Source: Bacillota bacterium (GTDB taxonomy: Bacteria > Bacillota > Clostridia > Oscillospirales > CAG-382). From it: 64,000 nucleotides of DNA. A program made the position numbers and the translations under genes. Positions 1-64,000 of the stretch are shown here, in pieces (position 1 is the first letter of the stretch; every line of letters starts with the position of its first letter). The notes under the pieces were generated by a model. That model saw only the letters and a list, made by a program, of their open reading frames with translations, was not told where the DNA came from and made no database searches. The stretch is from NCBI GenBank assembly GCA_029550965.1, contig JAKPGJ010000006.1, positions 1 through 64,000 of the forward strand. Direction: 5' to 3'.

Positions 1-35
1 GAATTTTGGATGATTAGGGGTGTTTAGATTCGGGA

Positions 36-752
36 ATGGATTCAACTATACACACAATTAAGACATTGTCTGTGACAAGGGCAGAAACCGAGGAAGTAGA
101 AGCGGTAAAAGTAAAAATTCCGGAGATTACGCAGATTTTTGCGACTGAAAAGATTGAAAAGCTAAAACCGAAACCGGTTTACAGCATCATCAAGCGGTTT
201 TTGGACATTTTGTTATCTTTATGCGGGCTTATTGTTTTGTTCATACCCATGCTGATTATCGGCATCGCCGTGAAGATAGATTCCAAAGGGCCTGCAATTT
301 ACAAACAGAAACGGCTGGGTAAAAACGGAAAACCCTTTACAATGCGCAAATTCAGGTCCATGTATATCGACGCGGAAAAGAACGGACTTCAATGGGCAGA
401 AGTCAACGATCCGAGAGTAACGCGCGTCGGCAGATTCCTGCGCAATACGCACCTTGACGAGCTTCCGCAATTGTTCAACATTTTGGCGGGACAAATGAGC
501 TTCATCGGACCAAGACCGGAACGCGCCGAGTTTTATGAAGTGTTTGAGCAGTATATCGACGGATTCAGTCAAAGGCTGCTCGTCAAACCCGGGCTTACGG
601 GACTTGCGCAGGTAAACGGCGGCTACAACATCGGACCGGAAGAAAAAATCGTGTATGATATAGAATACATAAAGAAAAGGTCGTTAAAATTAGATATCCA
701 AATCCTCTTCAAGACAATCATCGTCGTATTCAAACGTCAGGATGTCCGGTAA
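36..752 (+). CDS. Bacterial sugar transferase (undecaprenyl-phosphate hexose-1-P transferase family)
   Basis: [11 protein letters not shown] segment, [20 protein letters not shown] and [23 protein letters not shown]...[12 protein letters not shown] signature. Confidence 0.93.
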
Positions 753-756
753 AAAC

Positions 757-788
757 GCTCTCTGTCAAAACCACAGAGAGCTTTTTTT
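757..788 (+). terminator. Intrinsic terminator after the sugar transferase
   Basis: GCTCTCTG-tcaaaacca-CAGAGAGC followed by 7 T. Confidence 0.85.
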
Positions 789-824
789 ATGCGCATTTTA
801 AAATTTAAAAACAGCAGATGCTCT

Positions 825-1298
825 TTACAGAATTTTATTACCTTTCAGAATGGATTTGATAACCACTTTCCCGTCGGCGGCCCAGCATTCCATCGTTCGT
901 CCGTAATTATCGCCGATATCGGCGGCGACCAGCGGGATGCCGAGTTTTTTGAGTTCTTCCATCACGGCGGCGGAGTTCTGCTCGCCGATGCGGATGGTGC
1001 TGCTGGCGAACATATGCGCCCCGCCCGCGATTTTCGCGGTCATGCGCTTGACGGAAGCGCCGCGCAGAACCATTTGGCGCACCAGTTCTTTAATGGCCGT
1101 ATCCGCATACTTATAGATGTTGTTGTCCGTCAGGCACATATGCTTGCTGGCAAGCAGAACGTGCGACAATCCGATCACTTTCGCGGTTTTATCGTAAATG
1201 CAGGTGCCAACACACGAGCCGAGCGCGTAGGTAATCAGCACGTCATCTCCTGATGCGACCTTGAGATCCGCGATTCCAACTACAATTAGATTCCCCAA
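825..1298 (-). CDS. cheD: CheD chemoreceptor glutamine deamidase
   Basis: VGIADLKVASGDDVLITYALGSCVGTCIYD...LSHVLL; KIAGGAHMF. Confidence 0.92.
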   Translation of the reverse strand: MGNLIVVGIADLKVASGDDVLITYALGSCVGTCIYDKTAKVIGLSHVLLASKHMCLTDNNIYKYADTAIKELVRQMVLRGASVKRMTAKIAGGAHMFASSTIRIGEQNSAAVMEELKKLGIPLVAADIGDNYGRTMECWAADGKVVIKSILKGNKIL

Positions 1299-1303
1299 TT
1301 TCC

Positions 1304-1915
1304 TTACGCTCCCAGACTCCTAAAAATAATATCAAGAGAATCCTCGTCGGGCAGCATGACCAGATGGCTGGTGATGCGCTCCTGACCGATGAAATCCTCT
1401 TTTATGATGAGCACCTTGTCCCCTCTCATGCCGAAAAGCGAAGCCGGATAGCTCATGATCGCGCCTGCCATGTCCACGCAGATATCGGGCGTGGATATGC
1501 TGATGTTCAGTCCCGTCAGCTGCGACATCGCGTTCAAATAGGTGCTTGACATAATGTTTCCTATCTCCATGAATACGGAACGGTCAAGCTCGCTCATTTC
1601 CGAAAGGCTGTCGATCTCTTTGCCGAGCAGGGTGCGCAGGACCACATTGAGGAACTTTTCCTCAAAAACAAGCATGATTATACCCTTGACGTCTTCGGAC
1701 ATGGTGAGCAGGATGGCGACAACCGGGTTTTCCGGTCCGCCAAGAAGCGATACGACTTCGTTGGCGTCGGCGATGGAAAGCTCGGGCACCGACATCGAAA
1801 CCCGGTCGGACAAAAGCTCCGCCAGCGCAGTCGCCGCGTTTCCTGCGCCTATGTTCCCAATTTCTTTCAGCACGTCAAGCTGAAAAGGGCTCAACTCATT
1901 TATGCTGGTGCTCAT
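1304..1915 (-). CDS. cheC: CheC-family CheY-P phosphatase
   Basis: DVLKEIGNIGAGNAATALAELL and ...FMEIGNIMSSTYLNAMS duplicated CheC signature; adjacent to cheD. Start set at MSTSINEL. Confidence 0.9.
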   Translation of the reverse strand: MSTSINELSPFQLDVLKEIGNIGAGNAATALAELLSDRVSMSVPELSIADANEVVSLLGGPENPVVAILLTMSEDVKGIIMLVFEEKFLNVVLRTLLGKEIDSLSEMSELDRSVFMEIGNIMSSTYLNAMSQLTGLNISISTPDICVDMAGAIMSYPASLFGMRGDKVLIIKEDFIGQERITSHLVMLPDEDSLDIIFRSLGA

Positions 1916-2187
1916 AAAATATCCCCCAGTAATAATAACAGGCATTAATTATATCGGATGAAAAAGAAAGAAGTGAAGGGCAAATGTGTATTATTTTTCG
2001 GCTATTTATAAACAGACCTTGAAAATACGAATATAAATGATAGAATTATCTGAATACTGCAATAATCATCTTCTGTTCGGAAAAGCCGAGAAAACATCGA
2101 AAACCGCGAAAGCGTTTTTAAAAAAATTTACGAATCGCATAAAGCCGCATTGATTCTTGCCTTGCAGTAAAATGACTTAATAAACGT

Positions 2188-2227
2188 AAATTCCGCTCAA
2201 GGGTAGCCCTTAAGCGGAATTTTTTTA
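2188..2227 (-). terminator. Nested hairpin terminator (possibly bidirectional) downstream of the GH20 gene
   Basis: AAATTCCGCTcAAGGGtagCCCTTaAGCGGAATTT with flanking T/A tracts. Confidence 0.6.
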
Positions 2228-2232
2228 TCATG

Positions 2233-4110
2233 TTATATTTTGCAGGCCGAGATTAAATCCTGCCAGGTGCGGTAGCCGATGGTGTTGCCGTTCTCGTCGG
2301 ACGCAAACAGCAGTTTTTCGGTTGAGAGTTCGGGAATGTCGTCGACTTCCTTGTTCGCGAACTGATATAGTCTCATCTGCGCGGTTTCGAATCTGGATAT
2401 GAGCCCGCCGAGCCGGATGTCGATGATTTCAAAACCGTAAGGCTTGTTGGTGGCGTTCCACAGTCTGTACCAGATGCTCTTGAGTTCGCGCAAAGCGCTT
2501 ATGACATCCGCAACTTCGTCCGCAACCTTTTTCGCCTGCTCGTAGTCTTTCGCGCGGACGCATTCCGACGACCGCTTGTGCCAGCCGCATTTGATTTTGA
2601 GCGTCTTTGCGAGGCTTGTGTAGAACTCGAACAACAGTTTCAACTCGCCTTTGCTCTCCGCGGCGTACTTCGCGTATTTTTCTTCAAGCGAACCGTAATG
2701 CGCTGCCAAATCGTATTTCTTTACGTCCGCTTCGCACAGCGGCATAATCGGGTCCTGATAGAGCATATACTTCGCCAGGAAGTTTGAGCAGGAGCTCAAG
2801 GGCGGCATGCCGGGCGCCAGGTTGAACGCGGACAGGTCTAAGAAGCTGTTCGCGTCGCCGCCGGTGGTGACTTTGAATCGCTCGGCGACTTCTTCCGGAT
2901 TGTACGCGCCGGTGTAGTCGATTTCGGCATACATCTGCAGACCGTACAGGGTGGTCAGGAAGTTCGCTTCCGCGCCGTTGTCGCCCCATGCGGTGGCGAA
3001 AACCTCTTTGACGCCCATTTCTCTGCACTTTTTGAGCGCGGGAAGGGTTGTGGTCAGCGTGACGCGGTAGTCCGCCGCGGGTCCGGCCCATGTCCAGATG
3101 CCGCCGGCGAAGATGGTGTCCGCCTTGAAGCGCTGGTGCTGCGCGATCATGCCGGTAAGCACTTCATCGCTGGAGTTGTAGTAATCCCAGTAAACAAGGT
3201 CGATATCTTCGGGCGCGCTGTCCACAATGTCCTGCGTTACCGGATGCTGGAGATCGTAGTAGGAGTGAGAGGGCGAAACGACCCTGAAATACATGTCGCT
3301 CCACATCATCGCCTTCAAGCCGAGCTTTTTGAGAATCTCGTGTACCCGCTTGAGGTGGTACTTCATAATCTCGGAGGAAGGAACGTATCCGTTCTTTCTG
3401 AGATAGTTGCCCAGACCGAGGTCCATCGCTTCGTCCATGCCGATGTGAACGCGTTTGGTGCGGTAGGGAGCCGTCGCGGCTTTGAGAATATTCTCGATAA
3501 ACTCATAGGTGGAATCCGCGCCGACCAGCAGAACCTCATCGGTGTCTTTTAAATACCACATCTTCGGCCAGTGTGTCGCTCTGTTGAGGTGCGCGAGCGT
3601 CTGAATACAGGGTACAAGCTCGATTCCGAACATGTTCGCATAATCGTCCGCTTCCCGGATTTCGTCGAAGGTGTATCTGCCCCGCATGTAGCCGAAGTAG
3701 GGATACTCGGGCACTTCGTACGTATCCTCGGTGTACATCATGCCGAGGTTTAAACCCATCAAAGCCATCTTGCGGAAGAAAAACTTGAGCGTATCGACGG
3801 TCAGGACCGCGTTTCTGGAGCAGTCGAACATGACGCCGTTCTTCCGAAAACCGGGCTCTTCTTTGATTTCGAAGCAGGTCGAACCCTTGTTGAGGTTCAG
3901 CGTCAGCAGCGACAGCGCTCTGAAGAAATGCACCGGTTCGGCGTACTCGATCTGCGCGCTGTTGTCTTTTAGGGAAACCTTCAGGCAGGCGCCTTTTTTA
4001 ACAGCGACAGGCAGTCCGCTGTCGGCGTTTTCAAGTCCGAGATCGGCTTTGATCTCTTCAAAACCGGCCATTAAGCCTTCGATATCGCCAGATAATGTAA
4101 TTTTTCGCAT
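2233..4110 (-). CDS. Glycoside hydrolase family 20-type beta-N-acetylhexosaminidase, no signal peptide
   Basis: TIM-barrel protein with KNGVMFDCSRNAV, HIGMDEAMDLG (catalytic D-E pair). Confidence 0.82.
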   Translation of the reverse strand: MRKITLSGDIEGLMAGFEEIKADLGLENADSGLPVAVKKGACLKVSLKDNSAQIEYAEPVHFFRALSLLTLNLNKGSTCFEIKEEPGFRKNGVMFDCSRNAVLTVDTLKFFFRKMALMGLNLGMMYTEDTYEVPEYPYFGYMRGRYTFDEIREADDYANMFGIELVPCIQTLAHLNRATHWPKMWYLKDTDEVLLVGADSTYEFIENILKAATAPYRTKRVHIGMDEAMDLGLGNYLRKNGYVPSSEIMKYHLKRVHEILKKLGLKAMMWSDMYFRVVSPSHSYYDLQHPVTQDIVDSAPEDIDLVYWDYYNSSDEVLTGMIAQHQRFKADTIFAGGIWTWAGPAADYRVTLTTTLPALKKCREMGVKEVFATAWGDNGAEANFLTTLYGLQMYAEIDYTGAYNPEEVAERFKVTTGGDANSFLDLSAFNLAPGMPPLSSCSNFLAKYMLYQDPIMPLCEADVKKYDLAAHYGSLEEKYAKYAAESKGELKLLFEFYTSLAKTLKIKCGWHKRSSECVRAKDYEQAKKVADEVADVISALRELKSIWYRLWNATNKPYGFEIIDIRLGGLISRFETAQMRLYQFANKEVDDIPELSTEKLLFASDENGNTIGYRTWQDLISACKI

Positions 4111-4128
4111 ATCCGATTCCTCTCGTTT

Positions 4129-5106
4129 TTATTGATATAGATTGTAATTTCCAAGTATATGGCGTTTTAACAGCAAAACGGTCAGCGAAGATATTTCGTC
4201 CTCGTCCCCGATATATCCCGCCTGCAGCTGCGCTTCGTTCAGTTCGGCGTTGCCGAGTATATACCGTTTAATGAGCAGGCAGTCGATGGACGAAACGCTT
4301 CCGTCGCCGTCAAGGTCGCCCTTGACGACCACCGTCACGCTGTCCAGCAGCGTATCTCCGCTGAAAAGGCAGATTCTCATGCCGGTACCGCAAAAAGGTT
4401 CCGAATAGGGGTTCCCCTCCGCGTCAAGGTATGTAAGTCCGAAGTTGATAAAATGCTCCTGCAGCTCGGAAACCGGGGCCTCTTCCCGAATGCCGGTGAG
4501 AAAAGCAGCATCGCCGGTCGCATGCAGCGTCAAAGAACTTGTCGGTTTCAGCAGTATTTTATCGCTCAAAACCACCGCGAATTTCTTCTCGGCTCCGCTT
4601 CCGGACAAAAGATTTAAGTTTTTGTCAACGCCGATCACGCCGCTGTCCGCGACGGCGACCGCCGTTTCGCCCTCGGTTTTCGCGGTAAAGGGAATCTCGA
4701 TCAGCAAATCGTCAACCGTTTGAACCAGCGCGTCATCGTCCTCCGCGCCGTCGGGCGCTGAAAAACGCAGGATGTAGCAGGCGCTGCTCTCGTCGTAGCG
4801 GCAGATTTGCTCCCAGCCGTTCTGCGGCGATTTTTTTAAAAAAGCGTTCATCTCGTCGTTTTGGTTTTCCGTAATCACAGGCTCAAGAAACGCTTTGTCA
4901 AAGTTAAGCGTAAACTCGACGCCGGAAAGCGGAACGGCAAGGTCTGCGAGTTTTATCTGAACGGTTGCTGTGCCGTTTAAATAAACCGGTTCGTTCAGGG
5001 CGATTTCAAACGAAAAAGCCGGATCTTGCGCCGAAACGGGAATCGGCAGCCCGAAGCAAACGAGAAAACACAGCAAAAAAGCGGCAACTTTTTGTTTCAT
5101 AATCAT
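4129..5106 (-). CDS. Secreted protein with cohesin-like domain and C-terminal dockerin type I
   Basis: Signal peptide; cohesin-like beta-sandwich LSGVEFTLNFDKAFLEP; C-terminal GDLDGDGSVSSIDCLLIKRYILGN ... LLLKRHILGN dockerin repeats. Confidence 0.82.
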   Translation of the reverse strand: MIMKQKVAAFLLCFLVCFGLPIPVSAQDPAFSFEIALNEPVYLNGTATVQIKLADLAVPLSGVEFTLNFDKAFLEPVITENQNDEMNAFLKKSPQNGWEQICRYDESSACYILRFSAPDGAEDDDALVQTVDDLLIEIPFTAKTEGETAVAVADSGVIGVDKNLNLLSGSGAEKKFAVVLSDKILLKPTSSLTLHATGDAAFLTGIREEAPVSELQEHFINFGLTYLDAEGNPYSEPFCGTGMRICLFSGDTLLDSVTVVVKGDLDGDGSVSSIDCLLIKRYILGNAELNEAQLQAGYIGDEDEISSLTVLLLKRHILGNYNLYQ

Positions 5107-5978
5107 CCGTCCGTTTCGATGTTCATTTCGGAAGCAATTTTATAAATTTCGCCCTTGGGTCTGCCCCGGTCGCGCGCGACCGCCTTGCACGCCTCCATTT
5201 TGGTCATGCCTAACTTTAAATAGCGGAGGATATGCTCCTCGACCGTAAGCTGTTTCCAGTCGGCGTCGGCGTCTTCCGAAGCGCCCGCCACAATCAGCAC
5301 AAACTCTCCCTTTTTCACTGCGGGGTCCGCCGCCGCAAGCAAAGCGGGGAGTTCGCCAAGGGTTGTATAAAAATATTTTTCGTTTCGCTTTGTCAGTTCT
5401 TTGGCGAGCACGCACTTTCTGTTTCCGAGCGCGCCGGAAAGCTCCGCGATCGCTCTATCCAGGTCGTGCGGCGCGATATAGTAAATCAGCGTGCGCTTCT
5501 CATACTTTATGCTCTCCAGGTATTCTCTGCGCTCGGAAGCATTCTCGGGCAGAAAGCCCTCGAAACAGAACCGCCGGGACGGTATGCCTGAACCGGCAAG
5601 CGCGGTAACGGCGGCGCAGGCGCCCGGCAGGGAGATTACCTTGATGCCGTTTTCGGCGCACAGAGCGACCAGCTCCGCGCCCGGGTCGCTGACCGCCGGC
5701 GTTCCGGCGTCGGTAACCAGCGCGCAGGTCTCGCCGTTTTTGAGCCGCCCGCAGATTTTCTTGCCTTCGGAAATTTTATTGTGCTCGTGATAGCTGACCA
5801 TCGGCTTTTTGATGCCGAGCAGCATCAGCAGTTTCCCGCTGACGCGGGTGTCCTCCGCAGCGATAAAGTCGCAGTTCTCGAGCGTCTCCCTGGCGCGCAG
5901 GGTGATGTCCGACAGGTTTCCGATCGGAGTGGGAACGACGTATAAAACGCCTTTTTCAAGTTCGTTGTTGGAAGGCAT
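5103..5978 (-). CDS. rsmI: 16S rRNA (cytidine(1402)-2'-O)-methyltransferase
   Basis: LYVVPTPIGNLSDITLRARETL...AAEDTRVSGKLL...LVTDAGTPAVSDPGAELV...GFLP. Confidence 0.95.
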   Translation of the reverse strand: MPSNNELEKGVLYVVPTPIGNLSDITLRARETLENCDFIAAEDTRVSGKLLMLLGIKKPMVSYHEHNKISEGKKICGRLKNGETCALVTDAGTPAVSDPGAELVALCAENGIKVISLPGACAAVTALAGSGIPSRRFCFEGFLPENASERREYLESIKYEKRTLIYYIAPHDLDRAIAELSGALGNRKCVLAKELTKRNEKYFYTTLGELPALLAAADPAVKKGEFVLIVAGASEDADADWKQLTVEEHILRYLKLGMTKMEACKAVARDRGRPKGEIYKIASEMNIETDG

Positions 5979-5980
5979 AC

Positions 5981-7489
5981 CTACTTCTTTGCTCTCTTTT
6001 TATGCTTCAGTACGCGCAGCTTGATATACAGCTTAGGCAGTCTGTCGATCAGGAAGTCTTTTAGTTTATTGCGCGCTTTCGCGTAAATGTCGTGCACTTT
6101 CACATAGAATTTATACGGAACATGTTTGCCGGTCACGCGGTGGTCCAGCCATTTCTCGTAAGGCTTGCCGAGCCAGGACGGCAAAGCGTACGCCAGCTTG
6201 TACCGTCTTACGAAGTGACCGAAATAGGCTTCGATAAACAGAACCTGTTCCTCCGGGAACTGCTCCTGCTTGAGCGGAACGCGGCAGCCCGGCGGGATGA
6301 CGTCCGGCAAAAAGCCCGCTTTTTTGGCGATGTCATACAGCGCGGTGCCGGGATAGGGGTAGAAAATATTCGGGATATAGCGGTCGCTCTTCATGCGGGC
6401 GTTCAGCTTGATGGTTTTGAGTGCTTTGTGAATATCCTCGTAGGGAAGCCCGATGATGTTGTAGGTTAGCTGGTCGATTCCGTACTTATGGAACCACTTG
6501 CTGCAGTTGATGACCATTTCGTCGGTCATGTAGCGTTTTAAGTATTTAAAGCGGATCTCCTGGTCGCCGCTCTCAAGCCCCATGTCAATGGTATAACAGC
6601 CCGCTTCCTTCATCCTTCTGACCGTGTCCTCGGTCAGAATGTCAAAGCGCACGTTGCAGGTGAAGGGCAGGTGTATTTCCTTTTTATACAGTTCGATAAA
6701 CTTGTCGAACCAGTCGGGGAACATATTGAAGATGGCGTCCCGGAAGTTGATGAACTTGATGTTCGGATACTTCGACAAAAGCGTCTTGAGATACAGAATC
6801 GCGTTCTCCGGGCTGCGGAAGCGCGCATAAATCTTTTTGTTGGGGTAAACGTTGCGGAACTGCGAGTTGCCGCAGTAGGTGCAGTTGTAAAAGCAGCCGC
6901 GGCTCATCATGACGATCGCGGTGTCCACCTTGACGCTGTCGAGGTTTTTATAGTCGAACAGGTCAAAATCCGGGATAGGCAGTCTGTCGAGGTCCGCGAA
7001 AAGCGGGCGGACCGGGTTTTTTATAAAACTGCCGTCCTCGTTCTTAAACCAAAGGCTCTCTACATTCCAATAATCCTCGCCCGCGCTCATCTTGTCGCAC
7101 AGCTCCAGCTGGGCGTATTCGCCGTCGCCGATGCAGACCGCGTCCACGCCGTCGACCGCCAACACCTCGCCGGGAACCAGCGTGCAGTGGTAGCCGCCGC
7201 AGATGATGAACACATCCGGGTAAACTTCCTTAGTCCATTTGATGTATGTTTTCACGTCGGGGAAGGCGGTGGTTCTGACCGAAAAGCCGATGATGTCGAA
7301 CTCACCCTTTTCCCTTAGTTTTTGCTTGTACTCTTCCTCGTCGTGCAGATAAAGCAGGTGCAGAAGGGATACGCTGTGGCCGCTCTGCTTGAGCACCGCG
7401 GAGATGGAGGCAAGTCCCTCGCTGTAGCTGCCGCCGGTTGTTTTTCCCTTCATATCTCTGTCCGTGTAATCGGGGTAAACAAGCAGCAC
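5981..7489 (-). CDS. B12-binding-domain radical SAM protein
   Basis: N-terminal B12-binding-like Rossmann, then RGCFYNCTYCGN (CxxxCxxC). Confidence 0.85.
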   Translation of the reverse strand: MLLVYPDYTDRDMKGKTTGGSYSEGLASISAVLKQSGHSVSLLHLLYLHDEEEYKQKLREKGEFDIIGFSVRTTAFPDVKTYIKWTKEVYPDVFIICGGYHCTLVPGEVLAVDGVDAVCIGDGEYAQLELCDKMSAGEDYWNVESLWFKNEDGSFIKNPVRPLFADLDRLPIPDFDLFDYKNLDSVKVDTAIVMMSRGCFYNCTYCGNSQFRNVYPNKKIYARFRSPENAILYLKTLLSKYPNIKFINFRDAIFNMFPDWFDKFIELYKKEIHLPFTCNVRFDILTEDTVRRMKEAGCYTIDMGLESGDQEIRFKYLKRYMTDEMVINCSKWFHKYGIDQLTYNIIGLPYEDIHKALKTIKLNARMKSDRYIPNIFYPYPGTALYDIAKKAGFLPDVIPPGCRVPLKQEQFPEEQVLFIEAYFGHFVRRYKLAYALPSWLGKPYEKWLDHRVTGKHVPYKFYVKVHDIYAKARNKLKDFLIDRLPKLYIKLRVLKHKKRAKK

Positions 7490-7605
7490 CCTTGCTTTTC
7501 TGCCGCCTAAATTGACTAAACCTTTAATTCTGATGACCCTCTTTCAATAATGTGTGTATATTCGCAGGCAAGCGGGCTTGCCTGTAAAATATTCTGCTAA
7601 AAACG

Positions 7606-10116
7606 TTATTCCCCTTTCGCGTCATACCATGTTTTTCCGATATGCGCGTCAACGGAGAGGGGAACCTTCATTTTGTACGCGTTCTCCATCGACCGAATCA
7701 GGATTTCGGCTGCCTGTCCGGCTTCCTTTTCCGGCGCTTCGACGATCAGCTCGTCGTGTATCTGGAGAATCAGCCTTGCGCTCAGCCCGGCTTCCTGCAA
7801 CGCTTTCTCGGTGTCGATCATCGCTTTCTTGATAATGTCGGCCGCGCTGCCCTGTATCGGGGTGTTCATCGCGACGCGCTCGCCGAACGCGCGTATCTGC
7901 GCTTTCGGAGAGGTCAGCTCGGGAATATAGCGGCGTCTGCCGAATATGGTGGAGACATAGCCGTCGCGCTTCGCCGCCTCGACGGTTTCGGTCATATACT
8001 TTTTAACCATCGGGTATTTCGCAAAGTAGCCCTGAATATAATCCTTCGCTTCTTTGCGGGTAACGCCGATGTCCTCCGCCAGCGAAAACTCGCTGATGCC
8101 GTAAACAATGCCGAAGTTGACCGCTTTTGCGCGCTTGCGCATTTCGGGCGTAACCATATCCTGCGGCACGCCGAACACCTGCGAGGCGGTGAGCGTGTGG
8201 ATGTCCTCGCCGTTTAGAAAAGCATTGATCAGCGTTTCGTCGCCGGAAATATGCGCGAGCACCCGCAGCTCGATCTGCGAGTAGTCGGCGTCGATTAAAA
8301 CGCAGCCGTCCGCGGCGACAAAGAACTTGCGCAGCTCCTTGCCCATTTCCTGACGGACCGGAATGTTCTGCAGGTTCGGCTCGACCGAGGAAAGCCTGCC
8401 GGTCAGCGTCTGCGTCTGCTTGAACGTGGTGTGAATCCGCCCGTCGTCGGAAATGACCTTGAGCAGTCCGTCGGCGTAGGTGCTTTTCAGCTTCTGCAGC
8501 AATCGGTAATATAAAATCGGCTCGATGATGTCCGGCCGGTAGCGGCGCAGTTTTTCGAGCACTTCCACGTCGGTAGAGTACCCGCTCTTTGTTTTTTTGT
8601 AATGCGGGAGTTTCAAGTCCTCAAACAGAACCGCGCCCAACTGCTTGGGGGAGTTGATGTTGAAGGGTTTGCCCGCGATATCGTAAATGCTGCGCTCCGT
8701 CAGCGAAATCCATGCCGCGAGCGTTTCCGAATAATCGGCAAGCCCTTTTTTATCCACCGCAAAGCCGACGCTTTCCATCCGCGCAAGCACATAGGCGAGC
8801 GGAAGCTCTATCTCTTTGTAAAGGCGTTCCTGTTCGTTGCTTTCCGCTTTTTCCAGCATGATTTTGAACAGTTCGGGATACAGCGAAACGTCGATTTCCT
8901 TGACCGCTGCGTTCAGGTACATCAGCGCCAGCTTTTCAAACGAAACGCCGTTGTCCGAAGGGGACAGCACGTATCCGAGCAGCGAAAGGTCGTCCGCCTG
9001 ACAGTCGAACGATATGCCTTTCGCGCGCAAAAGATGGTACAGCTCCTTGACAGACCAGACGCAGATTCGGTTCTTCTCGTTTTCAAAAAACGGTTTTGCT
9101 TTTTCGTCGAACGGAACGTCGATATAATTTTCGCCGTCGGTCGCCGAGATGACGTTGTCCCTGATATGCAAATAAACCCGTTTGTCTTTTGCCATTTCGG
9201 TCAAAGCGGCGATGTCGCTTTCGATAAATTCGGGCTTTACATGAACCGTTTCTTCCTTCGTCAGGTCGAAGCGTTCGATAAACTGTTTGAACTCCAGCTT
9301 TGTGAAAAGCTCGTACAAAGCGGACTTGTTCTTGCCCTTATAGCGGTAATCCTCAATGTTTTCGGAAATGGGCACGCTCGTGCAGATTTCGGCAAGATAG
9401 CGCGACATCATGGCGCTTTCCTTGCCGGCAATCAGCTTGTCCTTCAAAGCGCCCTTGATGTTGTCGATGTTTTCGTAAACCCCTTTTAGGCTGCCGTACT
9501 CCGCGATGAGCTTTAAGGCGCCCTTCTCGCCGATGCCGGGCACGCCGGCAATGTTGTCCGAAGCGTCGCCCATAATGGCTTTGACGTCGATCAGCTGACG
9601 GGGTTTTACGCCATAGGTATCGAAAATCGCCTGTTCGTCGAAAATCTTGGTCTCGTTTGTGGTCGCAAGGTGGACGGTGGTTCCTTCGCCGACAAGCTGA
9701 AAACTGTCGCGGTCGCCGGTGACGATGACGCATTCGCAATGGTTTTCTTTCGCAATCCGCGCCAGCGTTCCTAAAATATCGTCCGCCTCGTAGCCCTCCA
9801 CTTCAAGCCTGACCAGCCCCAGCCCTTCAGCCGCTTGCTTGGCGTAGGGAAGCTGCGCGGCAAGCTCGTCCGGCATACCCTTGCGGGTCGCCTTGTAGGT
9901 CTCGCAGGCGTTGTGGCGGAAGGTTTTCGCTTTCAAATCGAACGCGATGGCGGCGTAATCAGGGTTCCCGCCGACGGCGGAAATGCCCTTTTCAATGATA
10001 TTTACAAAGCCGAAAACGGCATTCGTAGGCAGACCGTCTTTGGTCGTCAGCGGCCGGATGCCGTAAAACGCCCGGTTCAATATGCTGTTTCCGTCAAAAA
10101 CGATCATAACGCCCAT
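7606..10116 (-). CDS. polA: DNA polymerase I
   Basis: 5'-nuclease domain (MIVFDGNSILNRAFYGI), DADYSQIELRVLAHISGD, QIHDELIVEAP. Confidence 0.97.
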   Translation of the reverse strand: MGVMIVFDGNSILNRAFYGIRPLTTKDGLPTNAVFGFVNIIEKGISAVGGNPDYAAIAFDLKAKTFRHNACETYKATRKGMPDELAAQLPYAKQAAEGLGLVRLEVEGYEADDILGTLARIAKENHCECVIVTGDRDSFQLVGEGTTVHLATTNETKIFDEQAIFDTYGVKPRQLIDVKAIMGDASDNIAGVPGIGEKGALKLIAEYGSLKGVYENIDNIKGALKDKLIAGKESAMMSRYLAEICTSVPISENIEDYRYKGKNKSALYELFTKLEFKQFIERFDLTKEETVHVKPEFIESDIAALTEMAKDKRVYLHIRDNVISATDGENYIDVPFDEKAKPFFENEKNRICVWSVKELYHLLRAKGISFDCQADDLSLLGYVLSPSDNGVSFEKLALMYLNAAVKEIDVSLYPELFKIMLEKAESNEQERLYKEIELPLAYVLARMESVGFAVDKKGLADYSETLAAWISLTERSIYDIAGKPFNINSPKQLGAVLFEDLKLPHYKKTKSGYSTDVEVLEKLRRYRPDIIEPILYYRLLQKLKSTYADGLLKVISDDGRIHTTFKQTQTLTGRLSSVEPNLQNIPVRQEMGKELRKFFVAADGCVLIDADYSQIELRVLAHISGDETLINAFLNGEDIHTLTASQVFGVPQDMVTPEMRKRAKAVNFGIVYGISEFSLAEDIGVTRKEAKDYIQGYFAKYPMVKKYMTETVEAAKRDGYVSTIFGRRRYIPELTSPKAQIRAFGERVAMNTPIQGSAADIIKKAMIDTEKALQEAGLSARLILQIHDELIVEAPEKEAGQAAEILIRSMENAYKMKVPLSVDAHIGKTWYDAKGE

Positions 10117-10417
10117 TGCCGTTTTCCTCTTTCTATATGTCCATAATTTTACATAATACAAAAAAAGTTTAGCACAGCGCTATGTCTTTGTCAAGGCAAA
10201 GCGGGTAAATTTGGCGGTTTGTTCAGCCCTAAATATCGTACGCAAAATATATTAAAATAGAGCGATATATGAATAATGTTTAAAGCATTAAAAGGAGGGC
10301 GGCAATCTTTTTATTTTATGGCCGCTGACAGAAAAGAGATGAACGAAAGCGTAAAAAAAGCACAAACAGTATAAAAAACAGCAAATCGGATGAGCAATCC
10401 GATTAAATAAAAGAAAG

Positions 10418-10453
10418 AAAAATAAAGGACACCGCCTTTTTTAGAGGGTGTCC
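10418..10453 (-). terminator. Intrinsic terminator of queT
   Basis: Minus strand GGACACCctctaaaaaaggcGGTGTCC followed by TTTATTTTTC. Confidence 0.7.
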
Positions 10454-10459
10454 GGAAAT

Positions 10460-10945
10460 TTATTCAAATATACCGCTGATTTTGGTTTTTTCGATTGCCT
10501 GATGTAAAAGAAGCCCCAATATTCCGACTGAAATCAGCTCGCCCGCGCCGACGGTGATGAACATAAACCACATGGCGTCCTCCAGCTGATACGCGTATTT
10601 CAGAATAAACGGAACGGCGATGGTGTTCGAAAGAATCGGCGGCAGAACGGCTAAATATTTGTTCTTTCTGAAAAGATAAGTACCCACTGCGCCGATCAAG
10701 GTCGCGACGGAACCGAACAGAATGTCCCAGATTACGCAGCCGGTGATATAGTTGGCGATCATACAGCCGATAAACAGGCCCGGTATCGCGGCGGGCGTGA
10801 AAACCGGGAGAATGGTCAGCGCTTCGGAAAACCGAACCTGAATGACCTGGCTGGAAAGACCGAGCGCGCTTGCGAGTATTGTCATAACAACGTACAACGC
10901 CGCGACCAGCGCGCCTAAAACGAGGTTTTTTGTCCTTTTTTTCAT
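10460..10945 (-). CDS. queT: QueT-family queuosine precursor transporter
   Basis: Five-to-six TM QueT-type sequence (LVLGALVAALYVVMTILASALGLSSQVIQVRFSEALTILPVFTPAAIPGLFIGC); preQ1 riboswitch in leader. Confidence 0.9.
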   Translation of the reverse strand: MKKRTKNLVLGALVAALYVVMTILASALGLSSQVIQVRFSEALTILPVFTPAAIPGLFIGCMIANYITGCVIWDILFGSVATLIGAVGTYLFRKNKYLAVLPPILSNTIAVPFILKYAYQLEDAMWFMFITVGAGELISVGILGLLLHQAIEKTKISGIFE

Positions 10946-10951
10946 AAAAAA

Positions 10952-10994
10952 GCTCCTTTAGTTTTGTTTAAAGTGAGGAAGGTCTCGAACTCAC
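10952..10994 (-). promoter_or_regulatory. preQ1-I riboswitch upstream of queT
   Basis: Minus strand GTGAG-TTCGAGACCTTC-CTCAC-TTTAAACAAAACTAAAGGAG: short stem-loop plus A-rich ACTAA-GGAG pseudoknot/SD tail typical of preQ1-I, directly preceding queT. Confidence 0.87.
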
Positions 10995-11002
10995 TGACGG
11001 GT

Positions 11003-11031
11003 AGTTTAAATCTTTAAACGCAGTATGTCAA
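11003..11031 (-). promoter_or_regulatory. Sigma-A promoter of the queT transcript
   Basis: Minus strand TTGACA-N17-TAAACT; predicted TSS falls just upstream of the preQ1 aptamer. Confidence 0.65.
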
Positions 11032-11067
11032 GTATGAATCCTTCAATTTGTAAAGCATACTTGACAT
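11025..11067. repeat. 12-bp perfect inverted repeat in divergent promoter region
   Basis: ATGTCAAGTATG (11025-11036) and CATACTTGACAT (11056-11067) overlap the -35 boxes of both divergent promoters. Confidence 0.85.
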
Positions 11068-11089
11068 TTTGATTGTTGTGTGATACAAT
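11061..11089 (+). promoter_or_regulatory. Sigma-A promoter of the XRE regulator operon
   Basis: TTGACA-N17-TACAAT. Confidence 0.7.
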
Positions 11090-11133
11090 GGATGTAAAGT
11101 AAACTTTACAAAATGACAAAAATAGGATTTAAT

Positions 11134-11340
11134 ATGAAAAACAGACTTGAAGAATTGCGAAAGGCGAGCGGACTTCAGCAAGAGCAACTTGCTGAAGCAC
11201 TTCGGGTTTCAAGACAGACAATAAGTTCGATCGAGAACGGGAGGTATAATCCTTCTATTATTCTTGCTTTCAAAATCGCACGTTTTTTTGGAAAGACAAT
11301 CGAAGAAATCTTTATTTATTCGGAGGACGACGACGCATGA
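11134..11340 (+). CDS. Small XRE/Cro-CI-type HTH regulator
   Basis: MKNRLEELRKASGLQQEQLAEALRVSRQTISSIENGRYNPSIILAFKIARFF. Confidence 0.93.
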   Translation: MKNRLEELRKASGLQQEQLAEALRVSRQTISSIENGRYNPSIILAFKIARFFGKTIEEIFIYSEDDDA

Positions 11341-11756
11341 AAAAGAAAAAGATATGGTTTATCCTCGTAATGGCGCTCGGAATCGGAATCGCTTTGGCAG
11401 GGGAGTTTTTCATAAAAGGCGAGGAACTCAAAACGGTGTCCGGCTTGTGCATCGGAATCGGAGCGTGCCTGTTCGGGCTGAGCATTGCGAACCTGTTTCG
11501 GCTTCGTTTTGAGCAGAAGAACCCTGCGATAGCAAAAATAAAGGAAATTGAGGAAAAGGACGAGCGGAATATCGCCATAAGAAATTGCGCGAAAGCGAAA
11601 GCGGCGGATATTACCCAATACCTGATCATTCTTCTGACCTTTATCGCGATTTTGCTTCAAGCTCCGTTATGGATCGTATTCGTCGCAATCGGGGTTTATC
11701 TTTCTTACAATATACTGTCATTGTACTATATATCCAAATTCAGCAAAGAAATGTAA
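11337..11756 (+). CDS. Small integral membrane protein co-transcribed with the HTH regulator
   Basis: Overlaps the upstream stop codon; four predicted hydrophobic segments with KDERNIAIRNCAKAKAADI between them. Confidence 0.75.
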   Translation: MKKKKIWFILVMALGIGIALAGEFFIKGEELKTVSGLCIGIGACLFGLSIANLFRLRFEQKNPAIAKIKEIEEKDERNIAIRNCAKAKAADITQYLIILLTFIAILLQAPLWIVFVAIGVYLSYNILSLYYISKFSKEM

Positions 11757-11786
11757 AAAAGCGCCGCAGAAGTTCACTGCGGTGCT
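11755..11786 (-). terminator. serA terminator
   Basis: Minus strand GCACCGCAG-tgaactt-CTGCGGCGC-TTTTTT. Confidence 0.8.
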
Positions 11787-11800
11787 CATTCTATATCGAA

Positions 11801-12961
11801 CTAAACAATATTTACCCTTCTGATGCCCGGAATCGAGAGAATCTTCGCGGCAACCTCGTCGCCGACGGCGCTGTTGGTGTCGAATAAGGAAATCGCGTTG
11901 TTTCCCTTCGAGTGGCTCAACAGGCTTTCGATGTTGATGTTTACGCTCGACAAAGCGGTGGAGATCTGCGCGAGCATGTTCGGGATATTCTCGTGCAGAA
12001 CTACAACTCTGGTTACCGTCGTGCGGGGCAGGTTTATCTCCGGGTAGTTTACGCTGTTGCGGATGTTGCCGTTCTCAAGATAATCAATCATCTGCTGCGC
12101 CGCCATATACGCGCAGTTTTCCTCCGACTCGGGGGTAGAAGCGCCGAGGTGGGGAATGGCGATAACGCCCTCTACGCCGATTAAATCTTCGGTCGGGAAA
12201 TCGGTCACATAAGCCGCGACCTTGCCGCTGGCAAGCGATTCGATGATATCGGTCGTGTTGACGATGTCGTCTCTGGAAAGATTGATGATGCGGACGCCGT
12301 CCTTCATTTTCGCGATGGTTTCTTTGTTAATCATGTGCTTGGTCGAAGGAAGCGAGGGAACGTGCAGGGTGATATAATCGCTCTTTTCGTAGATTTCATC
12401 GTAATTTTCGGCTTTTCCGATCGCTCTGGACAGGCACCACGCCGCGTTGACGGTTATGTACGGGTCGCAGCCGATGACCTCCATGCCGAGCGCGCAGGCC
12501 GCGTTCGCGACCAGGCCGCCGATGGCGCCGAGACCGATTACGCCGAGCGTTTTGCCCTTGATTTCGGGACCCGCGAATTTGGACTTGCCCTTCTCGACCA
12601 GCTTGGTGAAGTTGGGCTGACCTTTCAGCGTCGCTACCCAGCTGACGCCGCCGATGATGTTTCTGGAAGCGAGCAGCAAAGCCGCGATGGTCAGCTCTTT
12701 TACGCCGTTCGCGTTGGCGCTGGGGGTGTTGAACACGACAATGCCCTTCTCCGAGCAGCGGTCAATCGGAATGTTGTCAACGCCCGCGCCCGCTCTCGCG
12801 ATGGCGCGCAGTCTGCCGCCGAACTCCATCTCGTGCAGGGAAGCCGAGCGGACAAGAATGCCGTCCGGATTCTCGCAGGATTCGGATAAATTGTATTTGC
12901 GGGGATCAAACAGGTCGGTACCTGTTTTGGATATTTTGTTGAGTAGTTTTATTTCTGTCAT
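11801..12961 (-). CDS. serA: D-3-phosphoglycerate dehydrogenase with C-terminal ACT domain
   Basis: ARAGAGVDNIPID, GKTLGVIGLGAIGGLVANAA, C-terminal ACT-like VLHENIPNMLAQISTALSSVNINIESL; upstream serC. Confidence 0.92.
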   Translation of the reverse strand: MTEIKLLNKISKTGTDLFDPRKYNLSESCENPDGILVRSASLHEMEFGGRLRAIARAGAGVDNIPIDRCSEKGIVVFNTPSANANGVKELTIAALLLASRNIIGGVSWVATLKGQPNFTKLVEKGKSKFAGPEIKGKTLGVIGLGAIGGLVANAACALGMEVIGCDPYITVNAAWCLSRAIGKAENYDEIYEKSDYITLHVPSLPSTKHMINKETIAKMKDGVRIINLSRDDIVNTTDIIESLASGKVAAYVTDFPTEDLIGVEGVIAIPHLGASTPESEENCAYMAAQQMIDYLENGNIRNSVNYPEINLPRTTVTRVVVLHENIPNMLAQISTALSSVNINIESLLSHSKGNNAISLFDTNSAVGDEVAAKILSIPGIRRVNIV

Positions 12962-12994
12962 GCTGTCAACCTCTCTCAAATTTTTACCGGCTTT

Positions 12995-14080
12995 TTACTG
13001 TTTGTTCTCGGCTTCGAATTTCGCCATGAACTCGACCAGCTTCTTTACGCCTTCGATGGGCATCGCGTTGTAGATGGAAGCTCTCATTCCGCCGACGGAG
13101 CGGTGACCTTTCAGGTTCACAAAGCCCGCGGCTTTCGCTTCGGCGCAGAACTTCTTATCCAGTTCTTCGCTTCCGGTTACGAAGCAGACGTTCATGCGCG
13201 AGCGGAACTCTTTCTGCGCTGTCGCTTTGAAGAGCTTCGACTGGTCCAGGTAATCGTACAGAATGGCGGCTTTTTCGCGGTTTATTTTCTCCATCGCCTC
13301 AAGGCCGCCCAATTCCAAAATCCACTCGAACACAAGTCCGGCGATATAAATCGAATAGCAGGGCGGCGTGTTGTACATCGAGCCGTTGTCCGCCTGAACC
13401 TTGTAGTCCAGCATCACCGGCGTTTCCGGACGCGCGTTCCCGATCAAATCCTCGCGCACGATGACGACCGTAACGCCTGCCGGACCCATGTTCTTCTGGG
13501 CGCCGGCGTATATCAGACCGAACCTGGTCACGTCAATCGGCGCCGACAGGATATAGGAGGACATATCGGCTACCAGCGGGATGCCGCCGGTCTCGGGTAT
13601 ATAATGAAAAGTGGTTCCGTATATGGTATTGTTGTAGCAGATATGCACATAGTCCGCGTCGGGGGAAAACTTGTCTACATAAGGAACATACGAAAAGTTT
13701 TTGTCCTTCGAGCTGGCGAGCACGTTTACCTCGCCGTATTTTGCCGCCTCGTCGGCGGCTTTCTTTGAGAACTGTCCGCTGATGATGTAATCGGCTTTTC
13801 TATGTTTATTCATCAGGTTGAGGGGAACCGCGGCAAACTGCGTCGTAGCCCCGCCCTGCAGAAACAGCACTTTATAATTGTCTGGAATGTTCATCAGTTT
13901 ACGGAGATTCTGCTCTGCGTTTGCAATAATTTCTTCGTAAGCAGGCGACCGGTGGCTCATCTCCATCACTGACATTCCGCTGCCCTTGTAGTCGGTCATT
14001 TCTTTGGCGGCTCTTTCCAGCACGGGCAAGGGGAGCATGGACGGACCTGCCGAAAAATTATAAACGCGATTCATTTTCAT
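12995..14080 (-). CDS. serC: Phosphoserine aminotransferase
   Basis: RVYNFSAGPSMLPLPVLE...MEMSHRSPAYE...GLIYAGAQKNMGPAG. Confidence 0.97.
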   Translation of the reverse strand: MKMNRVYNFSAGPSMLPLPVLERAAKEMTDYKGSGMSVMEMSHRSPAYEEIIANAEQNLRKLMNIPDNYKVLFLQGGATTQFAAVPLNLMNKHRKADYIISGQFSKKAADEAAKYGEVNVLASSKDKNFSYVPYVDKFSPDADYVHICYNNTIYGTTFHYIPETGGIPLVADMSSYILSAPIDVTRFGLIYAGAQKNMGPAGVTVVIVREDLIGNARPETPVMLDYKVQADNGSMYNTPPCYSIYIAGLVFEWILELGGLEAMEKINREKAAILYDYLDQSKLFKATAQKEFRSRMNVCFVTGSEELDKKFCAEAKAAGFVNLKGHRSVGGMRASIYNAMPIEGVKKLVEFMAKFEAENKQ

Positions 14081-14283
14081 TCCTCTTTCCAGTTATAATA
14101 TTATTACTTATGATACAGCAATTGAAGTTTTTAGTCAATGTTTTTTTGCATAAATATACTTATTCAATTCACAAATCTACGGTCGTATTGTTAAAATTCG
14201 ACAGCTATCCTTTAAAAAAAACAAAACCCGACGAAATATCCTACTGGTATTAAGTACTACTTTCCAAGATAAAAGAATATGTA

Positions 14284-14312
14284 TTGACATTGCTTTTTTG
14301 ACGGTTTATAAT
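14284..14312 (+). promoter_or_regulatory. Sigma-A promoter of the wzz/BY-kinase genes
   Basis: TTGACA-N17-TATAAT. Confidence 0.8.
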
Positions 14313-14343
14313 AGACAAGTATTAATGATGTGGGAGGTATCAA

Positions 14344-15051
14344 ATGGAGTTTACTTACGAGAAGTTCTTTAAATTAATTAAGGAACATTTGATTGTGATA
14401 CTGGCCGGCGGCATTCTGTGCTTTGCGGCAGCTTTTGCGTATTCCAAGTTCATGATAGATCCGGTATATTACTCGCAGTCGAAGATTGGCATTCAATCCG
14501 AGAAGCAGATCAGTCCGGCCAATCCGACCGTCGAGATCAACTATGCGAGAATGATTGTTTCTTCATACCTTGAAATACTGGATTCGCATGATTTTTACGA
14601 GCAGGTTTATCAAAGCATCCCGGACGAGTACAAGCCCAGCTCTCCGGAGGAGCTTCGGAAAAACACATCTTTGACCATTAAAGACAACACAGAGGTTATT
14701 CAGATACAGTACAACAGCACGGACAGAGATAAAGTTCAGTTCGTAACATCAAAAATCGTAGAAAAAATCTGCACGTACACCCCGCTCACAGAGAGCTACA
14801 AGGCGAACGTCAGCATTTACGAAAGCGCCACTGCCCCGAAAGTTTCCAACGATAATATCACGCTGTTTTCCATCGTCGGATTCGTGCTCGGCATCGTCAT
14901 CGTATTTGTCATCGTATTGCTGAAGGATATGCTGGACACGCGCGTAAAAACCGTCAACGACCTCAAAGAGCGATACAATGTGCCGGTTCTCGGAGCAATA
15001 CCGACTTTCAAGGGGAAAAAGCTAAGGAGGGAGGACAATTTAGATGGCTGA
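14344..15051 (+). CDS. Wzz/YveK-type polysaccharide co-polymerase / BY-kinase modulator
   Basis: N- and C-terminal TM segments flanking extracellular domain, RVKTVNDLKERYNVPVLGAIP. Confidence 0.88.
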   Translation: MEFTYEKFFKLIKEHLIVILAGGILCFAAAFAYSKFMIDPVYYSQSKIGIQSEKQISPANPTVEINYARMIVSSYLEILDSHDFYEQVYQSIPDEYKPSSPEELRKNTSLTIKDNTEVIQIQYNSTDRDKVQFVTSKIVEKICTYTPLTESYKANVSIYESATAPKVSNDNITLFSIVGFVLGIVIVFVIVLLKDMLDTRVKTVNDLKERYNVPVLGAIPTFKGKKLRREDNLDG

Positions 15052-15784
15052 AGAGCAGAAAGGCAGCGGCCGAGTTGCGTTTGACTATTCTTACGGCAAC
15101 AGCGAACTTTTCAGCGTTCAGGAAGCCTATAAGGCGATTCGAACCAACATCATACTTTCCGTCATCAAGGACGGCTGTAAGAAGATCGTCGTAACCAGCT
15201 CGCTGCAGGCCGAAGGAAAATCCACGACCTCCGTCAACATCGCCATTTCGCTGGCGCAGGCGTTCAACAAAGTGCTGTTCATCGACTGCGACCTGCGTCT
15301 TTCAAAGGTGCATAAAGCGCTCGGAATTGCAAGAGACCCCGGAATCACCAATATTTTAAGCGGTCTTGCTTCTATAGAGGAGTCCATTCAGCCGACGAAG
15401 TTTGAGAACCTTTTCGTCATTCCCGCCGGCATTCCGGCGCCGAACCCCTCCGAGATGCTGGCAAGCGCGAAGATGCAGCTGCTTCTCTCCAAACTCGAGA
15501 CCAAGTTTGATTATATTATCATGGATACGCCGCCGATCAACATTGTTTCGGACGCGCTGCCGCTCGCGAAGATTGCCGACGGCGTCATACTGGTCGTCAG
15601 AAGCCGGGTGACCACCTACGCCGACCTGGACAAAGCGGTAAAGGCGCTTCAGTTTATCGACGCGAAAATCATCGGCATGATTCTGAACGATTCGGCTGAA
15701 GAGAAAAACAAGCATTACAAGAACAACCGCTACGGTTACGGCTACGGCTACGGTTATAGCGGATATAACGAAAAAACGCGATAA
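15044..15784 (+). CDS. CpsD/CapB-family tyrosine kinase with Tyr-rich tail
   Basis: EAYKAIRTNI, Walker A-like SLQAEGKSTTSVN, LFIDCDLR, DYIIMDTPP; C-terminal YGYGYGYGYSGY. Confidence 0.92.
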   Translation: MAEEQKGSGRVAFDYSYGNSELFSVQEAYKAIRTNIILSVIKDGCKKIVVTSSLQAEGKSTTSVNIAISLAQAFNKVLFIDCDLRLSKVHKALGIARDPGITNILSGLASIEESIQPTKFENLFVIPAGIPAPNPSEMLASAKMQLLLSKLETKFDYIIMDTPPINIVSDALPLAKIADGVILVVRSRVTTYADLDKAVKALQFIDAKIIGMILNDSAEEKNKHYKNNRYGYGYGYGYSGYNEKTR

Positions 15785-15792
15785 AAACAAAC

Positions 15793-15820
15793 AGCGGACA
15801 GCTTTTGCTGTCCGCTTTAT
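15793..15820 (+). terminator. Convergent terminator
   Basis: AGCGGACAGC-TTTT-GCTGTCCGCT-TTATTTTTATTT. Confidence 0.8.
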
Positions 15821-15822
15821 TT

Positions 15823-16845
15823 TTATTTCCAGCCGGTGATGGAGCGTATTTTTTTGACCAGCAGCTTGGAAACGCGCATGTTCGCTCTGGTGTTCGGATG
15901 CCCGTTCGCGCCGGTTTCGCCGGGCATTTGGTTGATGCTCTCCACATACAGAAAGTGCACTTTCTCGTCGGTTTTGTTGCGTATCCTGACCGCTTCCTTA
16001 ATGGCGGGGACATACTTGTCGTTCATCATACCGTAAACCCAAATAATCTGCGCTTCCGGGTAAACGCCGCGAATGTCTTTAAGAAATTCTACGGCGGCCT
16101 CGGTAAAGGTCTGGTCGGGCACCGCTCCGCCGACATCGTTCGTGCCGGCGTTAATCACGACCACGTTCGGCGTCCATAACGAAAAATCCCAGGGTTCTCC
16201 CGCGCGGGAAGCGTACCGGAAGAAAATCGGAATCTCATTGTCCTTCTCGCCGTTGCAGTTGCAGACGATTCCCTTGCCGGATATGCAGATATAGCGCGCG
16301 TCCGCGTCCAGTTCCTTCGCGGTGAAATACGCGTACGTCATCGTGCTGTCCTGCTGGTAGGTATGGTAAGTAGTCTCGCTCGGTTCGGCGATCACCCCGT
16401 ACCCGCAGGTGATGGAATCCCCGTAAAATTCGATTTTACGCGGCTTGTCGAAAGGCGGAGCCATAAACTTCTGGTCTTTGCCGAAAAGGCTGATATCTTT
16501 AAAAAGAAGCGGAATCTCGCCCTCGGTGATTCGCAGCACCGTGACCCTGTGCCGCTTTTCGGGCAGGTTTTCATAAATAATCTTTTCTTTGCCGGTCGAA
16601 ACCGCAAAGCGCTGTTCCTTCCCGTCGACGAACACCTTGACGTATGCCGGTTCGTCGCAGGTAAACTCCCCGAACGACAGGATAAAGCCGCTTCCGAAGA
16701 AATTAAAGCTAATGCCGCTGTTGGACCAATCAAACGCAAGGCAGTCTTTTTTAACGGTATGGCGCCCCAAAATGCGCACGTACTTCCCGTTGTCCTCGCT
16801 GAGTTTGATCACGCCGTCTCCAAAAACGGGCAGTCTTCTTTCCAT
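15823..16845 (-). CDS. SGNH/GDSL esterase, CE2-like acetyl esterase
   Basis: N-terminal jelly-roll-like domain, FYGDSITCGYG, INAGTNDVGG, GANGHPN. Confidence 0.82.
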   Translation of the reverse strand: MERRLPVFGDGVIKLSEDNGKYVRILGRHTVKKDCLAFDWSNSGISFNFFGSGFILSFGEFTCDEPAYVKVFVDGKEQRFAVSTGKEKIIYENLPEKRHRVTVLRITEGEIPLLFKDISLFGKDQKFMAPPFDKPRKIEFYGDSITCGYGVIAEPSETTYHTYQQDSTMTYAYFTAKELDADARYICISGKGIVCNCNGEKDNEIPIFFRYASRAGEPWDFSLWTPNVVVINAGTNDVGGAVPDQTFTEAAVEFLKDIRGVYPEAQIIWVYGMMNDKYVPAIKEAVRIRNKTDEKVHFLYVESINQMPGETGANGHPNTRANMRVSKLLVKKIRSITGWK

Positions 16846-16895
16846 TTTTTATTTCCCCCACTCTCATCCTAAGGGGAAATATAACATATTTTTAA

Positions 16896-19403
<2,508 letters not shown>

Positions 19404-19406
19404 ATA

Positions 19407-20684
19407 TTAACCTCTTCTTGTGATTTCGTTTCTTCGAAGGAACAGCAAAAACATATTCGGTAAAATCATCAGGCCGTTGAAGATGTCCGCGATGTCCCAT
19501 ATCAGCCGCACCGAAGCGATCGCGCCGAAAAACGCCGCAGCGACCGAGAGAACGCGGTAGAGCGTAAGAAAGATTTTCTTGTCGGTTAAAAACAGGATGC
19601 ACCCTTCGCTGTAAAAGCACCAGCTGATCATCGAAGCGTAGGCGAACACCGTGAGCAGAACCGCGAGCAGCGGTTTTCCGATTCTGCCGAAGCATTGCGC
19701 GAAAAGCGCTCCGATGTCTTCGGTGCCGGCGCAGAGCAGAAGAACGCCGGTCAGCGTCGTCACCACGAAGGTGTCGATGAAGATTTCCATTATGCCCCAC
19801 ATGCCCTGCGTATGCGGGGTGGCGTCCTCGGCGGCGGTGTGCGCGATCGGCGAGGAACCTATGCCGGCTTCGTTCGAGAAAACGCCGCGCGCGAAACCCA
19901 CTTTGATCGCCTGCGAAATCATCGCGCCGGAGATGCCGCCGGCCGCCGCTTTGATTCCGAACGCTTCTTTGAAAATCCGAGCGAAAGCGTCCGGCAGCCC
20001 GCTTCTGTGAAGCAGGATGATGTACACGGCGCAAAGCAGGTAAATTAGCGAAACCAGCGGAACGATGACGGCGCTGACGCCGGCGATTTTCTTCTGTCCG
20101 CCGAAGATGATAACCGCGAAGAAGAAGGCGAGCAACGCCGCCGTCAGAAGCGGCGGGAAGCCGATGCCGCTCATGATGACCGCGACCGAGTTGGTCTGGG
20201 CGAGGTTGCCCGCGCCGACCGAGGCGCCCAAACAGAAAACGCAGAACAAAACCGCCAGTCGTTTGTACCCCAATTCTTTCAGGCAGTACATCGCGCCGCC
20301 GGCAAACCCGTTTTCGGTCTTTACCCGGTGATTGAGCGTGATATACACCTCGGCGTATTTCGTCATCATGCCGAAAAAACCGCTCAGCCACATCCAGAAA
20401 AGACTGCCCGCGCCGCCGGCCGCGATCGCGTAGCTGACGCCGATGATGCTGCCCACGCCGACGGTGCCGCCGACGGCGGTCGCGACCGCCATAAAGGGGC
20501 TGACCCCGTTGTTTTGATTCGCGCGCCCGAGCGAGCCGAACGTCCCGCGCACAATTTCCCGGATTCCCCGTATCGGGAACCAGCCGGACTTTACCGTAAA
20601 GTACACGCCCACCGAAAGGATGATTCCGATGGTCGGCATGCCCCAGACTATGTTTTTGACTGCCTCGATGATCAAGCGCATCAT
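19407..20684 (-). CDS. Sodium:alanine/glycine symporter (AGCS family)
   Basis: AVGGTVGVGSIIGVSYAI, GFARGVFSNEAGIGSSPIAHTAA. Confidence 0.94.
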   Translation of the reverse strand: MMRLIIEAVKNIVWGMPTIGIILSVGVYFTVKSGWFPIRGIREIVRGTFGSLGRANQNNGVSPFMAVATAVGGTVGVGSIIGVSYAIAAGGAGSLFWMWLSGFFGMMTKYAEVYITLNHRVKTENGFAGGAMYCLKELGYKRLAVLFCVFCLGASVGAGNLAQTNSVAVIMSGIGFPPLLTAALLAFFFAVIIFGGQKKIAGVSAVIVPLVSLIYLLCAVYIILLHRSGLPDAFARIFKEAFGIKAAAGGISGAMISQAIKVGFARGVFSNEAGIGSSPIAHTAAEDATPHTQGMWGIMEIFIDTFVVTTLTGVLLLCAGTEDIGALFAQCFGRIGKPLLAVLLTVFAYASMISWCFYSEGCILFLTDKKIFLTLYRVLSVAAAFFGAIASVRLIWDIADIFNGLMILPNMFLLFLRRNEITRRG

Positions 20685-20862
20685 TCCTATGCTTTTAGCC
20701 GCTTTTGATATACGGATGTTAGTAAATGTATATGAAAACAGACAGGCTTTATTACTTGACGCTTACAAAATTCGGAAAGGTAAAAACTTTTTTTGCTTCA
20801 TTCTTTCATATTCGGCAGTTTTATGATAAAATAAGAAAAAAGACAAAAAAGCAGGTGCTGAT

Positions 20863-21615
20863 ATGAAAACCGCGATTATCACCGGCGCATCTTCCGGACT
20901 TGGAAGAGAATACTTTAAGGTTTTGACGGAAATATACCCGGATATCGAGGAGTTCTGGCTCGTCGCGCGGCGGGAGAACCGGCTAAGAGAGCTTGCCGAG
21001 AGCGTTCCGAACGCGAAATGCCTGATTCTTCCGCTGGATTTGACCAAAACCGAAGCGGTCGAGCTTTACAGGCAAAAGCTTGAAGAGAAAAAGCCCGAAG
21101 TGGAAATCCTGATCTGCAACGCGGGCTTCGGAAAGCTCGGCGACGCCGTTGACATTCCGGTCGTGGACCAGACGGACATGGTTACGCTCAACTGCACCGC
21201 GCTGACCGCCGTCACGCTGCTGACCATTCCGTATATGAAAAAAGGGTCGTCCATTATCGAAGTCGCGTCCATCGCCGCGTTTTCCCCGACGCCGAGAATG
21301 ACGGTTTACAGTTCTACCAAGGCTTATGTGCTGTCTTTTGCGCGAGGTCTGCGGCGCGAGCTGAAGGAGAAGGGCATCAACGTGCTTGCCGTCTGCCCCG
21401 GGCCGATGGACACCGAGTTTTTCGACGTTGCGGACGCCAAAGGCCGATCGAAACTTTTACAGATCATGCCCCGCTGCAGCGTGCGGGAGGTTGCCTACCG
21501 TTCCGTTGTTCAAGCGCGGAAGGGCAAGGGCGTTTACACAAATAAATCCATCTACAAGTTTTACAGGATTCTGACAAAGCTTCTGCCGGACAGCGTTACC
21601 ATGCGGAAGCTGTAA
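20863..21615 (+). CDS. Short-chain dehydrogenase/reductase
   Basis: TGASSGLGREYF, CNAGFG, YSSTKAYVLSFARGLRRELK (YxxxK). Confidence 0.94.
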   Translation: MKTAIITGASSGLGREYFKVLTEIYPDIEEFWLVARRENRLRELAESVPNAKCLILPLDLTKTEAVELYRQKLEEKKPEVEILICNAGFGKLGDAVDIPVVDQTDMVTLNCTALTAVTLLTIPYMKKGSSIIEVASIAAFSPTPRMTVYSSTKAYVLSFARGLRRELKEKGINVLAVCPGPMDTEFFDVADAKGRSKLLQIMPRCSVREVAYRSVVQARKGKGVYTNKSIYKFYRILTKLLPDSVTMRKL

Positions 21616-21630
21616 GTTTGGTGTTTTTAT

Positions 21631-22437
21631 ATGGTGATTGATTTTCATACGCATATTTTCCCGGACAAGCTGGCGGAAAAGGCAATTGCAAAACTTTCGG
21701 CTATCGGCGGCATCCCCGCGCTTTCCGACGGAAAGGCGGACGGGCTTTTAAAATGCATGCAGGAGGACGGAATCGACATATCCGTTGTGCTCAACGTGGC
21801 GACCAACGTCGAGCAGGTCGAAAACGTCAACAGGTTCGCGGCGTTTATCAAAGAACACTATCCGAACCTTATCCCCTTCGGCTCTCTTCACCCGCAGAGC
21901 GAAAACCCGAGAAAAATTGTCAAAGCGCTCAAAGACGGCGGAATCAAGGGCATAAAACTGCACCCCGATTACGTCGAAACGCAGGTGGACGACGAGCGTT
22001 TTGCGCCGGTTTTCGCGGCGGCGGACGAGTTCGACATGCCGGTGGTCATCCACGCGGGCTGGGATTTCAAGTCGCCCGACCATGTGCACGCTTCCGCGGA
22101 CGCGATTTTGAAAGTAATCGGGCGTTTTCCGAACCTGAAGCTGGTCTGCGCGCATTTCGGCTGCAACCGGTTCTGGGACGACGTCGTCAAAAAGCTGTGC
22201 GGGAAAAATCTTTACTTCGATACCGCTATTGCCTGCGAACGGTTCGGCATGAAAAGAGAAACCGCGGAGACCATCATCAAAAACCACGACGACGAAAAAA
22301 TCCTTTTCGGTTCCGATATGCCCTGGTGCAGAGCGCAAGAGGTGCTTCGGTTCATCGACTCGCTGGACATTCCGGGCGAACAGAAGGAAAAAATCTATTA
22401 TAAAAACGCGAAAAAGCTGTTGGGTCTGCCGGCGTAG
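21631..22437 (+). CDS. Amidohydrolase (metal-dependent TIM-barrel hydrolase)
   Basis: VIDFHTHIFPDKLAEKA...GIKLHP...VIHAGWD...ILFGSDMPWC. Confidence 0.92.
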   Translation: MVIDFHTHIFPDKLAEKAIAKLSAIGGIPALSDGKADGLLKCMQEDGIDISVVLNVATNVEQVENVNRFAAFIKEHYPNLIPFGSLHPQSENPRKIVKALKDGGIKGIKLHPDYVETQVDDERFAPVFAAADEFDMPVVIHAGWDFKSPDHVHASADAILKVIGRFPNLKLVCAHFGCNRFWDDVVKKLCGKNLYFDTAIACERFGMKRETAETIIKNHDDEKILFGSDMPWCRAQEVLRFIDSLDIPGEQKEKIYYKNAKKLLGLPA

Positions 22438-22542
22438 CAGTTGTGTAAAATTTTTTTGATGACCAGCGCATACGTTGACTTTTGCATATGATTGTGCTAA
22501 AATTTATCAATCTATTAGAGGAACTGTTTGAAGGGATAAGCT

Positions 22543-22983
22543 ATGGTTATCAGAAACTCAATCAAAGCGATTATCATAAAAAATACAAAGCTGCTTGTCA
22601 CCAAAATGAAGCACGGCGACACGATTTACTACACCCTGCCGGGCGGAAAGCAGGAGGTCAACGAGCTGATGCTCGACGCGCTCAAGCGCGAGGTGCTTGA
22701 GGAAACCGGCTACAAGGTAGAGCCCAAGAGTCTGTTGTTTATCCGCGAGGGCTTCAAGGACGAGCATGAGCAGGACACGCACCGTATCGAGTTTATGTTC
22801 GTCTGCGATATTGTCGAGGAGGTCGGCGAAAGCGCGCTGGAGTACGACGTCAACCAGATTGGTACATACTGGCTGAACATCGACAACATCATGCACGAGC
22901 CGCTGTATCCGGTCGATATGCGCAAAGTCATCAAGAACTACTACTTAGGAAAAAAATCCCCGATTTACCTCGGCGAGATGTAA
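22543..22983 (+). CDS. NUDIX hydrolase
   Basis: GGKQEVNELMLDALKREVLEETGY (Nudix box). Confidence 0.94.
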   Translation: MVIRNSIKAIIIKNTKLLVTKMKHGDTIYYTLPGGKQEVNELMLDALKREVLEETGYKVEPKSLLFIREGFKDEHEQDTHRIEFMFVCDIVEEVGESALEYDVNQIGTYWLNIDNIMHEPLYPVDMRKVIKNYYLGKKSPIYLGEM

Positions 22984-22988
22984 AAAAA

Positions 22989-23028
22989 GAGCGATATACC
23001 CGTTGCGAGCAGGTATATCGCTTTTTTA
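22989..23028 (+). terminator. Convergent terminator
   Basis: AGCGATATACC-n11-GGTATATCGCT-TTTTTATTT. Confidence 0.8.
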
Positions 23029-23049
23029 TTTGCTTTATAATAGAATAGC

Positions 23050-23604
23050 CTATTTCCCCGCGCCGTCTTTTAAAATCCCTGTTTTGTCCAGCCCGATCGT
23101 CACCGCGACGGCAGCGGCGCCTTTGATAAGGTCGGCGGGGATAAAGGGCAGGACGCAGACCGAAAGGCTGGCGTCCAGCGGGTTTCCGGTCAGGTGGGAA
23201 AACCAGAGCGTTCCCGTGGTATAACAGATCAGCGTCGCGGCAAGGATGCCGGCCGAGAGGGAGAACAGACCGCGCTTCTTAAACAATTTTACCGACAGCG
23301 CAATCACCAGCGCCATAAAGGGGTACGCCCACAAAAAGCCGCCGGTCGGACCGACGAATTTTCCGATGCCGCCCTCAAATCCGGAGAAAACCGGCAGCCC
23401 GATGACGCCGAGAACAAGATAGACAAGCGTCGCTGATACGGCGTACGGCGGCGGCAGAACGGCGCCGCAGAGGAAGACCGCAAACAAAGAGAGGGTAATG
23501 GGAATCGGCCCGATCGGAATCGGGAAGGGCGCGGCTATGCATAGAACGGCGGCGAATACCGCCGTAAGCGTGATGTTTCGAATGGTTCTCTTTTTCATAC
23601 GCAT
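23050..23604 (-). CDS. bioY: Biotin ECF transporter S component BioY
   Basis: ITLSLFAVFLCGAVLPP...GLPVFSGFEGGIGKFVGPTGGFLWAYPF; same transcription unit as birA. Confidence 0.95.
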   Translation of the reverse strand: MRMKKRTIRNITLTAVFAAVLCIAAPFPIPIGPIPITLSLFAVFLCGAVLPPPYAVSATLVYLVLGVIGLPVFSGFEGGIGKFVGPTGGFLWAYPFMALVIALSVKLFKKRGLFSLSAGILAATLICYTTGTLWFSHLTGNPLDASLSVCVLPFIPADLIKGAAAVAVTIGLDKTGILKDGAGK

Positions 23605-23608
23605 CGTT

Positions 23609-24571
23609 TCAACCTTTCTGACCAATATGTCGTATGGATATGTCATAAGAGGACAGCTTTTCGGTTCTGCCGTCCGCGTACCGTACGAGAAGCGCCGCGT
23701 TTTCGTCGATATCCTCTGCGACGGCGGGAATCTGCATGCCGTTTTTTATCACGAAAATCTCTCTGCCCAAAACCACCGAGCGCGCTTTGTATTCGTGCAG
23801 AAAGGCTTTGCTTTCCAACTTCGGCAGATCCGCGAAAAGCCGGTTTAATATCTGCGCGGCCAGATAAGGGCGGGAAACCTGTTTGCCGCCTGCCGAAACC
23901 GAGCCGGCGGTGTTTTTTATTTCCTCCGGAAAATCGGCGGTCGAGACGTTCACGCCGATGCCGACAACCGCGTACTCAAGCAGTCCGTTCTCCAGATTGA
24001 TGCCGCCCTCGGTCAGGATGCCCGCGATTTTTTTGTCGTTGCAATACAGGTCGTTGACCCATTTGATGCCGACCGGGACAGCGCAGACCTGCTCGATCGC
24101 TTTGGCGGCAGAAACGGCGGCGAGCGTGGTCAACAGCACCGACTTTTCTGCGCTCAGCTGCGGGCGCAGCAAAACCGACATATAAATGCCGCTGTCCGCC
24201 GGGGAGTAGAAACTTCTGCCCATGCGTCCTCTGCCGGCGGTCTGCTCGTTCGCAATCAGGACTTTTCCTTCCGGCTCTCCGCATGCTGCCAGTTTTTTGA
24301 GCTCCGTATTCGTAGAGGGCAGGCTTTTGCGCGCCTCAATCCGGCAGTTTTTTGCGGCGCCCTCCAAATAGGGAAGAATGCTTTGCTCGGTTAAAATATC
24401 GTTTTCCGCCGAAAGGCGGTACCCTTTGTTGGGCGAAGAATCAATGAGATAGCCTTCTGTCCGCAGCTGTTTGATATGTTTCCAGACGGCGCTGCGGGTA
24501 ATCGAGAGCTTGTCCGCGATATACTGCCCGTTGACATAGCGCCCCCTGTTCGCTTCGAGTATCGCAAGCAA
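23609..24571 (-). CDS. birA: Bifunctional biotin-[carboxylase] ligase / biotin operon repressor
   Basis: N-terminal wHTH, LPSTNTELKKLAACGEPEGKVLIANEQTAGRGRMGRSFYSP, VGIKWVNDLYCNDKKIAGILTE. Confidence 0.95.
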   Translation of the reverse strand: MLAILEANRGRYVNGQYIADKLSITRSAVWKHIKQLRTEGYLIDSSPNKGYRLSAENDILTEQSILPYLEGAAKNCRIEARKSLPSTNTELKKLAACGEPEGKVLIANEQTAGRGRMGRSFYSPADSGIYMSVLLRPQLSAEKSVLLTTLAAVSAAKAIEQVCAVPVGIKWVNDLYCNDKKIAGILTEGGINLENGLLEYAVVGIGVNVSTADFPEEIKNTAGSVSAGGKQVSRPYLAAQILNRLFADLPKLESKAFLHEYKARSVVLGREIFVIKNGMQIPAVAEDIDENAALLVRYADGRTEKLSSYDISIRHIGQKG

Positions 24572-24617
24572 TTCGTTTTTTATGATGAAACCCTCCTGCT
24601 ATAAAAAAGTTTTTGTC

Positions 24618-24646
24618 AGTATATCATATCGGCCGCACATTGTCAA
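24618..24646 (-). promoter_or_regulatory. Sigma-A promoter of birA-bioY
   Basis: Minus strand TTGACA-N17-TATACT; -35 lies inside the BirA operator. Confidence 0.75.
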
Positions 24647-24671
24647 CCGTAAACGGAAAAATGGTTGACAA
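24640..24671. promoter_or_regulatory. BirA operator
   Basis: TTGTCAACC-N14-GGTTGACAA perfect inverted repeat, canonical BirA site architecture, directly upstream of birA-bioY. Confidence 0.93.
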
Positions 24672-24831
24672 TTTATTGAAAAAATACTTGATTTATTAAT
24701 AATTGTTTTTTTATAATGAAGCTAAATTAAAAGAAGAGCGGCGTATCGTTAAAAAGCACAAGAATTGATCGCAAATATGTTTAGAATTCATAAATTTGCT
24801 TCAGTACGCTTCGTTGCTGTCGAAATTTTAT

Positions 24832-24859
24832 TGACAGAAAAATGTTTTAATGGTATTAT
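24832..24859 (+). promoter_or_regulatory. Sigma-A promoter of the solute-binding protein gene
   Basis: TTGACA-N16-TATTAT about 65 bp before the start codon. Confidence 0.55.
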
Positions 24860-24924
24860 TAAAACAGTAATGTTCTCATTTAGAGACATAAATTAAAATA
24901 TATCTCACGAAAGGAAAGGTTTGT

Positions 24925-26451
24925 ATGACCAGCAGGAAATTCTTTGTTGTGCTCACCTGCCTGCTTTTGTCATTGACATTTGCACTCGGCGCATGTAATA
25001 CATCTTCAGGCGACGAAACCAGTGGAAGCACGTCAACGACAGGCAGAATAGGCAACGAGCATGGCGGTTTTGATCCGGCGACGAACAGATACTATGTGAA
25101 CATGCCGGCGTTTAATTTCGATAAGAAAGAGTTCAACGTATTGGTCCTTGACAACACCAGGGAAACGACTTACTATTCCGAAGAAGTAGGTGTTGACAAG
25201 TACGAAACAACCGACGAAGTTCTTGAGGACGCAGTACGCAACAGGAATAATAAGGTATTTGAAGATTACGGCGTAACAATCAACGCTGTATACGCAGCCA
25301 ATGTCTTTGAAGACTTGAGCAAAGATGTAAAAGCGAACACCGGCGCGTACGACATGGCAATGCCGTTCCTGTACCAGTGCGTAAACCTTGCGCAGTCCGG
25401 CGACATTTACGATCTCAGAAGCGATCCGTTCAACAAGTACATTGATTTAGAAATGCCTTGGTGGGATCAGAACGCAACCGCATCTCTGTCCATCGACAAC
25501 AAGGTCTTCTTCACGACCGGCGACATTTCCATCATGCAGAAGATTGTCTCTATTGCGGTAACCTTCAACAAGGATATGCTCAAGGACAACTTCCCGGACG
25601 TTAACCTTTATCAGGAAGTCAGAGACGGAAAATGGACGCTTGACAGAATGATTGAGCTGTCCAAGCAGGTCACCAAAGACTACACCGGCGAAGGCGAAAT
25701 GACCTACAAGGACATTTGGGGTCTTTCCGGTTCTTACGGCGACGCGTCCATGATGTATCTTGCATCGGGCGAGAAACTGATTACCAAAGACGAGAACACC
25801 GACTATCCGATTCTTGCGATCGGCAACGAGAGATCTCTCAACGTTGCGAAGAAGATTTTAGAAGAGCTTCAGCGGAAGAACGAGTGGGTCATCCATGCTA
25901 ATGAGTTCAGAGATGTCTCTGATATCTGGAAGACCTCTTTGGATATTTTCGGCGAGAACCGCGCATTGTTCCGTACTTCCGCGTTCTCCGCAATCAAGAA
26001 GCTGAGAAACTACACCGACAACAGCGACTTCGGCGTTATTCCGATGCCCAAGTTTGACGCGGATCAGGAGAAGTACTACACACCGTGTTCCGCTAGGCTG
26101 GCGTACGGCGTTGTTATTCCGAAGTCCGCGCCGGATCCCGAGTTCTCCGCATTCATGACCGAGGTAATGGCTTGCGAAGCGAAGAACTATATCACCGACG
26201 CTTACTATGAGACCATCCTGAAGTCGAGAGACTTAAAGGATGAAGAGAGCGAGGAAATGCTCGACAAGTATATCTTCAACAATGTGGTATACGACCTCGG
26301 AATCATCTACAACTTCGGCAACGTTTCCTCTATGTTCAACACGCTGATGTCGAGCGGAAATTCGGATATAGTATCGACGCTGGATGCAAACAGAGATGCT
26401 ATTGAAGCTGCGATCGATCAGGTAGTACAGCAGTATCAGGATTCACAGTAA
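24925..26451 (+). CDS. Extracellular solute-binding lipoprotein
   Basis: Signal peptide with lipobox (LTFALGAC); MAMPFLYQCVNLAQSGDIYDLRS... SBP-like fold, similar to 26691..28175. Confidence 0.8.
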   Translation: MTSRKFFVVLTCLLLSLTFALGACNTSSGDETSGSTSTTGRIGNEHGGFDPATNRYYVNMPAFNFDKKEFNVLVLDNTRETTYYSEEVGVDKYETTDEVLEDAVRNRNNKVFEDYGVTINAVYAANVFEDLSKDVKANTGAYDMAMPFLYQCVNLAQSGDIYDLRSDPFNKYIDLEMPWWDQNATASLSIDNKVFFTTGDISIMQKIVSIAVTFNKDMLKDNFPDVNLYQEVRDGKWTLDRMIELSKQVTKDYTGEGEMTYKDIWGLSGSYGDASMMYLASGEKLITKDENTDYPILAIGNERSLNVAKKILEELQRKNEWVIHANEFRDVSDIWKTSLDIFGENRALFRTSAFSAIKKLRNYTDNSDFGVIPMPKFDADQEKYYTPCSARLAYGVVIPKSAPDPEFSAFMTEVMACEAKNYITDAYYETILKSRDLKDEESEEMLDKYIFNNVVYDLGIIYNFGNVSSMFNTLMSSGNSDIVSTLDANRDAIEAAIDQVVQQYQDSQ

Positions 26452-26627
26452 CGAATTTGTAAAATAAAAAGGCGGCGCTTAAAAAGCCCGCCTTTTTCAT
26501 AGCGGCGAAAATAAACGGTATGCGCTGATTGCTTTTTTGGCAATACGTACGGTTTATTCTTCCGTTCATCGGAAACGGAGAACGCGGCGATAATCTGAAA
26601 GATGCGGGTGTTAAAACTGCCCGTAAA

Positions 26628-26662
26628 AAATAACGGGTGGTTGAGAACCACCCGTTCGATTT
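26628..26662. terminator. Bidirectional hairpin terminator
   Basis: AACGGGTGGTT-gag-AACCACCCGTT, T-rich on both strands. Confidence 0.75.
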
Positions 26663-26690
26663 TTTGGTATGTATAAGGTTTTTTAAGACT

Positions 26691-28175
26691 TTACTGGAAT
26701 TCCTTATAGAAGTTTACGGTCTGCTCAAGCTGACTTTGTGCAGCGTCTTTCAGCGCGTCATAGGTGGATGCGAAGGAATCTCTGGGCTTGGATTCTAACG
26801 ACTGCAAAGCGACGTCGAGACCGCCCCAGGCGTAGATAATTCCGATATCGCATCCTCTGGTCGTGAAGATGAGGTCCAGCATCGCGATGGAGTCGTCGTC
26901 TCTTGTCTTCTGGTATTTCAGCGCTACTTCATAGTATGCGGGATATACATAGTTTCTGCTCTCTGCAGCGAGCGACTCAAGAATGATTCCGGTAAACTCG
27001 AGTTCCTCACCGTCGACCGTACTCGGAATCGCAAAGCAGGTGCTGACCCACGGATTGATCAAGCTGTGGTAGGATTCCTGTTCTTCGTTAAACAGCGGAA
27101 CCGGAACAATTCCAAAATCGTCTTCCATTTCAACGAGCGAGTCGGTTGAATTGATATTGGCTGAGAAGAACAGGCAGCGGCCCTCCAGGAAGGGCTTGAT
27201 TGTCAGCGATACGGGCCATTGCGCTTCGTTGAAATAATCGTTCGCGTTCAGGTAGTGTTCGTCGTCATGTACAAGGTCAAGCATTTTATCAATAACTCTG
27301 ACGGAACGTTCGTTGTACATCGTCAGCATAGGATAGCCGTCCGAACCGATCTTGGCGATTCTTTCGCCCGAACCATAGAAAAGCGCCCACATATCGTCAA
27401 GCTGTCCGGACCAGCCCATGCTGTCTCTGTATGTAATTCTGCCGTCGCCGTCCAGATCCTGGCCGATGGTTTTTGCCATCGTGAACACTTTGTCCATTGT
27501 CCACTTATGATTCTTGACAAGCTCGTAAGGATCATCAAGGTTGTGGTCTTTTATCAGCTGCTTGTTGAACATCAGCGCCGCCGTAGCGCCTTTGTTGATA
27601 ACGCCGATGTCGCCGACTGTGAAATACAGCTTGTTGTTGATCGTAAGCTCTTTGTTAAACGCCTGGTCCCACCACGGTTTGCTCATATCTAAGTAGGGAA
27701 CCGTGAACAGGTCGTGCAGATAACCGCCTGCGGCAAGCGTCGCGCCGTCGTAAATGCAGGGAACCACAACCTGGAAATCGTTGGTGCCGGCCGCGGCGTT
27801 CCGTCTGATGGTTTCGGCAAACTCGCCGTTCTTGCGTTTTAAATCGTAAACATAGATTTCTTTAATTTCTACGTTGAATCTTTCTTCTACAACCTGGTTT
27901 CTTCTTTGAATCGCATCGTTAACGACGGTGGACATTCTTTCTGTATTTTCGTTGTAAACGATTTCAGACTCATGCGTCGGGTTAACGCCGCAGGTTAAAA
28001 AGGTGAGTGTTCTTCCGCCGAAGTTCACAATCGGCACATCCGCAACGTGCAGTCCGTTCCCTTCCGAGGAAGCGGTTGCGGATACGTCTTTGCCGGCGGT
28101 CTCTTCACCGCAAGCGGCGAGAAACACGGAGCCAAGCATCAATAGCCCTAAAGCTATACAAAGCGCTTTTTTCAT
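26691..28175 (-). CDS. Extracellular solute-binding lipoprotein (paralogue, convergent)
   Basis: Lipobox FLAACGEE; shared motifs with 24925..26451: PWWDQ, LYFTVGDI, FNKQL, GIVPVPLFNEEQE, YVYPAYYE. Confidence 0.8.
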   Translation of the reverse strand: MKKALCIALGLLMLGSVFLAACGEETAGKDVSATASSEGNGLHVADVPIVNFGGRTLTFLTCGVNPTHESEIVYNENTERMSTVVNDAIQRRNQVVEERFNVEIKEIYVYDLKRKNGEFAETIRRNAAAGTNDFQVVVPCIYDGATLAAGGYLHDLFTVPYLDMSKPWWDQAFNKELTINNKLYFTVGDIGVINKGATAALMFNKQLIKDHNLDDPYELVKNHKWTMDKVFTMAKTIGQDLDGDGRITYRDSMGWSGQLDDMWALFYGSGERIAKIGSDGYPMLTMYNERSVRVIDKMLDLVHDDEHYLNANDYFNEAQWPVSLTIKPFLEGRCLFFSANINSTDSLVEMEDDFGIVPVPLFNEEQESYHSLINPWVSTCFAIPSTVDGEELEFTGIILESLAAESRNYVYPAYYEVALKYQKTRDDDSIAMLDLIFTTRGCDIGIIYAWGGLDVALQSLESKPRDSFASTYDALKDAAQSQLEQTVNFYKEFQ

Positions 28176-28329
28176 AGTAACCTCCTATATTCATATGCTT
28201 GACATCAATATACCATTTACTTATCAGAAAAGCAAGTAGTTGTTCACATCTATCAACATTTCGGATAAGAATATTTAATTAAATATTGCAAAAATTTACT
28301 TTATATGTTATTCTATTCCCGTTAAGGAT

Positions 28330-29202
28330 GTGATGGCTTTGGGAAAAAAGATTAATCCCAATAAAGAAGGCAGAAGAATCAAAACATTGCCGCCGATCAG
28401 CAAAGTTGCGCCTTATATTATGAAAACAAGGCAGGACGCTTCCAACCGATTGTCCGATACGCTCGATATTGAGAAGGCCGACGAGTTTATCTTCAAGAAG
28501 CGTCAGCAGGGGCTGAAAGGCTTCGGCATGCTTCACCTGTTCATCGCCGCGTACGTAAGGCTGGTTTCGCAGCGTCCGGCAATCAACCGCTTTATCAGGG
28601 GTCAGAAAATCTATGCGCGCAACTGCATTGAGGTAATGCTGACAATAAAAAAGGAAATGAAGCTCGAAGCGCCCGATACCTGCTTAAAGCTCATTTTCCC
28701 GCCCGACGCGACTGCCGACGATGTGTACTGGATTATTCAGGACGCGGTGGAAAAGAGCAGGGCCGCCGAGAGCGATTTTGACGATACGGCAAAGATACTC
28801 AACTACATACCCGGTTTGTTGTTAAAGTTTACCGTCTGGCTGTTAAAGCTGATGGATTATTTCGGGCTGATTCCCAGAAAGCTCACGAAACTGAGCCCCT
28901 TCCACGGCAGTTTTGCGATCACGTCGATGGGTTCGCTCGGCATTCCGCCGATTTCGCATCATCTGTATGATTTCGGAAACATTCCGATATTCTGCGCTTT
29001 CGGCGCGAAATATACGAAGTACGAGATCGGGCCGGACGGAACCGTCAAGCAGCGCAAGTATGTCGATTATAATATCAATACCGACGAGCGTATCTGCGAC
29101 GGTCATTATTTTGCTTCTGCCCTTAAGCTCTTTAAATCGATACTGAAAAATCCGGAAGTTCTGGATAAACCGCCGGAGAAAGTTTACGAGGATATTCCAT
29201 AA
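28330..29202 (+). CDS. Stand-alone 2-oxoacid dehydrogenase acyltransferase (E2/CAT-fold) protein
   Basis: GSFAITSMGSLGIPPISHHLYDFGNIPIFCAFG and NTDERICDGHYFASALKLF, equivalent to the E2 DHRxxDG region; no lipoyl domain. Confidence 0.75.
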   Translation: MMALGKKINPNKEGRRIKTLPPISKVAPYIMKTRQDASNRLSDTLDIEKADEFIFKKRQQGLKGFGMLHLFIAAYVRLVSQRPAINRFIRGQKIYARNCIEVMLTIKKEMKLEAPDTCLKLIFPPDATADDVYWIIQDAVEKSRAAESDFDDTAKILNYIPGLLLKFTVWLLKLMDYFGLIPRKLTKLSPFHGSFAITSMGSLGIPPISHHLYDFGNIPIFCAFGAKYTKYEIGPDGTVKQRKYVDYNINTDERICDGHYFASALKLFKSILKNPEVLDKPPEKVYEDIP

Positions 29203-29205
29203 ATA

Positions 29206-29237
29206 ACAATTCCGGTGCCGCGCGGCACCGGAATTGT
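29206..29237. repeat. 32-bp perfect palindrome
   Basis: ACAATTCCGGTGCCGC|GCGGCACCGGAATTGT, intergenic upstream of argH, no adjacent T tract. Confidence 0.9.
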
Positions 29238-29332
29238 AACTCTGCCACTCCCTTTATTTTAATACGGGGATTTTTTTGTAACCAGATTTGGAAATAAAGC
29301 AGAACGATACAGGAAAGCGCAAGGAATACAGC

Positions 29333-30715
29333 ATGAGTACGGAAAAATTATGGGCGGGACGCTTTAAAAAGCGTCTTGACGATAAAGCAAACGATTTTAA
29401 TACCTCGCTGCCGTTTGACATGCGCATGTACCGGCAGGACATCGAAGGCTCGATCGCGCACGCGAAAATGCTTGCCCTGCAGGGCATCATTACGGTCGAG
29501 GACGGAGAGGCGATTGTAAAAGGGTTAACAGGCATTCTGGAGGACATCGAGCGCGGCAGGCTTTCGATCGAGGGCGAATACGAGGACATCCATTCCTTTG
29601 TGGAGGGGAAACTGACCGAACGCATCGGCGACGCGGGTAAACGGCTTCATACCGCGCGGAGCAGGAACGACCAGGTCGCGCTGGATATTCGGCTGTATCT
29701 GCGGAACGAATGCGACAAAATCGAGGGTTTGCTAAAAGACCTGATTTTGACGGTTGCGGAGCTTGCCGAAAAGCACGCCGATACCGTGATGTGCGGCTAT
29801 ACGCATTTGCAGCGCGCCCAGCCGATTACCTTCGGGCAGCATCTGCTCGCGTATGCGTTTATGTTTTTGCGCGACCTCGACAGGTTGCGCGACTGCAGAA
29901 AGCGCATGAATATCTCGCCGCTCGGCTCCTGCGCGCTCGCGGGCACCGGATTCCCGATCGACAGACTGAAAGTTGCGGAACTGCTCGGGATGGACGGGAT
30001 TTGCGAGAACAGCCTGGACGGCGTTTCGGACCGCGATTTCGCCGCGGAACTGGCTTTTGTCCTTTCGCTGACGATGACGCACCTCTCCCGTTTTTCCGAG
30101 GAAATTATCCTTTGGTGCTCGTGGGAATTTAAATTTATCGAGCTGGACGACAGTTTCTCGACCGGTTCGTCGATTATGCCGCAGAAGAAGAACGCGGACA
30201 TCGCCGAGCTTGTCCGGGGAAAGACTGGCAGGGCTTACGGCAATCTGATTGCGCTGCTGACGGTTTTAAAAGGGCTTCCGCTTGCATATAACAAGGATAT
30301 GCAGGAGGATAAGGAAGCGATTTTCGACAGCGTGGATACGGTCAAGAACGCGCTCGCGGTGTTCGCGCCCATGCTCAAAACGATGAAGGTCAACAAGGAG
30401 AACATGCGCAAGGCGGCCGCGGAAGGCTTCATCAACGCGACCGACGGCGCCGATTATCTGACCGCGAAGGGCATTCCGTTCAGAACCGCGTATAAAATCA
30501 TGGGCGAGATTGTCGCTTACTGCATCGAAAACGGCAAAACCCTCGAAACGCTGTCCCTTGCGGAGTACCGGAAATTCTCCGACGCGTTTGAAGCGGACGT
30601 TTATCAAGCGATAGACCTTGATCAATGCGTCGCCAAGCGCAATTCAAGAGGCGGAACCGGCAGAGAATCGGTGAACCGGCAGATCGAAATTGTAAAAAAA
30701 GCATTGCAGCAGTAA
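29333..30715 (+). CDS. argH: Argininosuccinate lyase
   Basis: LWAGRFKKRLDDKANDFNTSLPFD...TARSRNDQVALD...GSSIMPQKKNADIAELVRGKTGR. Confidence 0.97.
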   Translation: MSTEKLWAGRFKKRLDDKANDFNTSLPFDMRMYRQDIEGSIAHAKMLALQGIITVEDGEAIVKGLTGILEDIERGRLSIEGEYEDIHSFVEGKLTERIGDAGKRLHTARSRNDQVALDIRLYLRNECDKIEGLLKDLILTVAELAEKHADTVMCGYTHLQRAQPITFGQHLLAYAFMFLRDLDRLRDCRKRMNISPLGSCALAGTGFPIDRLKVAELLGMDGICENSLDGVSDRDFAAELAFVLSLTMTHLSRFSEEIILWCSWEFKFIELDDSFSTGSSIMPQKKNADIAELVRGKTGRAYGNLIALLTVLKGLPLAYNKDMQEDKEAIFDSVDTVKNALAVFAPMLKTMKVNKENMRKAAAEGFINATDGADYLTAKGIPFRTAYKIMGEIVAYCIENGKTLETLSLAEYRKFSDAFEADVYQAIDLDQCVAKRNSRGGTGRESVNRQIEIVKKALQQ

Positions 30716-30850
30716 CATATAAAAATGGAAGCGGCAGTGAAGGCTGTACGATGATTGCCGACTTCTTTTTCAGTGGAGTTTGTTTGCAGCCGACATCTTA
30801 GTGCTTTCATCCCGGGAATCTGCATAACTATTGAGAAAGAAGGTACTTTT

Positions 30851-32209
30851 TTGAAAAACAGCTTTTTACTCATGTCCAAAACCGCTGTAAAACTTTATAC
30901 CTGCGTAAAGGCGCTGCCTATTTACGACTACCACTGCCATTTATCGGCGGAGGAAATTTGCAAAGACGAGCCGTTTGAAAACATCGGAAAGCTCTGGCTG
31001 GAGCACGACCACTACAAATGGCGGCTGATGCGTTCCTTTGGCATCGACGAGGAAAGGATAACCGGCGGCGCCGACTGGCGCGAGAAGTTTTTGGCGTTCT
31101 CGCAGGCGATTGCGTATGCGGCGGGCAATCCGCTATACCACTGGACCGCCATGGAACTGAGCGCTTATTTTGGGATAGACCTTCCGCTCAATCCCGAAAA
31201 CGCCGAACTGATCTGGAACACCGCGAATTCGATTATCAAAGCGCGCAAGCTCTCGCCGAAAAAACTAATCCGCCAGTCCAACGTAAAATACATCGCCACG
31301 ACCAACGACGTTACCGATTCGCTCGAATTTCACACGACGCTGCGCTATGACGATTATGTCGTGACCGTCGCGCCCGCCTTTCGGACGGACAGGCTGCTGC
31401 TGATAACGGAAAAGGAGTATCCCGCCTACATAATAAAGCTGTCGGCGCTGACGGAGATGGAAATTAAAGACTTGAGTTCGCTGCAGGCGGCGGTGGCGAA
31501 ACGGCTTGATTTCTTTAAGCGGCTAAACTGCCGTTTTTCGGACGTCGGCATACCGTATTTTCCCGACAGCGTCGCGGATTTTAAAGAAGCAGACCGGATA
31601 TTCCGCGCGGCTTTGGAAAGGAAAGAGATTACCGAGCGGGAGTTTCTTGCGTTCCTCGGGTATATGTTTGTGTTCTTAGGCAACCTGTACCGGGAGAACA
31701 ATATCGTCATGCAGTGGCATCTTGCCGCCGCGCGAAACGTAAACAGCCGGCTTTTCGCGGAAAAAGGCGCCGACAGCGGCGGCGACTGCATCGGAGAGCC
31801 GATTCCGACGCGGGATGTCCTCAGAATCTTGGACGCCATCAACAACTGCGGCGGGCTGCCGAAAACCATACTGTATTCGCTTCATCCCGCCATGCTGGAG
31901 CCGCTGGCGGTGGCGGCAGGCTGTTTTGAGAATGTGTTCATAGGACCGGCGTGGTGGTTCAATGACCACGTCCTCGGCATTACGCAGACGCTGGAAACGG
32001 TTGCGCACAGCGGACTGATCGCCGCGTTTCCCGGCATGGTGACCGACAGCCGCAGCTTTCTTTCCTATGTCCGGCACGACTATTTCCGGCGCATTTTATG
32101 CTCTCTTGTTGGCAACTGGGTGGAAAGCGGCGAGTTCTGCGGCGACGCCGAGCAGCTGTGTGTAAAAATCTGCTGTGGCAACGCAAGAGAATTGATTGAG
32201 GGGACATAA
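30851..32209 (+). CDS. uxaC: Glucuronate (uronate) isomerase
   Basis: LPIYDYHCHLSAEEI...KWRLMRSFGI...GPAWWFNDHVLGI; TTG start at 30851 proposed from the SD position. Confidence 0.9.
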   Translation: MKNSFLLMSKTAVKLYTCVKALPIYDYHCHLSAEEICKDEPFENIGKLWLEHDHYKWRLMRSFGIDEERITGGADWREKFLAFSQAIAYAAGNPLYHWTAMELSAYFGIDLPLNPENAELIWNTANSIIKARKLSPKKLIRQSNVKYIATTNDVTDSLEFHTTLRYDDYVVTVAPAFRTDRLLLITEKEYPAYIIKLSALTEMEIKDLSSLQAAVAKRLDFFKRLNCRFSDVGIPYFPDSVADFKEADRIFRAALERKEITEREFLAFLGYMFVFLGNLYRENNIVMQWHLAAARNVNSRLFAEKGADSGGDCIGEPIPTRDVLRILDAINNCGGLPKTILYSLHPAMLEPLAVAAGCFENVFIGPAWWFNDHVLGITQTLETVAHSGLIAAFPGMVTDSRSFLSYVRHDYFRRILCSLVGNWVESGEFCGDAEQLCVKICCGNARELIEGT

Positions 32210-32213
32210 GGTT

Positions 32214-32972
32214 ATGGTTTTGGGCGCGCAGTTGTACACGCTACGAGAATATGCCAAAACGCCGGAAACGCTGGCCGATACGCTTGCGCGCGTGGCGGAG
32301 ATCGGCTATCCATCCGTACAGGTTTCCGGAACCTGCGCCTACGAGGCGGAATGGCTGGACGAACAGTTAAAAAAGAACGGGCTTGTGTGCGCCGCAACCC
32401 ACTTCAGTCCCGAAAAGATCAGAGAAACCCCCGAAGAAACGGCGGCGTTTCACAACCGGTTCGGCTGCAAAAACATCGGCATCGGCAGCATGCCCGGCGG
32501 ACTGAACGGCGATGACGACTATAACCGCTTTGTCCGCGAGTTTAAACCGGCGGCACAAAGAATCGCCGCGCTGGGCAGCCGTTTTCTGTACCACAATCAT
32601 TATCACGAGTTTGTCAGAAGCGCAGACGGAAAGTTATACATCGAGAAAATGGCGGCGGATTTTTCGCCGACGGAACTGGGCTTTATATTAGACACCTACT
32701 GGGTGCAGTACGCCGGCGGAGACCCGGCGCGCTGGATTCGGAAACTGTCCGGCAGGGTAAAATGCGTTCACCTAAAGGATATGGCGTATGAAAACGGACA
32801 AAGAATGGCGCCGGTCGGTTCGGGCAACATGAATTTCGAAGCGATTATCGCCGCCTGCGCCGACGCCGGAAGCGAGTTTTTGCTGGTCGAACAGGACGAA
32901 TGCTACGGCGAAAATCCGTTTGCTTGCTTAAAGAAGAGTTATTTGTATCTAAAATCGCTTGGACTTGATTGA
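32214..32972 (+). CDS. Sugar phosphate isomerase/epimerase (xylose isomerase-like TIM barrel)
   Basis: LGAQLYTLREYAKTPETLADTLARVAEIGYPSVQVSG...HNHYHEF...VKCVHLKD...GSGNMNF. Confidence 0.9.
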   Translation: MVLGAQLYTLREYAKTPETLADTLARVAEIGYPSVQVSGTCAYEAEWLDEQLKKNGLVCAATHFSPEKIRETPEETAAFHNRFGCKNIGIGSMPGGLNGDDDYNRFVREFKPAAQRIAALGSRFLYHNHYHEFVRSADGKLYIEKMAADFSPTELGFILDTYWVQYAGGDPARWIRKLSGRVKCVHLKDMAYENGQRMAPVGSGNMNFEAIIAACADAGSEFLLVEQDECYGENPFACLKKSYLYLKSLGLD

Positions 32973-32998
32973 CTCCCGGTATGGGGAAAGGGGATAAC

Positions 32999-34099
32999 AT
33001 GAGAAAAGTAAGGCTCGGCGTCATAGGAGCGGGCTATATTGGAAAAACACACATAAACAATATTTTAAGCGGCTGCTGTCCGGAAATCGAGGTCACGGCG
33101 GTCGCCGACGCGATGGACGGCAACCTGAAATGGGCAAAGGAGAAAATCGGCTCGTCGGTCGCGGTATTTAAAAACGAAGACGAATTTTTCGACAGCGGCT
33201 GTATGGACGCGGTGCTTGTCGCCGTGCCGCATTACGATCATCCGAGACTGGCGATCGAAGCCTTCCGCAGAGGGCTACACGTGATGATCGAGAAACCGGC
33301 GGGCGTTTACACCAAACAGGTGCGCGAAATGAACGAGGCTTCCAAAAAAGCCGGCGTGAAGTTCGGAATCATGTACAATCAGCGCACCGACAAGGTTTTT
33401 CGCAGAATGCGCGAGATTGTAAAAAGCGGTTCGTTCGGTCAAATCCGGCGCACGAACTGGATCGCGACGGAATGGTACCGCCCGCAGGCCTATTATAACT
33501 CCGCGGCGTGGAGAGGCACCTGGAAGGGCGAAGGCGGCGGCGTTCTTTTGAACCAGTGTCCGCACAATCTGGATATCTGGCAGTGGATATGCGGGATGCC
33601 GGTACTGGTCGAGGCGCACATGAAATTCGGAAAGTGGCACGATATTGAGGTTGAGGACGACGTAACCGCTTACGTTGAGTTTGAAAACGGCGCGACCGGC
33701 GTTTTTGTGACCTCTACGGGCGATACGCCGGGCACGAACCGGTTTGAGATCACGCTCGACAAGGGCAAGCTGGTCGCCGAAAACGGCGTGCTGACGATCT
33801 GGGAAAACGAGGTCTGCGAGCAGGAGTTTTCCAGAACGAACACCGAACATTTCGGAAAACCGAAATGCACGACCCAGGAAGTAAGAAGCGACGGCGCGCT
33901 GGGGCACGCGGAAGTGCTAAACGCGTTTGCCGGCGCCATCCTGCGCGGCGAACCGCTGATCGCGGAGGGCGTGGAAGGCATCAACGGGCTGACCCTTTCA
34001 AACGCAATGTACCTTTCGGCATGGCTGAAAAAAGAGGTTTCGATTCCTTTCGACGAGGAATTGTTCTATTCTTTATTGTTAAAAGCATCCGATAAATAG
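32999..34099 (+). CDS. Gfo/Idh/MocA-family oxidoreductase
   Basis: VRLGVIGAGYIGKTHINNIL...MIEKPAGVYTKQVREM... Confidence 0.94.
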   Translation: MRKVRLGVIGAGYIGKTHINNILSGCCPEIEVTAVADAMDGNLKWAKEKIGSSVAVFKNEDEFFDSGCMDAVLVAVPHYDHPRLAIEAFRRGLHVMIEKPAGVYTKQVREMNEASKKAGVKFGIMYNQRTDKVFRRMREIVKSGSFGQIRRTNWIATEWYRPQAYYNSAAWRGTWKGEGGGVLLNQCPHNLDIWQWICGMPVLVEAHMKFGKWHDIEVEDDVTAYVEFENGATGVFVTSTGDTPGTNRFEITLDKGKLVAENGVLTIWENEVCEQEFSRTNTEHFGKPKCTTQEVRSDGALGHAEVLNAFAGAILRGEPLIAEGVEGINGLTLSNAMYLSAWLKKEVSIPFDEELFYSLLLKASDK

Positions 34100-34188
34100 T
34101 ATAATAGACTGTGAACATATTTCTCTATAATTAAAAAATGTCGAACGATACAAAAATACGGGATATTAAAGATAATTCATATTTAATA

Positions 34189-34217
34189 TTGATTTTTGTA
34201 ATTGGATGTGCTATAAT
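34189..34217 (+). promoter_or_regulatory. Sigma-A promoter of the LamG-like surface protein gene
   Basis: TTGATT-N17-TATAAT. Confidence 0.7.
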
Positions 34218-34244
34218 CTCTTTATCAAAATAAAGGAGGTTCAT

Positions 34245-35282
34245 ATGAAACGGCGCATTCTGAAATATGCGGCTTTGTTCGCAGTAATCTCTCTCCTAAC
34301 GGCAGCTTGCTTATCGGTTCCCGCGAACGCGGAAGAGTATAACTATGTAAAAGATGGTCTCGAAGCATTATATATCGGCAACAACAACACGGGCAACGGA
34401 CAGGATAAGAACGCGACCGTCTGGAAGGATTTATCCGGCAAGAACAGGGACATTACAGACGTTCCGAAGAACGGAACCAACTATTTCACCGACACCGGCT
34501 ATCATCTTGATACGATGAAGGTTTACTTCCCGGCCTCGATCAACGACATTGTGAACGGCCAGGAGTTTACTATTGAAGTCGTATTTGGCGACATCGAACC
34601 GAAGGGTTCGGACTTCTTAACCTTTGTCAACTGCGCAAACGACAACTTCTCGCTCTTTAGAAGAAATGCGGGAGACAAGATTGAGGTTAAGACCAACAAC
34701 AGTCCCGGCGAAAGACCCGAAGCGACCGGCGGTCTGGAGTATTTCAAGAACTCTACCGTAACGGTTACATATAAAGTCGGCGGCAAGTGCATTATTTACG
34801 TGGACGGCGAAAAGATCGACGAGAAACCGGTCAGCACAATCGTCAATGTCAATACCGACAACAGAATGTGGTTCGGCCATGACGAAGCGACGAGAAACCA
34901 TGCGACCGAATACCGCGCGATCCGCTTCTATTCAAAAGAACTGACTGCCGATCAGGTTAAGGCAAACTACGAGGTTGACAAGACGGTTTTAGGAAAAGCA
35001 TATACCGGCGGCGGCACAACCTCAACGCCGGCGGAATCTTCTGCCGCTTCTTCTCAGGCGGCGATCGAGTCTTCCGCGGCCGCTTCATCGGCTGCGACCG
35101 ACGTTTCTTCCAAATCCAGCGCGAGCGCGGCTGCCAGCAGCGCCGCTGCTTCCGAGGCTGCGGAGGATGACAACGAGGGCGGCAGTTCGTATTATATCTA
35201 CATTATCATAGCGGCAGTTGTGGTTCTCGCGGCGGTTGTCGTATTTGTTATCATCAACAACAAAAAAGATAAAGAGGAATAA
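34245..35282 (+). CDS. Surface protein: LamG/ConA-like domain, Ser/Ala linker, C-terminal TM anchor
   Basis: Signal peptide; ATVWKDLSGKNRDI...RAIRFYSKELTADQVKANY; Ser/Ala-rich stretch; SSYYIYIIIAAVVVLAAVVVFVIINNKKDK. Confidence 0.8.
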   Translation: MKRRILKYAALFAVISLLTAACLSVPANAEEYNYVKDGLEALYIGNNNTGNGQDKNATVWKDLSGKNRDITDVPKNGTNYFTDTGYHLDTMKVYFPASINDIVNGQEFTIEVVFGDIEPKGSDFLTFVNCANDNFSLFRRNAGDKIEVKTNNSPGERPEATGGLEYFKNSTVTVTYKVGGKCIIYVDGEKIDEKPVSTIVNVNTDNRMWFGHDEATRNHATEYRAIRFYSKELTADQVKANYEVDKTVLGKAYTGGGTTSTPAESSAASSQAAIESSAAASSAATDVSSKSSASAAASSAAASEAAEDDNEGGSSYYIYIIIAAVVVLAAVVVFVIINNKKDKEE

Positions 35283-35330
35283 TCCGCTTCGTATAAGATT
35301 ACACAATACATATAAAAAAGGAGAAAGAGT

Positions 35331-36365
35331 ATGAGGAGAAAACTAACTGCGTTCGTTACCGTTTTTTTCCTAATCGCTGCTGTCTGCATACCGTTGCTGT
35401 CAGTAAGCGCCGAGACGTATAATTACGTTAAAACCGGACTCGAAGCGCTGTATATCGGCAACAACAATACAGGCGATGGACAGGATAAAAACGCGACCGT
35501 TTGGAAAGACCTGTCCGGCAAGAACAGAAACATTGACCTAACACAGCTTTCTGCGGCGCAAAAAGAGAAGGTTTATTTCACGGATTACGGCCTTTACAAC
35601 GATTCGACGAAGGTATTCTTCCCCGACGAAATCAAGGATGTTATGAACGGGGATGAGTTTACTGTCGAAATCGTACTGGGCGATGTTGAGCCGAAGGGCT
35701 CTTCGTGGAATACGTTCATCAACAGCTCAAACGACAGTTTTTCGCTCTTCCGTTTGGTAAGCTCGGATCAGCTTGTCGTAAAGAGCCAGACGGACGCTAA
35801 TCACGCGAACACAAGACCCATCGTCAACAACGGTCTGGAACTCTTCAGGAATTCGACCGTAACGGTAACGTTTAAGCTCAACGGAAAGCTCACCGTTTAT
35901 GTTGACGGCGTGAAGGTCAAAGACGAAAACGCTCAGCATAAGCTGTCCTGCAACGATTTCTTCTTCGGCCATGACGACACGTACAGAAATCATGCGACCG
36001 AATACCGCGCAATCCGCTTCTACTCCAAAGAGCTGACCGCTTCGGAAGTAGCGGCAAACTATGAAGTTGACAAGGTTGTGTTTGCTGAATCGAACGGCGG
36101 TACTTCGTCGGATACTTCGTCGGCGGCTTCAAGTGCGACGTCCTCGGCGCCCGCAAGTTCGTCGTCCAGCAGCGCTGCGGCCAGCACGTCCAGCGCGGCG
36201 CAGTCTGCAAGCACTTCGTCCAGCGCGGCCGGCGCGTCCAGCAGCGCAGCCAGCTCGACCAATCCTCAGACCGGAGAAAACGACATCGTTTATGCTTTCG
36301 CGATTTTAGGCATTCTCGCGCTGACTTCCATCATGGTTGTCGTCAGAAACAAAAGAAGGGCTTAA
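35331..36365 (+). CDS. Paralogous LamG/ConA-like surface protein with sortase-like NPQTG tail
   Basis: Strong similarity to the preceding gene; Ser/Ala linker; C-terminal NPQTGEN-TM-RNKRRA. Confidence 0.8.
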   Translation: MRRKLTAFVTVFFLIAAVCIPLLSVSAETYNYVKTGLEALYIGNNNTGDGQDKNATVWKDLSGKNRNIDLTQLSAAQKEKVYFTDYGLYNDSTKVFFPDEIKDVMNGDEFTVEIVLGDVEPKGSSWNTFINSSNDSFSLFRLVSSDQLVVKSQTDANHANTRPIVNNGLELFRNSTVTVTFKLNGKLTVYVDGVKVKDENAQHKLSCNDFFFGHDDTYRNHATEYRAIRFYSKELTASEVAANYEVDKVVFAESNGGTSSDTSSAASSATSSAPASSSSSSAAASTSSAAQSASTSSSAAGASSSAASSTNPQTGENDIVYAFAILGILALTSIMVVVRNKRRA

Positions 36366-36392
36366 TTCGTTATAAATATTTTCTATAAAAAA

Positions 36393-36424
36393 CAAAAGAG
36401 CCTTTTGAAGGCTCTTTTGTTTTG
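36393..36424. terminator. Convergent terminator
   Basis: CAAAAGAGCC-ttttgaa-GGCTCTTTTG. Confidence 0.8.
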
Positions 36425-36431
36425 CTTTATG

Positions 36432-37088
36432 TTAGTCGCCAAAAATGATTTTCTCGATATCCGAAACCTGCTCGGCGATATAGGTTGCGCCCGCTTCCTG
36501 CAGCTCTTTTAAATCGCCGTAGCCGTACAGCACGCCGATCGAATCAATGCCGCAGCGTTTGGCGCCGATGATGTCGTACTTTCGGTCGCCGACCATAACG
36601 GCCTGCGATTTGTCGGCGACGTTCGCTCCGGCGAGCGCTTTTCTTATAATATCCTCTTTCTCGCACTGCTTTTGCGCCATGTCGCCGGCGGAAACATAGG
36701 CAAAATACTTGCCGATATCAAAATGCTCTAAAATCCGTTTCGCGAACGGTTCGGGTTTTGAGGTGGCAAGAATGCAGTCGCAACCCTTTTTGCAGAGCGT
36801 GTCAAGCAGTTCCGGGATGCCTTCATAAACGCTGTTCTCAAAGATTCCGGTCACGGTGTAGCGCTCGCGGTATTTCTCAAGCGCGATCGCCGCTTCCTGC
36901 TCGCTAAAGCCGTACATATCGCAAAAGGACTGACCCAGAGGCGGACCGATCATAAGCCTGAGCTTATCCTCGTTCTCCTCCTCGATGCCGAAATAACGAA
37001 GCGCGTGTTTCAGGCAGGCGAAGATGCCGGGCTCGGACGCCGTCAAGGTTCCGTCAAGGTCGAAAAGAATTTTCTTGTAGCTGCTCAT
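36432..37088 (-). CDS. HAD-superfamily hydrolase (phosphoglycolate phosphatase-like)
   Basis: ILFDLDGTLTASEPGI...LATSKPEPFAKRIL...VMVGDRKYDIIGAKRCGIDSIGVLYGYG. Confidence 0.93.
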   Translation of the reverse strand: MSSYKKILFDLDGTLTASEPGIFACLKHALRYFGIEEENEDKLRLMIGPPLGQSFCDMYGFSEQEAAIALEKYRERYTVTGIFENSVYEGIPELLDTLCKKGCDCILATSKPEPFAKRILEHFDIGKYFAYVSAGDMAQKQCEKEDIIRKALAGANVADKSQAVMVGDRKYDIIGAKRCGIDSIGVLYGYGDLKELQEAGATYIAEQVSDIEKIIFGD

Positions 37089-37210
37089 TCATTTTCTCCA
37101 TATTATAATTTTAAACAGGTTTGAATAATTCATCATACAGTAAATTCGTGAATGTTTTGTGAACCGTTCATAAAAAAATGTTTCGTCTACATAAAGACAT
37201 AAAATCGCTC

Positions 37211-37239
37211 TTGACAATCATTATTATTTGTTTTATAAT
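37211..37239 (+). promoter_or_regulatory. Consensus sigma-A promoter of the pel operon
   Basis: TTGACA-N17-TATAAT, perfect consensus. Confidence 0.88.
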
Positions 37240-37266
37240 CTATAAACACAAAGGTATATATTTCTT

Positions 37267-37352
37267 AAAACTGAATAGATGGGCAAACCTGCTGTGAAGC
37301 AGGGACGCAAAGCTAAGAGTCATGTTGTAAAAGCACATGATTGTCTGGTTGC
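37267..37352 (+). promoter_or_regulatory. Cyclic di-GMP-I (GEMM-I) riboswitch aptamer
   Basis: GGGCAAACCTGCT-GTGA-AGCAGGGACGCAAAGC (GNRA tetraloop stem), second stem AGTCATGT...ACATGATT, 3' GTCTGGTTGC; matches GEMM-I conserved core. Confidence 0.94.
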
Positions 37353-37385
37353 ATATTTCGTTTTGAAAATATGCAGCCTTTTTTT
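37347..37385 (+). terminator. Riboswitch expression-platform terminator
   Basis: GGTTGCATATTT-cgttttga-AAATATGCAGCC followed by 7 T; the 5' strand overlaps the aptamer P1 3' strand. Confidence 0.88.
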
Positions 37386-37446
37386 ATTATACAAATACAT
37401 ATCAACTTATAGAACAATTTAAAAAATAGGAAGAAGGGGGAAAGCT

Positions 37447-38085
37447 GTGAAAAGATCGCTGTTTGGCTACAACATCAAGGAAACAGACAATTTGTTTAAT
37501 TCCATGCAGAATCACATTGATGTTCTGACCGGGAAAATCACCAACCTCAACGCCGAGCTTGCCGCAAAAAGCAACGCCGCGGCAATCAGCGCGGAAGCGG
37601 AACGTAAAATTGCCGAGCTTCAAGAGAAAATAAATCTATTGGAGAAGGAAAACAATGCGCTGAAAAAGGATTTGAGCGCCGCCAGATCAAAAATCGAACA
37701 TCAGGCGGAGTTCGGAACAGCTTCGAAAAAGACGACCGAAGAGCAGGCGGCCGAAAACAATAAAAAAATCGAGAACATCGGCAAGATTTATCTTACCGCG
37801 TATGAAGACGCTGAAAGAATAAGAAATAACGCCGTTGAGGAAGCGAACGAATATCTCAGGAAGTTTGAAGAAGTGAAAAAGGAACTAAAGCAAAAAATGA
37901 CTGCCGTACTCGAAGAGATTCGAAAGCAGCAGAGCATGATGGAAGACACGCTGAACGAGACGGTGCAGATCATTGTAAAAGCCTTGGGAGAGTTTAGCGT
38001 TCAGAGCGACCGGATGCTGGATGCAATTGAAAAACTTGAGAGCAACGTCGCGGCAAGCGCAAATATGGCAGGGATTGAAAAGTAG
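37447..38085 (+). CDS. Coiled-coil, DivIVA-like protein
   Basis: GTG start; LFGYNIKETDNLFNSMQNHIDVL (DivIVA-like N-terminus) then long heptad coiled coil. Confidence 0.6.
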   Translation: MKRSLFGYNIKETDNLFNSMQNHIDVLTGKITNLNAELAAKSNAAAISAEAERKIAELQEKINLLEKENNALKKDLSAARSKIEHQAEFGTASKKTTEEQAAENNKKIENIGKIYLTAYEDAERIRNNAVEEANEYLRKFEEVKKELKQKMTAVLEEIRKQQSMMEDTLNETVQIIVKALGEFSVQSDRMLDAIEKLESNVAASANMAGIEK

Positions 38086-38119
38086 AACAACAACAATTTA
38101 ATCGAAAGGTCGTTCTCTG

Positions 38120-39883
38120 ATGAAAACAGGTGCAGGCCGTCCCAACCATCGAAATACAACATCGGTTATTGTTTGCTTTATGCTTGCTGTTTGCCTGGCG
38201 TTGGTTCTGTCAGGAATAGAGATACTCGCCTTGAAAAAGAACCGGGGCGAAATCCCGATTGAGAATTGGCAGTATGCCTGGGTGAAAAAGCCGGACGAGT
38301 ATATCTATGCCGAGAATAACTGGAAGCAAACGACAACCGGCAAAATAGAAAACGAAAACCGCAGCCGTTATCTGCACCTCCGCACCGAAATCGAGAGCGG
38401 CGAATCGACGAACATCTTGATAATCCGAAGCGGAAACAACCTGATGAACATAGACGTGGACGGCAAGCGCGTGCATGAGCAGCTCGGAGCCGACGAACTA
38501 TATTCGGGAACCTCCAAAATCGAGGTTATGCTCGAACCTTCGGACAAGGCGCATAAAATTGATATTTACCTCTATGCGCCGTCCGTACTGCGGTTTTCCG
38601 CCTTTCTAAAAAACACCGCCGCCGTTCAGCCGCGGGATATCGCGGGGATACTGCTGGGCGCAATTCTGTTCGGCATGTCGGTTGCGCTCCTGTTTGGAAG
38701 GAAGAACGGCAAACAAAAGAAAGCCGTCACGGCGGCGGGCGTGACCTGTCTGAGTTTGGGACTTTGCGCGGTCCTTGGTCAATCCGGCATATATATCGGG
38801 CAGTTTTCGGCGCCCGTTTTTTACAAAATATTGATATTGCTTTTTATGTTCGCGTCGATCGGCGTGCAGTATCTGGCTTTCGTGATGCTTGAAGCGCATC
38901 CAAAAATGAACTGGGTATTGAAGGTCAGCGCGTTTTTGCCGGTTTGCTTTATTGTGGCGCCGAACACTTCGTTTGCGCAGCTCATCCTTTGCATGTACAC
39001 AATCTGGTGCGCCGCCTGCGTTTTTATCTTGCTGGCCGTTATGTTTGCCGGCGGCGTGCCGTCTGGAACGGAAAAAAGAGCGGCAGTTGTATGTTTTTTG
39101 ACGGCCGCCGCGCTTCAAAGCCTATACTGGTTTTCCTATTTCATTCCATTTGACATAACGTTTATGCTGTCCGCCCTTATTGCAGCCGGGGGCGGCATCG
39201 TGGCTGCGGCGGCCGTTTGGTCCAGACAGACGATTATAGCGGACGAAAAAGAAGCCGATGTCAAAGCGGATTTGATTAAAAGAATACAGAAATACCTGTT
39301 TGAAAAAGCAGACACCAATAAAGGCCATCTCGAAAACGTTTCAAACTATGTCCGAGTCATATGCCGGCAAATGAAAATGCCGGAAAGCACGGTCGAAATG
39401 GTTGCCGACGCGGCATATCTGCACGACATTGGGAAGGTCGCTTTGCCTAAAGCGATTCTGAAAAAGGAAGAAGGCGTGGATAATAACGAGTACGAGCAGC
39501 TGCGCAGTCACGTTCTTTTCGGATACAATATTTTGATCGACCCGAGCGACCACTTTTTGCAGACGGCGGCGAATATCGCGATGTATCACCACGAAAGGTA
39601 TGACGGAAGCGGGTATTTGGGCAGAAAGGGCAACGAGATTGACCTGTTCTCCCGTATCACCTCGATTGCGGACACCTTTGACGCGCTGACCTCCGATCGC
39701 TCCTATAAAAAAGCGTGGAGTTTTGACGAGGCGTACGAATACATCAACCTGCATGCGGACGATTATTTTGATCCCGATCTTGTAAGGGTATTTAACGCCT
39801 GCCGTAAGGAGATTTTGGAAATTTATCAAAAAAGCCGGACGCAATCAATCAAAAATCCGGGCGTTGGCGAAGGATTACAATAA
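38120..39883 (+). CDS. Membrane-anchored HD-GYP domain protein (candidate c-di-GMP phosphodiesterase)
   Basis: Extracytoplasmic domain, about 7-8 TM segments, then YLHDIGKVALP ... HHERYDGSGYLGRKGNEIDLFSRITSIADTFDALTSDRSYK. Confidence 0.9.
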   Translation: MKTGAGRPNHRNTTSVIVCFMLAVCLALVLSGIEILALKKNRGEIPIENWQYAWVKKPDEYIYAENNWKQTTTGKIENENRSRYLHLRTEIESGESTNILIIRSGNNLMNIDVDGKRVHEQLGADELYSGTSKIEVMLEPSDKAHKIDIYLYAPSVLRFSAFLKNTAAVQPRDIAGILLGAILFGMSVALLFGRKNGKQKKAVTAAGVTCLSLGLCAVLGQSGIYIGQFSAPVFYKILILLFMFASIGVQYLAFVMLEAHPKMNWVLKVSAFLPVCFIVAPNTSFAQLILCMYTIWCAACVFILLAVMFAGGVPSGTEKRAAVVCFLTAAALQSLYWFSYFIPFDITFMLSALIAAGGGIVAAAAVWSRQTIIADEKEADVKADLIKRIQKYLFEKADTNKGHLENVSNYVRVICRQMKMPESTVEMVADAAYLHDIGKVALPKAILKKEEGVDNNEYEQLRSHVLFGYNILIDPSDHFLQTAANIAMYHHERYDGSGYLGRKGNEIDLFSRITSIADTFDALTSDRSYKKAWSFDEAYEYINLHADDYFDPDLVRVFNACRKEILEIYQKSRTQSIKNPGVGEGLQ

Positions 39884-39930
39884 GAACGGGATATACGCAT
39901 ATCATTGTTTTTCTGAGGGGAGAAAATAGA

Positions 39931-42075
39931 TTGGAAATTTTACTGACCGGCATGCTTTCCTTTATCTCCGCCGGCTTCTGCAACAGACTTTGCAGCCGGC
40001 ATAAAGTCGTGCTGGCTTCCGACGATATCGATAAAAAAAATATAGGAAAAAAGGCCATACCGTTCGTCGTTCAGCAGAATGACGAAAAGCTGGCTAAAAT
40101 TTTCCATTCCTATAACTTTTCTACCGTTTTGTTCTTCTCGCCTTCCGCTGCCGGAATCCGGGAAAACCGGGGAGAACTGAGCAGGCTCGAAACCATCCTG
40201 CGTTTTTGCGCGGAGCATGAAGTAAAAAACGTTATCTACATATCTTCCGCTTCTCTTTATTCAAGAGAATCGAACTTCGATGAAAACGCCAAGCCCGAAC
40301 CCTGCGACAGCGTCGGCGTCGAGCTGGAGGCCTGCGAGCGCCTTTGCGAATTCTACCGGAAGAACGAAGGGCTGTCTATCCTCATCCTGCGCGTTCCGTA
40401 TCTTTACGGTTACGGCGAGAACGCTTCGGCGGTCGCAAACATGATTAAGCAGGCAATCGAACGCTCCGCGGTTCGGTTTGCGGGCAGCAGGGACCAGATC
40501 TGCGAGTTTCTCTCCGAAGAGGATTTCAGCGATCTGATTCTGAGAATCATCGACGACTGGCCGACGGAAAACGTCCTGAATGTGCCGGGCGGGTGCTCGT
40601 ACTCGTTTTCCGGTCTCGGCGTTGAGTTCATAAAACTGATGCCGACACTCAAAATCTCCTATTCGGGCAGAAGCGACACGGTGCCGGTTCCGGTCAATAC
40701 GGACCTTGTGCGCAGAGAGTACGACTGGATTCCGGTTGTCAATATCGCAGACGAACTTCCGCGGCTGATCCGGGAATACAGCAACCGGTTTCATCCCGAA
40801 AAGAGCGGCTTAAAACACCGCTTCGGGAAGTTTATCGCCAAAAACAGGCTGATTGTGATTCTTGCCGAAATTATTTTCGGCTATCTCATCACCGAAATGC
40901 TGAACAGTATGTCCCATACGATGGTTCAGTTCCAGTATATTGATTTTCGGCTTTTGTACGTTGTGCTGATCTCGACGATGCATGGGATTGTTCCGGGGAT
41001 GGCGGCGGCCGCACTGGTCTGCGTCTCGCTGATCATCGGCTTTTCGCAGCTGAACATCGACTGGGAGAGGCTGCTTTACAATCCCGAAAACTGGGTACCC
41101 TTCGCGTGCTATCTCATCGTCGCTTCCATTGCCGGCTACACGAAGGAAAGATATTCAAACGAGCTGAAATACTTAAAAACCGAGAACAGCGCGCTGGACG
41201 AACGCTATAAGTTCCTATACGAACTTTACCGGGAAGCGCTGAAAAACAAGGGCGAGTATAAAGCGCAGATTCTTTCGTACAGCGGCAGCTTCGGACGCAT
41301 TTACGAGGTCGCGCGCAGACTGAACAGCCTGCTGCCGGAGGTTATTTTCAAGGAATCGCTTGCATCGCTCGAAGATTTGCTGATGAACCAGACCATTTGC
41401 ATTTACACGATTTCGACGGACGCGAACTACGCCCGCCTTGCGGTATGTTCGCAGAAGCTGAATCAGAAAGTGCCGAAATCGTTAAAACTTGACGATTATG
41501 CCGAGATAATCGAGACGCTGCGCGATGGCGAGGTCTGGTGCAACAAAGACCAGAATCCTGATTATCCCGACTACTGCGCCGGAATATTCCGCAAGGACAA
41601 GCCGGTTGTGCTGATTATGATTCAAAAAGTCAAGTTCGAGCAGATGGCGATGTATTATCAGAACCTGATACGGATTTTGTGCGGTCTGATTCAGGTGGCG
41701 CTGATTCGAGCGTATGAGTACAACGAGAAATGGGAGAGCGAGCGGTATCTGCCCGGAACCAATATTATCGATAAAGCGCACTTCCGGCTTCTGCTTGACG
41801 CAAAAAATGAAATGGCTGAAAAGGAAATCGCGGAGTTTACGCTGATCCGCATTCTCTGCAGGCCGGAAGAGCGGGCAAGCGTCAGCGAAATACTGCTGAA
41901 CACGCTCCGAAGCACCGATTATATCGGAATCGGCGAAGACGACGAGCTGTACGCTTTGCTTTCTCAGGCGGGTCGCATGAATATTGACATTATCGCGCAC
42001 CGTCTGCGCGAAGCCGGCATCGAATTTGAAGTCACGGATCAACTGCCTGCCGGCGCGGAAACCGCTGCTGTTTAA
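39931..42075 (+). CDS. pelD: PelD-like c-di-GMP receptor with N-terminal degenerate SDR/epimerase-like domain
   Basis: N-terminal SDR-like (about 285 aa), TM block, GAF-like and degenerate GGDEF (GEDDELYALL) preceded by RSTD I-site; synteny with pelE/A/F/G. Confidence 0.83.
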   Translation: MEILLTGMLSFISAGFCNRLCSRHKVVLASDDIDKKNIGKKAIPFVVQQNDEKLAKIFHSYNFSTVLFFSPSAAGIRENRGELSRLETILRFCAEHEVKNVIYISSASLYSRESNFDENAKPEPCDSVGVELEACERLCEFYRKNEGLSILILRVPYLYGYGENASAVANMIKQAIERSAVRFAGSRDQICEFLSEEDFSDLILRIIDDWPTENVLNVPGGCSYSFSGLGVEFIKLMPTLKISYSGRSDTVPVPVNTDLVRREYDWIPVVNIADELPRLIREYSNRFHPEKSGLKHRFGKFIAKNRLIVILAEIIFGYLITEMLNSMSHTMVQFQYIDFRLLYVVLISTMHGIVPGMAAAALVCVSLIIGFSQLNIDWERLLYNPENWVPFACYLIVASIAGYTKERYSNELKYLKTENSALDERYKFLYELYREALKNKGEYKAQILSYSGSFGRIYEVARRLNSLLPEVIFKESLASLEDLLMNQTICIYTISTDANYARLAVCSQKLNQKVPKSLKLDDYAEIIETLRDGEVWCNKDQNPDYPDYCAGIFRKDKPVVLIMIQKVKFEQMAMYYQNLIRILCGLIQVALIRAYEYNEKWESERYLPGTNIIDKAHFRLLLDAKNEMAEKEIAEFTLIRILCRPEERASVSEILLNTLRSTDYIGIGEDDELYALLSQAGRMNIDIIAHRLREAGIEFEVTDQLPAGAETAAV

Positions 42076-42096
42076 AAGAAAAAGGAAAGCATACAA

Positions 42097-42987
42097 ATGT
42101 GGTTTTTTTTGATATTTCTGATCGTACATATTTTAATCTGTATATTTCTGTTCGCCGCAGTCAAAACCGGCAACATCGCGGCGCCGCCGCAAATGCTGCC
42201 GATCGCGGTATTCGTCCCGGTCTGGGGCGTCGCTACGGTGCTGGTCTGCAGCAGGATGACGAAAAAAGGACTTGCTGCGACAAGAAACGCCGAGCTGGAC
42301 GACCTTATTCTGCACGCGGACGACTGGCGCAAGACCACCTTTATGGAGGAGAGAAGCGCGAAGAGCGTCGTGCCGCTCGAAGAGGCGATCCGAATTAACG
42401 ACGCGAAAATCAGACGCCAGCTGATGCTGGACATCATGCGCGAGGATCCGGCGGAGTATATCCGGCTGCTGCAGGAAGCGCGTTTGAACGACGATATCGA
42501 GGTCACCCATTATGCTTCTACCGCTATGATGGAGGTTCAGCGCAAGTTCGAAGTCGACATTCAGAAACAGGAAAAAGCGCTTCAGGCGAACCCAGACAGC
42601 AAAGAGGTTCTGGACGAATACCTTCAGCTATTGAAAAAATACATCGACAGCGGAATGCTCAAAGAAAACATGCTGGTCATACAGCGTATCCGATACGACA
42701 ACCTGCTAAAAAAGAAAATGACCGAGTATCCGAAAGAAAAACAGACGTATTTCGAAGCCGCGGACAATTACATAGAACTGGGATACTTCGGCGAGGCCGA
42801 GAAAATGGTCAATTATCTTGTCCGCAGATGGCCGCAGGACGAGAAAACCTGGATTTTGAAGCTAAAACTGTATTTTGAAAAACACGACAAGGCAAACTTT
42901 GAAGCTACGGTTTTAGAAATCAAAAAGAGAAAAGTGTATTTAAGCTCCCAGTACAAAGCCCTGCTTTCCTTCTGGGAAGCTCCCTAA
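42097..42987 (+). CDS. pelE: PelE-like TPR membrane protein
   Basis: Two N-terminal TM segments and helical TPR-like repeats; located between pelD and pelA-like genes. Confidence 0.7.
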   Translation: MWFFLIFLIVHILICIFLFAAVKTGNIAAPPQMLPIAVFVPVWGVATVLVCSRMTKKGLAATRNAELDDLILHADDWRKTTFMEERSAKSVVPLEEAIRINDAKIRRQLMLDIMREDPAEYIRLLQEARLNDDIEVTHYASTAMMEVQRKFEVDIQKQEKALQANPDSKEVLDEYLQLLKKYIDSGMLKENMLVIQRIRYDNLLKKKMTEYPKEKQTYFEAADNYIELGYFGEAEKMVNYLVRRWPQDEKTWILKLKLYFEKHDKANFEATVLEIKKRKVYLSSQYKALLSFWEAP

Positions 42988-43009
42988 AAACAAAAGAAAG
43001 GATAGTATA

Positions 43010-44827
43010 ATGACGACTTCAGCAAAGCTCAGAATATTACTAATACCGTTTGTCGTTCTATCGTTACTGTCTTTACTGCTGCTTGCCGAAAGAATCGGCC
43101 TGAAGATAACGGCGGCCGACGAAGAGGTCATTTTTCTTCCGGACAGCGTAAAAAATACACCAAAAGCTGAGCAGGAAAAAGAATGTCTTATCCTGTTTGA
43201 CGGATCATCCGATTCCATGGTTGCCTTCAAAAAGCAGATGACGGACATTTTAGATATCATGCGAGTGGGTTATGACACAGTTGATGTCAACGGCAGGGAT
43301 ATACCCGATTTAAGCAAATACAGAACGGTTGTTATTACGTTCAGCAAGCTCGAAAAGATTCAAAACAGCATTTTGCATGTTTTCGAGTGGGTAAAAAACG
43401 GCGGCAGGCTGATGTTCAGCTGCGCGCCGGAACCGTCAATCGTCTTTCAAGTGGTCAAATATAAGATGGGTATTTGGGAATCCGGCATTGATTATGTATA
43501 CTGTAGCGGTGTAAAAGTTGTTTCGGATTTTATGATCGGCGCAAAAGGTGAAACATATCAGTGGTCCACATCTTGGGATTCATCATTGGCAGTAACGCTG
43601 CAGGAAAGTTGTAAAGTACATGTCGTTTCCCTGAGCGACAACCCAACACCCATGGTTTGGGAATATGACTATGGGGCAGGCAGAGTCGTCGTTAACAACC
43701 ATTATATTTTAGAAAAGGTTTCCAGAGGACTGCTTGCCGCTTCATACACGCTGCTCGAGGACGTCATCGCTTATCCGGTGATCAATGCGTCAACCTTTTT
43801 TATAGACGATTTTCCATCTCCGATTCCGCAGGTCGAGTCCGAGTATATCAAAAGCTATGGACGGACCATCGACAGCTTCTACATAAACGTTTGGTGGCCG
43901 GATATGCTTGAGCTGTCCCGAAAGTACGGTTTTACCTATACGGGCGGCATCATCGAGGATTATAATGAATCCACAAAATCTCCTTTTATAAGAAACACGA
44001 ATACAAGGCAGTTTTTGGACCTGGGCGGAATGCTTTTGAAAAATGGAGGAGAAATATGCCTGCACGGCTACAACCATCAGCCGCTGGTCGCACAGAATTT
44101 TGACTTCCAGGGCAAATATACCTACAACAAATGGAGAAACATGGACGAGATGACGTTGGCGCTCAACGAACTGCTCGATTTTACCAAGTCATTATACCCG
44201 GACGCGAAAATATCCGTCTATGTTCCGCCTTCCAATATATTGTCCGAAGAAGGCAGGGCTGTGCTGACCACAAGAATTCCGAACATCCGCTGCATCGCCT
44301 CTCTCTATCTTATAGAGGATGTCGAGTATGAGCAGGAGTTTGATGTTAGTCCGGACGGTATCATTAATCTTCCGCGTGTTGTTTCGGGCTATATCATAGA
44401 CAATTATATGAAGTGGGCCGCGATAAATGCGCTGAATCTATATTATGTCAACTCGCATTTCATTCACCCGGACGACGTGCTCGATGTTGACCGCGGCGCC
44501 GAACTGGGCTGGGAATTTATTAAGAACAGCTTCGACAGTTATTTAAACTGGCTGTACACGACCGCGCCCAACATTCGGAGCATGAACGCCAGCCGCGCTG
44601 CTGCGGAAGTTGAGCGCTATGACTATTTGCGCGTAAGAAGAACCGTCAGCGAAAACGAATACAAATTGTCGCTGAGCGGATTTTACGACTATGCTTATTT
44701 GATGTTGCGCATAAATAACGGAACGCCCGGTACGGTAAAGGGCGGCAGTCTGGAAAAGCTGGAAGGCAACCTTTATGTACTTCACGCTACCTCGTCAGAG
44801 GTCACGATAGAAATTCAAAAAAACTGA
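43010..44827 (+). CDS. DUF2194 / PelA deacetylase-like protein
   Basis: N-terminal TM; FIDDFPSP (DD), CLHGYNHQPL (HxxxH) NodB-like motifs; pel synteny; no hydrolase domain apparent. Confidence 0.75.
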   Translation: MTTSAKLRILLIPFVVLSLLSLLLLAERIGLKITAADEEVIFLPDSVKNTPKAEQEKECLILFDGSSDSMVAFKKQMTDILDIMRVGYDTVDVNGRDIPDLSKYRTVVITFSKLEKIQNSILHVFEWVKNGGRLMFSCAPEPSIVFQVVKYKMGIWESGIDYVYCSGVKVVSDFMIGAKGETYQWSTSWDSSLAVTLQESCKVHVVSLSDNPTPMVWEYDYGAGRVVVNNHYILEKVSRGLLAASYTLLEDVIAYPVINASTFFIDDFPSPIPQVESEYIKSYGRTIDSFYINVWWPDMLELSRKYGFTYTGGIIEDYNESTKSPFIRNTNTRQFLDLGGMLLKNGGEICLHGYNHQPLVAQNFDFQGKYTYNKWRNMDEMTLALNELLDFTKSLYPDAKISVYVPPSNILSEEGRAVLTTRIPNIRCIASLYLIEDVEYEQEFDVSPDGIINLPRVVSGYIIDNYMKWAAINALNLYYVNSHFIHPDDVLDVDRGAELGWEFIKNSFDSYLNWLYTTAPNIRSMNASRAAAEVERYDYLRVRRTVSENEYKLSLSGFYDYAYLMLRINNGTPGTVKGGSLEKLEGNLYVLHATSSEVTIEIQKN

Positions 44828-44855
44828 ACGGATTGGTTAAAGAGGGTGGTTTCAA

Positions 44856-46286
44856 TTGCGAATTTGTATGATTCTTGAGGGCTGTTATCCGTATGTGAGA
44901 GGCGGCGTATCGAGCTGGATGCACGCGTACATCGGAGCAATGCCGCAGCATGAGTTCGTGCTTTGGGTAATAGCCGAGTCCCGCGAAATGAAAGGCAAAT
45001 TCAAATATGAAATGCACCCGAACGTAAAAGAAATTCATGAAGTCTTTTTATCGGACGCGCTCAAGTTAAGGCCGAAAAAAGGCTTGGCGAAGTATAAGTT
45101 TACCGAAGAAGAAATAGCGGAACTGAAAAAACTGATCGCCTGCGAGAACCCGTCATGGCCCATTTTGTTTCGAACCTATAAAACAAAGAAGGTCAACGCC
45201 GTCGATTTCTTGATGGGCGAGGAGTTTCTTGAAATTCTTCTGGAAATGTGCCGGGAGAAATACCCCTTCGTTCCGTTTGCGGAGCTGTTTCATACGGTCC
45301 GCTCGATGCTGGTCCCCATGCTTTTCCTGATGGGGCAGGACGTGCCGCAGGCGGACATTTACCACGCAACCTCAACCGGATATGGCGGACTGCTCGGCGC
45401 GATGGGCGGCTGGAGTTCCAACAGACCGTTTATTGTTACCGAACACGGCATTTACACCCGTGAGCGTGAGGAGGAGATTCTGCGCGCAAAATGGGTTCCG
45501 CCCTATTTTAAGCAGCAGTGGATTTCGCTTTTCCATATGCTGTCGCAGTGCGCTTATGACAACGCGGTCACCGTAACATCGCTGTTCCCGCGCGCGGCGG
45601 AAACGCAGATCGAGCTGGGCTGTCCCCCTTATAAATGCAGAGTCATCCGAAACGGCATTCACATTGAGAACTTTATAAACATACCGCCCAAAGAGGAGAA
45701 CGGCTATATCGACATCGCGGCGATTGTGCGTCTTTCCCCGATTAAGGATATCAAGACCATGATTTACGCTTTCGTAGAATTGAAAACAAAGGTGCCGAAC
45801 GCCCGGCTGCATATTTTGGGCGACACCGACGACGAGGATTACGCAAGAGAATGTGTAGAGCTGGTCAAACAGCTCGATGTAAAGGATGTCTTTTTCGTAG
45901 GCAACACCAACGTGCCGGAATATCTGAAAAATATTGACTTTACGGTACTGTCGAGCATTTCGGAAGGTCAGCCGCTCGCGGTGCTGGAGTCCTTTGCCGC
46001 CGGCAGACCCTGCGTCACGACGGATGTCGGCTGCTGCCGGGAGCTATTGAGCGGGTATGCGGACGATAACTTCGGAAAGGCGGGCATTTATGTACCGCCG
46101 ATGCATGCGGAAATGCTCGCTGCCGGCATGGAACTTCTCTGCAACCGAAAGGACGTGCGCGATTCGATGGGAAAAGCCGGCAGGGAGCGCGTTAAAAAGT
46201 ACTATGTGCATACGGATATGATTCGGAGATATCTTGAGAACTACGAGGAGGCGCTGTCGCAGTGGCAGGCATTGGATTTGAGCTGA
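44856..46286 (+). CDS. pelF: PelF-like GT4 glycosyltransferase
   Basis: MRICMILEGCYPYVRGGVSSWMHAYI...HATSTGYGGLLG...VITEHGIYTREREEEI-type motif; SISEGQPLAVLESFAAGRPCVTTDVG. Confidence 0.94.
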   Translation: MRICMILEGCYPYVRGGVSSWMHAYIGAMPQHEFVLWVIAESREMKGKFKYEMHPNVKEIHEVFLSDALKLRPKKGLAKYKFTEEEIAELKKLIACENPSWPILFRTYKTKKVNAVDFLMGEEFLEILLEMCREKYPFVPFAELFHTVRSMLVPMLFLMGQDVPQADIYHATSTGYGGLLGAMGGWSSNRPFIVTEHGIYTREREEEILRAKWVPPYFKQQWISLFHMLSQCAYDNAVTVTSLFPRAAETQIELGCPPYKCRVIRNGIHIENFINIPPKEENGYIDIAAIVRLSPIKDIKTMIYAFVELKTKVPNARLHILGDTDDEDYARECVELVKQLDVKDVFFVGNTNVPEYLKNIDFTVLSSISEGQPLAVLESFAAGRPCVTTDVGCCRELLSGYADDNFGKAGIYVPPMHAEMLAAGMELLCNRKDVRDSMGKAGRERVKKYYVHTDMIRRYLENYEEALSQWQALDLS

Positions 46287-47767
46287 AAAAACTGTTCGCA
46301 AAAAAAGGCCTGTTCGCTTCCATAAAAGCCTACGGATATGCGGGCGTTATTTGCGCCGGACCCATGCTGCTCGGCGTTATCCTCCTCCTCGGCGCGAGGT
46401 TTATAACCGGGTATGCCGGCGCGAGCGGACATGAAAGAGAGCTTTTAAACTCCATGCTTACCTATGCTTTGCTCGCATCGCTGACGCTTACAAGCCTTTT
46501 CTCAATGGCAACCACAAGAGCGATTGCGGACCTGTATTATCTAAAGCAGCTCGAACGCATTATGCCTACGTTTTACGGAAGCACGGCGGTTATGCTTGTC
46601 ATCGGCGTGCCGGGATACGGGATTTTCCTGCTGTTTTCAGGAGTTTCGTTCATATATAAGGTATTAAGTCTTGTATACTTCGCCGTTTTGATCGTAGTAT
46701 GGACAGAAATTAACTATCTTACGGCAATCAAGAATTACAAAGAGATTCTCGCAACCTTTTTCATCTCGCTGCTTTGCGCTTTGCTGTTGGGCGCTTTATT
46801 CTCTCTCCGGTTGGATATAGAGCCGATTACCGGCATGTTTATCGGCATTATCATCGGCTACGGCATCATGATGGTTCGGTATTTTATCGTAATATACAGG
46901 TATTTCCCGGAGGGCAAGGGAACCTGTATGCACTTTTTGAGGTGGTTCGACAATTATCCGCAGCTGACGGTTATCGGTTTTTTCATCACCATCGGTCTGT
47001 TCGGTCATCTCGTCATTATGTGGGGCAGCCGAATCGGCGTACAGGTGCAGGGGTTGTTTTACGGCGCGCCCGTATATGATATCCCGGCGCTTTTGGCGTT
47101 TTTGTCGATATTGATTACCACCGTGAATTTCGTAACTTCCGTTGAAGTGCGGTTTTATCCCTGCTACCGTGATTATTTCAGCCTTTTCAACGATAAAGGC
47201 TCGCTTGAGGATATAGAGGACGCAGAAAAGAATATGCTGGTTGTTCTGCGCGAGGAGTTAATCTACTTAGCGCAAAAGCAGGTGTTTACCACCGTGTTCT
47301 TTATTATCTTGGGAACCCTGCTGCTGCCGGTATCCGGATTGGGGTTTACGCGCGAAATGCTGGGCATATACCGCGTTCTCTGCGTCGGCTACGCCTTTTA
47401 CGCGATTGGAAACAGCATCATGCTGATTCAGCTGTATTTTGCCGACAATAAAAACGCTTTAAAAAGCGCGATACATTTTATGATTTGCAGCGTAGTTCTA
47501 ACCTTTATATTTAAAGATATGTCTGCGGCGTTTTACGGCTTTGGATTTCTTATCGGCGGCGCGGTGTATTTCTTGTCCGCTCTGATAAAACTGAATTCGT
47601 ATTTAAAGAAGATTAAATATCATGTGCTTAGCTGTCAACCGGTGTTTAAAGCTGAAACGAGAGGTATATTCACACCGCTTTGTGACTGGCTGGAAGCGCG
47701 TTATATCAGGAATGCTCAAAAATCGAAATATTCAACCAATACGTATTATGGTGAATTTAAAATTTAA
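46262..47767 (+). CDS. pelG: PelG-like polysaccharide transporter (MOP flippase superfamily)
   Basis: MAGIGFELKKLFAKKGLFASIKAYGYAGVICAGPMLLG; about 12 TM; overlaps pelF. Confidence 0.94.
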   Translation: MAGIGFELKKLFAKKGLFASIKAYGYAGVICAGPMLLGVILLLGARFITGYAGASGHERELLNSMLTYALLASLTLTSLFSMATTRAIADLYYLKQLERIMPTFYGSTAVMLVIGVPGYGIFLLFSGVSFIYKVLSLVYFAVLIVVWTEINYLTAIKNYKEILATFFISLLCALLLGALFSLRLDIEPITGMFIGIIIGYGIMMVRYFIVIYRYFPEGKGTCMHFLRWFDNYPQLTVIGFFITIGLFGHLVIMWGSRIGVQVQGLFYGAPVYDIPALLAFLSILITTVNFVTSVEVRFYPCYRDYFSLFNDKGSLEDIEDAEKNMLVVLREELIYLAQKQVFTTVFFIILGTLLLPVSGLGFTREMLGIYRVLCVGYAFYAIGNSIMLIQLYFADNKNALKSAIHFMICSVVLTFIFKDMSAAFYGFGFLIGGAVYFLSALIKLNSYLKKIKYHVLSCQPVFKAETRGIFTPLCDWLEARYIRNAQKSKYSTNTYYGEFKI

Positions 47768-47806
47768 ACATGAACAGTGCTGAAATTTTAACAAGGAGGG
47801 TGCAAG

Positions 47807-49585
47807 TTGAAACATAAAACCGCGTCAGTTTTTAAAATCGTTGCGTTCTCTATACTCATTGCTATATTGAATTCTACTTTGTGCAGTTGTTTTATTACGT
47901 CAAATGATTCTATAACTGATGATAATGAAATTACAAACGAAGTTGAGAAAATGAAAGCAAATGAAATGATCATACAGGATAATAAAAGCATCTATCGGTA
48001 TGACGTTGAGGACTCGATTGTTACAATGTATCTTACGGTAAGAAAGGGGAACTCCACCGAGAATACCGATCATACTTGGGATGAAGTAAACAGTCTTTCG
48101 ATTTTCGACTATGAATTGCTTGGCGTAGAACGTTTTGGAGTGGAAGCCATTCTAAAAATAGGCGACGAGAACGGTCCTCTGCCTGGAGAACTGGGGTATG
48201 GTGAGACGGTGCCGAATGCGATCGTTCGTGTCAGAGGCAATACGGCGTCAAGAAATCCTCAGAAATCATACAAAATTGAATTGAAAAAGGGCAAAGGTAC
48301 TTGGCGTGAGCAAAGAACAATCATATTAAACAAACATCCATTTGATCAAACTCGTGTTATGAACAAGCTCTATTTCGATCTATTAAGAGGCGTTCCAAAT
48401 ATGGTGAGCGCTCGCACGCAGTTTGTTCATTTGTACGTAAAAGATGAGACGGGACCTGACGCAGCAACGTCGGTATATAAGGATTATGGTCTTTTTACGC
48501 AGATAGAGCAGTATAATTCAAGATATCTGCGAAACCATGGTCTTGACGAGAATGGGCAACTGTATAAAGCAGAGATGTTTGAATTCTTCAGATATGAAGA
48601 TGCGATTAAGTTGAAATCTGATCCCGGTTACAGTGTTAAGGATTTCGAAAAAGTACTGGAAATCAAAGGAAACGATAATCATACCAAGTTAATCGCAATG
48701 CTTGAAGAATTGAATAATTATTCAATCGATATAGAAGAAGTGTTTGAGAAGTATTTTTACATAGAAAATTACTTTACATGGCTGGCTTATAACATACTCA
48801 TGGGGAACCTTGACACGATAAACAGAAATTTCTACCTATACAGCCCGACAAATTCTACGAAATTTTATTTTATTCCCTGGGACAGTGACGGCTCGTTTTC
48901 AAGGGTTAGGAATGAGTACTTAGGTATTCCAAATGAGTACGGACATCAAATAGGAATCAGTAATTACTGGGGTTGTGTTTTGCATGAAAGGGTATTGTCT
49001 AAGCAAAAATACCGTGATATGCTCTCAAGTAAAATAGAAGAATTAAAAGACTATTTAACAAAAGAAAAGATTTCGAACCTGCTGAACAGTTACAAAGCTG
49101 TGATAAAAAAATATCTTTATTCTATGCCGGATATTTTGTATTATTCCGTCACCGAGGATCAGTTTGACGGTTTATACGAGGCTATTTCAAATGGCGTCGA
49201 GTTAAACTATCAGTTGTATCTGGAAAGCATCAAGCGTCCGATGCCGTTTTTTATAAATAAACCCATCATAGAAAATGGAAAAATAAAGTACTCATGGCAG
49301 GTTGCATTTGATTTTAATGGAGAAGACATTAAATATGATGTAGAGATTGCTCGGAACTTAGCGATGACGGACTTAATCGCTTCCTTTAAAGGGATAGAAA
49401 TCCCAGTGGTAGAAACCGAGATGTTGCCGATGGGGCAGTATTTTGTTCGCGTAAAAGCGATTAATGAATCGGGCGAAGCACAGTATGCAATGGATTACTA
49501 TGTGTCCGAATATTCTAGGCATTACGGCATATATGCTTTTTATATTCAACCGGATGGTACGATTGAAACAGTACACACAACGTAA
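47807..49585 (+). CDS. CotH-type protein kinase, secreted/lipoprotein
   Basis: Signal peptide with Cys; VRGNTASRNPQKSYKIELKK, GNLDTINRNFYLYSP, FYFIPWDSDGSF. Confidence 0.88.
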   Translation: MKHKTASVFKIVAFSILIAILNSTLCSCFITSNDSITDDNEITNEVEKMKANEMIIQDNKSIYRYDVEDSIVTMYLTVRKGNSTENTDHTWDEVNSLSIFDYELLGVERFGVEAILKIGDENGPLPGELGYGETVPNAIVRVRGNTASRNPQKSYKIELKKGKGTWREQRTIILNKHPFDQTRVMNKLYFDLLRGVPNMVSARTQFVHLYVKDETGPDAATSVYKDYGLFTQIEQYNSRYLRNHGLDENGQLYKAEMFEFFRYEDAIKLKSDPGYSVKDFEKVLEIKGNDNHTKLIAMLEELNNYSIDIEEVFEKYFYIENYFTWLAYNILMGNLDTINRNFYLYSPTNSTKFYFIPWDSDGSFSRVRNEYLGIPNEYGHQIGISNYWGCVLHERVLSKQKYRDMLSSKIEELKDYLTKEKISNLLNSYKAVIKKYLYSMPDILYYSVTEDQFDGLYEAISNGVELNYQLYLESIKRPMPFFINKPIIENGKIKYSWQVAFDFNGEDIKYDVEIARNLAMTDLIASFKGIEIPVVETEMLPMGQYFVRVKAINESGEAQYAMDYYVSEYSRHYGIYAFYIQPDGTIETVHTT

Positions 49586-49605
49586 TATAGAAATGGGGAT
49601 GAATC

Positions 49606-50325
49606 ATTATTAAAACCGAAGAAGCCTATAAAAGAAGTCTTTACCGGCATGAGTTGAAGTATTTGATCAATTATAAAGACAGAGACATTCTTGTCAAAAG
49701 GCTCGAGGGTTTGATTCGGAGAGACACCCACGCCGAAAAAGGTTATTACAAAGTGCGCAGCCTGTACTTCGACGATTACTGGAATGGCGCGTATGAAGAA
49801 AAGCTGATGGGCGTTTCGGGACGCAACAAGTACCGGATCCGAATCTACAACGACTCGGACAGCGTGATCCATCTCGAGCGAAAAACCAAAACGGGAAGCT
49901 ATATTTACAAGAAAAGCGCGCCGCTGACAAGAAAAGATGTCGAGAAAATTCTGGACGGGGATTACAGCTTTTTGCTGTATCATCCGCAGCCGCTGTGTCA
50001 GGAGTTCTACGTGCAGTGCATCTCGCGCGTGATGCGGCCGCGGGTGGTGGTGGATTACGAGCGCGAGCCGTTCGTGTTCGAAGCGGGCGACGTCCGAATC
50101 ACCTTCGACTCGGACGTTCGGGCGTCCTCCCTAAATTTCTCCATTTTTGACCCGGCGCTTCCCACCAGCAGCGTTTTGGAGCCGGGAAAACTTGTTCTTG
50201 AGGTGAAGTTTACCGAGTTCCTGCCCAACCTTATCCGCGAAGCGCTTCCCGCCGAAGCCGCGGAATTGTCGGCGGTATCCAAGTACGTTCTTTGCTGCGA
50301 AAAAACCGATTATATCTATTCGTAG
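49606..50325 (+). CDS. VTC-domain (triphosphate tunnel) protein, probable non-AUG start
   Basis: YRHELKYLI, VRSLYFDDYWNGAYEEKLMG, RNKYRIRIYN, IHLERKTK, MRPRVVVDYEREPF, LVLEVKFTEFLP. The ORF track begins at TTG 49654, inside the conserved RHELK motif. Confidence 0.85.
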   Translation: MIKTEEAYKRSLYRHELKYLINYKDRDILVKRLEGLIRRDTHAEKGYYKVRSLYFDDYWNGAYEEKLMGVSGRNKYRIRIYNDSDSVIHLERKTKTGSYIYKKSAPLTRKDVEKILDGDYSFLLYHPQPLCQEFYVQCISRVMRPRVVVDYEREPFVFEAGDVRITFDSDVRASSLNFSIFDPALPTSSVLEPGKLVLEVKFTEFLPNLIREALPAEAAELSAVSKYVLCCEKTDYIYS

Positions 50326-50361
50326 GATCAAAACTGACATACGGAAAGGAAATTGCATATT

Positions 50362-51039
50362 ATGACTTTTAAGGATATTCTCAAGAACTTTAATGACGAA
50401 ACCTTTAAACAGTACTTTAACTGGCTCACCATAAGCGAAACGCTGATCGTGCTGGTTGTTGCGCTCGTAATGGGGCTGCTCATCTGTTTTATCTACACCA
50501 AGTTTTTCAGAGGCGTCGTATATAGCCGGACATTTTCGATTACGCTCATCGGCATGTGCGTCATGACCAGCATGGTAACGCTGGCTATCAGCTCGAATAT
50601 CGTAATCTCCCTCGGTATGGTCGGCGCGCTGTCTATCGTACGTTATCGTACCGCCATCAAGGAACCGCTTGACCTGCTCTATCTGTTTTGGTCGATAACG
50701 ACCGGAATCACCGTGGGCGCAAAGATGTATGTCCTTTCCGTAATCGCCGCCGTTATTATGATTCTCATCATTCTACTGTTCAGCCGCAGGTCCATTACAG
50801 GCAGGGTTTACATAATGGTAGTTCATTATGTCGGCGATCTTGCGGGCGACATGATTCGCAAAGCCTTAGGCAGCGCAAAATACCGTATAAAATCCAAGAC
50901 GGTCCGCAAGGATGCGTCGGAAATGGCGATCGAGATTTTCGCAAAAGGCGACAGCATGGCCTTTGTGGAAAAAATCCGCGCGATCGACAATGTATTGGAT
51001 GTGACGATTATCCAGTATGACGGCGAGTACCACGGCTAA
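50362..51039 (+). CDS. DUF4956 membrane protein
   Basis: Multiple TM then LGMVGALSIVRYRTAIKEPLDLLYLFWSITTGITVGA signature; follows VTC gene. Confidence 0.87.
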   Translation: MTFKDILKNFNDETFKQYFNWLTISETLIVLVVALVMGLLICFIYTKFFRGVVYSRTFSITLIGMCVMTSMVTLAISSNIVISLGMVGALSIVRYRTAIKEPLDLLYLFWSITTGITVGAKMYVLSVIAAVIMILIILLFSRRSITGRVYIMVVHYVGDLAGDMIRKALGSAKYRIKSKTVRKDASEMAIEIFAKGDSMAFVEKIRAIDNVLDVTIIQYDGEYHG

Positions 51040-51040
51040 T

Positions 51041-52435
51041 ATGACGTTGAAAAAGTTAATCGCCCTGATTGTCGCTGTTACGCTGGGCGGCGGAACCATG
51101 AGCGGGGGAGCTATGAAGAAATTCTTCTTGGGTTTTAAATGGTCAAAAACGGTTTCCTTTGAACAAAGCGGCGAGGTCGTCGTCAATCCGATGACCGGCT
51201 TTGCCCCGATCGCGGAAAATACGAAAGTCGCGGAGAAGTATTCACTGGTTTACGTGGACGTCACCTGGCGGGAACTTGAACCCGAGGAGGGCGTTTTCGC
51301 CTTTGAAGAAATTGACCGCAGCAACCATCTGGAGCGCTGGCGCGCGGACGGAAAAAGGGTGGTGTTCCGTTTTGTGCTGGATAAGCCCGGCAGCGAAGCG
51401 CACATGGACATCCCAGACTGGCTGTATGAAAAGACCGGCGGCGCCGGATATGCGTATGATCATGAATACGGCAAAGGCTTTTCGCCGGATTATACCCATC
51501 CCGACGTCATAGAAGGCCACGCGAAGGCGATACGGGCGCTCGGCGCGTATTACGGCAAAGACGATTTTTTTGCCTATATCGAGCTCGGCAGTCTGGGGCA
51601 TTGGGGCGAATGGCATGTAAAATACGACGCGGGCGTTCCGCGGCTGCCGAATGAGGAAATTCGGGACAAGTATATTCAGCCCTATCTGACCGCGTTCCCG
51701 AATTCGCAGATTCTGATGCGCAGACCGTTTACGCCCTGCAAGGTGTACGGCTTCGGGGTTTACAACGATATGACCGGCCACGCCGAAGCGACCGAAGAAT
51801 GGCTGGGCTGGATCAACTACGGCGGAAAATACAGTCAAACCGGAGAGCCAAACGTGATTCAGGCGGTGCCGGAGATATGGAACAAAGCCGCGGTGGGCGG
51901 CGAGCTGACCAGCTCGATTTCCATGGACTGGCTGTTGCGGTTCCATTTGAACGAAACGCTAAATCTGATCAAAAGGTCGCATATGACTTTTATAGGGCCG
52001 AAAATACCGGAGGGCGACATTTATGCGGAAAGCGCCGGCGAGATTCTGAAAAACCTCGGCTACCGCTACCGCATCGAAAAGGTGAGCGCGCGGGAGACGC
52101 TGGACGGCAAAAAGCTGAAAGTCAAGTTGCACTGGATCAACGACGGCGTCGCGCCGCTATACTGGGACTGGGACGTCTATCTGTACCTTCTGGACAGCGA
52201 GAACAGTATTGTTGAGAAAAGCCAGGTGGATATTAAACTCAGCGAGCTTACCGAAGGTAAAACAATTGTCACGCAGACGCTTCTGGATATCGCGAACAAA
52301 CAGGATAATTCCTACAAGCTGTGCATCGGCATTATAGACCCGAACACGGGCGAACCGGCGGTACAATTCGCGATGGATGCCGAACGGATCGGCAACATGA
52401 CGGTTTTGGCCGAATGGAACGACTTGACGAACTAA
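51041..52435 (+). CDS. DUF4832 protein (glycoside hydrolase-like TIM barrel plus Ig-like domain)
   Basis: NPMTGFAPIAENT...LVYVDVTWRELEPEEGVFAFE...YIELGSLGHWGEWH... Confidence 0.8.
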   Translation: MTLKKLIALIVAVTLGGGTMSGGAMKKFFLGFKWSKTVSFEQSGEVVVNPMTGFAPIAENTKVAEKYSLVYVDVTWRELEPEEGVFAFEEIDRSNHLERWRADGKRVVFRFVLDKPGSEAHMDIPDWLYEKTGGAGYAYDHEYGKGFSPDYTHPDVIEGHAKAIRALGAYYGKDDFFAYIELGSLGHWGEWHVKYDAGVPRLPNEEIRDKYIQPYLTAFPNSQILMRRPFTPCKVYGFGVYNDMTGHAEATEEWLGWINYGGKYSQTGEPNVIQAVPEIWNKAAVGGELTSSISMDWLLRFHLNETLNLIKRSHMTFIGPKIPEGDIYAESAGEILKNLGYRYRIEKVSARETLDGKKLKVKLHWINDGVAPLYWDWDVYLYLLDSENSIVEKSQVDIKLSELTEGKTIVTQTLLDIANKQDNSYKLCIGIIDPNTGEPAVQFAMDAERIGNMTVLAEWNDLTN

Positions 52436-52450
52436 AAATAAAAGCAAACG

Positions 52451-52479
52451 AAACGCGCCTGCATTGCGGCGCGTTTTTA
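52451..52479 (+). terminator. Terminator closing the pel operon
   Basis: AAACGCGCC-tgcattgc-GGCGCGTTT-TTA. Confidence 0.8.
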
Positions 52480-52499
52480 TATGGCGAAAACGATACAGG

Positions 52500-52528
52500 T
52501 TGAATAAACTCTAATAATATGCTATACT
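52500..52528 (+). promoter_or_regulatory. Sigma-A promoter of the AlgX-like lipoprotein gene
   Basis: TTGAAT-N17-TATACT. Confidence 0.6.
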
Positions 52529-52563
52529 AAACCGATGTAATTTTATAAAAAACGGGTGCTTTC

Positions 52564-53889
52564 ATGAAAAACAGGATGATGCAAAAAACGCTTCTCATTT
52601 TACTGGCGGCGATAACAGCCTCTTTTATTTTCACCGCGTGCGGGCAGTCGGACGTTTCGGAATCCGCATCCGCCGCTTCCAGCGCGCCCCAAAGCGGAAA
52701 CACTTCCTCCGCGGCGCCGGCGAGCTTTCATGACCTGACCGGCGGCAGCTATGACGCGAAGACCGAGCCGCCCGTGATTACCGAATACCGCACGGTCGAT
52801 GACGGCAGGGCGGTATATGCTGGAACCTGCGAGGAGGGCGCGACCGTCTATGCGGTAAAGGACGAAAAGATTATTGCCGCAAGCAGGTCGCATTACGGCA
52901 GCTTTCTTTTTGAGATTGCGGTTCATGAAAACGAGAACCCGCTGGAGTTTTCCATATACGCGAAGCGCGACGACAAGGCGCTGAGCGACCCGGTCCCGGC
53001 GCAGGCGGCGTATTATACCGACTACAAAGGCATTTCCGACTGGGTATGGGTCGGCAAAGATTTTCACCTGTTCTTCAGCGCGACCTATGACAATTACATG
53101 CGAAAAGACACTTTAAACAGCCGTCAGTATGAGCGGGCAAAGAGCACGATTTCCGAGCGCGTTCAGTGGCTAAACAACAACCTCGGCGCGAAGACGATTT
53201 ATATTCTCGTGCCCAACCCGAATGAGATTTACGGCGAGTATATGCCGGATATCGGCAAACAGCCGGACAAAGAGTCGCTGCACGACCAGACCGCGCGACT
53301 GCTTTCCGAAGCGGGCGCGGTCGTGATCGATATGAAGCCGATTTTGGAACAGCACAAGAACGACGCGTTTGAGATTTACCACCGCACCGACAGTCACTGG
53401 ACCGAGTACGCGGCCTACTTCGCGTATCAGGAGCTGTTCAATTATATCGCTAAGGATTTTCCGGCGAGCGCGCCCCGACCGATCGAGGATTTCGGATTCT
53501 CAAACGAACGCCGGCAGGCGGGCGATTTATATACCGATTTGAGCATGCACGTGGAAAACCTGTATGAAACCTCGGTATATTCCCGCTTGAAATTCCCGAC
53601 GCCGGTCGATATCCCGAAATACAAAAGCGACATTTCAACCCTAATCGCCGACGAGCCGACGCAGGAGCGGACCTTTGAAAATCCCGACGGCGCGGGAAAG
53701 CCGAACGTCATCATTCTCCGCGATTCCTATTCGATTATGATGTTCGACTATATCGCCGAGCGCTGCGCGGAAACCACCTTGCGCGCGATGTGGGATTTCA
53801 CCTTCGACAGGGAGCTTTTCAAGCGCAAAAACGTCGATTACGTCATTTACATTGTCTGCGATATGAACCTGAAAAATCTCTACAAATAG
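52564..53889 (+). CDS. Lipoprotein with AlgX/AlgJ-like SGNH (DHHW) domain, candidate O-acetyltransferase/esterase
   Basis: Lipobox FTACGQS; Ser-rich linker; YHRTDSHWTEYAAYFAYQEL and ILRDSYSIMMFDYIAERC. Confidence 0.75.
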   Translation: MKNRMMQKTLLILLAAITASFIFTACGQSDVSESASAASSAPQSGNTSSAAPASFHDLTGGSYDAKTEPPVITEYRTVDDGRAVYAGTCEEGATVYAVKDEKIIAASRSHYGSFLFEIAVHENENPLEFSIYAKRDDKALSDPVPAQAAYYTDYKGISDWVWVGKDFHLFFSATYDNYMRKDTLNSRQYERAKSTISERVQWLNNNLGAKTIYILVPNPNEIYGEYMPDIGKQPDKESLHDQTARLLSEAGAVVIDMKPILEQHKNDAFEIYHRTDSHWTEYAAYFAYQELFNYIAKDFPASAPRPIEDFGFSNERRQAGDLYTDLSMHVENLYETSVYSRLKFPTPVDIPKYKSDISTLIADEPTQERTFENPDGAGKPNVIILRDSYSIMMFDYIAERCAETTLRAMWDFTFDRELFKRKNVDYVIYIVCDMNLKNLYK

Positions 53890-53898
53890 ACGGTAGCG

Positions 53899-54549
53899 GT
53901 GGAAATAACGGTAAACGGAATCAATCTGTATTATGAAAAAACCGGTGCGGGCGTCCCGATCATCCTTTTGCACGGCAACGGAGAGGACCATGCCATTTTT
54001 GACAAACTGGCCGAAAAACTCTCGGCAGACTTTACGGTTTACGCGCCCGACAGCCGCTGTCACGGAAAAAGCGGCGCGGGCAGGCTGGATTATGCGCTGA
54101 TGGCGGAGGATGTCGTCGGGTTTATCCGCGCGCTCGCGATCAAGAAGCCGATTCTATACGGGTTCAGCGACGGCGGAATCATCGGACTTCTCATCGCGAT
54201 GAAATACCCGGATATTTTATCCAAACTGATTGTCAGCGGCGTCAACGTTAACCCGTTCGGGCTAAAAATTGGATTTTTGCTTTCAACCGTCAAGCAATAT
54301 CTAAAAAAACGCTCCGCTTTTGACCGCCTGATGCTCACGCAGCCGCATATCAAAGCGCGCGAACTTGATAAAATAAGAATACCGGTGCTGCTGACCGCCG
54401 GCGAGCGCGATTTAATCAGAGAAAAACACACAAAACGCATCGCAAACGCAATTCCGAACAGCAAACTGATGATTCTTCCCGGAGAGGACCACGGCAGCTA
54501 TGTTGCGCACAGCGATCAGCTGTATACGATAATAAAAAATTTCTGTTAG
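53899..54549 (+). CDS. Alpha/beta hydrolase
   Basis: ILLHGNGEDHAIFDKLA...YGFSDGGIIGLLIA (GxSxGG)...LPGEDHGSY. Confidence 0.92.
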   Translation: MEITVNGINLYYEKTGAGVPIILLHGNGEDHAIFDKLAEKLSADFTVYAPDSRCHGKSGAGRLDYALMAEDVVGFIRALAIKKPILYGFSDGGIIGLLIAMKYPDILSKLIVSGVNVNPFGLKIGFLLSTVKQYLKKRSAFDRLMLTQPHIKARELDKIRIPVLLTAGERDLIREKHTKRIANAIPNSKLMILPGEDHGSYVAHSDQLYTIIKNFC

Positions 54550-54563
54550 AAAGGAAACCGGAT

Positions 54564-55307
54564 ATGCCGCAGAACATTTATGACAATGATGCTTTCTTTG
54601 AAGGCTACATGCGGATTCGCGAGAGAGCGTGCAACGCGAACGATTTAATCGTCGACCCGGCTGTAAATAAGCACCTGCCGGATTTGAACGGAAAAACCGT
54701 GCTGGACTTGGGCTGCGGCTACGGAAAAAAGTGTGTTGATTTTGCAAATCGGGGTGCAAGATCGGTACTCGGGATAGATATTTCGGAGAAGATGCTCAGC
54801 CTTGCGAAAGAAAAATGCTCAGACAAGAAAATAACATACCTGCGGCTGGATATGAACGCCATAGACAAAATTGAGCAAAGGTTTGACTTTATCTACAGCG
54901 GACTTGCTTTTCATTATGTTGAGGATTTTGACAGGCTCATCGGCAATATATTCAATTTGCTCAATCCCGGCGGCATACTGCTGTTTGTGCAGGAACATCC
55001 GATTATCACCGCGACGATCGGCGGCGGGCATTGGAATAAAGACGAAAAAGGAGAGAGAGTTTCGTACACCTTTTCCAACTATAATCAGCCCGGTGTTCGA
55101 AGCAATTTCTGGATTGTCGACAATGTTATCAAGTACCACCGCACGATGGGCGAGATTGTCACGACGCTTGCGAAAAAAGGCTTTTTTATCGAGCTAATGG
55201 AAGAACCGGCGCCCGAAAAAGAAGTAGTCGAGAAGTATCCTGTTTTTAAAGAGGATTTTCTAAAACCGGATTTTCTGATGATCCGCGCAAGAAAGATAAG
55301 GGTATGA
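54564..55307 (+). CDS. Class I SAM-dependent methyltransferase
   Basis: KTVLDLGCGYGKKCVDFANRGARSVLGIDISEKML. Confidence 0.93.
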   Translation: MPQNIYDNDAFFEGYMRIRERACNANDLIVDPAVNKHLPDLNGKTVLDLGCGYGKKCVDFANRGARSVLGIDISEKMLSLAKEKCSDKKITYLRLDMNAIDKIEQRFDFIYSGLAFHYVEDFDRLIGNIFNLLNPGGILLFVQEHPIITATIGGGHWNKDEKGERVSYTFSNYNQPGVRSNFWIVDNVIKYHRTMGEIVTTLAKKGFFIELMEEPAPEKEVVEKYPVFKEDFLKPDFLMIRARKIRV

Positions 55308-55377
55308 AAGGATAAAGCAGTTCCCAGGTGAATTGCTTTCATTTTATCTCATTTCCTATTTCATCGAGGTGGAAGAA

Positions 55378-56544
55378 TTGCTTACATTATTGGCGCGTCT
55401 GTTTATAAAGAATTATAAGTCGTATGATTCCCCGCAGGTCAGAGGCGCCTACGGCGTTCTGTGCGGCGTTGTCGGAATCGTTCTGAACCTTTTGCTGTTC
55501 GCGGGGAAACTCTTTGCCGGCATCATCAGCGGTTCGATAGCGGTTACCGCGGACGCGTTCAACAATCTGTCCGACGCCGGAAGCTCGATCATTACCGCAA
55601 TCGGCTTTAAGCTCGCCGGACAGAAGCCGGACCTGCAGCACCCGTTCGGGCATGGCAGAATCGAGTATATCTCCGGCGCAATTGTTTCGATGCTGATTAT
55701 GTTCGTCGGAGTCGAGCTGCTGAAGTCTTCGGTGGAGAAAATCATTCACCCGTCGGAAGTGCAGCTTTCGACCGTCGCGGTCATCATCATGTGCGCTTCG
55801 GTCTGCATAAAGTTGTATATGGCTTTTTATAATAATCGTATCGGCAAAAAGATCGATTCCGTCGCGGTTAAGGCGGTCGCGCGGGACAGCATCAGCGACT
55901 GCTGCGCGACGGCGGCGGTTTTGCTTTCGCTGGTTGTGACGAATTTGACCGGCATTCAAACGGACGGCTGGTTCGGACTGCTTGTCGCGGGCTTTATTCT
56001 GTTTACCGGATTTAAATCCATGAAGGACACCGTCAGCCCGCTGCTCGGACAGCCGCCGGAAAAAGAGCTTGTCAGAAAAATTGAGGAAACCGTGCTGGCG
56101 CACCCCGAAATCAAGGGCATTCACGACTTAATCGTGCACGACTACGGACCCGGCAGGCAGATGATTTCGCTGCACGCCGAAGTCGCGCGCGACGCGGACA
56201 TCCTCGCCATCCATGACGTGATTGACAACACCGAAAAGGAATTGTTTATCAAAACCGGCTGTCAGGCGGTCATTCACATGGACCCGATTACGACCGACGA
56301 CGCGCGGGCGGTCGAACTGAAAAAAGCAGTCGCCGAGCTGGTGAAAAAAATAGACGGACGGATTTCCATTCACGATTTCAGAGTCGTGGAGGGGTACACC
56401 CATACCAACATTATCTTCGACGTCGTAGTTCCCTTCGATGTTCAAAAAAGCGAAGAGGAGTTAAGGCAGGAAGTCTACCGCATTATTCAGGAGTACGACA
56501 GCACCCTCAACGCCGTCGTCGAGATTGACCGGGCATACGCTTAA
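55378..56544 (+). CDS. Cation diffusion facilitator transporter
   Basis: GSIAVTADAFNNLSDAGSSIITAIGFKLAGQKPDLQHPFGHGRIEY; TTG start proposed from SD. Confidence 0.94.
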   Translation: MLTLLARLFIKNYKSYDSPQVRGAYGVLCGVVGIVLNLLLFAGKLFAGIISGSIAVTADAFNNLSDAGSSIITAIGFKLAGQKPDLQHPFGHGRIEYISGAIVSMLIMFVGVELLKSSVEKIIHPSEVQLSTVAVIIMCASVCIKLYMAFYNNRIGKKIDSVAVKAVARDSISDCCATAAVLLSLVVTNLTGIQTDGWFGLLVAGFILFTGFKSMKDTVSPLLGQPPEKELVRKIEETVLAHPEIKGIHDLIVHDYGPGRQMISLHAEVARDADILAIHDVIDNTEKELFIKTGCQAVIHMDPITTDDARAVELKKAVAELVKKIDGRISIHDFRVVEGYTHTNIIFDVVVPFDVQKSEEELRQEVYRIIQEYDSTLNAVVEIDRAYA

Positions 56545-56612
56545 TACGGGTTCCGAACGGATTATGAACAGCTTGTGCACATTTCCCAAAATCTGTGAAT
56601 AAATTTTGTGCA

Positions 56613-56656
56613 ACAATATTTTGTTGTTCTTATTGCAATCCACCACAATATATTGT
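56613..56656. promoter_or_regulatory. Tandem NrdR boxes upstream of nrdD
   Basis: ACAATATTTTGT (56613-56624) and ACAATATATTGT (56645-56656), 32 bp apart. Confidence 0.85.
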
Positions 56657-56661
56657 ATAAT
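56633..56661 (+). promoter_or_regulatory. Sigma-A promoter of nrdDG
   Basis: TTGCAA-N17-TATAAT; -10 abuts the second NrdR box. Confidence 0.7.
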
Positions 56662-56724
56662 AGGCTTTGAAACCGGATGTGACATTCCCGGATAAAAAAT
56701 TAAATGGACAAAGAGGGAAAAGAC

Positions 56725-58821
56725 ATGATAACTACAATCAGGAAGCGTGACGGCAGTCTGGTGCCGTTTTATCCGGAAAAAATAACCAGAGCCATTTTCA
56801 AAGCGGCGAAGGCGGTCGGCGGAAACGACTGGAAGATGGCGGAAGACCTTGCGATGCAGGTTGTTCAGCTTGCGGAGGAGAAGTACCACGACCAGATCGT
56901 CGATGTTGAATCCATACAGGACCTGGTAGAGAAGGTTCTGATTGAGAACGGCAAAGCCAAGACCGCAAAAGCCTATATCCTGTACAGAGAAAAAAGACAT
57001 GCGGCAAGGCAGACGAACGCCCTGATTGGTGCAACCATTGACATGTTCAAGAACTATCTCGGCGACAACGACTGGCGCATTCAGGAGAACGCGAACGCGC
57101 AGAAGTCGATCAACGGGATGAACAACTATATACGCGAAACCTTCACCAGACAGTACTGGCTGTACGAAATCTATCCCGAAGAGGTCAGAAACGCGCATGT
57201 TTCGGGCGATCTTCATTTGCACGACCTTGGTTTCTTCGGCCCCTACTGCGCCGGCTGGGACCTGAAGTATTTGCTGATCAACGGTTTCGGCGGCGTGCCG
57301 GGCAAGGTCGAGTCCAAGCCTGCAAAACATCTGCGCAGTTTTTTAGGTCAGATCGTCAACTCCACCTTCACCACGCAGGGCGAAACCGCCGGCGCGCAGG
57401 CGTGGAGCAGCTTCGATACCTACTGCGCTCCGTTTATACGGTACGACAATCTTGACTACAAGGCGGTCAAGCAGGCGCTGCAGGAGTTTATTTTTAACCT
57501 CAACGTGCCGACCAGAGTCGGCTTCCAGTGCCCGTTCTCCAACCTTACGTTTGATATTAAGCCGCCCCGCACACTGCGGGACGAGCCGGTCATCATCGGC
57601 GGCAAACCCCAGAAGGAGACCTACGGCGAGTTCCAGAAAGAAATGGACATGCTCAATCTCGCCTTCTGCGAGGTAATGATGGAGGGCGACAGCAAAGGGC
57701 GCGTTTTCACCTTCCCGATCCCGACCATCAACGTTACGAAAGACTTCGACTGGGACAGCCCGGTCATCTGCAAATTCATGGAGATTACCTGCAAGTACGG
57801 TATCCCCTATTTCTCGAACTACATCAGCTCCGACCTGTCGCCGGAGGACGCTTTGTCCATGTGCTGCCGCCTGAGACTGGATACCGGCGAGCTGCGCAAG
57901 CGGGGCGGCGGATTATTCGGTTCCAACCCGATGACCGGCTCAATCGGCGTCGTAACCATCAATATGCCGCGCATCGGATACCTTTCCAGAACCAAAGAGG
58001 AGTTTTTTGACCGCCTGCTGCGGATGATGGAAATCGCGCGCGAAAGCCTCGAAATCAAGCGCAAAACCATCGAGGTCCAGACCGAGAAGGGCATGTATCC
58101 CTATTCGGCGCATTACCTGAAGGACGTCAAGGCGCGGACGGGCCAGTACTGGTACAACCATTTCAACACCATCGGACTGATCGGCATGAACGAAGCATGC
58201 CTGAACTTCCTGCACAAGGACATCACGACGCCGGAAGGTCAGCAGTTCGCGTTGGAGACGCTCGACTTCATGCGGGACGTCATCAAACGCTTCCAGGAAG
58301 AAACCGGCCATGTATATAACCTCGAGGCTTCGCCCGCCGAGGGCGCAAGCTACAGCCTTGCGAAGCTGGACAAGGAGAAGTTCAACGACATCATCACGGC
58401 CGGCGGAGAAATCCCGTACTATACCAACTCCACGCAGCTCCCGGTTGGCTATACGGACGATATTTTTGAAACGCTCGACCTGCAGGACGAGCTGCAGTGC
58501 AAGTACACCGGCGGAACCGTTCTGCATCTCTATCTCGGCGAGCGCATCAAGGACGTCGAGGTCTGCAAGAAACTGATTCAGAAAGTCTTTACCCATTACA
58601 AACTGCCGTACATCTCCATTACGCCGACCTTCTCGGTATGCCCCGAGCACGGTTATATCACGGGCGAGCAGTTCGCCTGCCCGCAGTGCGGCGCGGAAAC
58701 CGAGGTCTGGAGCAGGGTTGTCGGCTACTTAAGACCTGTCAGGAACTTCAACAAAGGAAAACAGGAGGAGTACAGAGAAAGGCGCAAATATGTCATAAGG
58801 CAGGCTGAACTCATCCGATGA
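56725..58821 (+). CDS. nrdD: Anaerobic ribonucleoside-triphosphate reductase
   Basis: ATP-cone N-terminus (ITTIRKRDGSLVPFYPEKI), Zn-site CPEHGY...CPQCG, glycyl radical RVVGYLRPV. Confidence 0.97.
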   Translation: MITTIRKRDGSLVPFYPEKITRAIFKAAKAVGGNDWKMAEDLAMQVVQLAEEKYHDQIVDVESIQDLVEKVLIENGKAKTAKAYILYREKRHAARQTNALIGATIDMFKNYLGDNDWRIQENANAQKSINGMNNYIRETFTRQYWLYEIYPEEVRNAHVSGDLHLHDLGFFGPYCAGWDLKYLLINGFGGVPGKVESKPAKHLRSFLGQIVNSTFTTQGETAGAQAWSSFDTYCAPFIRYDNLDYKAVKQALQEFIFNLNVPTRVGFQCPFSNLTFDIKPPRTLRDEPVIIGGKPQKETYGEFQKEMDMLNLAFCEVMMEGDSKGRVFTFPIPTINVTKDFDWDSPVICKFMEITCKYGIPYFSNYISSDLSPEDALSMCCRLRLDTGELRKRGGGLFGSNPMTGSIGVVTINMPRIGYLSRTKEEFFDRLLRMMEIARESLEIKRKTIEVQTEKGMYPYSAHYLKDVKARTGQYWYNHFNTIGLIGMNEACLNFLHKDITTPEGQQFALETLDFMRDVIKRFQEETGHVYNLEASPAEGASYSLAKLDKEKFNDIITAGGEIPYYTNSTQLPVGYTDDIFETLDLQDELQCKYTGGTVLHLYLGERIKDVEVCKKLIQKVFTHYKLPYISITPTFSVCPEHGYITGEQFACPQCGAETEVWSRVVGYLRPVRNFNKGKQEEYRERRKYVIRQAELIR

Positions 58822-59504
58822 TCATCGGCGGAATGCAGAAAACAAGTACAATCGACTTTCCGGGGCTGTTGAGCTGCGTGCTCTTTTGCCGCGGATGCGA
58901 TATGAACTGCTTTTACTGCCACAATCGCGATCTGATCTATTCATTCGGCCAGAGCCTTGACGACGACTATGTCTGGGAGTTTCTAAAAAAGCGCGCCGGG
59001 CTGCTGGACGGCGTGGTCATCAGCGGCGGCGAGCCGACTTTGCAGAAAGATTTGGGAGACTTTATCGCCGAAGTGAAAAAACTGGGCTATAAAGTCAAGC
59101 TGGACACCAACGGGCAGCGTCCCGACGTCGTAAAACAGCTTGCGGAGAATAAGCTGATCGATTATTCGGCGGTGGACATCAAGGCTTCGTTTATCGAGTA
59201 CTTATCCGTCTGCGGAAAGGAAGGCTTTCTCAAGGCGGCCGAAACCATCGAGGTGTTGCAGCAGGCGGGCGTTCCCTTTGAAGTGCGCACGACGCTGTAC
59301 CCCGGATTAACATACGAGGATTTGATATGTATTCTTTCTTCGCTGGCCGAAATGCCGCGCTGGCGGCTGAACTACTTCCGTATGCCGGAGAAGTACCTTG
59401 AGCAGGACGAAGAACGCCTGCAGGAAACGGCCCTGACGCAGCAGGATATCGAAAAGGTTCTGCCCGAGCTATTAAAAATCCAGCCGAATCTGATTTATGA
59501 ATAA
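58818..59504 (+). CDS. nrdG: Anaerobic RNR activating protein (radical SAM)
   Basis: CRGCDMNCFYCHN; overlaps nrdD stop. Confidence 0.94.
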   Translation: MIIGGMQKTSTIDFPGLLSCVLFCRGCDMNCFYCHNRDLIYSFGQSLDDDYVWEFLKKRAGLLDGVVISGGEPTLQKDLGDFIAEVKKLGYKVKLDTNGQRPDVVKQLAENKLIDYSAVDIKASFIEYLSVCGKEGFLKAAETIEVLQQAGVPFEVRTTLYPGLTYEDLICILSSLAEMPRWRLNYFRMPEKYLEQDEERLQETALTQQDIEKVLPELLKIQPNLIYE

Positions 59505-59540
59505 TACGTTTCAGGTGAATCTGTTTTTCGCTTATAAAAA

Positions 59541-59573
59541 AAACGGACTAAGATGAACTTAGTCCGTTTTTCT
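59541..59573. terminator. Convergent terminator
   Basis: AAACGGACTAAG-atgaa-CTTAGTCCGTTTTT. Confidence 0.8.
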
Positions 59574-60018
59574 GTTCAGTATCATGAGATGGTAACAGAG
59601 AATGTCTCCGCTTTCTGTTTTGTATTTGCAGGATCCGGCAGGTCTGTAACCGCGTTTGTAAAAAAATCGTATGCAGGAACAGCGTGATTACCGGAAAGTT
59701 CAAAAAAACCTTTTTTTCCAGAAAATCCATCAGCATGCTGCCGTAGCCTTTGCCTTGATGCTCGGGAAGCACAAACAGCCGGCATATTTCGTATCCGTTT
59801 ATGCTCCCGGTGCCCACGAAAACGCCGTCGTCTTCAAGAAGGTAAACCTTTCGCTGCCATATGCTGTTTGTCAGACTATAGATGTCATGACTTTCCAGAA
59901 AGAAATCTACTACGTCTTTCGGGTAGTAGTACGGATAGTTTTTTTGAATGGTCGTATGCGTGATGCTTTGAACCGCTTCAATATGTTCTTTTCCGGCGGT
60001 AATAATGGTAGCTGCCAT
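59574..60018 (-). pseudogene. GNAT acetyltransferase with disrupted C-terminus (two frameshifts or sequencing errors)
   Basis: GNAT core ICRLFVLPEHQGKGYGSMLMDFLE in frame 1; expected C-terminus VPAYDFF in a second frame and YKRGYRPAGSCKYKTESGDILCYHLMIL in a third frame. Confidence 0.7.
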
Positions 60019-60042
60019 TTTACTCCTTTCAGAATTTAAAAA

Positions 60043-60897
60043 TCAAAATCCAAGATTGTCGTACCGCCTGCCGATGACGGTCAGGCTGGCGCGGCTTTCC
60101 AGTTCGATGTGATTGCGCTTGATGTCCGCCGGCGTTAAATCGCGATGACGTGCCAGCGTGTTCATCGCCGCCGCCAGCGGCACTTCATACACCACGGCGC
60201 CGGCGTATCCTGTTTCGTCGAGCAAATCCATCAGCGCTTTCCAGTCGATATCGCCTTCGCCGGGCAGCCAATGGCGCTCGTTGATAAAGTCGTAGTCGGA
60301 GAAATGCGTGGTGATCAGCTTTGGCGCAACCGCGCGCAGGAAGGTTTCGTGGTCTTCTGACAGAAGGTGGTTTGTGTCAAAGTATATTCTTAACCTGTCG
60401 TCGCAGGAGATCAAATCCATCAGTTCTTTGCCGGTATTGCCCAGGCAGGTTCTCGGCAGATTCTCGACGGCGACGACGGCGCCGAAGCGGTCGGCGTATT
60501 CCGCCAGTTCGCAAAGCGAGGCTTTCGCGCGATCGATGCGGGCCGCGCGGTCGGCGTTTTCAATCGGCTCGCCGCTCGCGTGGACGACGAAGATTTTGAT
60601 TCCGGCAGCCGCGCAGTCGGAAATAAACTTTTTATGATACGCCACCGCGAACCGGCGGGCGTCTTCGTCTTTGCCGGAGATATCGTACCGCGCGAAATCG
60701 CAGAACCGCAAATGAAAACTGCGCAGTTCGACGCCGTACGCGTCGGACAGCGCTTTTAGCCTGCCGATGTCTATAGAATCATACTGCTTCTCACTCGGCG
60801 AGATTTCAAGACAGTCTATGCCCGCGTCGCGAAAAGCCTGAAACTCCTCAGGTCCGATTGCCGCGCCCTGCGACAGCCCGGTTTTTCTTTTTATCAT
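60043..60897 (-). CDS. Sugar phosphate isomerase/epimerase (TIM barrel)
   Basis: FRDAGIDCLEISPSEKQYDSIDIGRL...VAVENLPRTCLG...YFDTNHLLSEDHETFL...TTHFSDYDFINERHWLPGEGDIDW. Confidence 0.9.
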   Translation of the reverse strand: MIKRKTGLSQGAAIGPEEFQAFRDAGIDCLEISPSEKQYDSIDIGRLKALSDAYGVELRSFHLRFCDFARYDISGKDEDARRFAVAYHKKFISDCAAAGIKIFVVHASGEPIENADRAARIDRAKASLCELAEYADRFGAVVAVENLPRTCLGNTGKELMDLISCDDRLRIYFDTNHLLSEDHETFLRAVAPKLITTHFSDYDFINERHWLPGEGDIDWKALMDLLDETGYAGAVVYEVPLAAAMNTLARHRDLTPADIKRNHIELESRASLTVIGRRYDNLGF

Positions 60898-60898
60898 T

Positions 60899-61561
60899 TT
60901 ATATACCAGCTTTTTTATTTTTCCTGACCAAAGCGTTTCGATAATCGCACAGCGCGCAAAGGAAACAAACGTCGCATTTCGGTTTTTTCGCGCTGCAGAT
61001 TTCCCTGCCAAACAGAACCAGACGATGGCAAAAGTCGCTCTGCTTTTCTCTTGGAATCAGCGCGTCCATGGTCTTTTCAACGACAAGCGGGTTGCTTTTG
61101 CGGACGAACCCCAGCTTTGCGCATATCCGAATGCAGTGCGTGTCCGCCACAATCCCGCCGAGCCCGAACACGTCGCCGCGAATGAGGTTGGCGACCTTTC
61201 TGCCCACGCCGGGCAGAGAAAGCAGGTCTTTCATATCCGAAGGAAGCGTTCCGCCGTAAACCTCGACTAGCCGCTTGCAGGCGGCCCGCAGATTTTTCGC
61301 CTTGCTGTTGTAAAGCCCGATGGTGCGGATTTCCGCTTCCAGCTCGCCGGGCTGGCTGTACGCGATGGATTCCGGCGTCGGAAAGCGTTGAAACAGCGTT
61401 TTGGATACTTTATTGACGATTTTATCGGTTGTCTGCGCGGAAAGCACAGCCATCACCAGCGTTTTGAACGGGTCTCTTTCGGTCTCCAGCCCGCAGACGG
61501 CTTCCGGATACTTCTCCTCCAGCAGTTTTACGACCAGTTCCGCTTTTTCTTTAGTCTTCAA
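60899..61561 (-). CDS. nth: Endonuclease III
   Basis: VMAVLSAQTTDKIVNKVS, LPGVGRKVANLI, VADTHCIRI, C-terminal Cys cluster CSAKKPKCDVCFLCALC. Confidence 0.97.
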   Translation of the reverse strand: MKTKEKAELVVKLLEEKYPEAVCGLETERDPFKTLVMAVLSAQTTDKIVNKVSKTLFQRFPTPESIAYSQPGELEAEIRTIGLYNSKAKNLRAACKRLVEVYGGTLPSDMKDLLSLPGVGRKVANLIRGDVFGLGGIVADTHCIRICAKLGFVRKSNPLVVEKTMDALIPREKQSDFCHRLVLFGREICSAKKPKCDVCFLCALCDYRNALVRKNKKAGI

Positions 61562-62087
61562 ATATAAAATTCACATCCCCCGACAGCAAAGCAAGCGTGC
61601 CTTTGAAAATGATTTCCGCTTTTTCGTCAAAGTTCATTTTCAGCTTTTCAGCGTAGCGTTTTTCGGTTAGGAAAACCTCGGTGTTAAAGAGCACCTTGTT
61701 CTTGTCCGCTATCGTGCATTTCAGAATATATCCGCCATTGCATTCCGTAATCGAACTGCTGATTTTGTTGCCGCTGCGGTTAAACGCCAGCAGCCGAAGC
61801 GCGGACCGCAATGCCTTCTCCCGTACGGAAGCGTACAGGGTGTCCTCGTAGCTTTCCAACGAAGCCTTTCCCGCCTCCGATATCTGGTATAGCGGCTTTG
61901 CGCCGTTGATTTCCGTAATCATGCCGGCCTCAAGCAGTTCGGAAAAACAGATTGCGAAGTCAAAATAATTGACAAAGCCGTCCTGAACTACGATATCGTT
62001 GATCGTCGAAAACTCAAGCGGCTCGTTTAAATTGCTCAATAGAAAAAGTATAAATACTTTTCTCTCGAAATTATCACTTAGTTCCAA
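61551..62087 (-). CDS. DUF4364 family protein
   Basis: ILFLLSNLNEPLEFSTINDIVVQDGFVNYFDFAICFSELLEAGMI. Confidence 0.85.
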   Translation of the reverse strand: MELSDNFERKVFILFLLSNLNEPLEFSTINDIVVQDGFVNYFDFAICFSELLEAGMITEINGAKPLYQISEAGKASLESYEDTLYASVREKALRSALRLLAFNRSGNKISSSITECNGGYILKCTIADKNKVLFNTEVFLTEKRYAEKLKMNFDEKAEIIFKGTLALLSGDVNFIFED

Positions 62088-62287
62088 CGCATGACCGTCC
62101 TTTCACTTTATCATACAATAAATCGACCATTTTTTCAACTCAAAATTTCACTTGAAAAAACTATATTATATGTTATAATAAAGCCGATACTGCATGGAAA
62201 AATGAGATTAGGCGTATCATTGTTTTAGGAAAAATATTATAAAGCCGCAAATCGCAATCCGGCAGTAACACTTGGGAGGTCTCTTTC

Positions 62288-63622
62288 GTGCCACTGACTT
62301 TCTTTGGCGGTATCAAACCCGAAAACAACAAAATCAGCAAAAGTCCGATCCGCACGGTGATTCCGGACATCATTTATATACCGCTCGAAGAAGACGCGCA
62401 GGTCATCGTTGAGGCGGGCGACTCGGTTGACAAAGGACAAGCTGTCGCATTCAGCGGAAACGAGCTCAAGTTTTCAAGCGTTTCAGGCGTCGTCAGGGAA
62501 GTCAGGCGCGACCAGGACCGGCATTATATCGCGGTAAAAAACGACAAAAAAGACACGCTGTATCCCGGACTGAAAGGCGTCGAGAAGCCGCTGAAAAAGC
62601 TTTCTTTCGAGGAAATCTGCAAACTTTTGAGAGAGTTTGCGATTGTGGACGGCTTTGACGGCGCCTACGCGTATAAAAAGCTGTACGCGAGGCCGGAAGG
62701 GCTCAAGCGCATCATCATAAACCTTTGCGAAGCGGACAGCTATGCTTCGGTGCTTCACAGGCTGTTGATCGAAAAGCCGAAAGAGCTTGTGGGCGGAGCG
62801 AAAATCCTCATGCACGCCTTGTCGGTCAAGAAGTGCATTCTTGTCGTCGAGCAGAGCAAAAAGCGAGACATAGAGAACCTTTACCAATATGTAAACGACC
62901 CGAGCATGTTTGTCACCGCGTTTATCGAGAACAAGTATCCGGTCAACGAAAAAACCATTATGAGCGCCGTGTACGGGCTGGAAGTTCCCTACGGCGGGGA
63001 TTCGCTGGATTTAGGCTATATTTTTTTTGGCGCGGAAGCGGTCATACAGATTTACGATTCTTTTCTCACCGGCATACCGCAGATTCAGAAGGCGGTTACG
63101 GTCAGCGGGGAGTGCATTTCCGCGCCTTCGAACCTGAGCGTGCCGATCGGCACGCCGCTGAAGGATTTAATTTACGAATGCGGCGACCTGTCCGGCGACT
63201 GCGGCTATATCGTCAGCGGCAGCCTGTTCAACGGGGAACTGCTTGCCGGCATCGACACGATTGTGACGCAATATACCGGCCAGTTCCTGTTTATGCGCGA
63301 AACAAAGAAAAAAGAGGGGAACTGTGTCCGCTGCGGGCGCTGCATTTCGGTATGCCCAATGCACCTGCCGCCGCTGGAATACGCGGTCAGCAGCGAAAAG
63401 GGCAGAGACCCCGGCGAGCGGGACGCGTATTACGGCATCAGCGCCTGCATTGAGTGCGGCTGCTGCGACTATATTTGCCCTGCCGGCGTTCCGCTGCTTG
63501 CGATCATTCGCGGCGTGAAAAGAAAGCGGAAGCCTACGGAGGAAATCGTTCGGCACAGCAAACGAAAACTCCTTCGTAAGCGAGTAAACGATTTGGACGA
63601 CGACGTATTTATTCCGTTTTAA
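62288..63622 (+). CDS. rnfC: Rnf electron transport complex subunit C
   Basis: TFFGGIKPENNKISKSPI...; 4Fe4S motifs CVRCGRCISVCPMHLPP and CIECGCCDYICPAGVPL. Confidence 0.95.
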   Translation: MPLTFFGGIKPENNKISKSPIRTVIPDIIYIPLEEDAQVIVEAGDSVDKGQAVAFSGNELKFSSVSGVVREVRRDQDRHYIAVKNDKKDTLYPGLKGVEKPLKKLSFEEICKLLREFAIVDGFDGAYAYKKLYARPEGLKRIIINLCEADSYASVLHRLLIEKPKELVGGAKILMHALSVKKCILVVEQSKKRDIENLYQYVNDPSMFVTAFIENKYPVNEKTIMSAVYGLEVPYGGDSLDLGYIFFGAEAVIQIYDSFLTGIPQIQKAVTVSGECISAPSNLSVPIGTPLKDLIYECGDLSGDCGYIVSGSLFNGELLAGIDTIVTQYTGQFLFMRETKKKEGNCVRCGRCISVCPMHLPPLEYAVSSEKGRDPGERDAYYGISACIECGCCDYICPAGVPLLAIIRGVKRKRKPTEEIVRHSKRKLLRKRVNDLDDDVFIPF

Positions 63623-63676
63623 ACCAAAGTAATTTAGAAGATTGTGGCATCGGCGTCACGGAAAGGCGTTTTTCAT

Positions 63677-64000
63677 ATGCATAACGCTCCATTCATACAC
63701 ACCGAGAAAACATACAGAGCCATTATGGTCGATGTTCTAATCGCCCTCGCTCCGGCGCTTGTCTGGAGTGTTTTTGTGTTCGGCGCGAGAGCGATAACGA
63801 TTGCCTGCCTAACGGTTGTTTTCTGCGTGCTGTTTGAATATCTCGCAAGGCTGATACGAAATAAATTCGATTTTCTAAAAGCGCTGAACGAAGCAACAGA
63901 CCTGTCGATCGTCGTGACAGGTCTGCTTGCCGCGTTTATGCTTCCGGTCGCGATACCGCTTTACCTGACCGTCGTCGCGGCGCTGTTCGCCGTGGGCGTC
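63677..64000 (+). CDS. rnfD: Rnf electron transport complex subunit D (truncated by window edge)
   Basis: MHNAPFIHTEKTYRAIMVDVLIALAPALVWSVFVFG...LNEATDLSIVVTGLLAAFMLP; open to window end. Confidence 0.93.
   Translation, partial: MHNAPFIHTEKTYRAIMVDVLIALAPALVWSVFVFGARAITIACLTVVFCVLFEYLARLIRNKFDFLKALNEATDLSIVVTGLLAAFMLPVAIPLYLTVVAALFAVGV

Follow-up and report, generated by a model that had tools for sequence, protein, structure and literature searches.

Described pel loci and c-di-GMP switches

The clostridial and streptococcal subtype of the Gram-positive pelDEADAFG locus encodes an SDR-PelD, with an epimerase-like N-terminus and an RxxD I-site, and carries a CotH/PPP/DUF4956/DUF4832 accessory block (Whitfield et al. 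2020, PMC7112168). The available part of that paper describes I-site variants of B. cereus PelD (R363A, D366A and R395A), reports that biofilm formation requires c-di-GMP binding, and does not present the Pel cyclase CdgF and phosphodiesterase CdgE of this species as operon genes. Neither a riboswitch nor a head of HD-GYP and coiled-coil genes is described in that part of the text, while both are present in the operon studied here.

Control by c-di-GMP is also known at the RNA level. In ON-type c-di-GMP-I (GEMM) riboswitches, such as Bc2 of B. thuringiensis, a class I aptamer is combined with a terminator, and a surface or biofilm function is set by read-through. GEMM RNAs located 5' of some cyclase and phosphodiesterase genes were noted early (PMC12564702), and enzymes of the c-di-GMP-metabolism type are rarely under c-di-GMP switches (PMC6366702). 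The riboswitch described below resembles the Bc2 type, but its target is a whole exopolysaccharide operon that includes such an enzyme. The layout combines known kinds of parts, and the SDR-PelD/CotH operon type has already been published; we found no report in the literature of a pel operon headed by a riboswitch and an HD-GYP gene.

Organization of the pel operon

The window analyzed here, a stretch of 64,000 nucleotides from an uncultured clostridial bacterium, hosts a pel (biofilm-polysaccharide) operon with c-di-GMP elements at its head. All features are on the + strand. A perfect sigma-A type promoter (TTGACA-17-TATAAT, 37211-37239), identified by its consensus match at 12 of 12 positions, is followed by a c-di-GMP-I aptamer of the GGC subtype (37273-37357), a gene for a coiled-coil protein (37447-38085), a gene for a membrane HD-GYP protein (38120-39883) and the SDR-PelD gene (39931-42075). 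Further downstream are genes for a PelE-like protein (42097-42987), assigned by position and conservation across homologous operons with no Pfam match, a PelA deacetylase-domain protein (DUF2194, 43010-44827), whose position matches the locus in the available text of PMC7112168, the PelF glycosyltransferase (44856-46286; NF038011, E 6e-101) and the PelG exporter (46262-47767; PF16933, E 2.8e-130). The operon continues with a CotH kinase-like protein (47807-49585; PF08757), a VTC-domain, polyphosphate polymerase-like protein (49654-50325; PF09359), a DUF4956 membrane protein (50353-51039; PF16316) and a DUF4832 protein (51017-52435; PF16116). The gene order PelD-PelE-PelADA-PelF-PelG with this accessory block matches the Gram-positive SDR-PelD subtype.

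The promoter, gene spacing and gene order suggest that the aptamer, the HD-GYP gene and the PelD gene share one transcript. A split of the operon by internal terminators or promoters was considered and rejected, as there was no clear excess over shuffled sequences (25 vs. 20.0, 23 vs. 21.8). A sequence-only reading of this DNA had placed three c-di-GMP-linked elements in one operon at 37267-41949. The presence of an aptamer, an HD-GYP domain and a PelD RxxD site on one strand bears this out, but the proposed end lies inside PelD, the gene of which ends at 42075, and the operon extends to about 52435. The SDR domain of PelD and the coiled-coil gene were absent from that reading. No Pfam family matched the coiled-coil protein above the cut-off. 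It is a candidate DivIVA-like protein: its N-terminal GYxxxExD motif resembles DivIVA, and PF05103 (DivIVA) matched one of nine orthologs (E 0.003).

The aptamer and the direction of the switch

The aptamer scores 59.3 bits against RF03167 (c-di-GMP-I-GGC; gathering threshold 59, E 1.9e-11) and 63.3 bits against the parent family RF01051 (gathering threshold 35). In cGAMP-sensing variants of the class I aptamer, an A is found where the c-di-GMP type has a G. All 11 aptamers from the homologous operons have GGCAAA at what we take, from Vc2 numbering, to be the ligand-contacting place, with a G rather than an A preceding G21-C22. The element is thus predicted to be a c-di-GMP-I riboswitch that binds c-di-GMP.

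Immediately overlapping the aptamer is an intrinsic terminator hairpin of 12 bp (37347-37378, -14.0 kcal/mol), followed by the T tract TTTTTTTATT (37379-37388). Nucleotides 37347-37357 of its 5' arm are shared with the aptamer, and in all 11 aptamers, from 10 loci, the 5' arm consists of the last 10-11 nucleotides of the aptamer itself. Across the 11 aptamers, folds that include the terminator 3' arm are predicted to be 7.6-19.3 kcal/mol more stable than those lacking it, and such pairing occurred in 2-46 of 2000 dinucleotide shuffles. The terminator and the ligand-bound aptamer are mutually exclusive by sequence and folding, and the riboswitch is therefore predicted to be a transcriptional ON switch in cells.

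An OFF switch, in which the ligand favors termination and high c-di-GMP shuts off both pel and the HD-GYP gene, has a precedent in C. difficile, where all seven functional class I riboswitches are of the OFF type, although the class also includes the ON switch Bc2 (PMC6366702). It would, however, need an antiterminator that occupies the aptamer strand when no ligand is bound, whereas the aptamer 3' strand is consumed by the terminator itself in 11 of 11 copies, and such control would run counter to the activation of PelD. We consider this direction very improbable. The sequence-only reading had left the direction open; the ON branch is the one predicted by the shared strand, and the double-negative circuit proposed for the OFF branch is accordingly unlikely.

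Recurrence in homologous operons

The aptamer lies directly 5' of 10 of the 11 homologous pel operons that carry an HD-GYP gene, and 5' of none of the 12 SDR-PelD operons that lack one. Among 149 genomes of the order, RF01051 has 104 matches, with 44 genomes positive. Since the aptamer precedes nearly all HD-GYP-bearing pel operons against this base rate, we rejected chance placement. The single HD-GYP-bearing locus lacking the aptamer (L061) gave no match at E values up to 10 and none in a core-motif search, and is a true exception. A further HD-GYP match (G597) was discarded as an unrelated response regulator. The combination of riboswitch, HD-GYP and PelD is found in at least 10 genomes, nearly all clostridial, and the HD-GYP gene always adjoins the PelD gene. 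These data support an evolutionary coupling of the riboswitch and the HD-GYP gene.

The PelD homolog

The N-terminal domain of PelD belongs to the SDR family (PF01370), and SDR proteins are among the matches listed in the fold search. Its catalytic residues are altered: the glycine-rich loop has the sequence TGMLSFISAG, and at Y142-E146 the lysine of the YxxxK motif is missing. This domain is followed by transmembrane helices, a GAF domain and a degenerate GGDEF domain. The I-site that the sequence-only reading had recognized as RSTD was recovered as R660-S-T-D663 (41908-41919), in the canonical R-x-x-D register before the GGDEF position. R660, D663, R691 (42001-42003) and R502 are invariant in 22 homologs, and by its spacing R691 is the likely counterpart of R402 in P. 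aeruginosa and R395 in B. cereus. A profile search of the C-terminus against solved PelD structures gave no match; it retrieved GGDEF domains only (E 0.05-0.8), with the I-site in the right register. The conserved residues suggest that the PelD I-site binds c-di-GMP.

The HD-GYP protein

The HD-GYP protein is predicted to consist of a transmembrane segment, an extracellular beta-sandwich, seven transmembrane helices and the HD-GYP domain (model pLDDT 76). This is the arrangement that a 7TMR-DISM receptor would have, and the RetS sensor domain (2xbz) was found at rank 27 (E 0.014), but none of 12 clade members had a 7TMR-DISM match in Pfam. The HD-GYP domain (amino acids 395-554, 39302-39781) matches PF13487 with an E value of 1.7e-31. 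The HD and HHExxDGSGY motifs, which the sequence-only reading had called intact, are present, but the proline of the GYP motif is missing (GY-LG), as it is in all 12 clade members, which retain the GY. In PmGH, the P286A variant remains active (PMC4159591).

The fold is shared with PmGH (4MCW) and PA4781 (4R8Z). The best PDB match is the active PmGH (E 9.4e-41), seven of whose eight metal ligands are kept. H189, H221, D222, K225, H250, H276, H277 and D305 (PmGH numbering) are invariant where covered, and K225, Y285, R314 and K317 are conserved. The protein differs from PmGH and PA4781 in the missing GYP proline, the sensor and helices ahead of the domain, and the lack of D183 and E185, which are missing in every clade member that covers the region. 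Here, A397 and T399 are found at the D183 and E185 positions, respectively, and the Y/F that a second subgroup has at the E185 position is likewise found in none of the clade members covering this region.

These losses, clade-wide, together with the inactivity of PmGH D183A (PMC4159591) and the constant adjacency to the PelD gene, raise the possibility of a role other than phosphodiesterase: the protein could be a PelD partner or a third c-di-GMP receptor, which would bind c-di-GMP at its conserved site, relay a signal from outside the cell to the Pel complex, and leave a feed-forward loop without feedback. A pure c-di-GMP receptor among the HD-GYP proteins is documented in DvhD, like the present protein a membrane sensor encoded in a biofilm locus (PMC13090378). 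However, DvhD lacks HD and HH, whereas the eight residues listed above, dispensable for a non-catalytic receptor, are invariant here. Moreover, V-cGAP3 (VCA0681) has a serine at the D183 position in our alignment and a glutamine at D308, and is active (PMC4212101), so D183 is not universal in active HD-GYP proteins. We regard a purely receptive role as doubtful, and phosphodiesterase activity on c-di-GMP as probable, although not assured.

The enzyme might instead act on a different dinucleotide, 3',3'-cGAMP for example, or chiefly on pGpG, and would then give no feedback on the riboswitch signal. This could be suspected from the second-best PDB match, the cGAMP-specific V-cGAP3. With the c-di-GMP enzyme PmGH as the best match, the guanine-contacting R314 and K317 kept, and both the riboswitch and the PelD site of the c-di-GMP type, such a substrate is improbable.

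A more tentative idea, also on the unlikely side, is that the pel-linked clade, with its missing D183, E185 and GYP proline and its extracellular sensor and seven helices, is a new class of HD-GYP proteins that serves the Pel machine directly. It might be the third reader of c-di-GMP in the operon, or a phosphodiesterase that works locally and draws c-di-GMP away from PelD when it senses a cue outside the cell; the candidate DivIVA-like protein may set its position.

A proposed circuit and its meaning

Building on the observed presence, order and conservation of the parts, the exclusion between aptamer and terminator, and the conserved residues, we propose, with a probability of roughly 60%, that a c-di-GMP-I ON riboswitch controls this Gram-positive pel operon of the SDR-PelD type, in a coherent feed-forward loop through transcription and PelD with sensor-gated negative feedback. 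At low c-di-GMP, the 3' end of the aptamer would pair into the terminator hairpin and transcription would stop. Bound c-di-GMP would keep the strand in the aptamer, no terminator would form, and the operon would be read. Binding of c-di-GMP at the PelD I-site would then activate the PelDEFG synthase; as transcription and PelD activation would both need c-di-GMP, the loop would be coherent and AND-like. The co-transcribed HD-GYP protein, with its extracellular sensor domain, most likely hydrolyzes c-di-GMP, and delayed, signal-gated negative feedback may follow. In the sequence-only reading the circuit looked self-contained, a description that does not hold because the locus has no cyclase gene and every GGDEF match falls on another contig; c-di-GMP would be supplied by cyclases elsewhere in the genome.

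In at least 10 genomes, a single exopolysaccharide operon has kept three elements for one ligand together: a riboswitch predicted to be ON, a protein receptor and a likely phosphodiesterase. This would extend the control of Pel in Gram-positive bacteria from the protein level to transcription, and would provide a compact natural feed-forward and feedback circuit that could be tested with a reporter strain. The locus also marks out a clade of HD-GYP proteins whose activity the motif alone cannot reveal. If these do represent a new class, one transcript would sense one ligand at the levels of the RNA, the synthase and the membrane receptor.

Operon structure

The pel operon of the window, whose source assembly of 2.07 Mb is 97% complete, is preceded on the forward strand by a perfect promoter (TTGACA-17-TATAAT, 37211-37239), a downstream c-di-GMP-I aptamer (37273-37357) and a 12 bp terminator with a T tract (37347-37378). 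The leader is followed by genes for a coiled-coil protein, a membrane HD-GYP protein (38120-39883), PelD with an N-terminal SDR domain (39931-42075), PelE, a PelA-deacetylase-domain protein (DUF2194), PelF, PelG, CotH, VTC, DUF4956, and DUF4832, all on one strand and separated by short gaps. Since promoter-like and terminator-like sites within 37400-54000 showed no clear excess over shuffles, a single predicted transcript is plausible. The first gene (37447-38085) and its orthologs diverge fast but share a conserved start, MKKSxxGYxxxEVD, and the coiled-coil protein is possibly a DivIVA-like localizer of Pel synthesis. Directly 3' of DUF4832, a lipoprotein-like AlgX-type SGNH acetyltransferase (52564-53889; PF16822, E 9e-17) has a possible role in O-acetylation of the polymer. 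At 34206-36365, two surface proteins that are paralogs of each other contain Ser/Ala-rich linkers; the first has a laminin-G-like match (PF13385) and the second ends in NPQTG and a hydrophobic tail, similar to a sortase signal.

In gene set and in the epimerase-like domain of PelD, which is probably inactive, the operon corresponds to the clostridial and streptococcal type (PelD-E-ADA-F-G with CotH, polyphosphate polymerase, DUF4956, and DUF4832) reported in Whitfield et al. 2020 (PMC7112168). The main text makes no mention of a riboswitch and names HD-GYP twice, once in a general statement on phosphodiesterases. The single parts of the locus are of known kinds and their combination is new, with no description of riboswitch, HD-GYP, and pel together in the literature searched, which lay mostly outside subscription papers.

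Conservation of the riboswitch-HD-GYP association

Homologous loci (L-numbers) were gathered with PelD as bait from whole genomes and named genome contigs, and their neighborhoods were compared and scanned with Rfam. Genomes held under two handles were counted once (L025=L050, L026=L052, L043=L059, L048=L051). A c-di-GMP-I aptamer is located directly 5' of the coiled-coil gene in 10 of the 11 HD-GYP-bearing loci with upstream sequence (the window, L050 from Clostridiales GWF2_38_85, L052-L057, and L059-L061), a count that leaves aside L051 and L058, which end at a contig edge. The sole exception is L061, whose leader (6700-7130) is merely an AT-rich sequence that includes TTGCATA-like repeats. 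No such aptamer was found in the 12 SDR-PelD loci without HD-GYP (L027, L044, L046, L047, L062-L069), some of which have short upstream sequences, for example 1.9 kb in L063. The stacking of aptamer, HD-GYP, and PelD proposed in the sequence-only reading is real. Identity to the counterpart in the window is just 22-43% for the HD-GYP proteins of the clade and 36-42% for the PelD proteins of this group, which marks the association as old. The HD-GYP-pel type is rare, since no further HD-GYP ortholog was found at E 1e-40 among 392 genomes of the class; the second match in that search was rejected as an unrelated response regulator.

L055 contains two near-identical aptamers in tandem 5' of its pel operon (207-440), each with its own overlapping terminator, an arrangement expected to give a sharper response (PMC9481103). 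The genome of the window (G000) also encodes a second riboswitch-HD-GYP pairing, at L024 4452-6921 (contig C41, ~13451-15920). Here, a c-di-GMP-I-GGC aptamer is followed by a small secreted-looking protein, an MNT-type nucleotidyltransferase, an HD-GYP protein (GYP intact), a HEPN protein, and a further c-di-GMP-I aptamer, so that a cyclic-dinucleotide enzyme is sandwiched within an MNT/HEPN-like pair.

Direction of the riboswitch

In 11 of 11 aptamers, the 5' arm of the terminator is made up of the conserved 3' end of the aptamer, GG(C/T)TGC, plus the 4-5 nt that follow it. Outside this shared segment, the stems vary in sequence among loci but pairing is kept in all. For each locus, 2000 dinucleotide shuffles yielded an aptamer tail paired with a U-tailed arm just 2-46 times. 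With the 3' arm forbidden, the window leader folds into the aptamer helices and an extended P1, in which AAAACUGAAUA pairs with UAUUUCGUUUU. The terminator fold is more stable than this one by 8.5 kcal/mol, a deficit that ligand binding must either make up or forestall by taking effect early, the aptamer being transcribed before the terminator. Both designs exist, in that class I switches of C. difficile are OFF and an ON switch is known in Bc2 of B. thuringiensis (PMC6366702). Since the terminator needs the very strand that the ligand-bound aptamer occupies, and no separate antiterminator was seen in the leader, the window riboswitch should be an ON switch, with c-di-GMP predicted to favor read-through. 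Of the two directions left open by the sequence-only reading, OFF is thereby disfavored. Being conserved and predictable in direction, the observation is stronger than that reading could know.

The HD-GYP protein and PelD

The nearest solved structure to the HD-GYP protein is PmGH (4MCW), an active c-di-GMP phosphodiesterase. The alignment to PmGH reveals that H189, H221, D222, K225, H250, H276, H277, Y285, I294, D305, D308, R314, and K317 are kept (PmGH numbering), and all are invariant across the clade except D308, which is Glu in L050; the L051 protein is truncated upstream of H189. D183 and E185 are absent from every clade member covering those positions, and Pro286 from 12 of 12. Among variants of PmGH, D183A and K225A are inactive, E185A is less active, and G284A, Y285A, and P286A are hardly affected (PMC4159591). 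V-cGAP3 (VCA0681), a cGAMP-specific HD-GYP, is active (PMC4212101), although it has Ser at the D183 position in our alignment and lacks D308. A recent example of an HD-GYP protein that serves as c-di-GMP receptor instead of enzyme is DvhD (PMC13090378), but DvhD has lost the HD and HH residues, both of which the window protein keeps. With most of its metal-site residues kept, and given the activity of V-cGAP3, the protein is probably an active phosphodiesterase, at roughly two chances in three. The earlier description of its motifs as intact is too strong a basis for this. For its N-terminal half, the prediction is one TM helix, then a beta-sandwich outside the cell, then seven TM helices, an arrangement resembling 7TMR-DISM receptors; the structural match to the RetS sensor domain is weak (rank 27, E 0.014), and no Pfam match supports the resemblance.

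The I-site previously proposed for PelD, R660-x-x-D663, is invariant in 22 homologs, together with R691 and R502. A profile built from the C-terminal part gave a weak but in-register alignment to diguanylate cyclases, with R-x-x-D immediately N-terminal to the position of the lost GGDEF motif. The spacing from D663 to R691 is 28, near the 29 from D366 to R395 in B. cereus PelD, for which PMC7112168 reports that c-di-GMP binding is necessary for biofilm formation. The predicted structure (pLDDT 83, pTM 0.45) contains helices of the membrane and linker regions, a pair of alpha-beta domains, and the SDR domain, which matches UDP-sugar epimerases. We strongly infer that PelD is a c-di-GMP receptor.

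A proposed circuit

The locus does not form the self-contained circuit once suggested, as none of the seven GGDEF matches in the genome is on the contig of the window. What was observed is the layout of the locus and its conservation; the ON direction in living cells, PelD activation, hydrolysis, feedback, and the cue are inferred. Instead, c-di-GMP would be made by cyclases encoded elsewhere in the genome, and it would both admit RNA polymerase through the leader and activate the PelD complex. The HD-GYP protein, which would be translated from that same mRNA and controlled by a cue from outside the cell, would then lower c-di-GMP, and both gates, the leader and PelD, would close.

Follow-up and report, generated by a model that had tools for sequence, protein, structure and literature searches.

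A CotH-VTC-DUF4956 gene trio at the end of a clostridial Pel operon belongs to a cell-surface module usually found away from Pel genes

The 3' end of a Pel operon from a clostridial member of the Bacillota carries genes for a CotH-type kinase, a VTC-domain protein and a DUF4956 membrane protein, hereafter the trio. This raises the question of whether the three serve the polysaccharide next to which they are encoded or belong to something more general. The window, that is the whole stretch of 64,000 nucleotides that was analysed, contains on its + strand a complete Pel operon of the Gram-positive type with pelDE-ADA-FG in order. It starts with pelD, which bears an N-terminal epimerase-like domain (39931..42075; Pfam Epimerase, 3e-13), and continues with a pelE-like gene (42097..42987) named from its position and from homologues at the corresponding position of six further Pel loci. 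It goes on with pelADA, encoding a deacetylase-like DUF2194 protein (43010..44827; Pfam DUF2194, 8e-170), the glycosyltransferase gene pelF (44856..46286; NCBIfam PelF, 6e-101) and pelG (46262..47767; Pfam PelG, 3e-130).

Four contiguous + strand genes follow pelG and close the operon. They encode a CotH-type kinase, predicted to be a lipoprotein, with a C-terminal FN3 domain (47807..49585; Pfam, 2e-66), a putative VTC-domain polyphosphate polymerase of uncertain start (about 49606..50325; Pfam, 4e-35), a DUF4956 protein with an MgtC-like membrane domain and a cytoplasmic ACT-like domain (50362..51039; Pfam, 3e-10) and a DUF4832 protein homologous to the Pel-degrading glycoside hydrolase SIR_1591 (51017..52435; Pfam, 7e-17). 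The initial annotation had placed CotH, VTC and DUF4956 in this order and strand directly after pelG, which the Pfam and NCBIfam matches confirm, and its family names and the Pel context of this trio stand. It had missed the DUF4832 gene, which overlaps that of DUF4956 and is the fourth member of a published set. Two further + strand genes flank the operon: an HD-domain protein of c-di-GMP-degrading type, with an HD_5 match, lies immediately 5' of pelD (38120-39883), and an AlgX-like SGNH acetyltransferase directly 3' of DUF4832 (52564-53889). DHHW/AlgX-like proteins are also found beside non-Pel trios in loci L073 and L075, and polymer acetylation may therefore belong to the set.

The arrangement is known. 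For clostridia and streptococci, Whitfield 2020 (PMC7112168) described an accessory set that goes with an extended PelD: cotH, a polyphosphate polymerase gene, DUF4956 and DUF4832, which directly adjoin pelDEADAFG. The window has the same four families in the same order and place after pelG, together with the extended PelD and its epimerase domain, and is a further example of this published layout. In Streptococcus intermedius the counterparts are SIR_1594 (CotH), SIR_1593 (polyphosphate polymerase domain), SIR_1592 (MgtC/ACT, the DUF4956 protein) and SIR_1591, an active hydrolase of the DUF4832 type; each has been deleted and none is needed for Pel (PMC12345266, 2025). In that study, deletion of CotH gave less Pel and deletion of DUF4956 more, and in artificial sputum the aggregation of both mutants dropped by more than half; no change in aggregation or Pel was reported for the VTC deletion. 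Both papers regard the set as bound to Pel, and the authors of the second failed in their own analyses to find the trio arrangement outside the Pel locus (PMC12345266). Along with a report on Clostridium perfringens (PMC11677781), these were the only relevant papers in the open-access literature searched for polyphosphate with CotH or DUF4956.

On the contrary, most of the trios found here are not beside Pel. Two samples were used, 40 relatives of the window genome and a draw of 300 genomes from the phylum. In the latter, 52 DUF4956 loci were found and 44 were read; a CotH gene was counted when it lay within 1.5 kb on the same strand, and CotH and Cthe_2159 calls were checked with Pfam. VTC was adjacent in 44/44 of these loci and CotH in 26/44, and of the 26 trios only two adjoin Pel while 24 do not. 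At the genome level, DUF4956 was present in 44 genomes of the draw, a convincing PelG in 10 and both in three. This association is at chance level (3/10 PelG genomes against 41/290 others, Fisher p 0.17). Similarly, the trio stands at only two of the nine PelG loci with sufficient flanks, the window counted. Among the 40 relatives, PelG was found in four, each time with the trio, and eight more trios had no Pel alongside. The window's own genome holds a second, Pel-free trio on contig 36 (CotH 15693-16601, VTC 16696-17343, DUF4956 17498-17776).

Beyond the phylum, the evidence is thin and comes from three control genomes and a small number of single-cell and plasmid records. Among named examples that are free of Pel, plasmid pNP95 of Pseudobutyrivibrio xylanivorans carries CotH-VTC-DUF4956 in the same order among glycosyltransferase genes, and a Planococcus maritimus plasmid also carries the trio; a PelG search found none in either record. 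Taken together, the trio is a widespread cell-surface module that usually lies away from Pel genes. The published statement that it does not occur outside the Pel locus (PMC12345266) does not hold, nor do these counts support the Pel-specific character given to the trio in the initial annotation.

Several loci are of interest for their neighbours. In the Pel-free trio on contig 36 of the window's own genome (locus L014, 5279-10062), the CotH of 1133 aa bears a CHB_HEX domain and four Lamin Tail Domains; Lamin Tail Domain proteins likewise adjoin VTC in L079 and L080. A Pelagibacteraceae single-cell contig (L036, 6801-10702) encodes, one after another, DUF4956, a CotH plus beta-helix protein and VTC. 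In Sinorhizobium meliloti pSymA (L060, 6398-8774) DUF4956 follows a caspase-domain protein, and no VTC was found nearby. In L058 and L077, VTC-DUF4956-CotH is accompanied by genes for a roughly 700-aa protein and a HEAT-repeat protein and by one more gene, which in L058 is annotated as glycosyltransferase. This content resembles that of C. perfringens NELoc-2, a non-Pel cluster with polyphosphate polymerase, CotH kinase, HEAT-repeat and glycosyltransferase genes in whose description DUF4956 is not named (PMC11677781).

The constant part of the module is the pairing of VTC with DUF4956. In addition to the phylum draw, the two adjoin in 30/30 loci of the relatives, and by genome they coincide in 25 of 26 cases (Fisher p 6e-10). 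The secreted partner of this obligate pair is CotH or, in 11 of the 44 loci of the phylum draw, a Cthe_2159 surface protein; both partners were found once (L068). A quick IQ-TREE analysis of VTC plus DUF4956 indicates at least five changes between CotH and Cthe_2159, and the gene order itself varies between CotH-VTC-DUF4956 and VTC-DUF4956-CotH. CotH and DUF4956 also tend to occur together in the 40 relatives (DUF4956 in 20/24 genomes with CotH versus 5/16 without, p 0.001; by genus, p 0.001), in tests that consider kinship up to genus. Four of the 24 CotH-bearing relatives have no DUF4956, one of these genomes being 53% complete, and in 10 of the 11 relatives' VTC-DUF4956 pairs that have no adjoining partner, a CotH is encoded elsewhere in the genome.

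How did such a module come to lie in the Pel operon? On the same tree, Pel-linked rows group together, except L085, which has left Pel, and L038, whose placement is uncertain; the latter Pel locus has a tandem pair of CotH genes (6908-10316). Since constraining the Pel-linked rows to one clade was not rejected (p 0.375), the sample would allow a single recruitment by Pel, and the module was perhaps recruited to Pel once. The initial annotation had further noted that the CotH gene is richer in A+T than its neighbours, and the gene-by-gene check bears this out: its GC is 0.38 and its GC3 0.40, against 0.46-0.54 and 0.54-0.68 for the neighbours, and the drop starts and stops with the gene boundaries. 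The separate recruitment of CotH drawn from it is rejected. The window CotH shares 44-53% identity with the CotHs that occupy this position in five other Pel loci, in parallel with PelG (47-58%), versus only 24-28% with the non-Pel CotHs compared, and most CotHs of these five loci show little or no AT shift relative to their neighbours. As this CotH is orthologous to those of other Pel loci, orthologous replacement from an AT-richer relative would fit the low GC better.

The AF2 model of the window CotH (pLDDT 86) matches Bacillus cereus CotH (5jd9) with an E-value of 4.5e-16 and a TM score to the target of 0.80, and the catalytic residues D336, N341 and D359 are present. Across 36 CotHs, D336 is invariant, D359 nearly so and N341 is found in 28. 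The N-terminus is hydrophobic in all 36, and a lipobox-like motif was seen in 10, eight of them from Pel loci. The window protein itself has an N-terminal hydrophobic stretch followed by a lipobox-like LCSC, and its Pel-linked orthologues have a clear lipobox. Judged from these signals, CotH is extracytoplasmic and the Pel-linked ones look like lipoproteins. It has the fold and catalytic residues of the spore-coat kinase (5jd9/5jda) but differs from it as a predicted lipoprotein with FN3 that adjoins polyphosphate genes rather than CotB/CotG.

The open frame of VTC begins ATC ATT ATT at 49603-49611, preceded by a GGGG stretch, and contains no ATG, GTG or TTG before the conserved RHELKY motif, whereas orthologues have an ATG a few codons ahead of the same motif. 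This points to a rare ATT start codon or to a one-base or other small sequence error; the start is probably ATT. A TTG-initiated frame at 49654 was discarded as the VTC gene, as the conserved RHELKY domain start lies upstream of it.

The encoded enzyme resembles the yeast polyphosphate polymerase Vtc4. A profile of 50 VTC relatives matches yeast Vtc4 with an E-value of 2.9e-20, and among solved structures VTC matches only Vtc chains strongly. All Vtc4 tunnel residues checked are retained in the alignment, with counterparts for R196, K200, R264, R266, E279, K281, K294, Y359, R361, R373, E426, K428, S457 and K458. Among them, R264, R266 and E426, whose change inactivates yeast VTC (PMC9911596), correspond to R77, R79 and E199 of the window protein. 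Hydrolases of the tunnel family have an acidic patch of four glutamates (PMC4641920). Two of its positions could be mapped: the first is Arg, as in Vtc4 and not Glu as in the hydrolases, and the second is Glu, which is Thr in Vtc4. The polyphosphate connection made in the initial annotation is supported by this Vtc4-type active site. Moreover, PPK1 was absent from all 25 genomes of the window organism's family, so that VTC may be the only long-chain polyphosphate maker there, as judged by PPK1.

The pairing of such an enzyme with a membrane protein is reminiscent of the yeast VTC complex, in which the Vtc4 tunnel domain, of the same fold family and with the same active-site residues, is combined with a Vtc1/Vtc3 membrane channel. 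Unlike the yeast complex, the window VTC has no SPX domain, and a comparison of DUF4956 with Vtc membrane subunits in the PDB gave no sequence match. DUF4956 most likely starts at the ATG at 50362, and its AF2 model (pLDDT 87) consists of membrane helices and a C-terminal domain. Between helices, a short loop carries R94-x-R96, which is invariant. The C-terminal domain matches the folds of ACT domains and 2lqj (E 2e-3 to 4e-3; TM to target 0.56-0.75) and resembles that of mycobacterial MgtC. With the MgtC profile, the window protein gives an E-value of 0.021, which is below the cut-off, and 28 of 46 DUF4956 proteins match weakly (best E 3e-4), in agreement with the weak relation seen by others (PMC12345266). 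When compared with solved structures, the membrane part matched no channel, the only matches being to ACT-like domains.

The preferred reading, to which we give a probability of about 45%, is that VTC-DUF4956 is a membrane polyphosphate synthase and translocase serving the secreted CotH, an older free-standing module that the Pel operon took over. In the cytoplasm, VTC would polymerise ATP into polyphosphate. DUF4956 would anchor VTC at the membrane and pass the chain out or control its passage, while its ACT-like domain may sense a metabolite, by analogy with yeast VTC and its membrane and SPX parts. CotH, as a lipoprotein kinase outside the membrane, would act with or on polyphosphate at the surface where Pel emerges. 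That polyphosphate is made, crosses the membrane and is used by CotH is what we infer. It appears quite improbable that the exported chain, made by VTC and passed by DUF4956, is itself the phosphoryl donor of the extracytoplasmic CotH, the source of which has been called an open question (PMC7821199).

The strongest objection to the synthase and translocase is the S. intermedius VTC mutant, for which no change was reported (PMC12345266); a simple line from VTC through DUF4956 to CotH predicts three like phenotypes. Furthermore, B. subtilis CotH phosphorylates with ATP in vitro (PMC7821199) and a search of its genome found no VTC and no DUF4956; the four CotH-bearing relatives that lack DUF4956, and the membrane part that resembles no solved channel, also count against it.

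Some of these data would suit the proposal of Whitfield 2020 (PMC7112168), in which CotH, with ordinary nucleotides as donors, phosphorylates Pel proteins or a surface protein and so controls the synthesis of Pel or assembly at the surface, and VTC-DUF4956 is a loosely related passenger. The CotH deletion phenotype in S. intermedius, which the VTC deletion does not share in that report (PMC12345266), is consistent with it, as are the use of ATP by the B. subtilis enzyme and the retained catalytic residues. However, VTC and DUF4956 accompany CotH at many Pel-free loci, which argues that they are no passengers. The export signal of CotH also speaks against it: nucleotides are expected to be scarce outside the cell. 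As a whole, this regulatory role appears rather unlikely.

It is unlikely, too, that VTC-DUF4956 is an MgtC-like intracellular device for phosphate or magnesium stress, whose adjacency to secreted proteins would reflect co-regulation only. The weak MgtC matches and the mycobacterial-type C-terminal domain of DUF4956 would agree with such a device, as would the two-component systems that adjoin many trios (response regulators make up 11/95 neighbours), but the partner beside the pair is mostly exported and comes from two unrelated families. Finally, deposition of polyphosphate by VTC-DUF4956 as the anionic partner of a partly deacetylated, cationic Pel, with CotH as anchor or primer, is quite unlikely. 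The deposition idea goes back to the initial annotation, and in its favour are the apparently active VTC polymerase, the deacetylase-like product of pelADA and the Pfam naming of the alternative partner Cthe_2159 as carbohydrate-binding, but most VTC-DUF4956 pairs are distant from any Pel gene and the S. intermedius VTC mutant still aggregates (PMC12345266).

The new finding is that the trio does not constitute a Pel module, which corrects the published view of its occurrence only beside Pel. The functional question now concerns a general surface module rather than biofilm polysaccharide. In lineages without PPK1, this module combines a Vtc4-like polymerase with a single membrane protein and a secreted protein of either of two kinds. 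Two questions become testable in simple hosts, namely whether bacteria have a VTC-like polyphosphate exporter and what the donor of a secreted CotH kinase is. If polyphosphate were indeed this donor, a polyphosphate-driven surface phosphorylation system would exist in several phyla and would explain the phosphate source of secreted CotH kinases.
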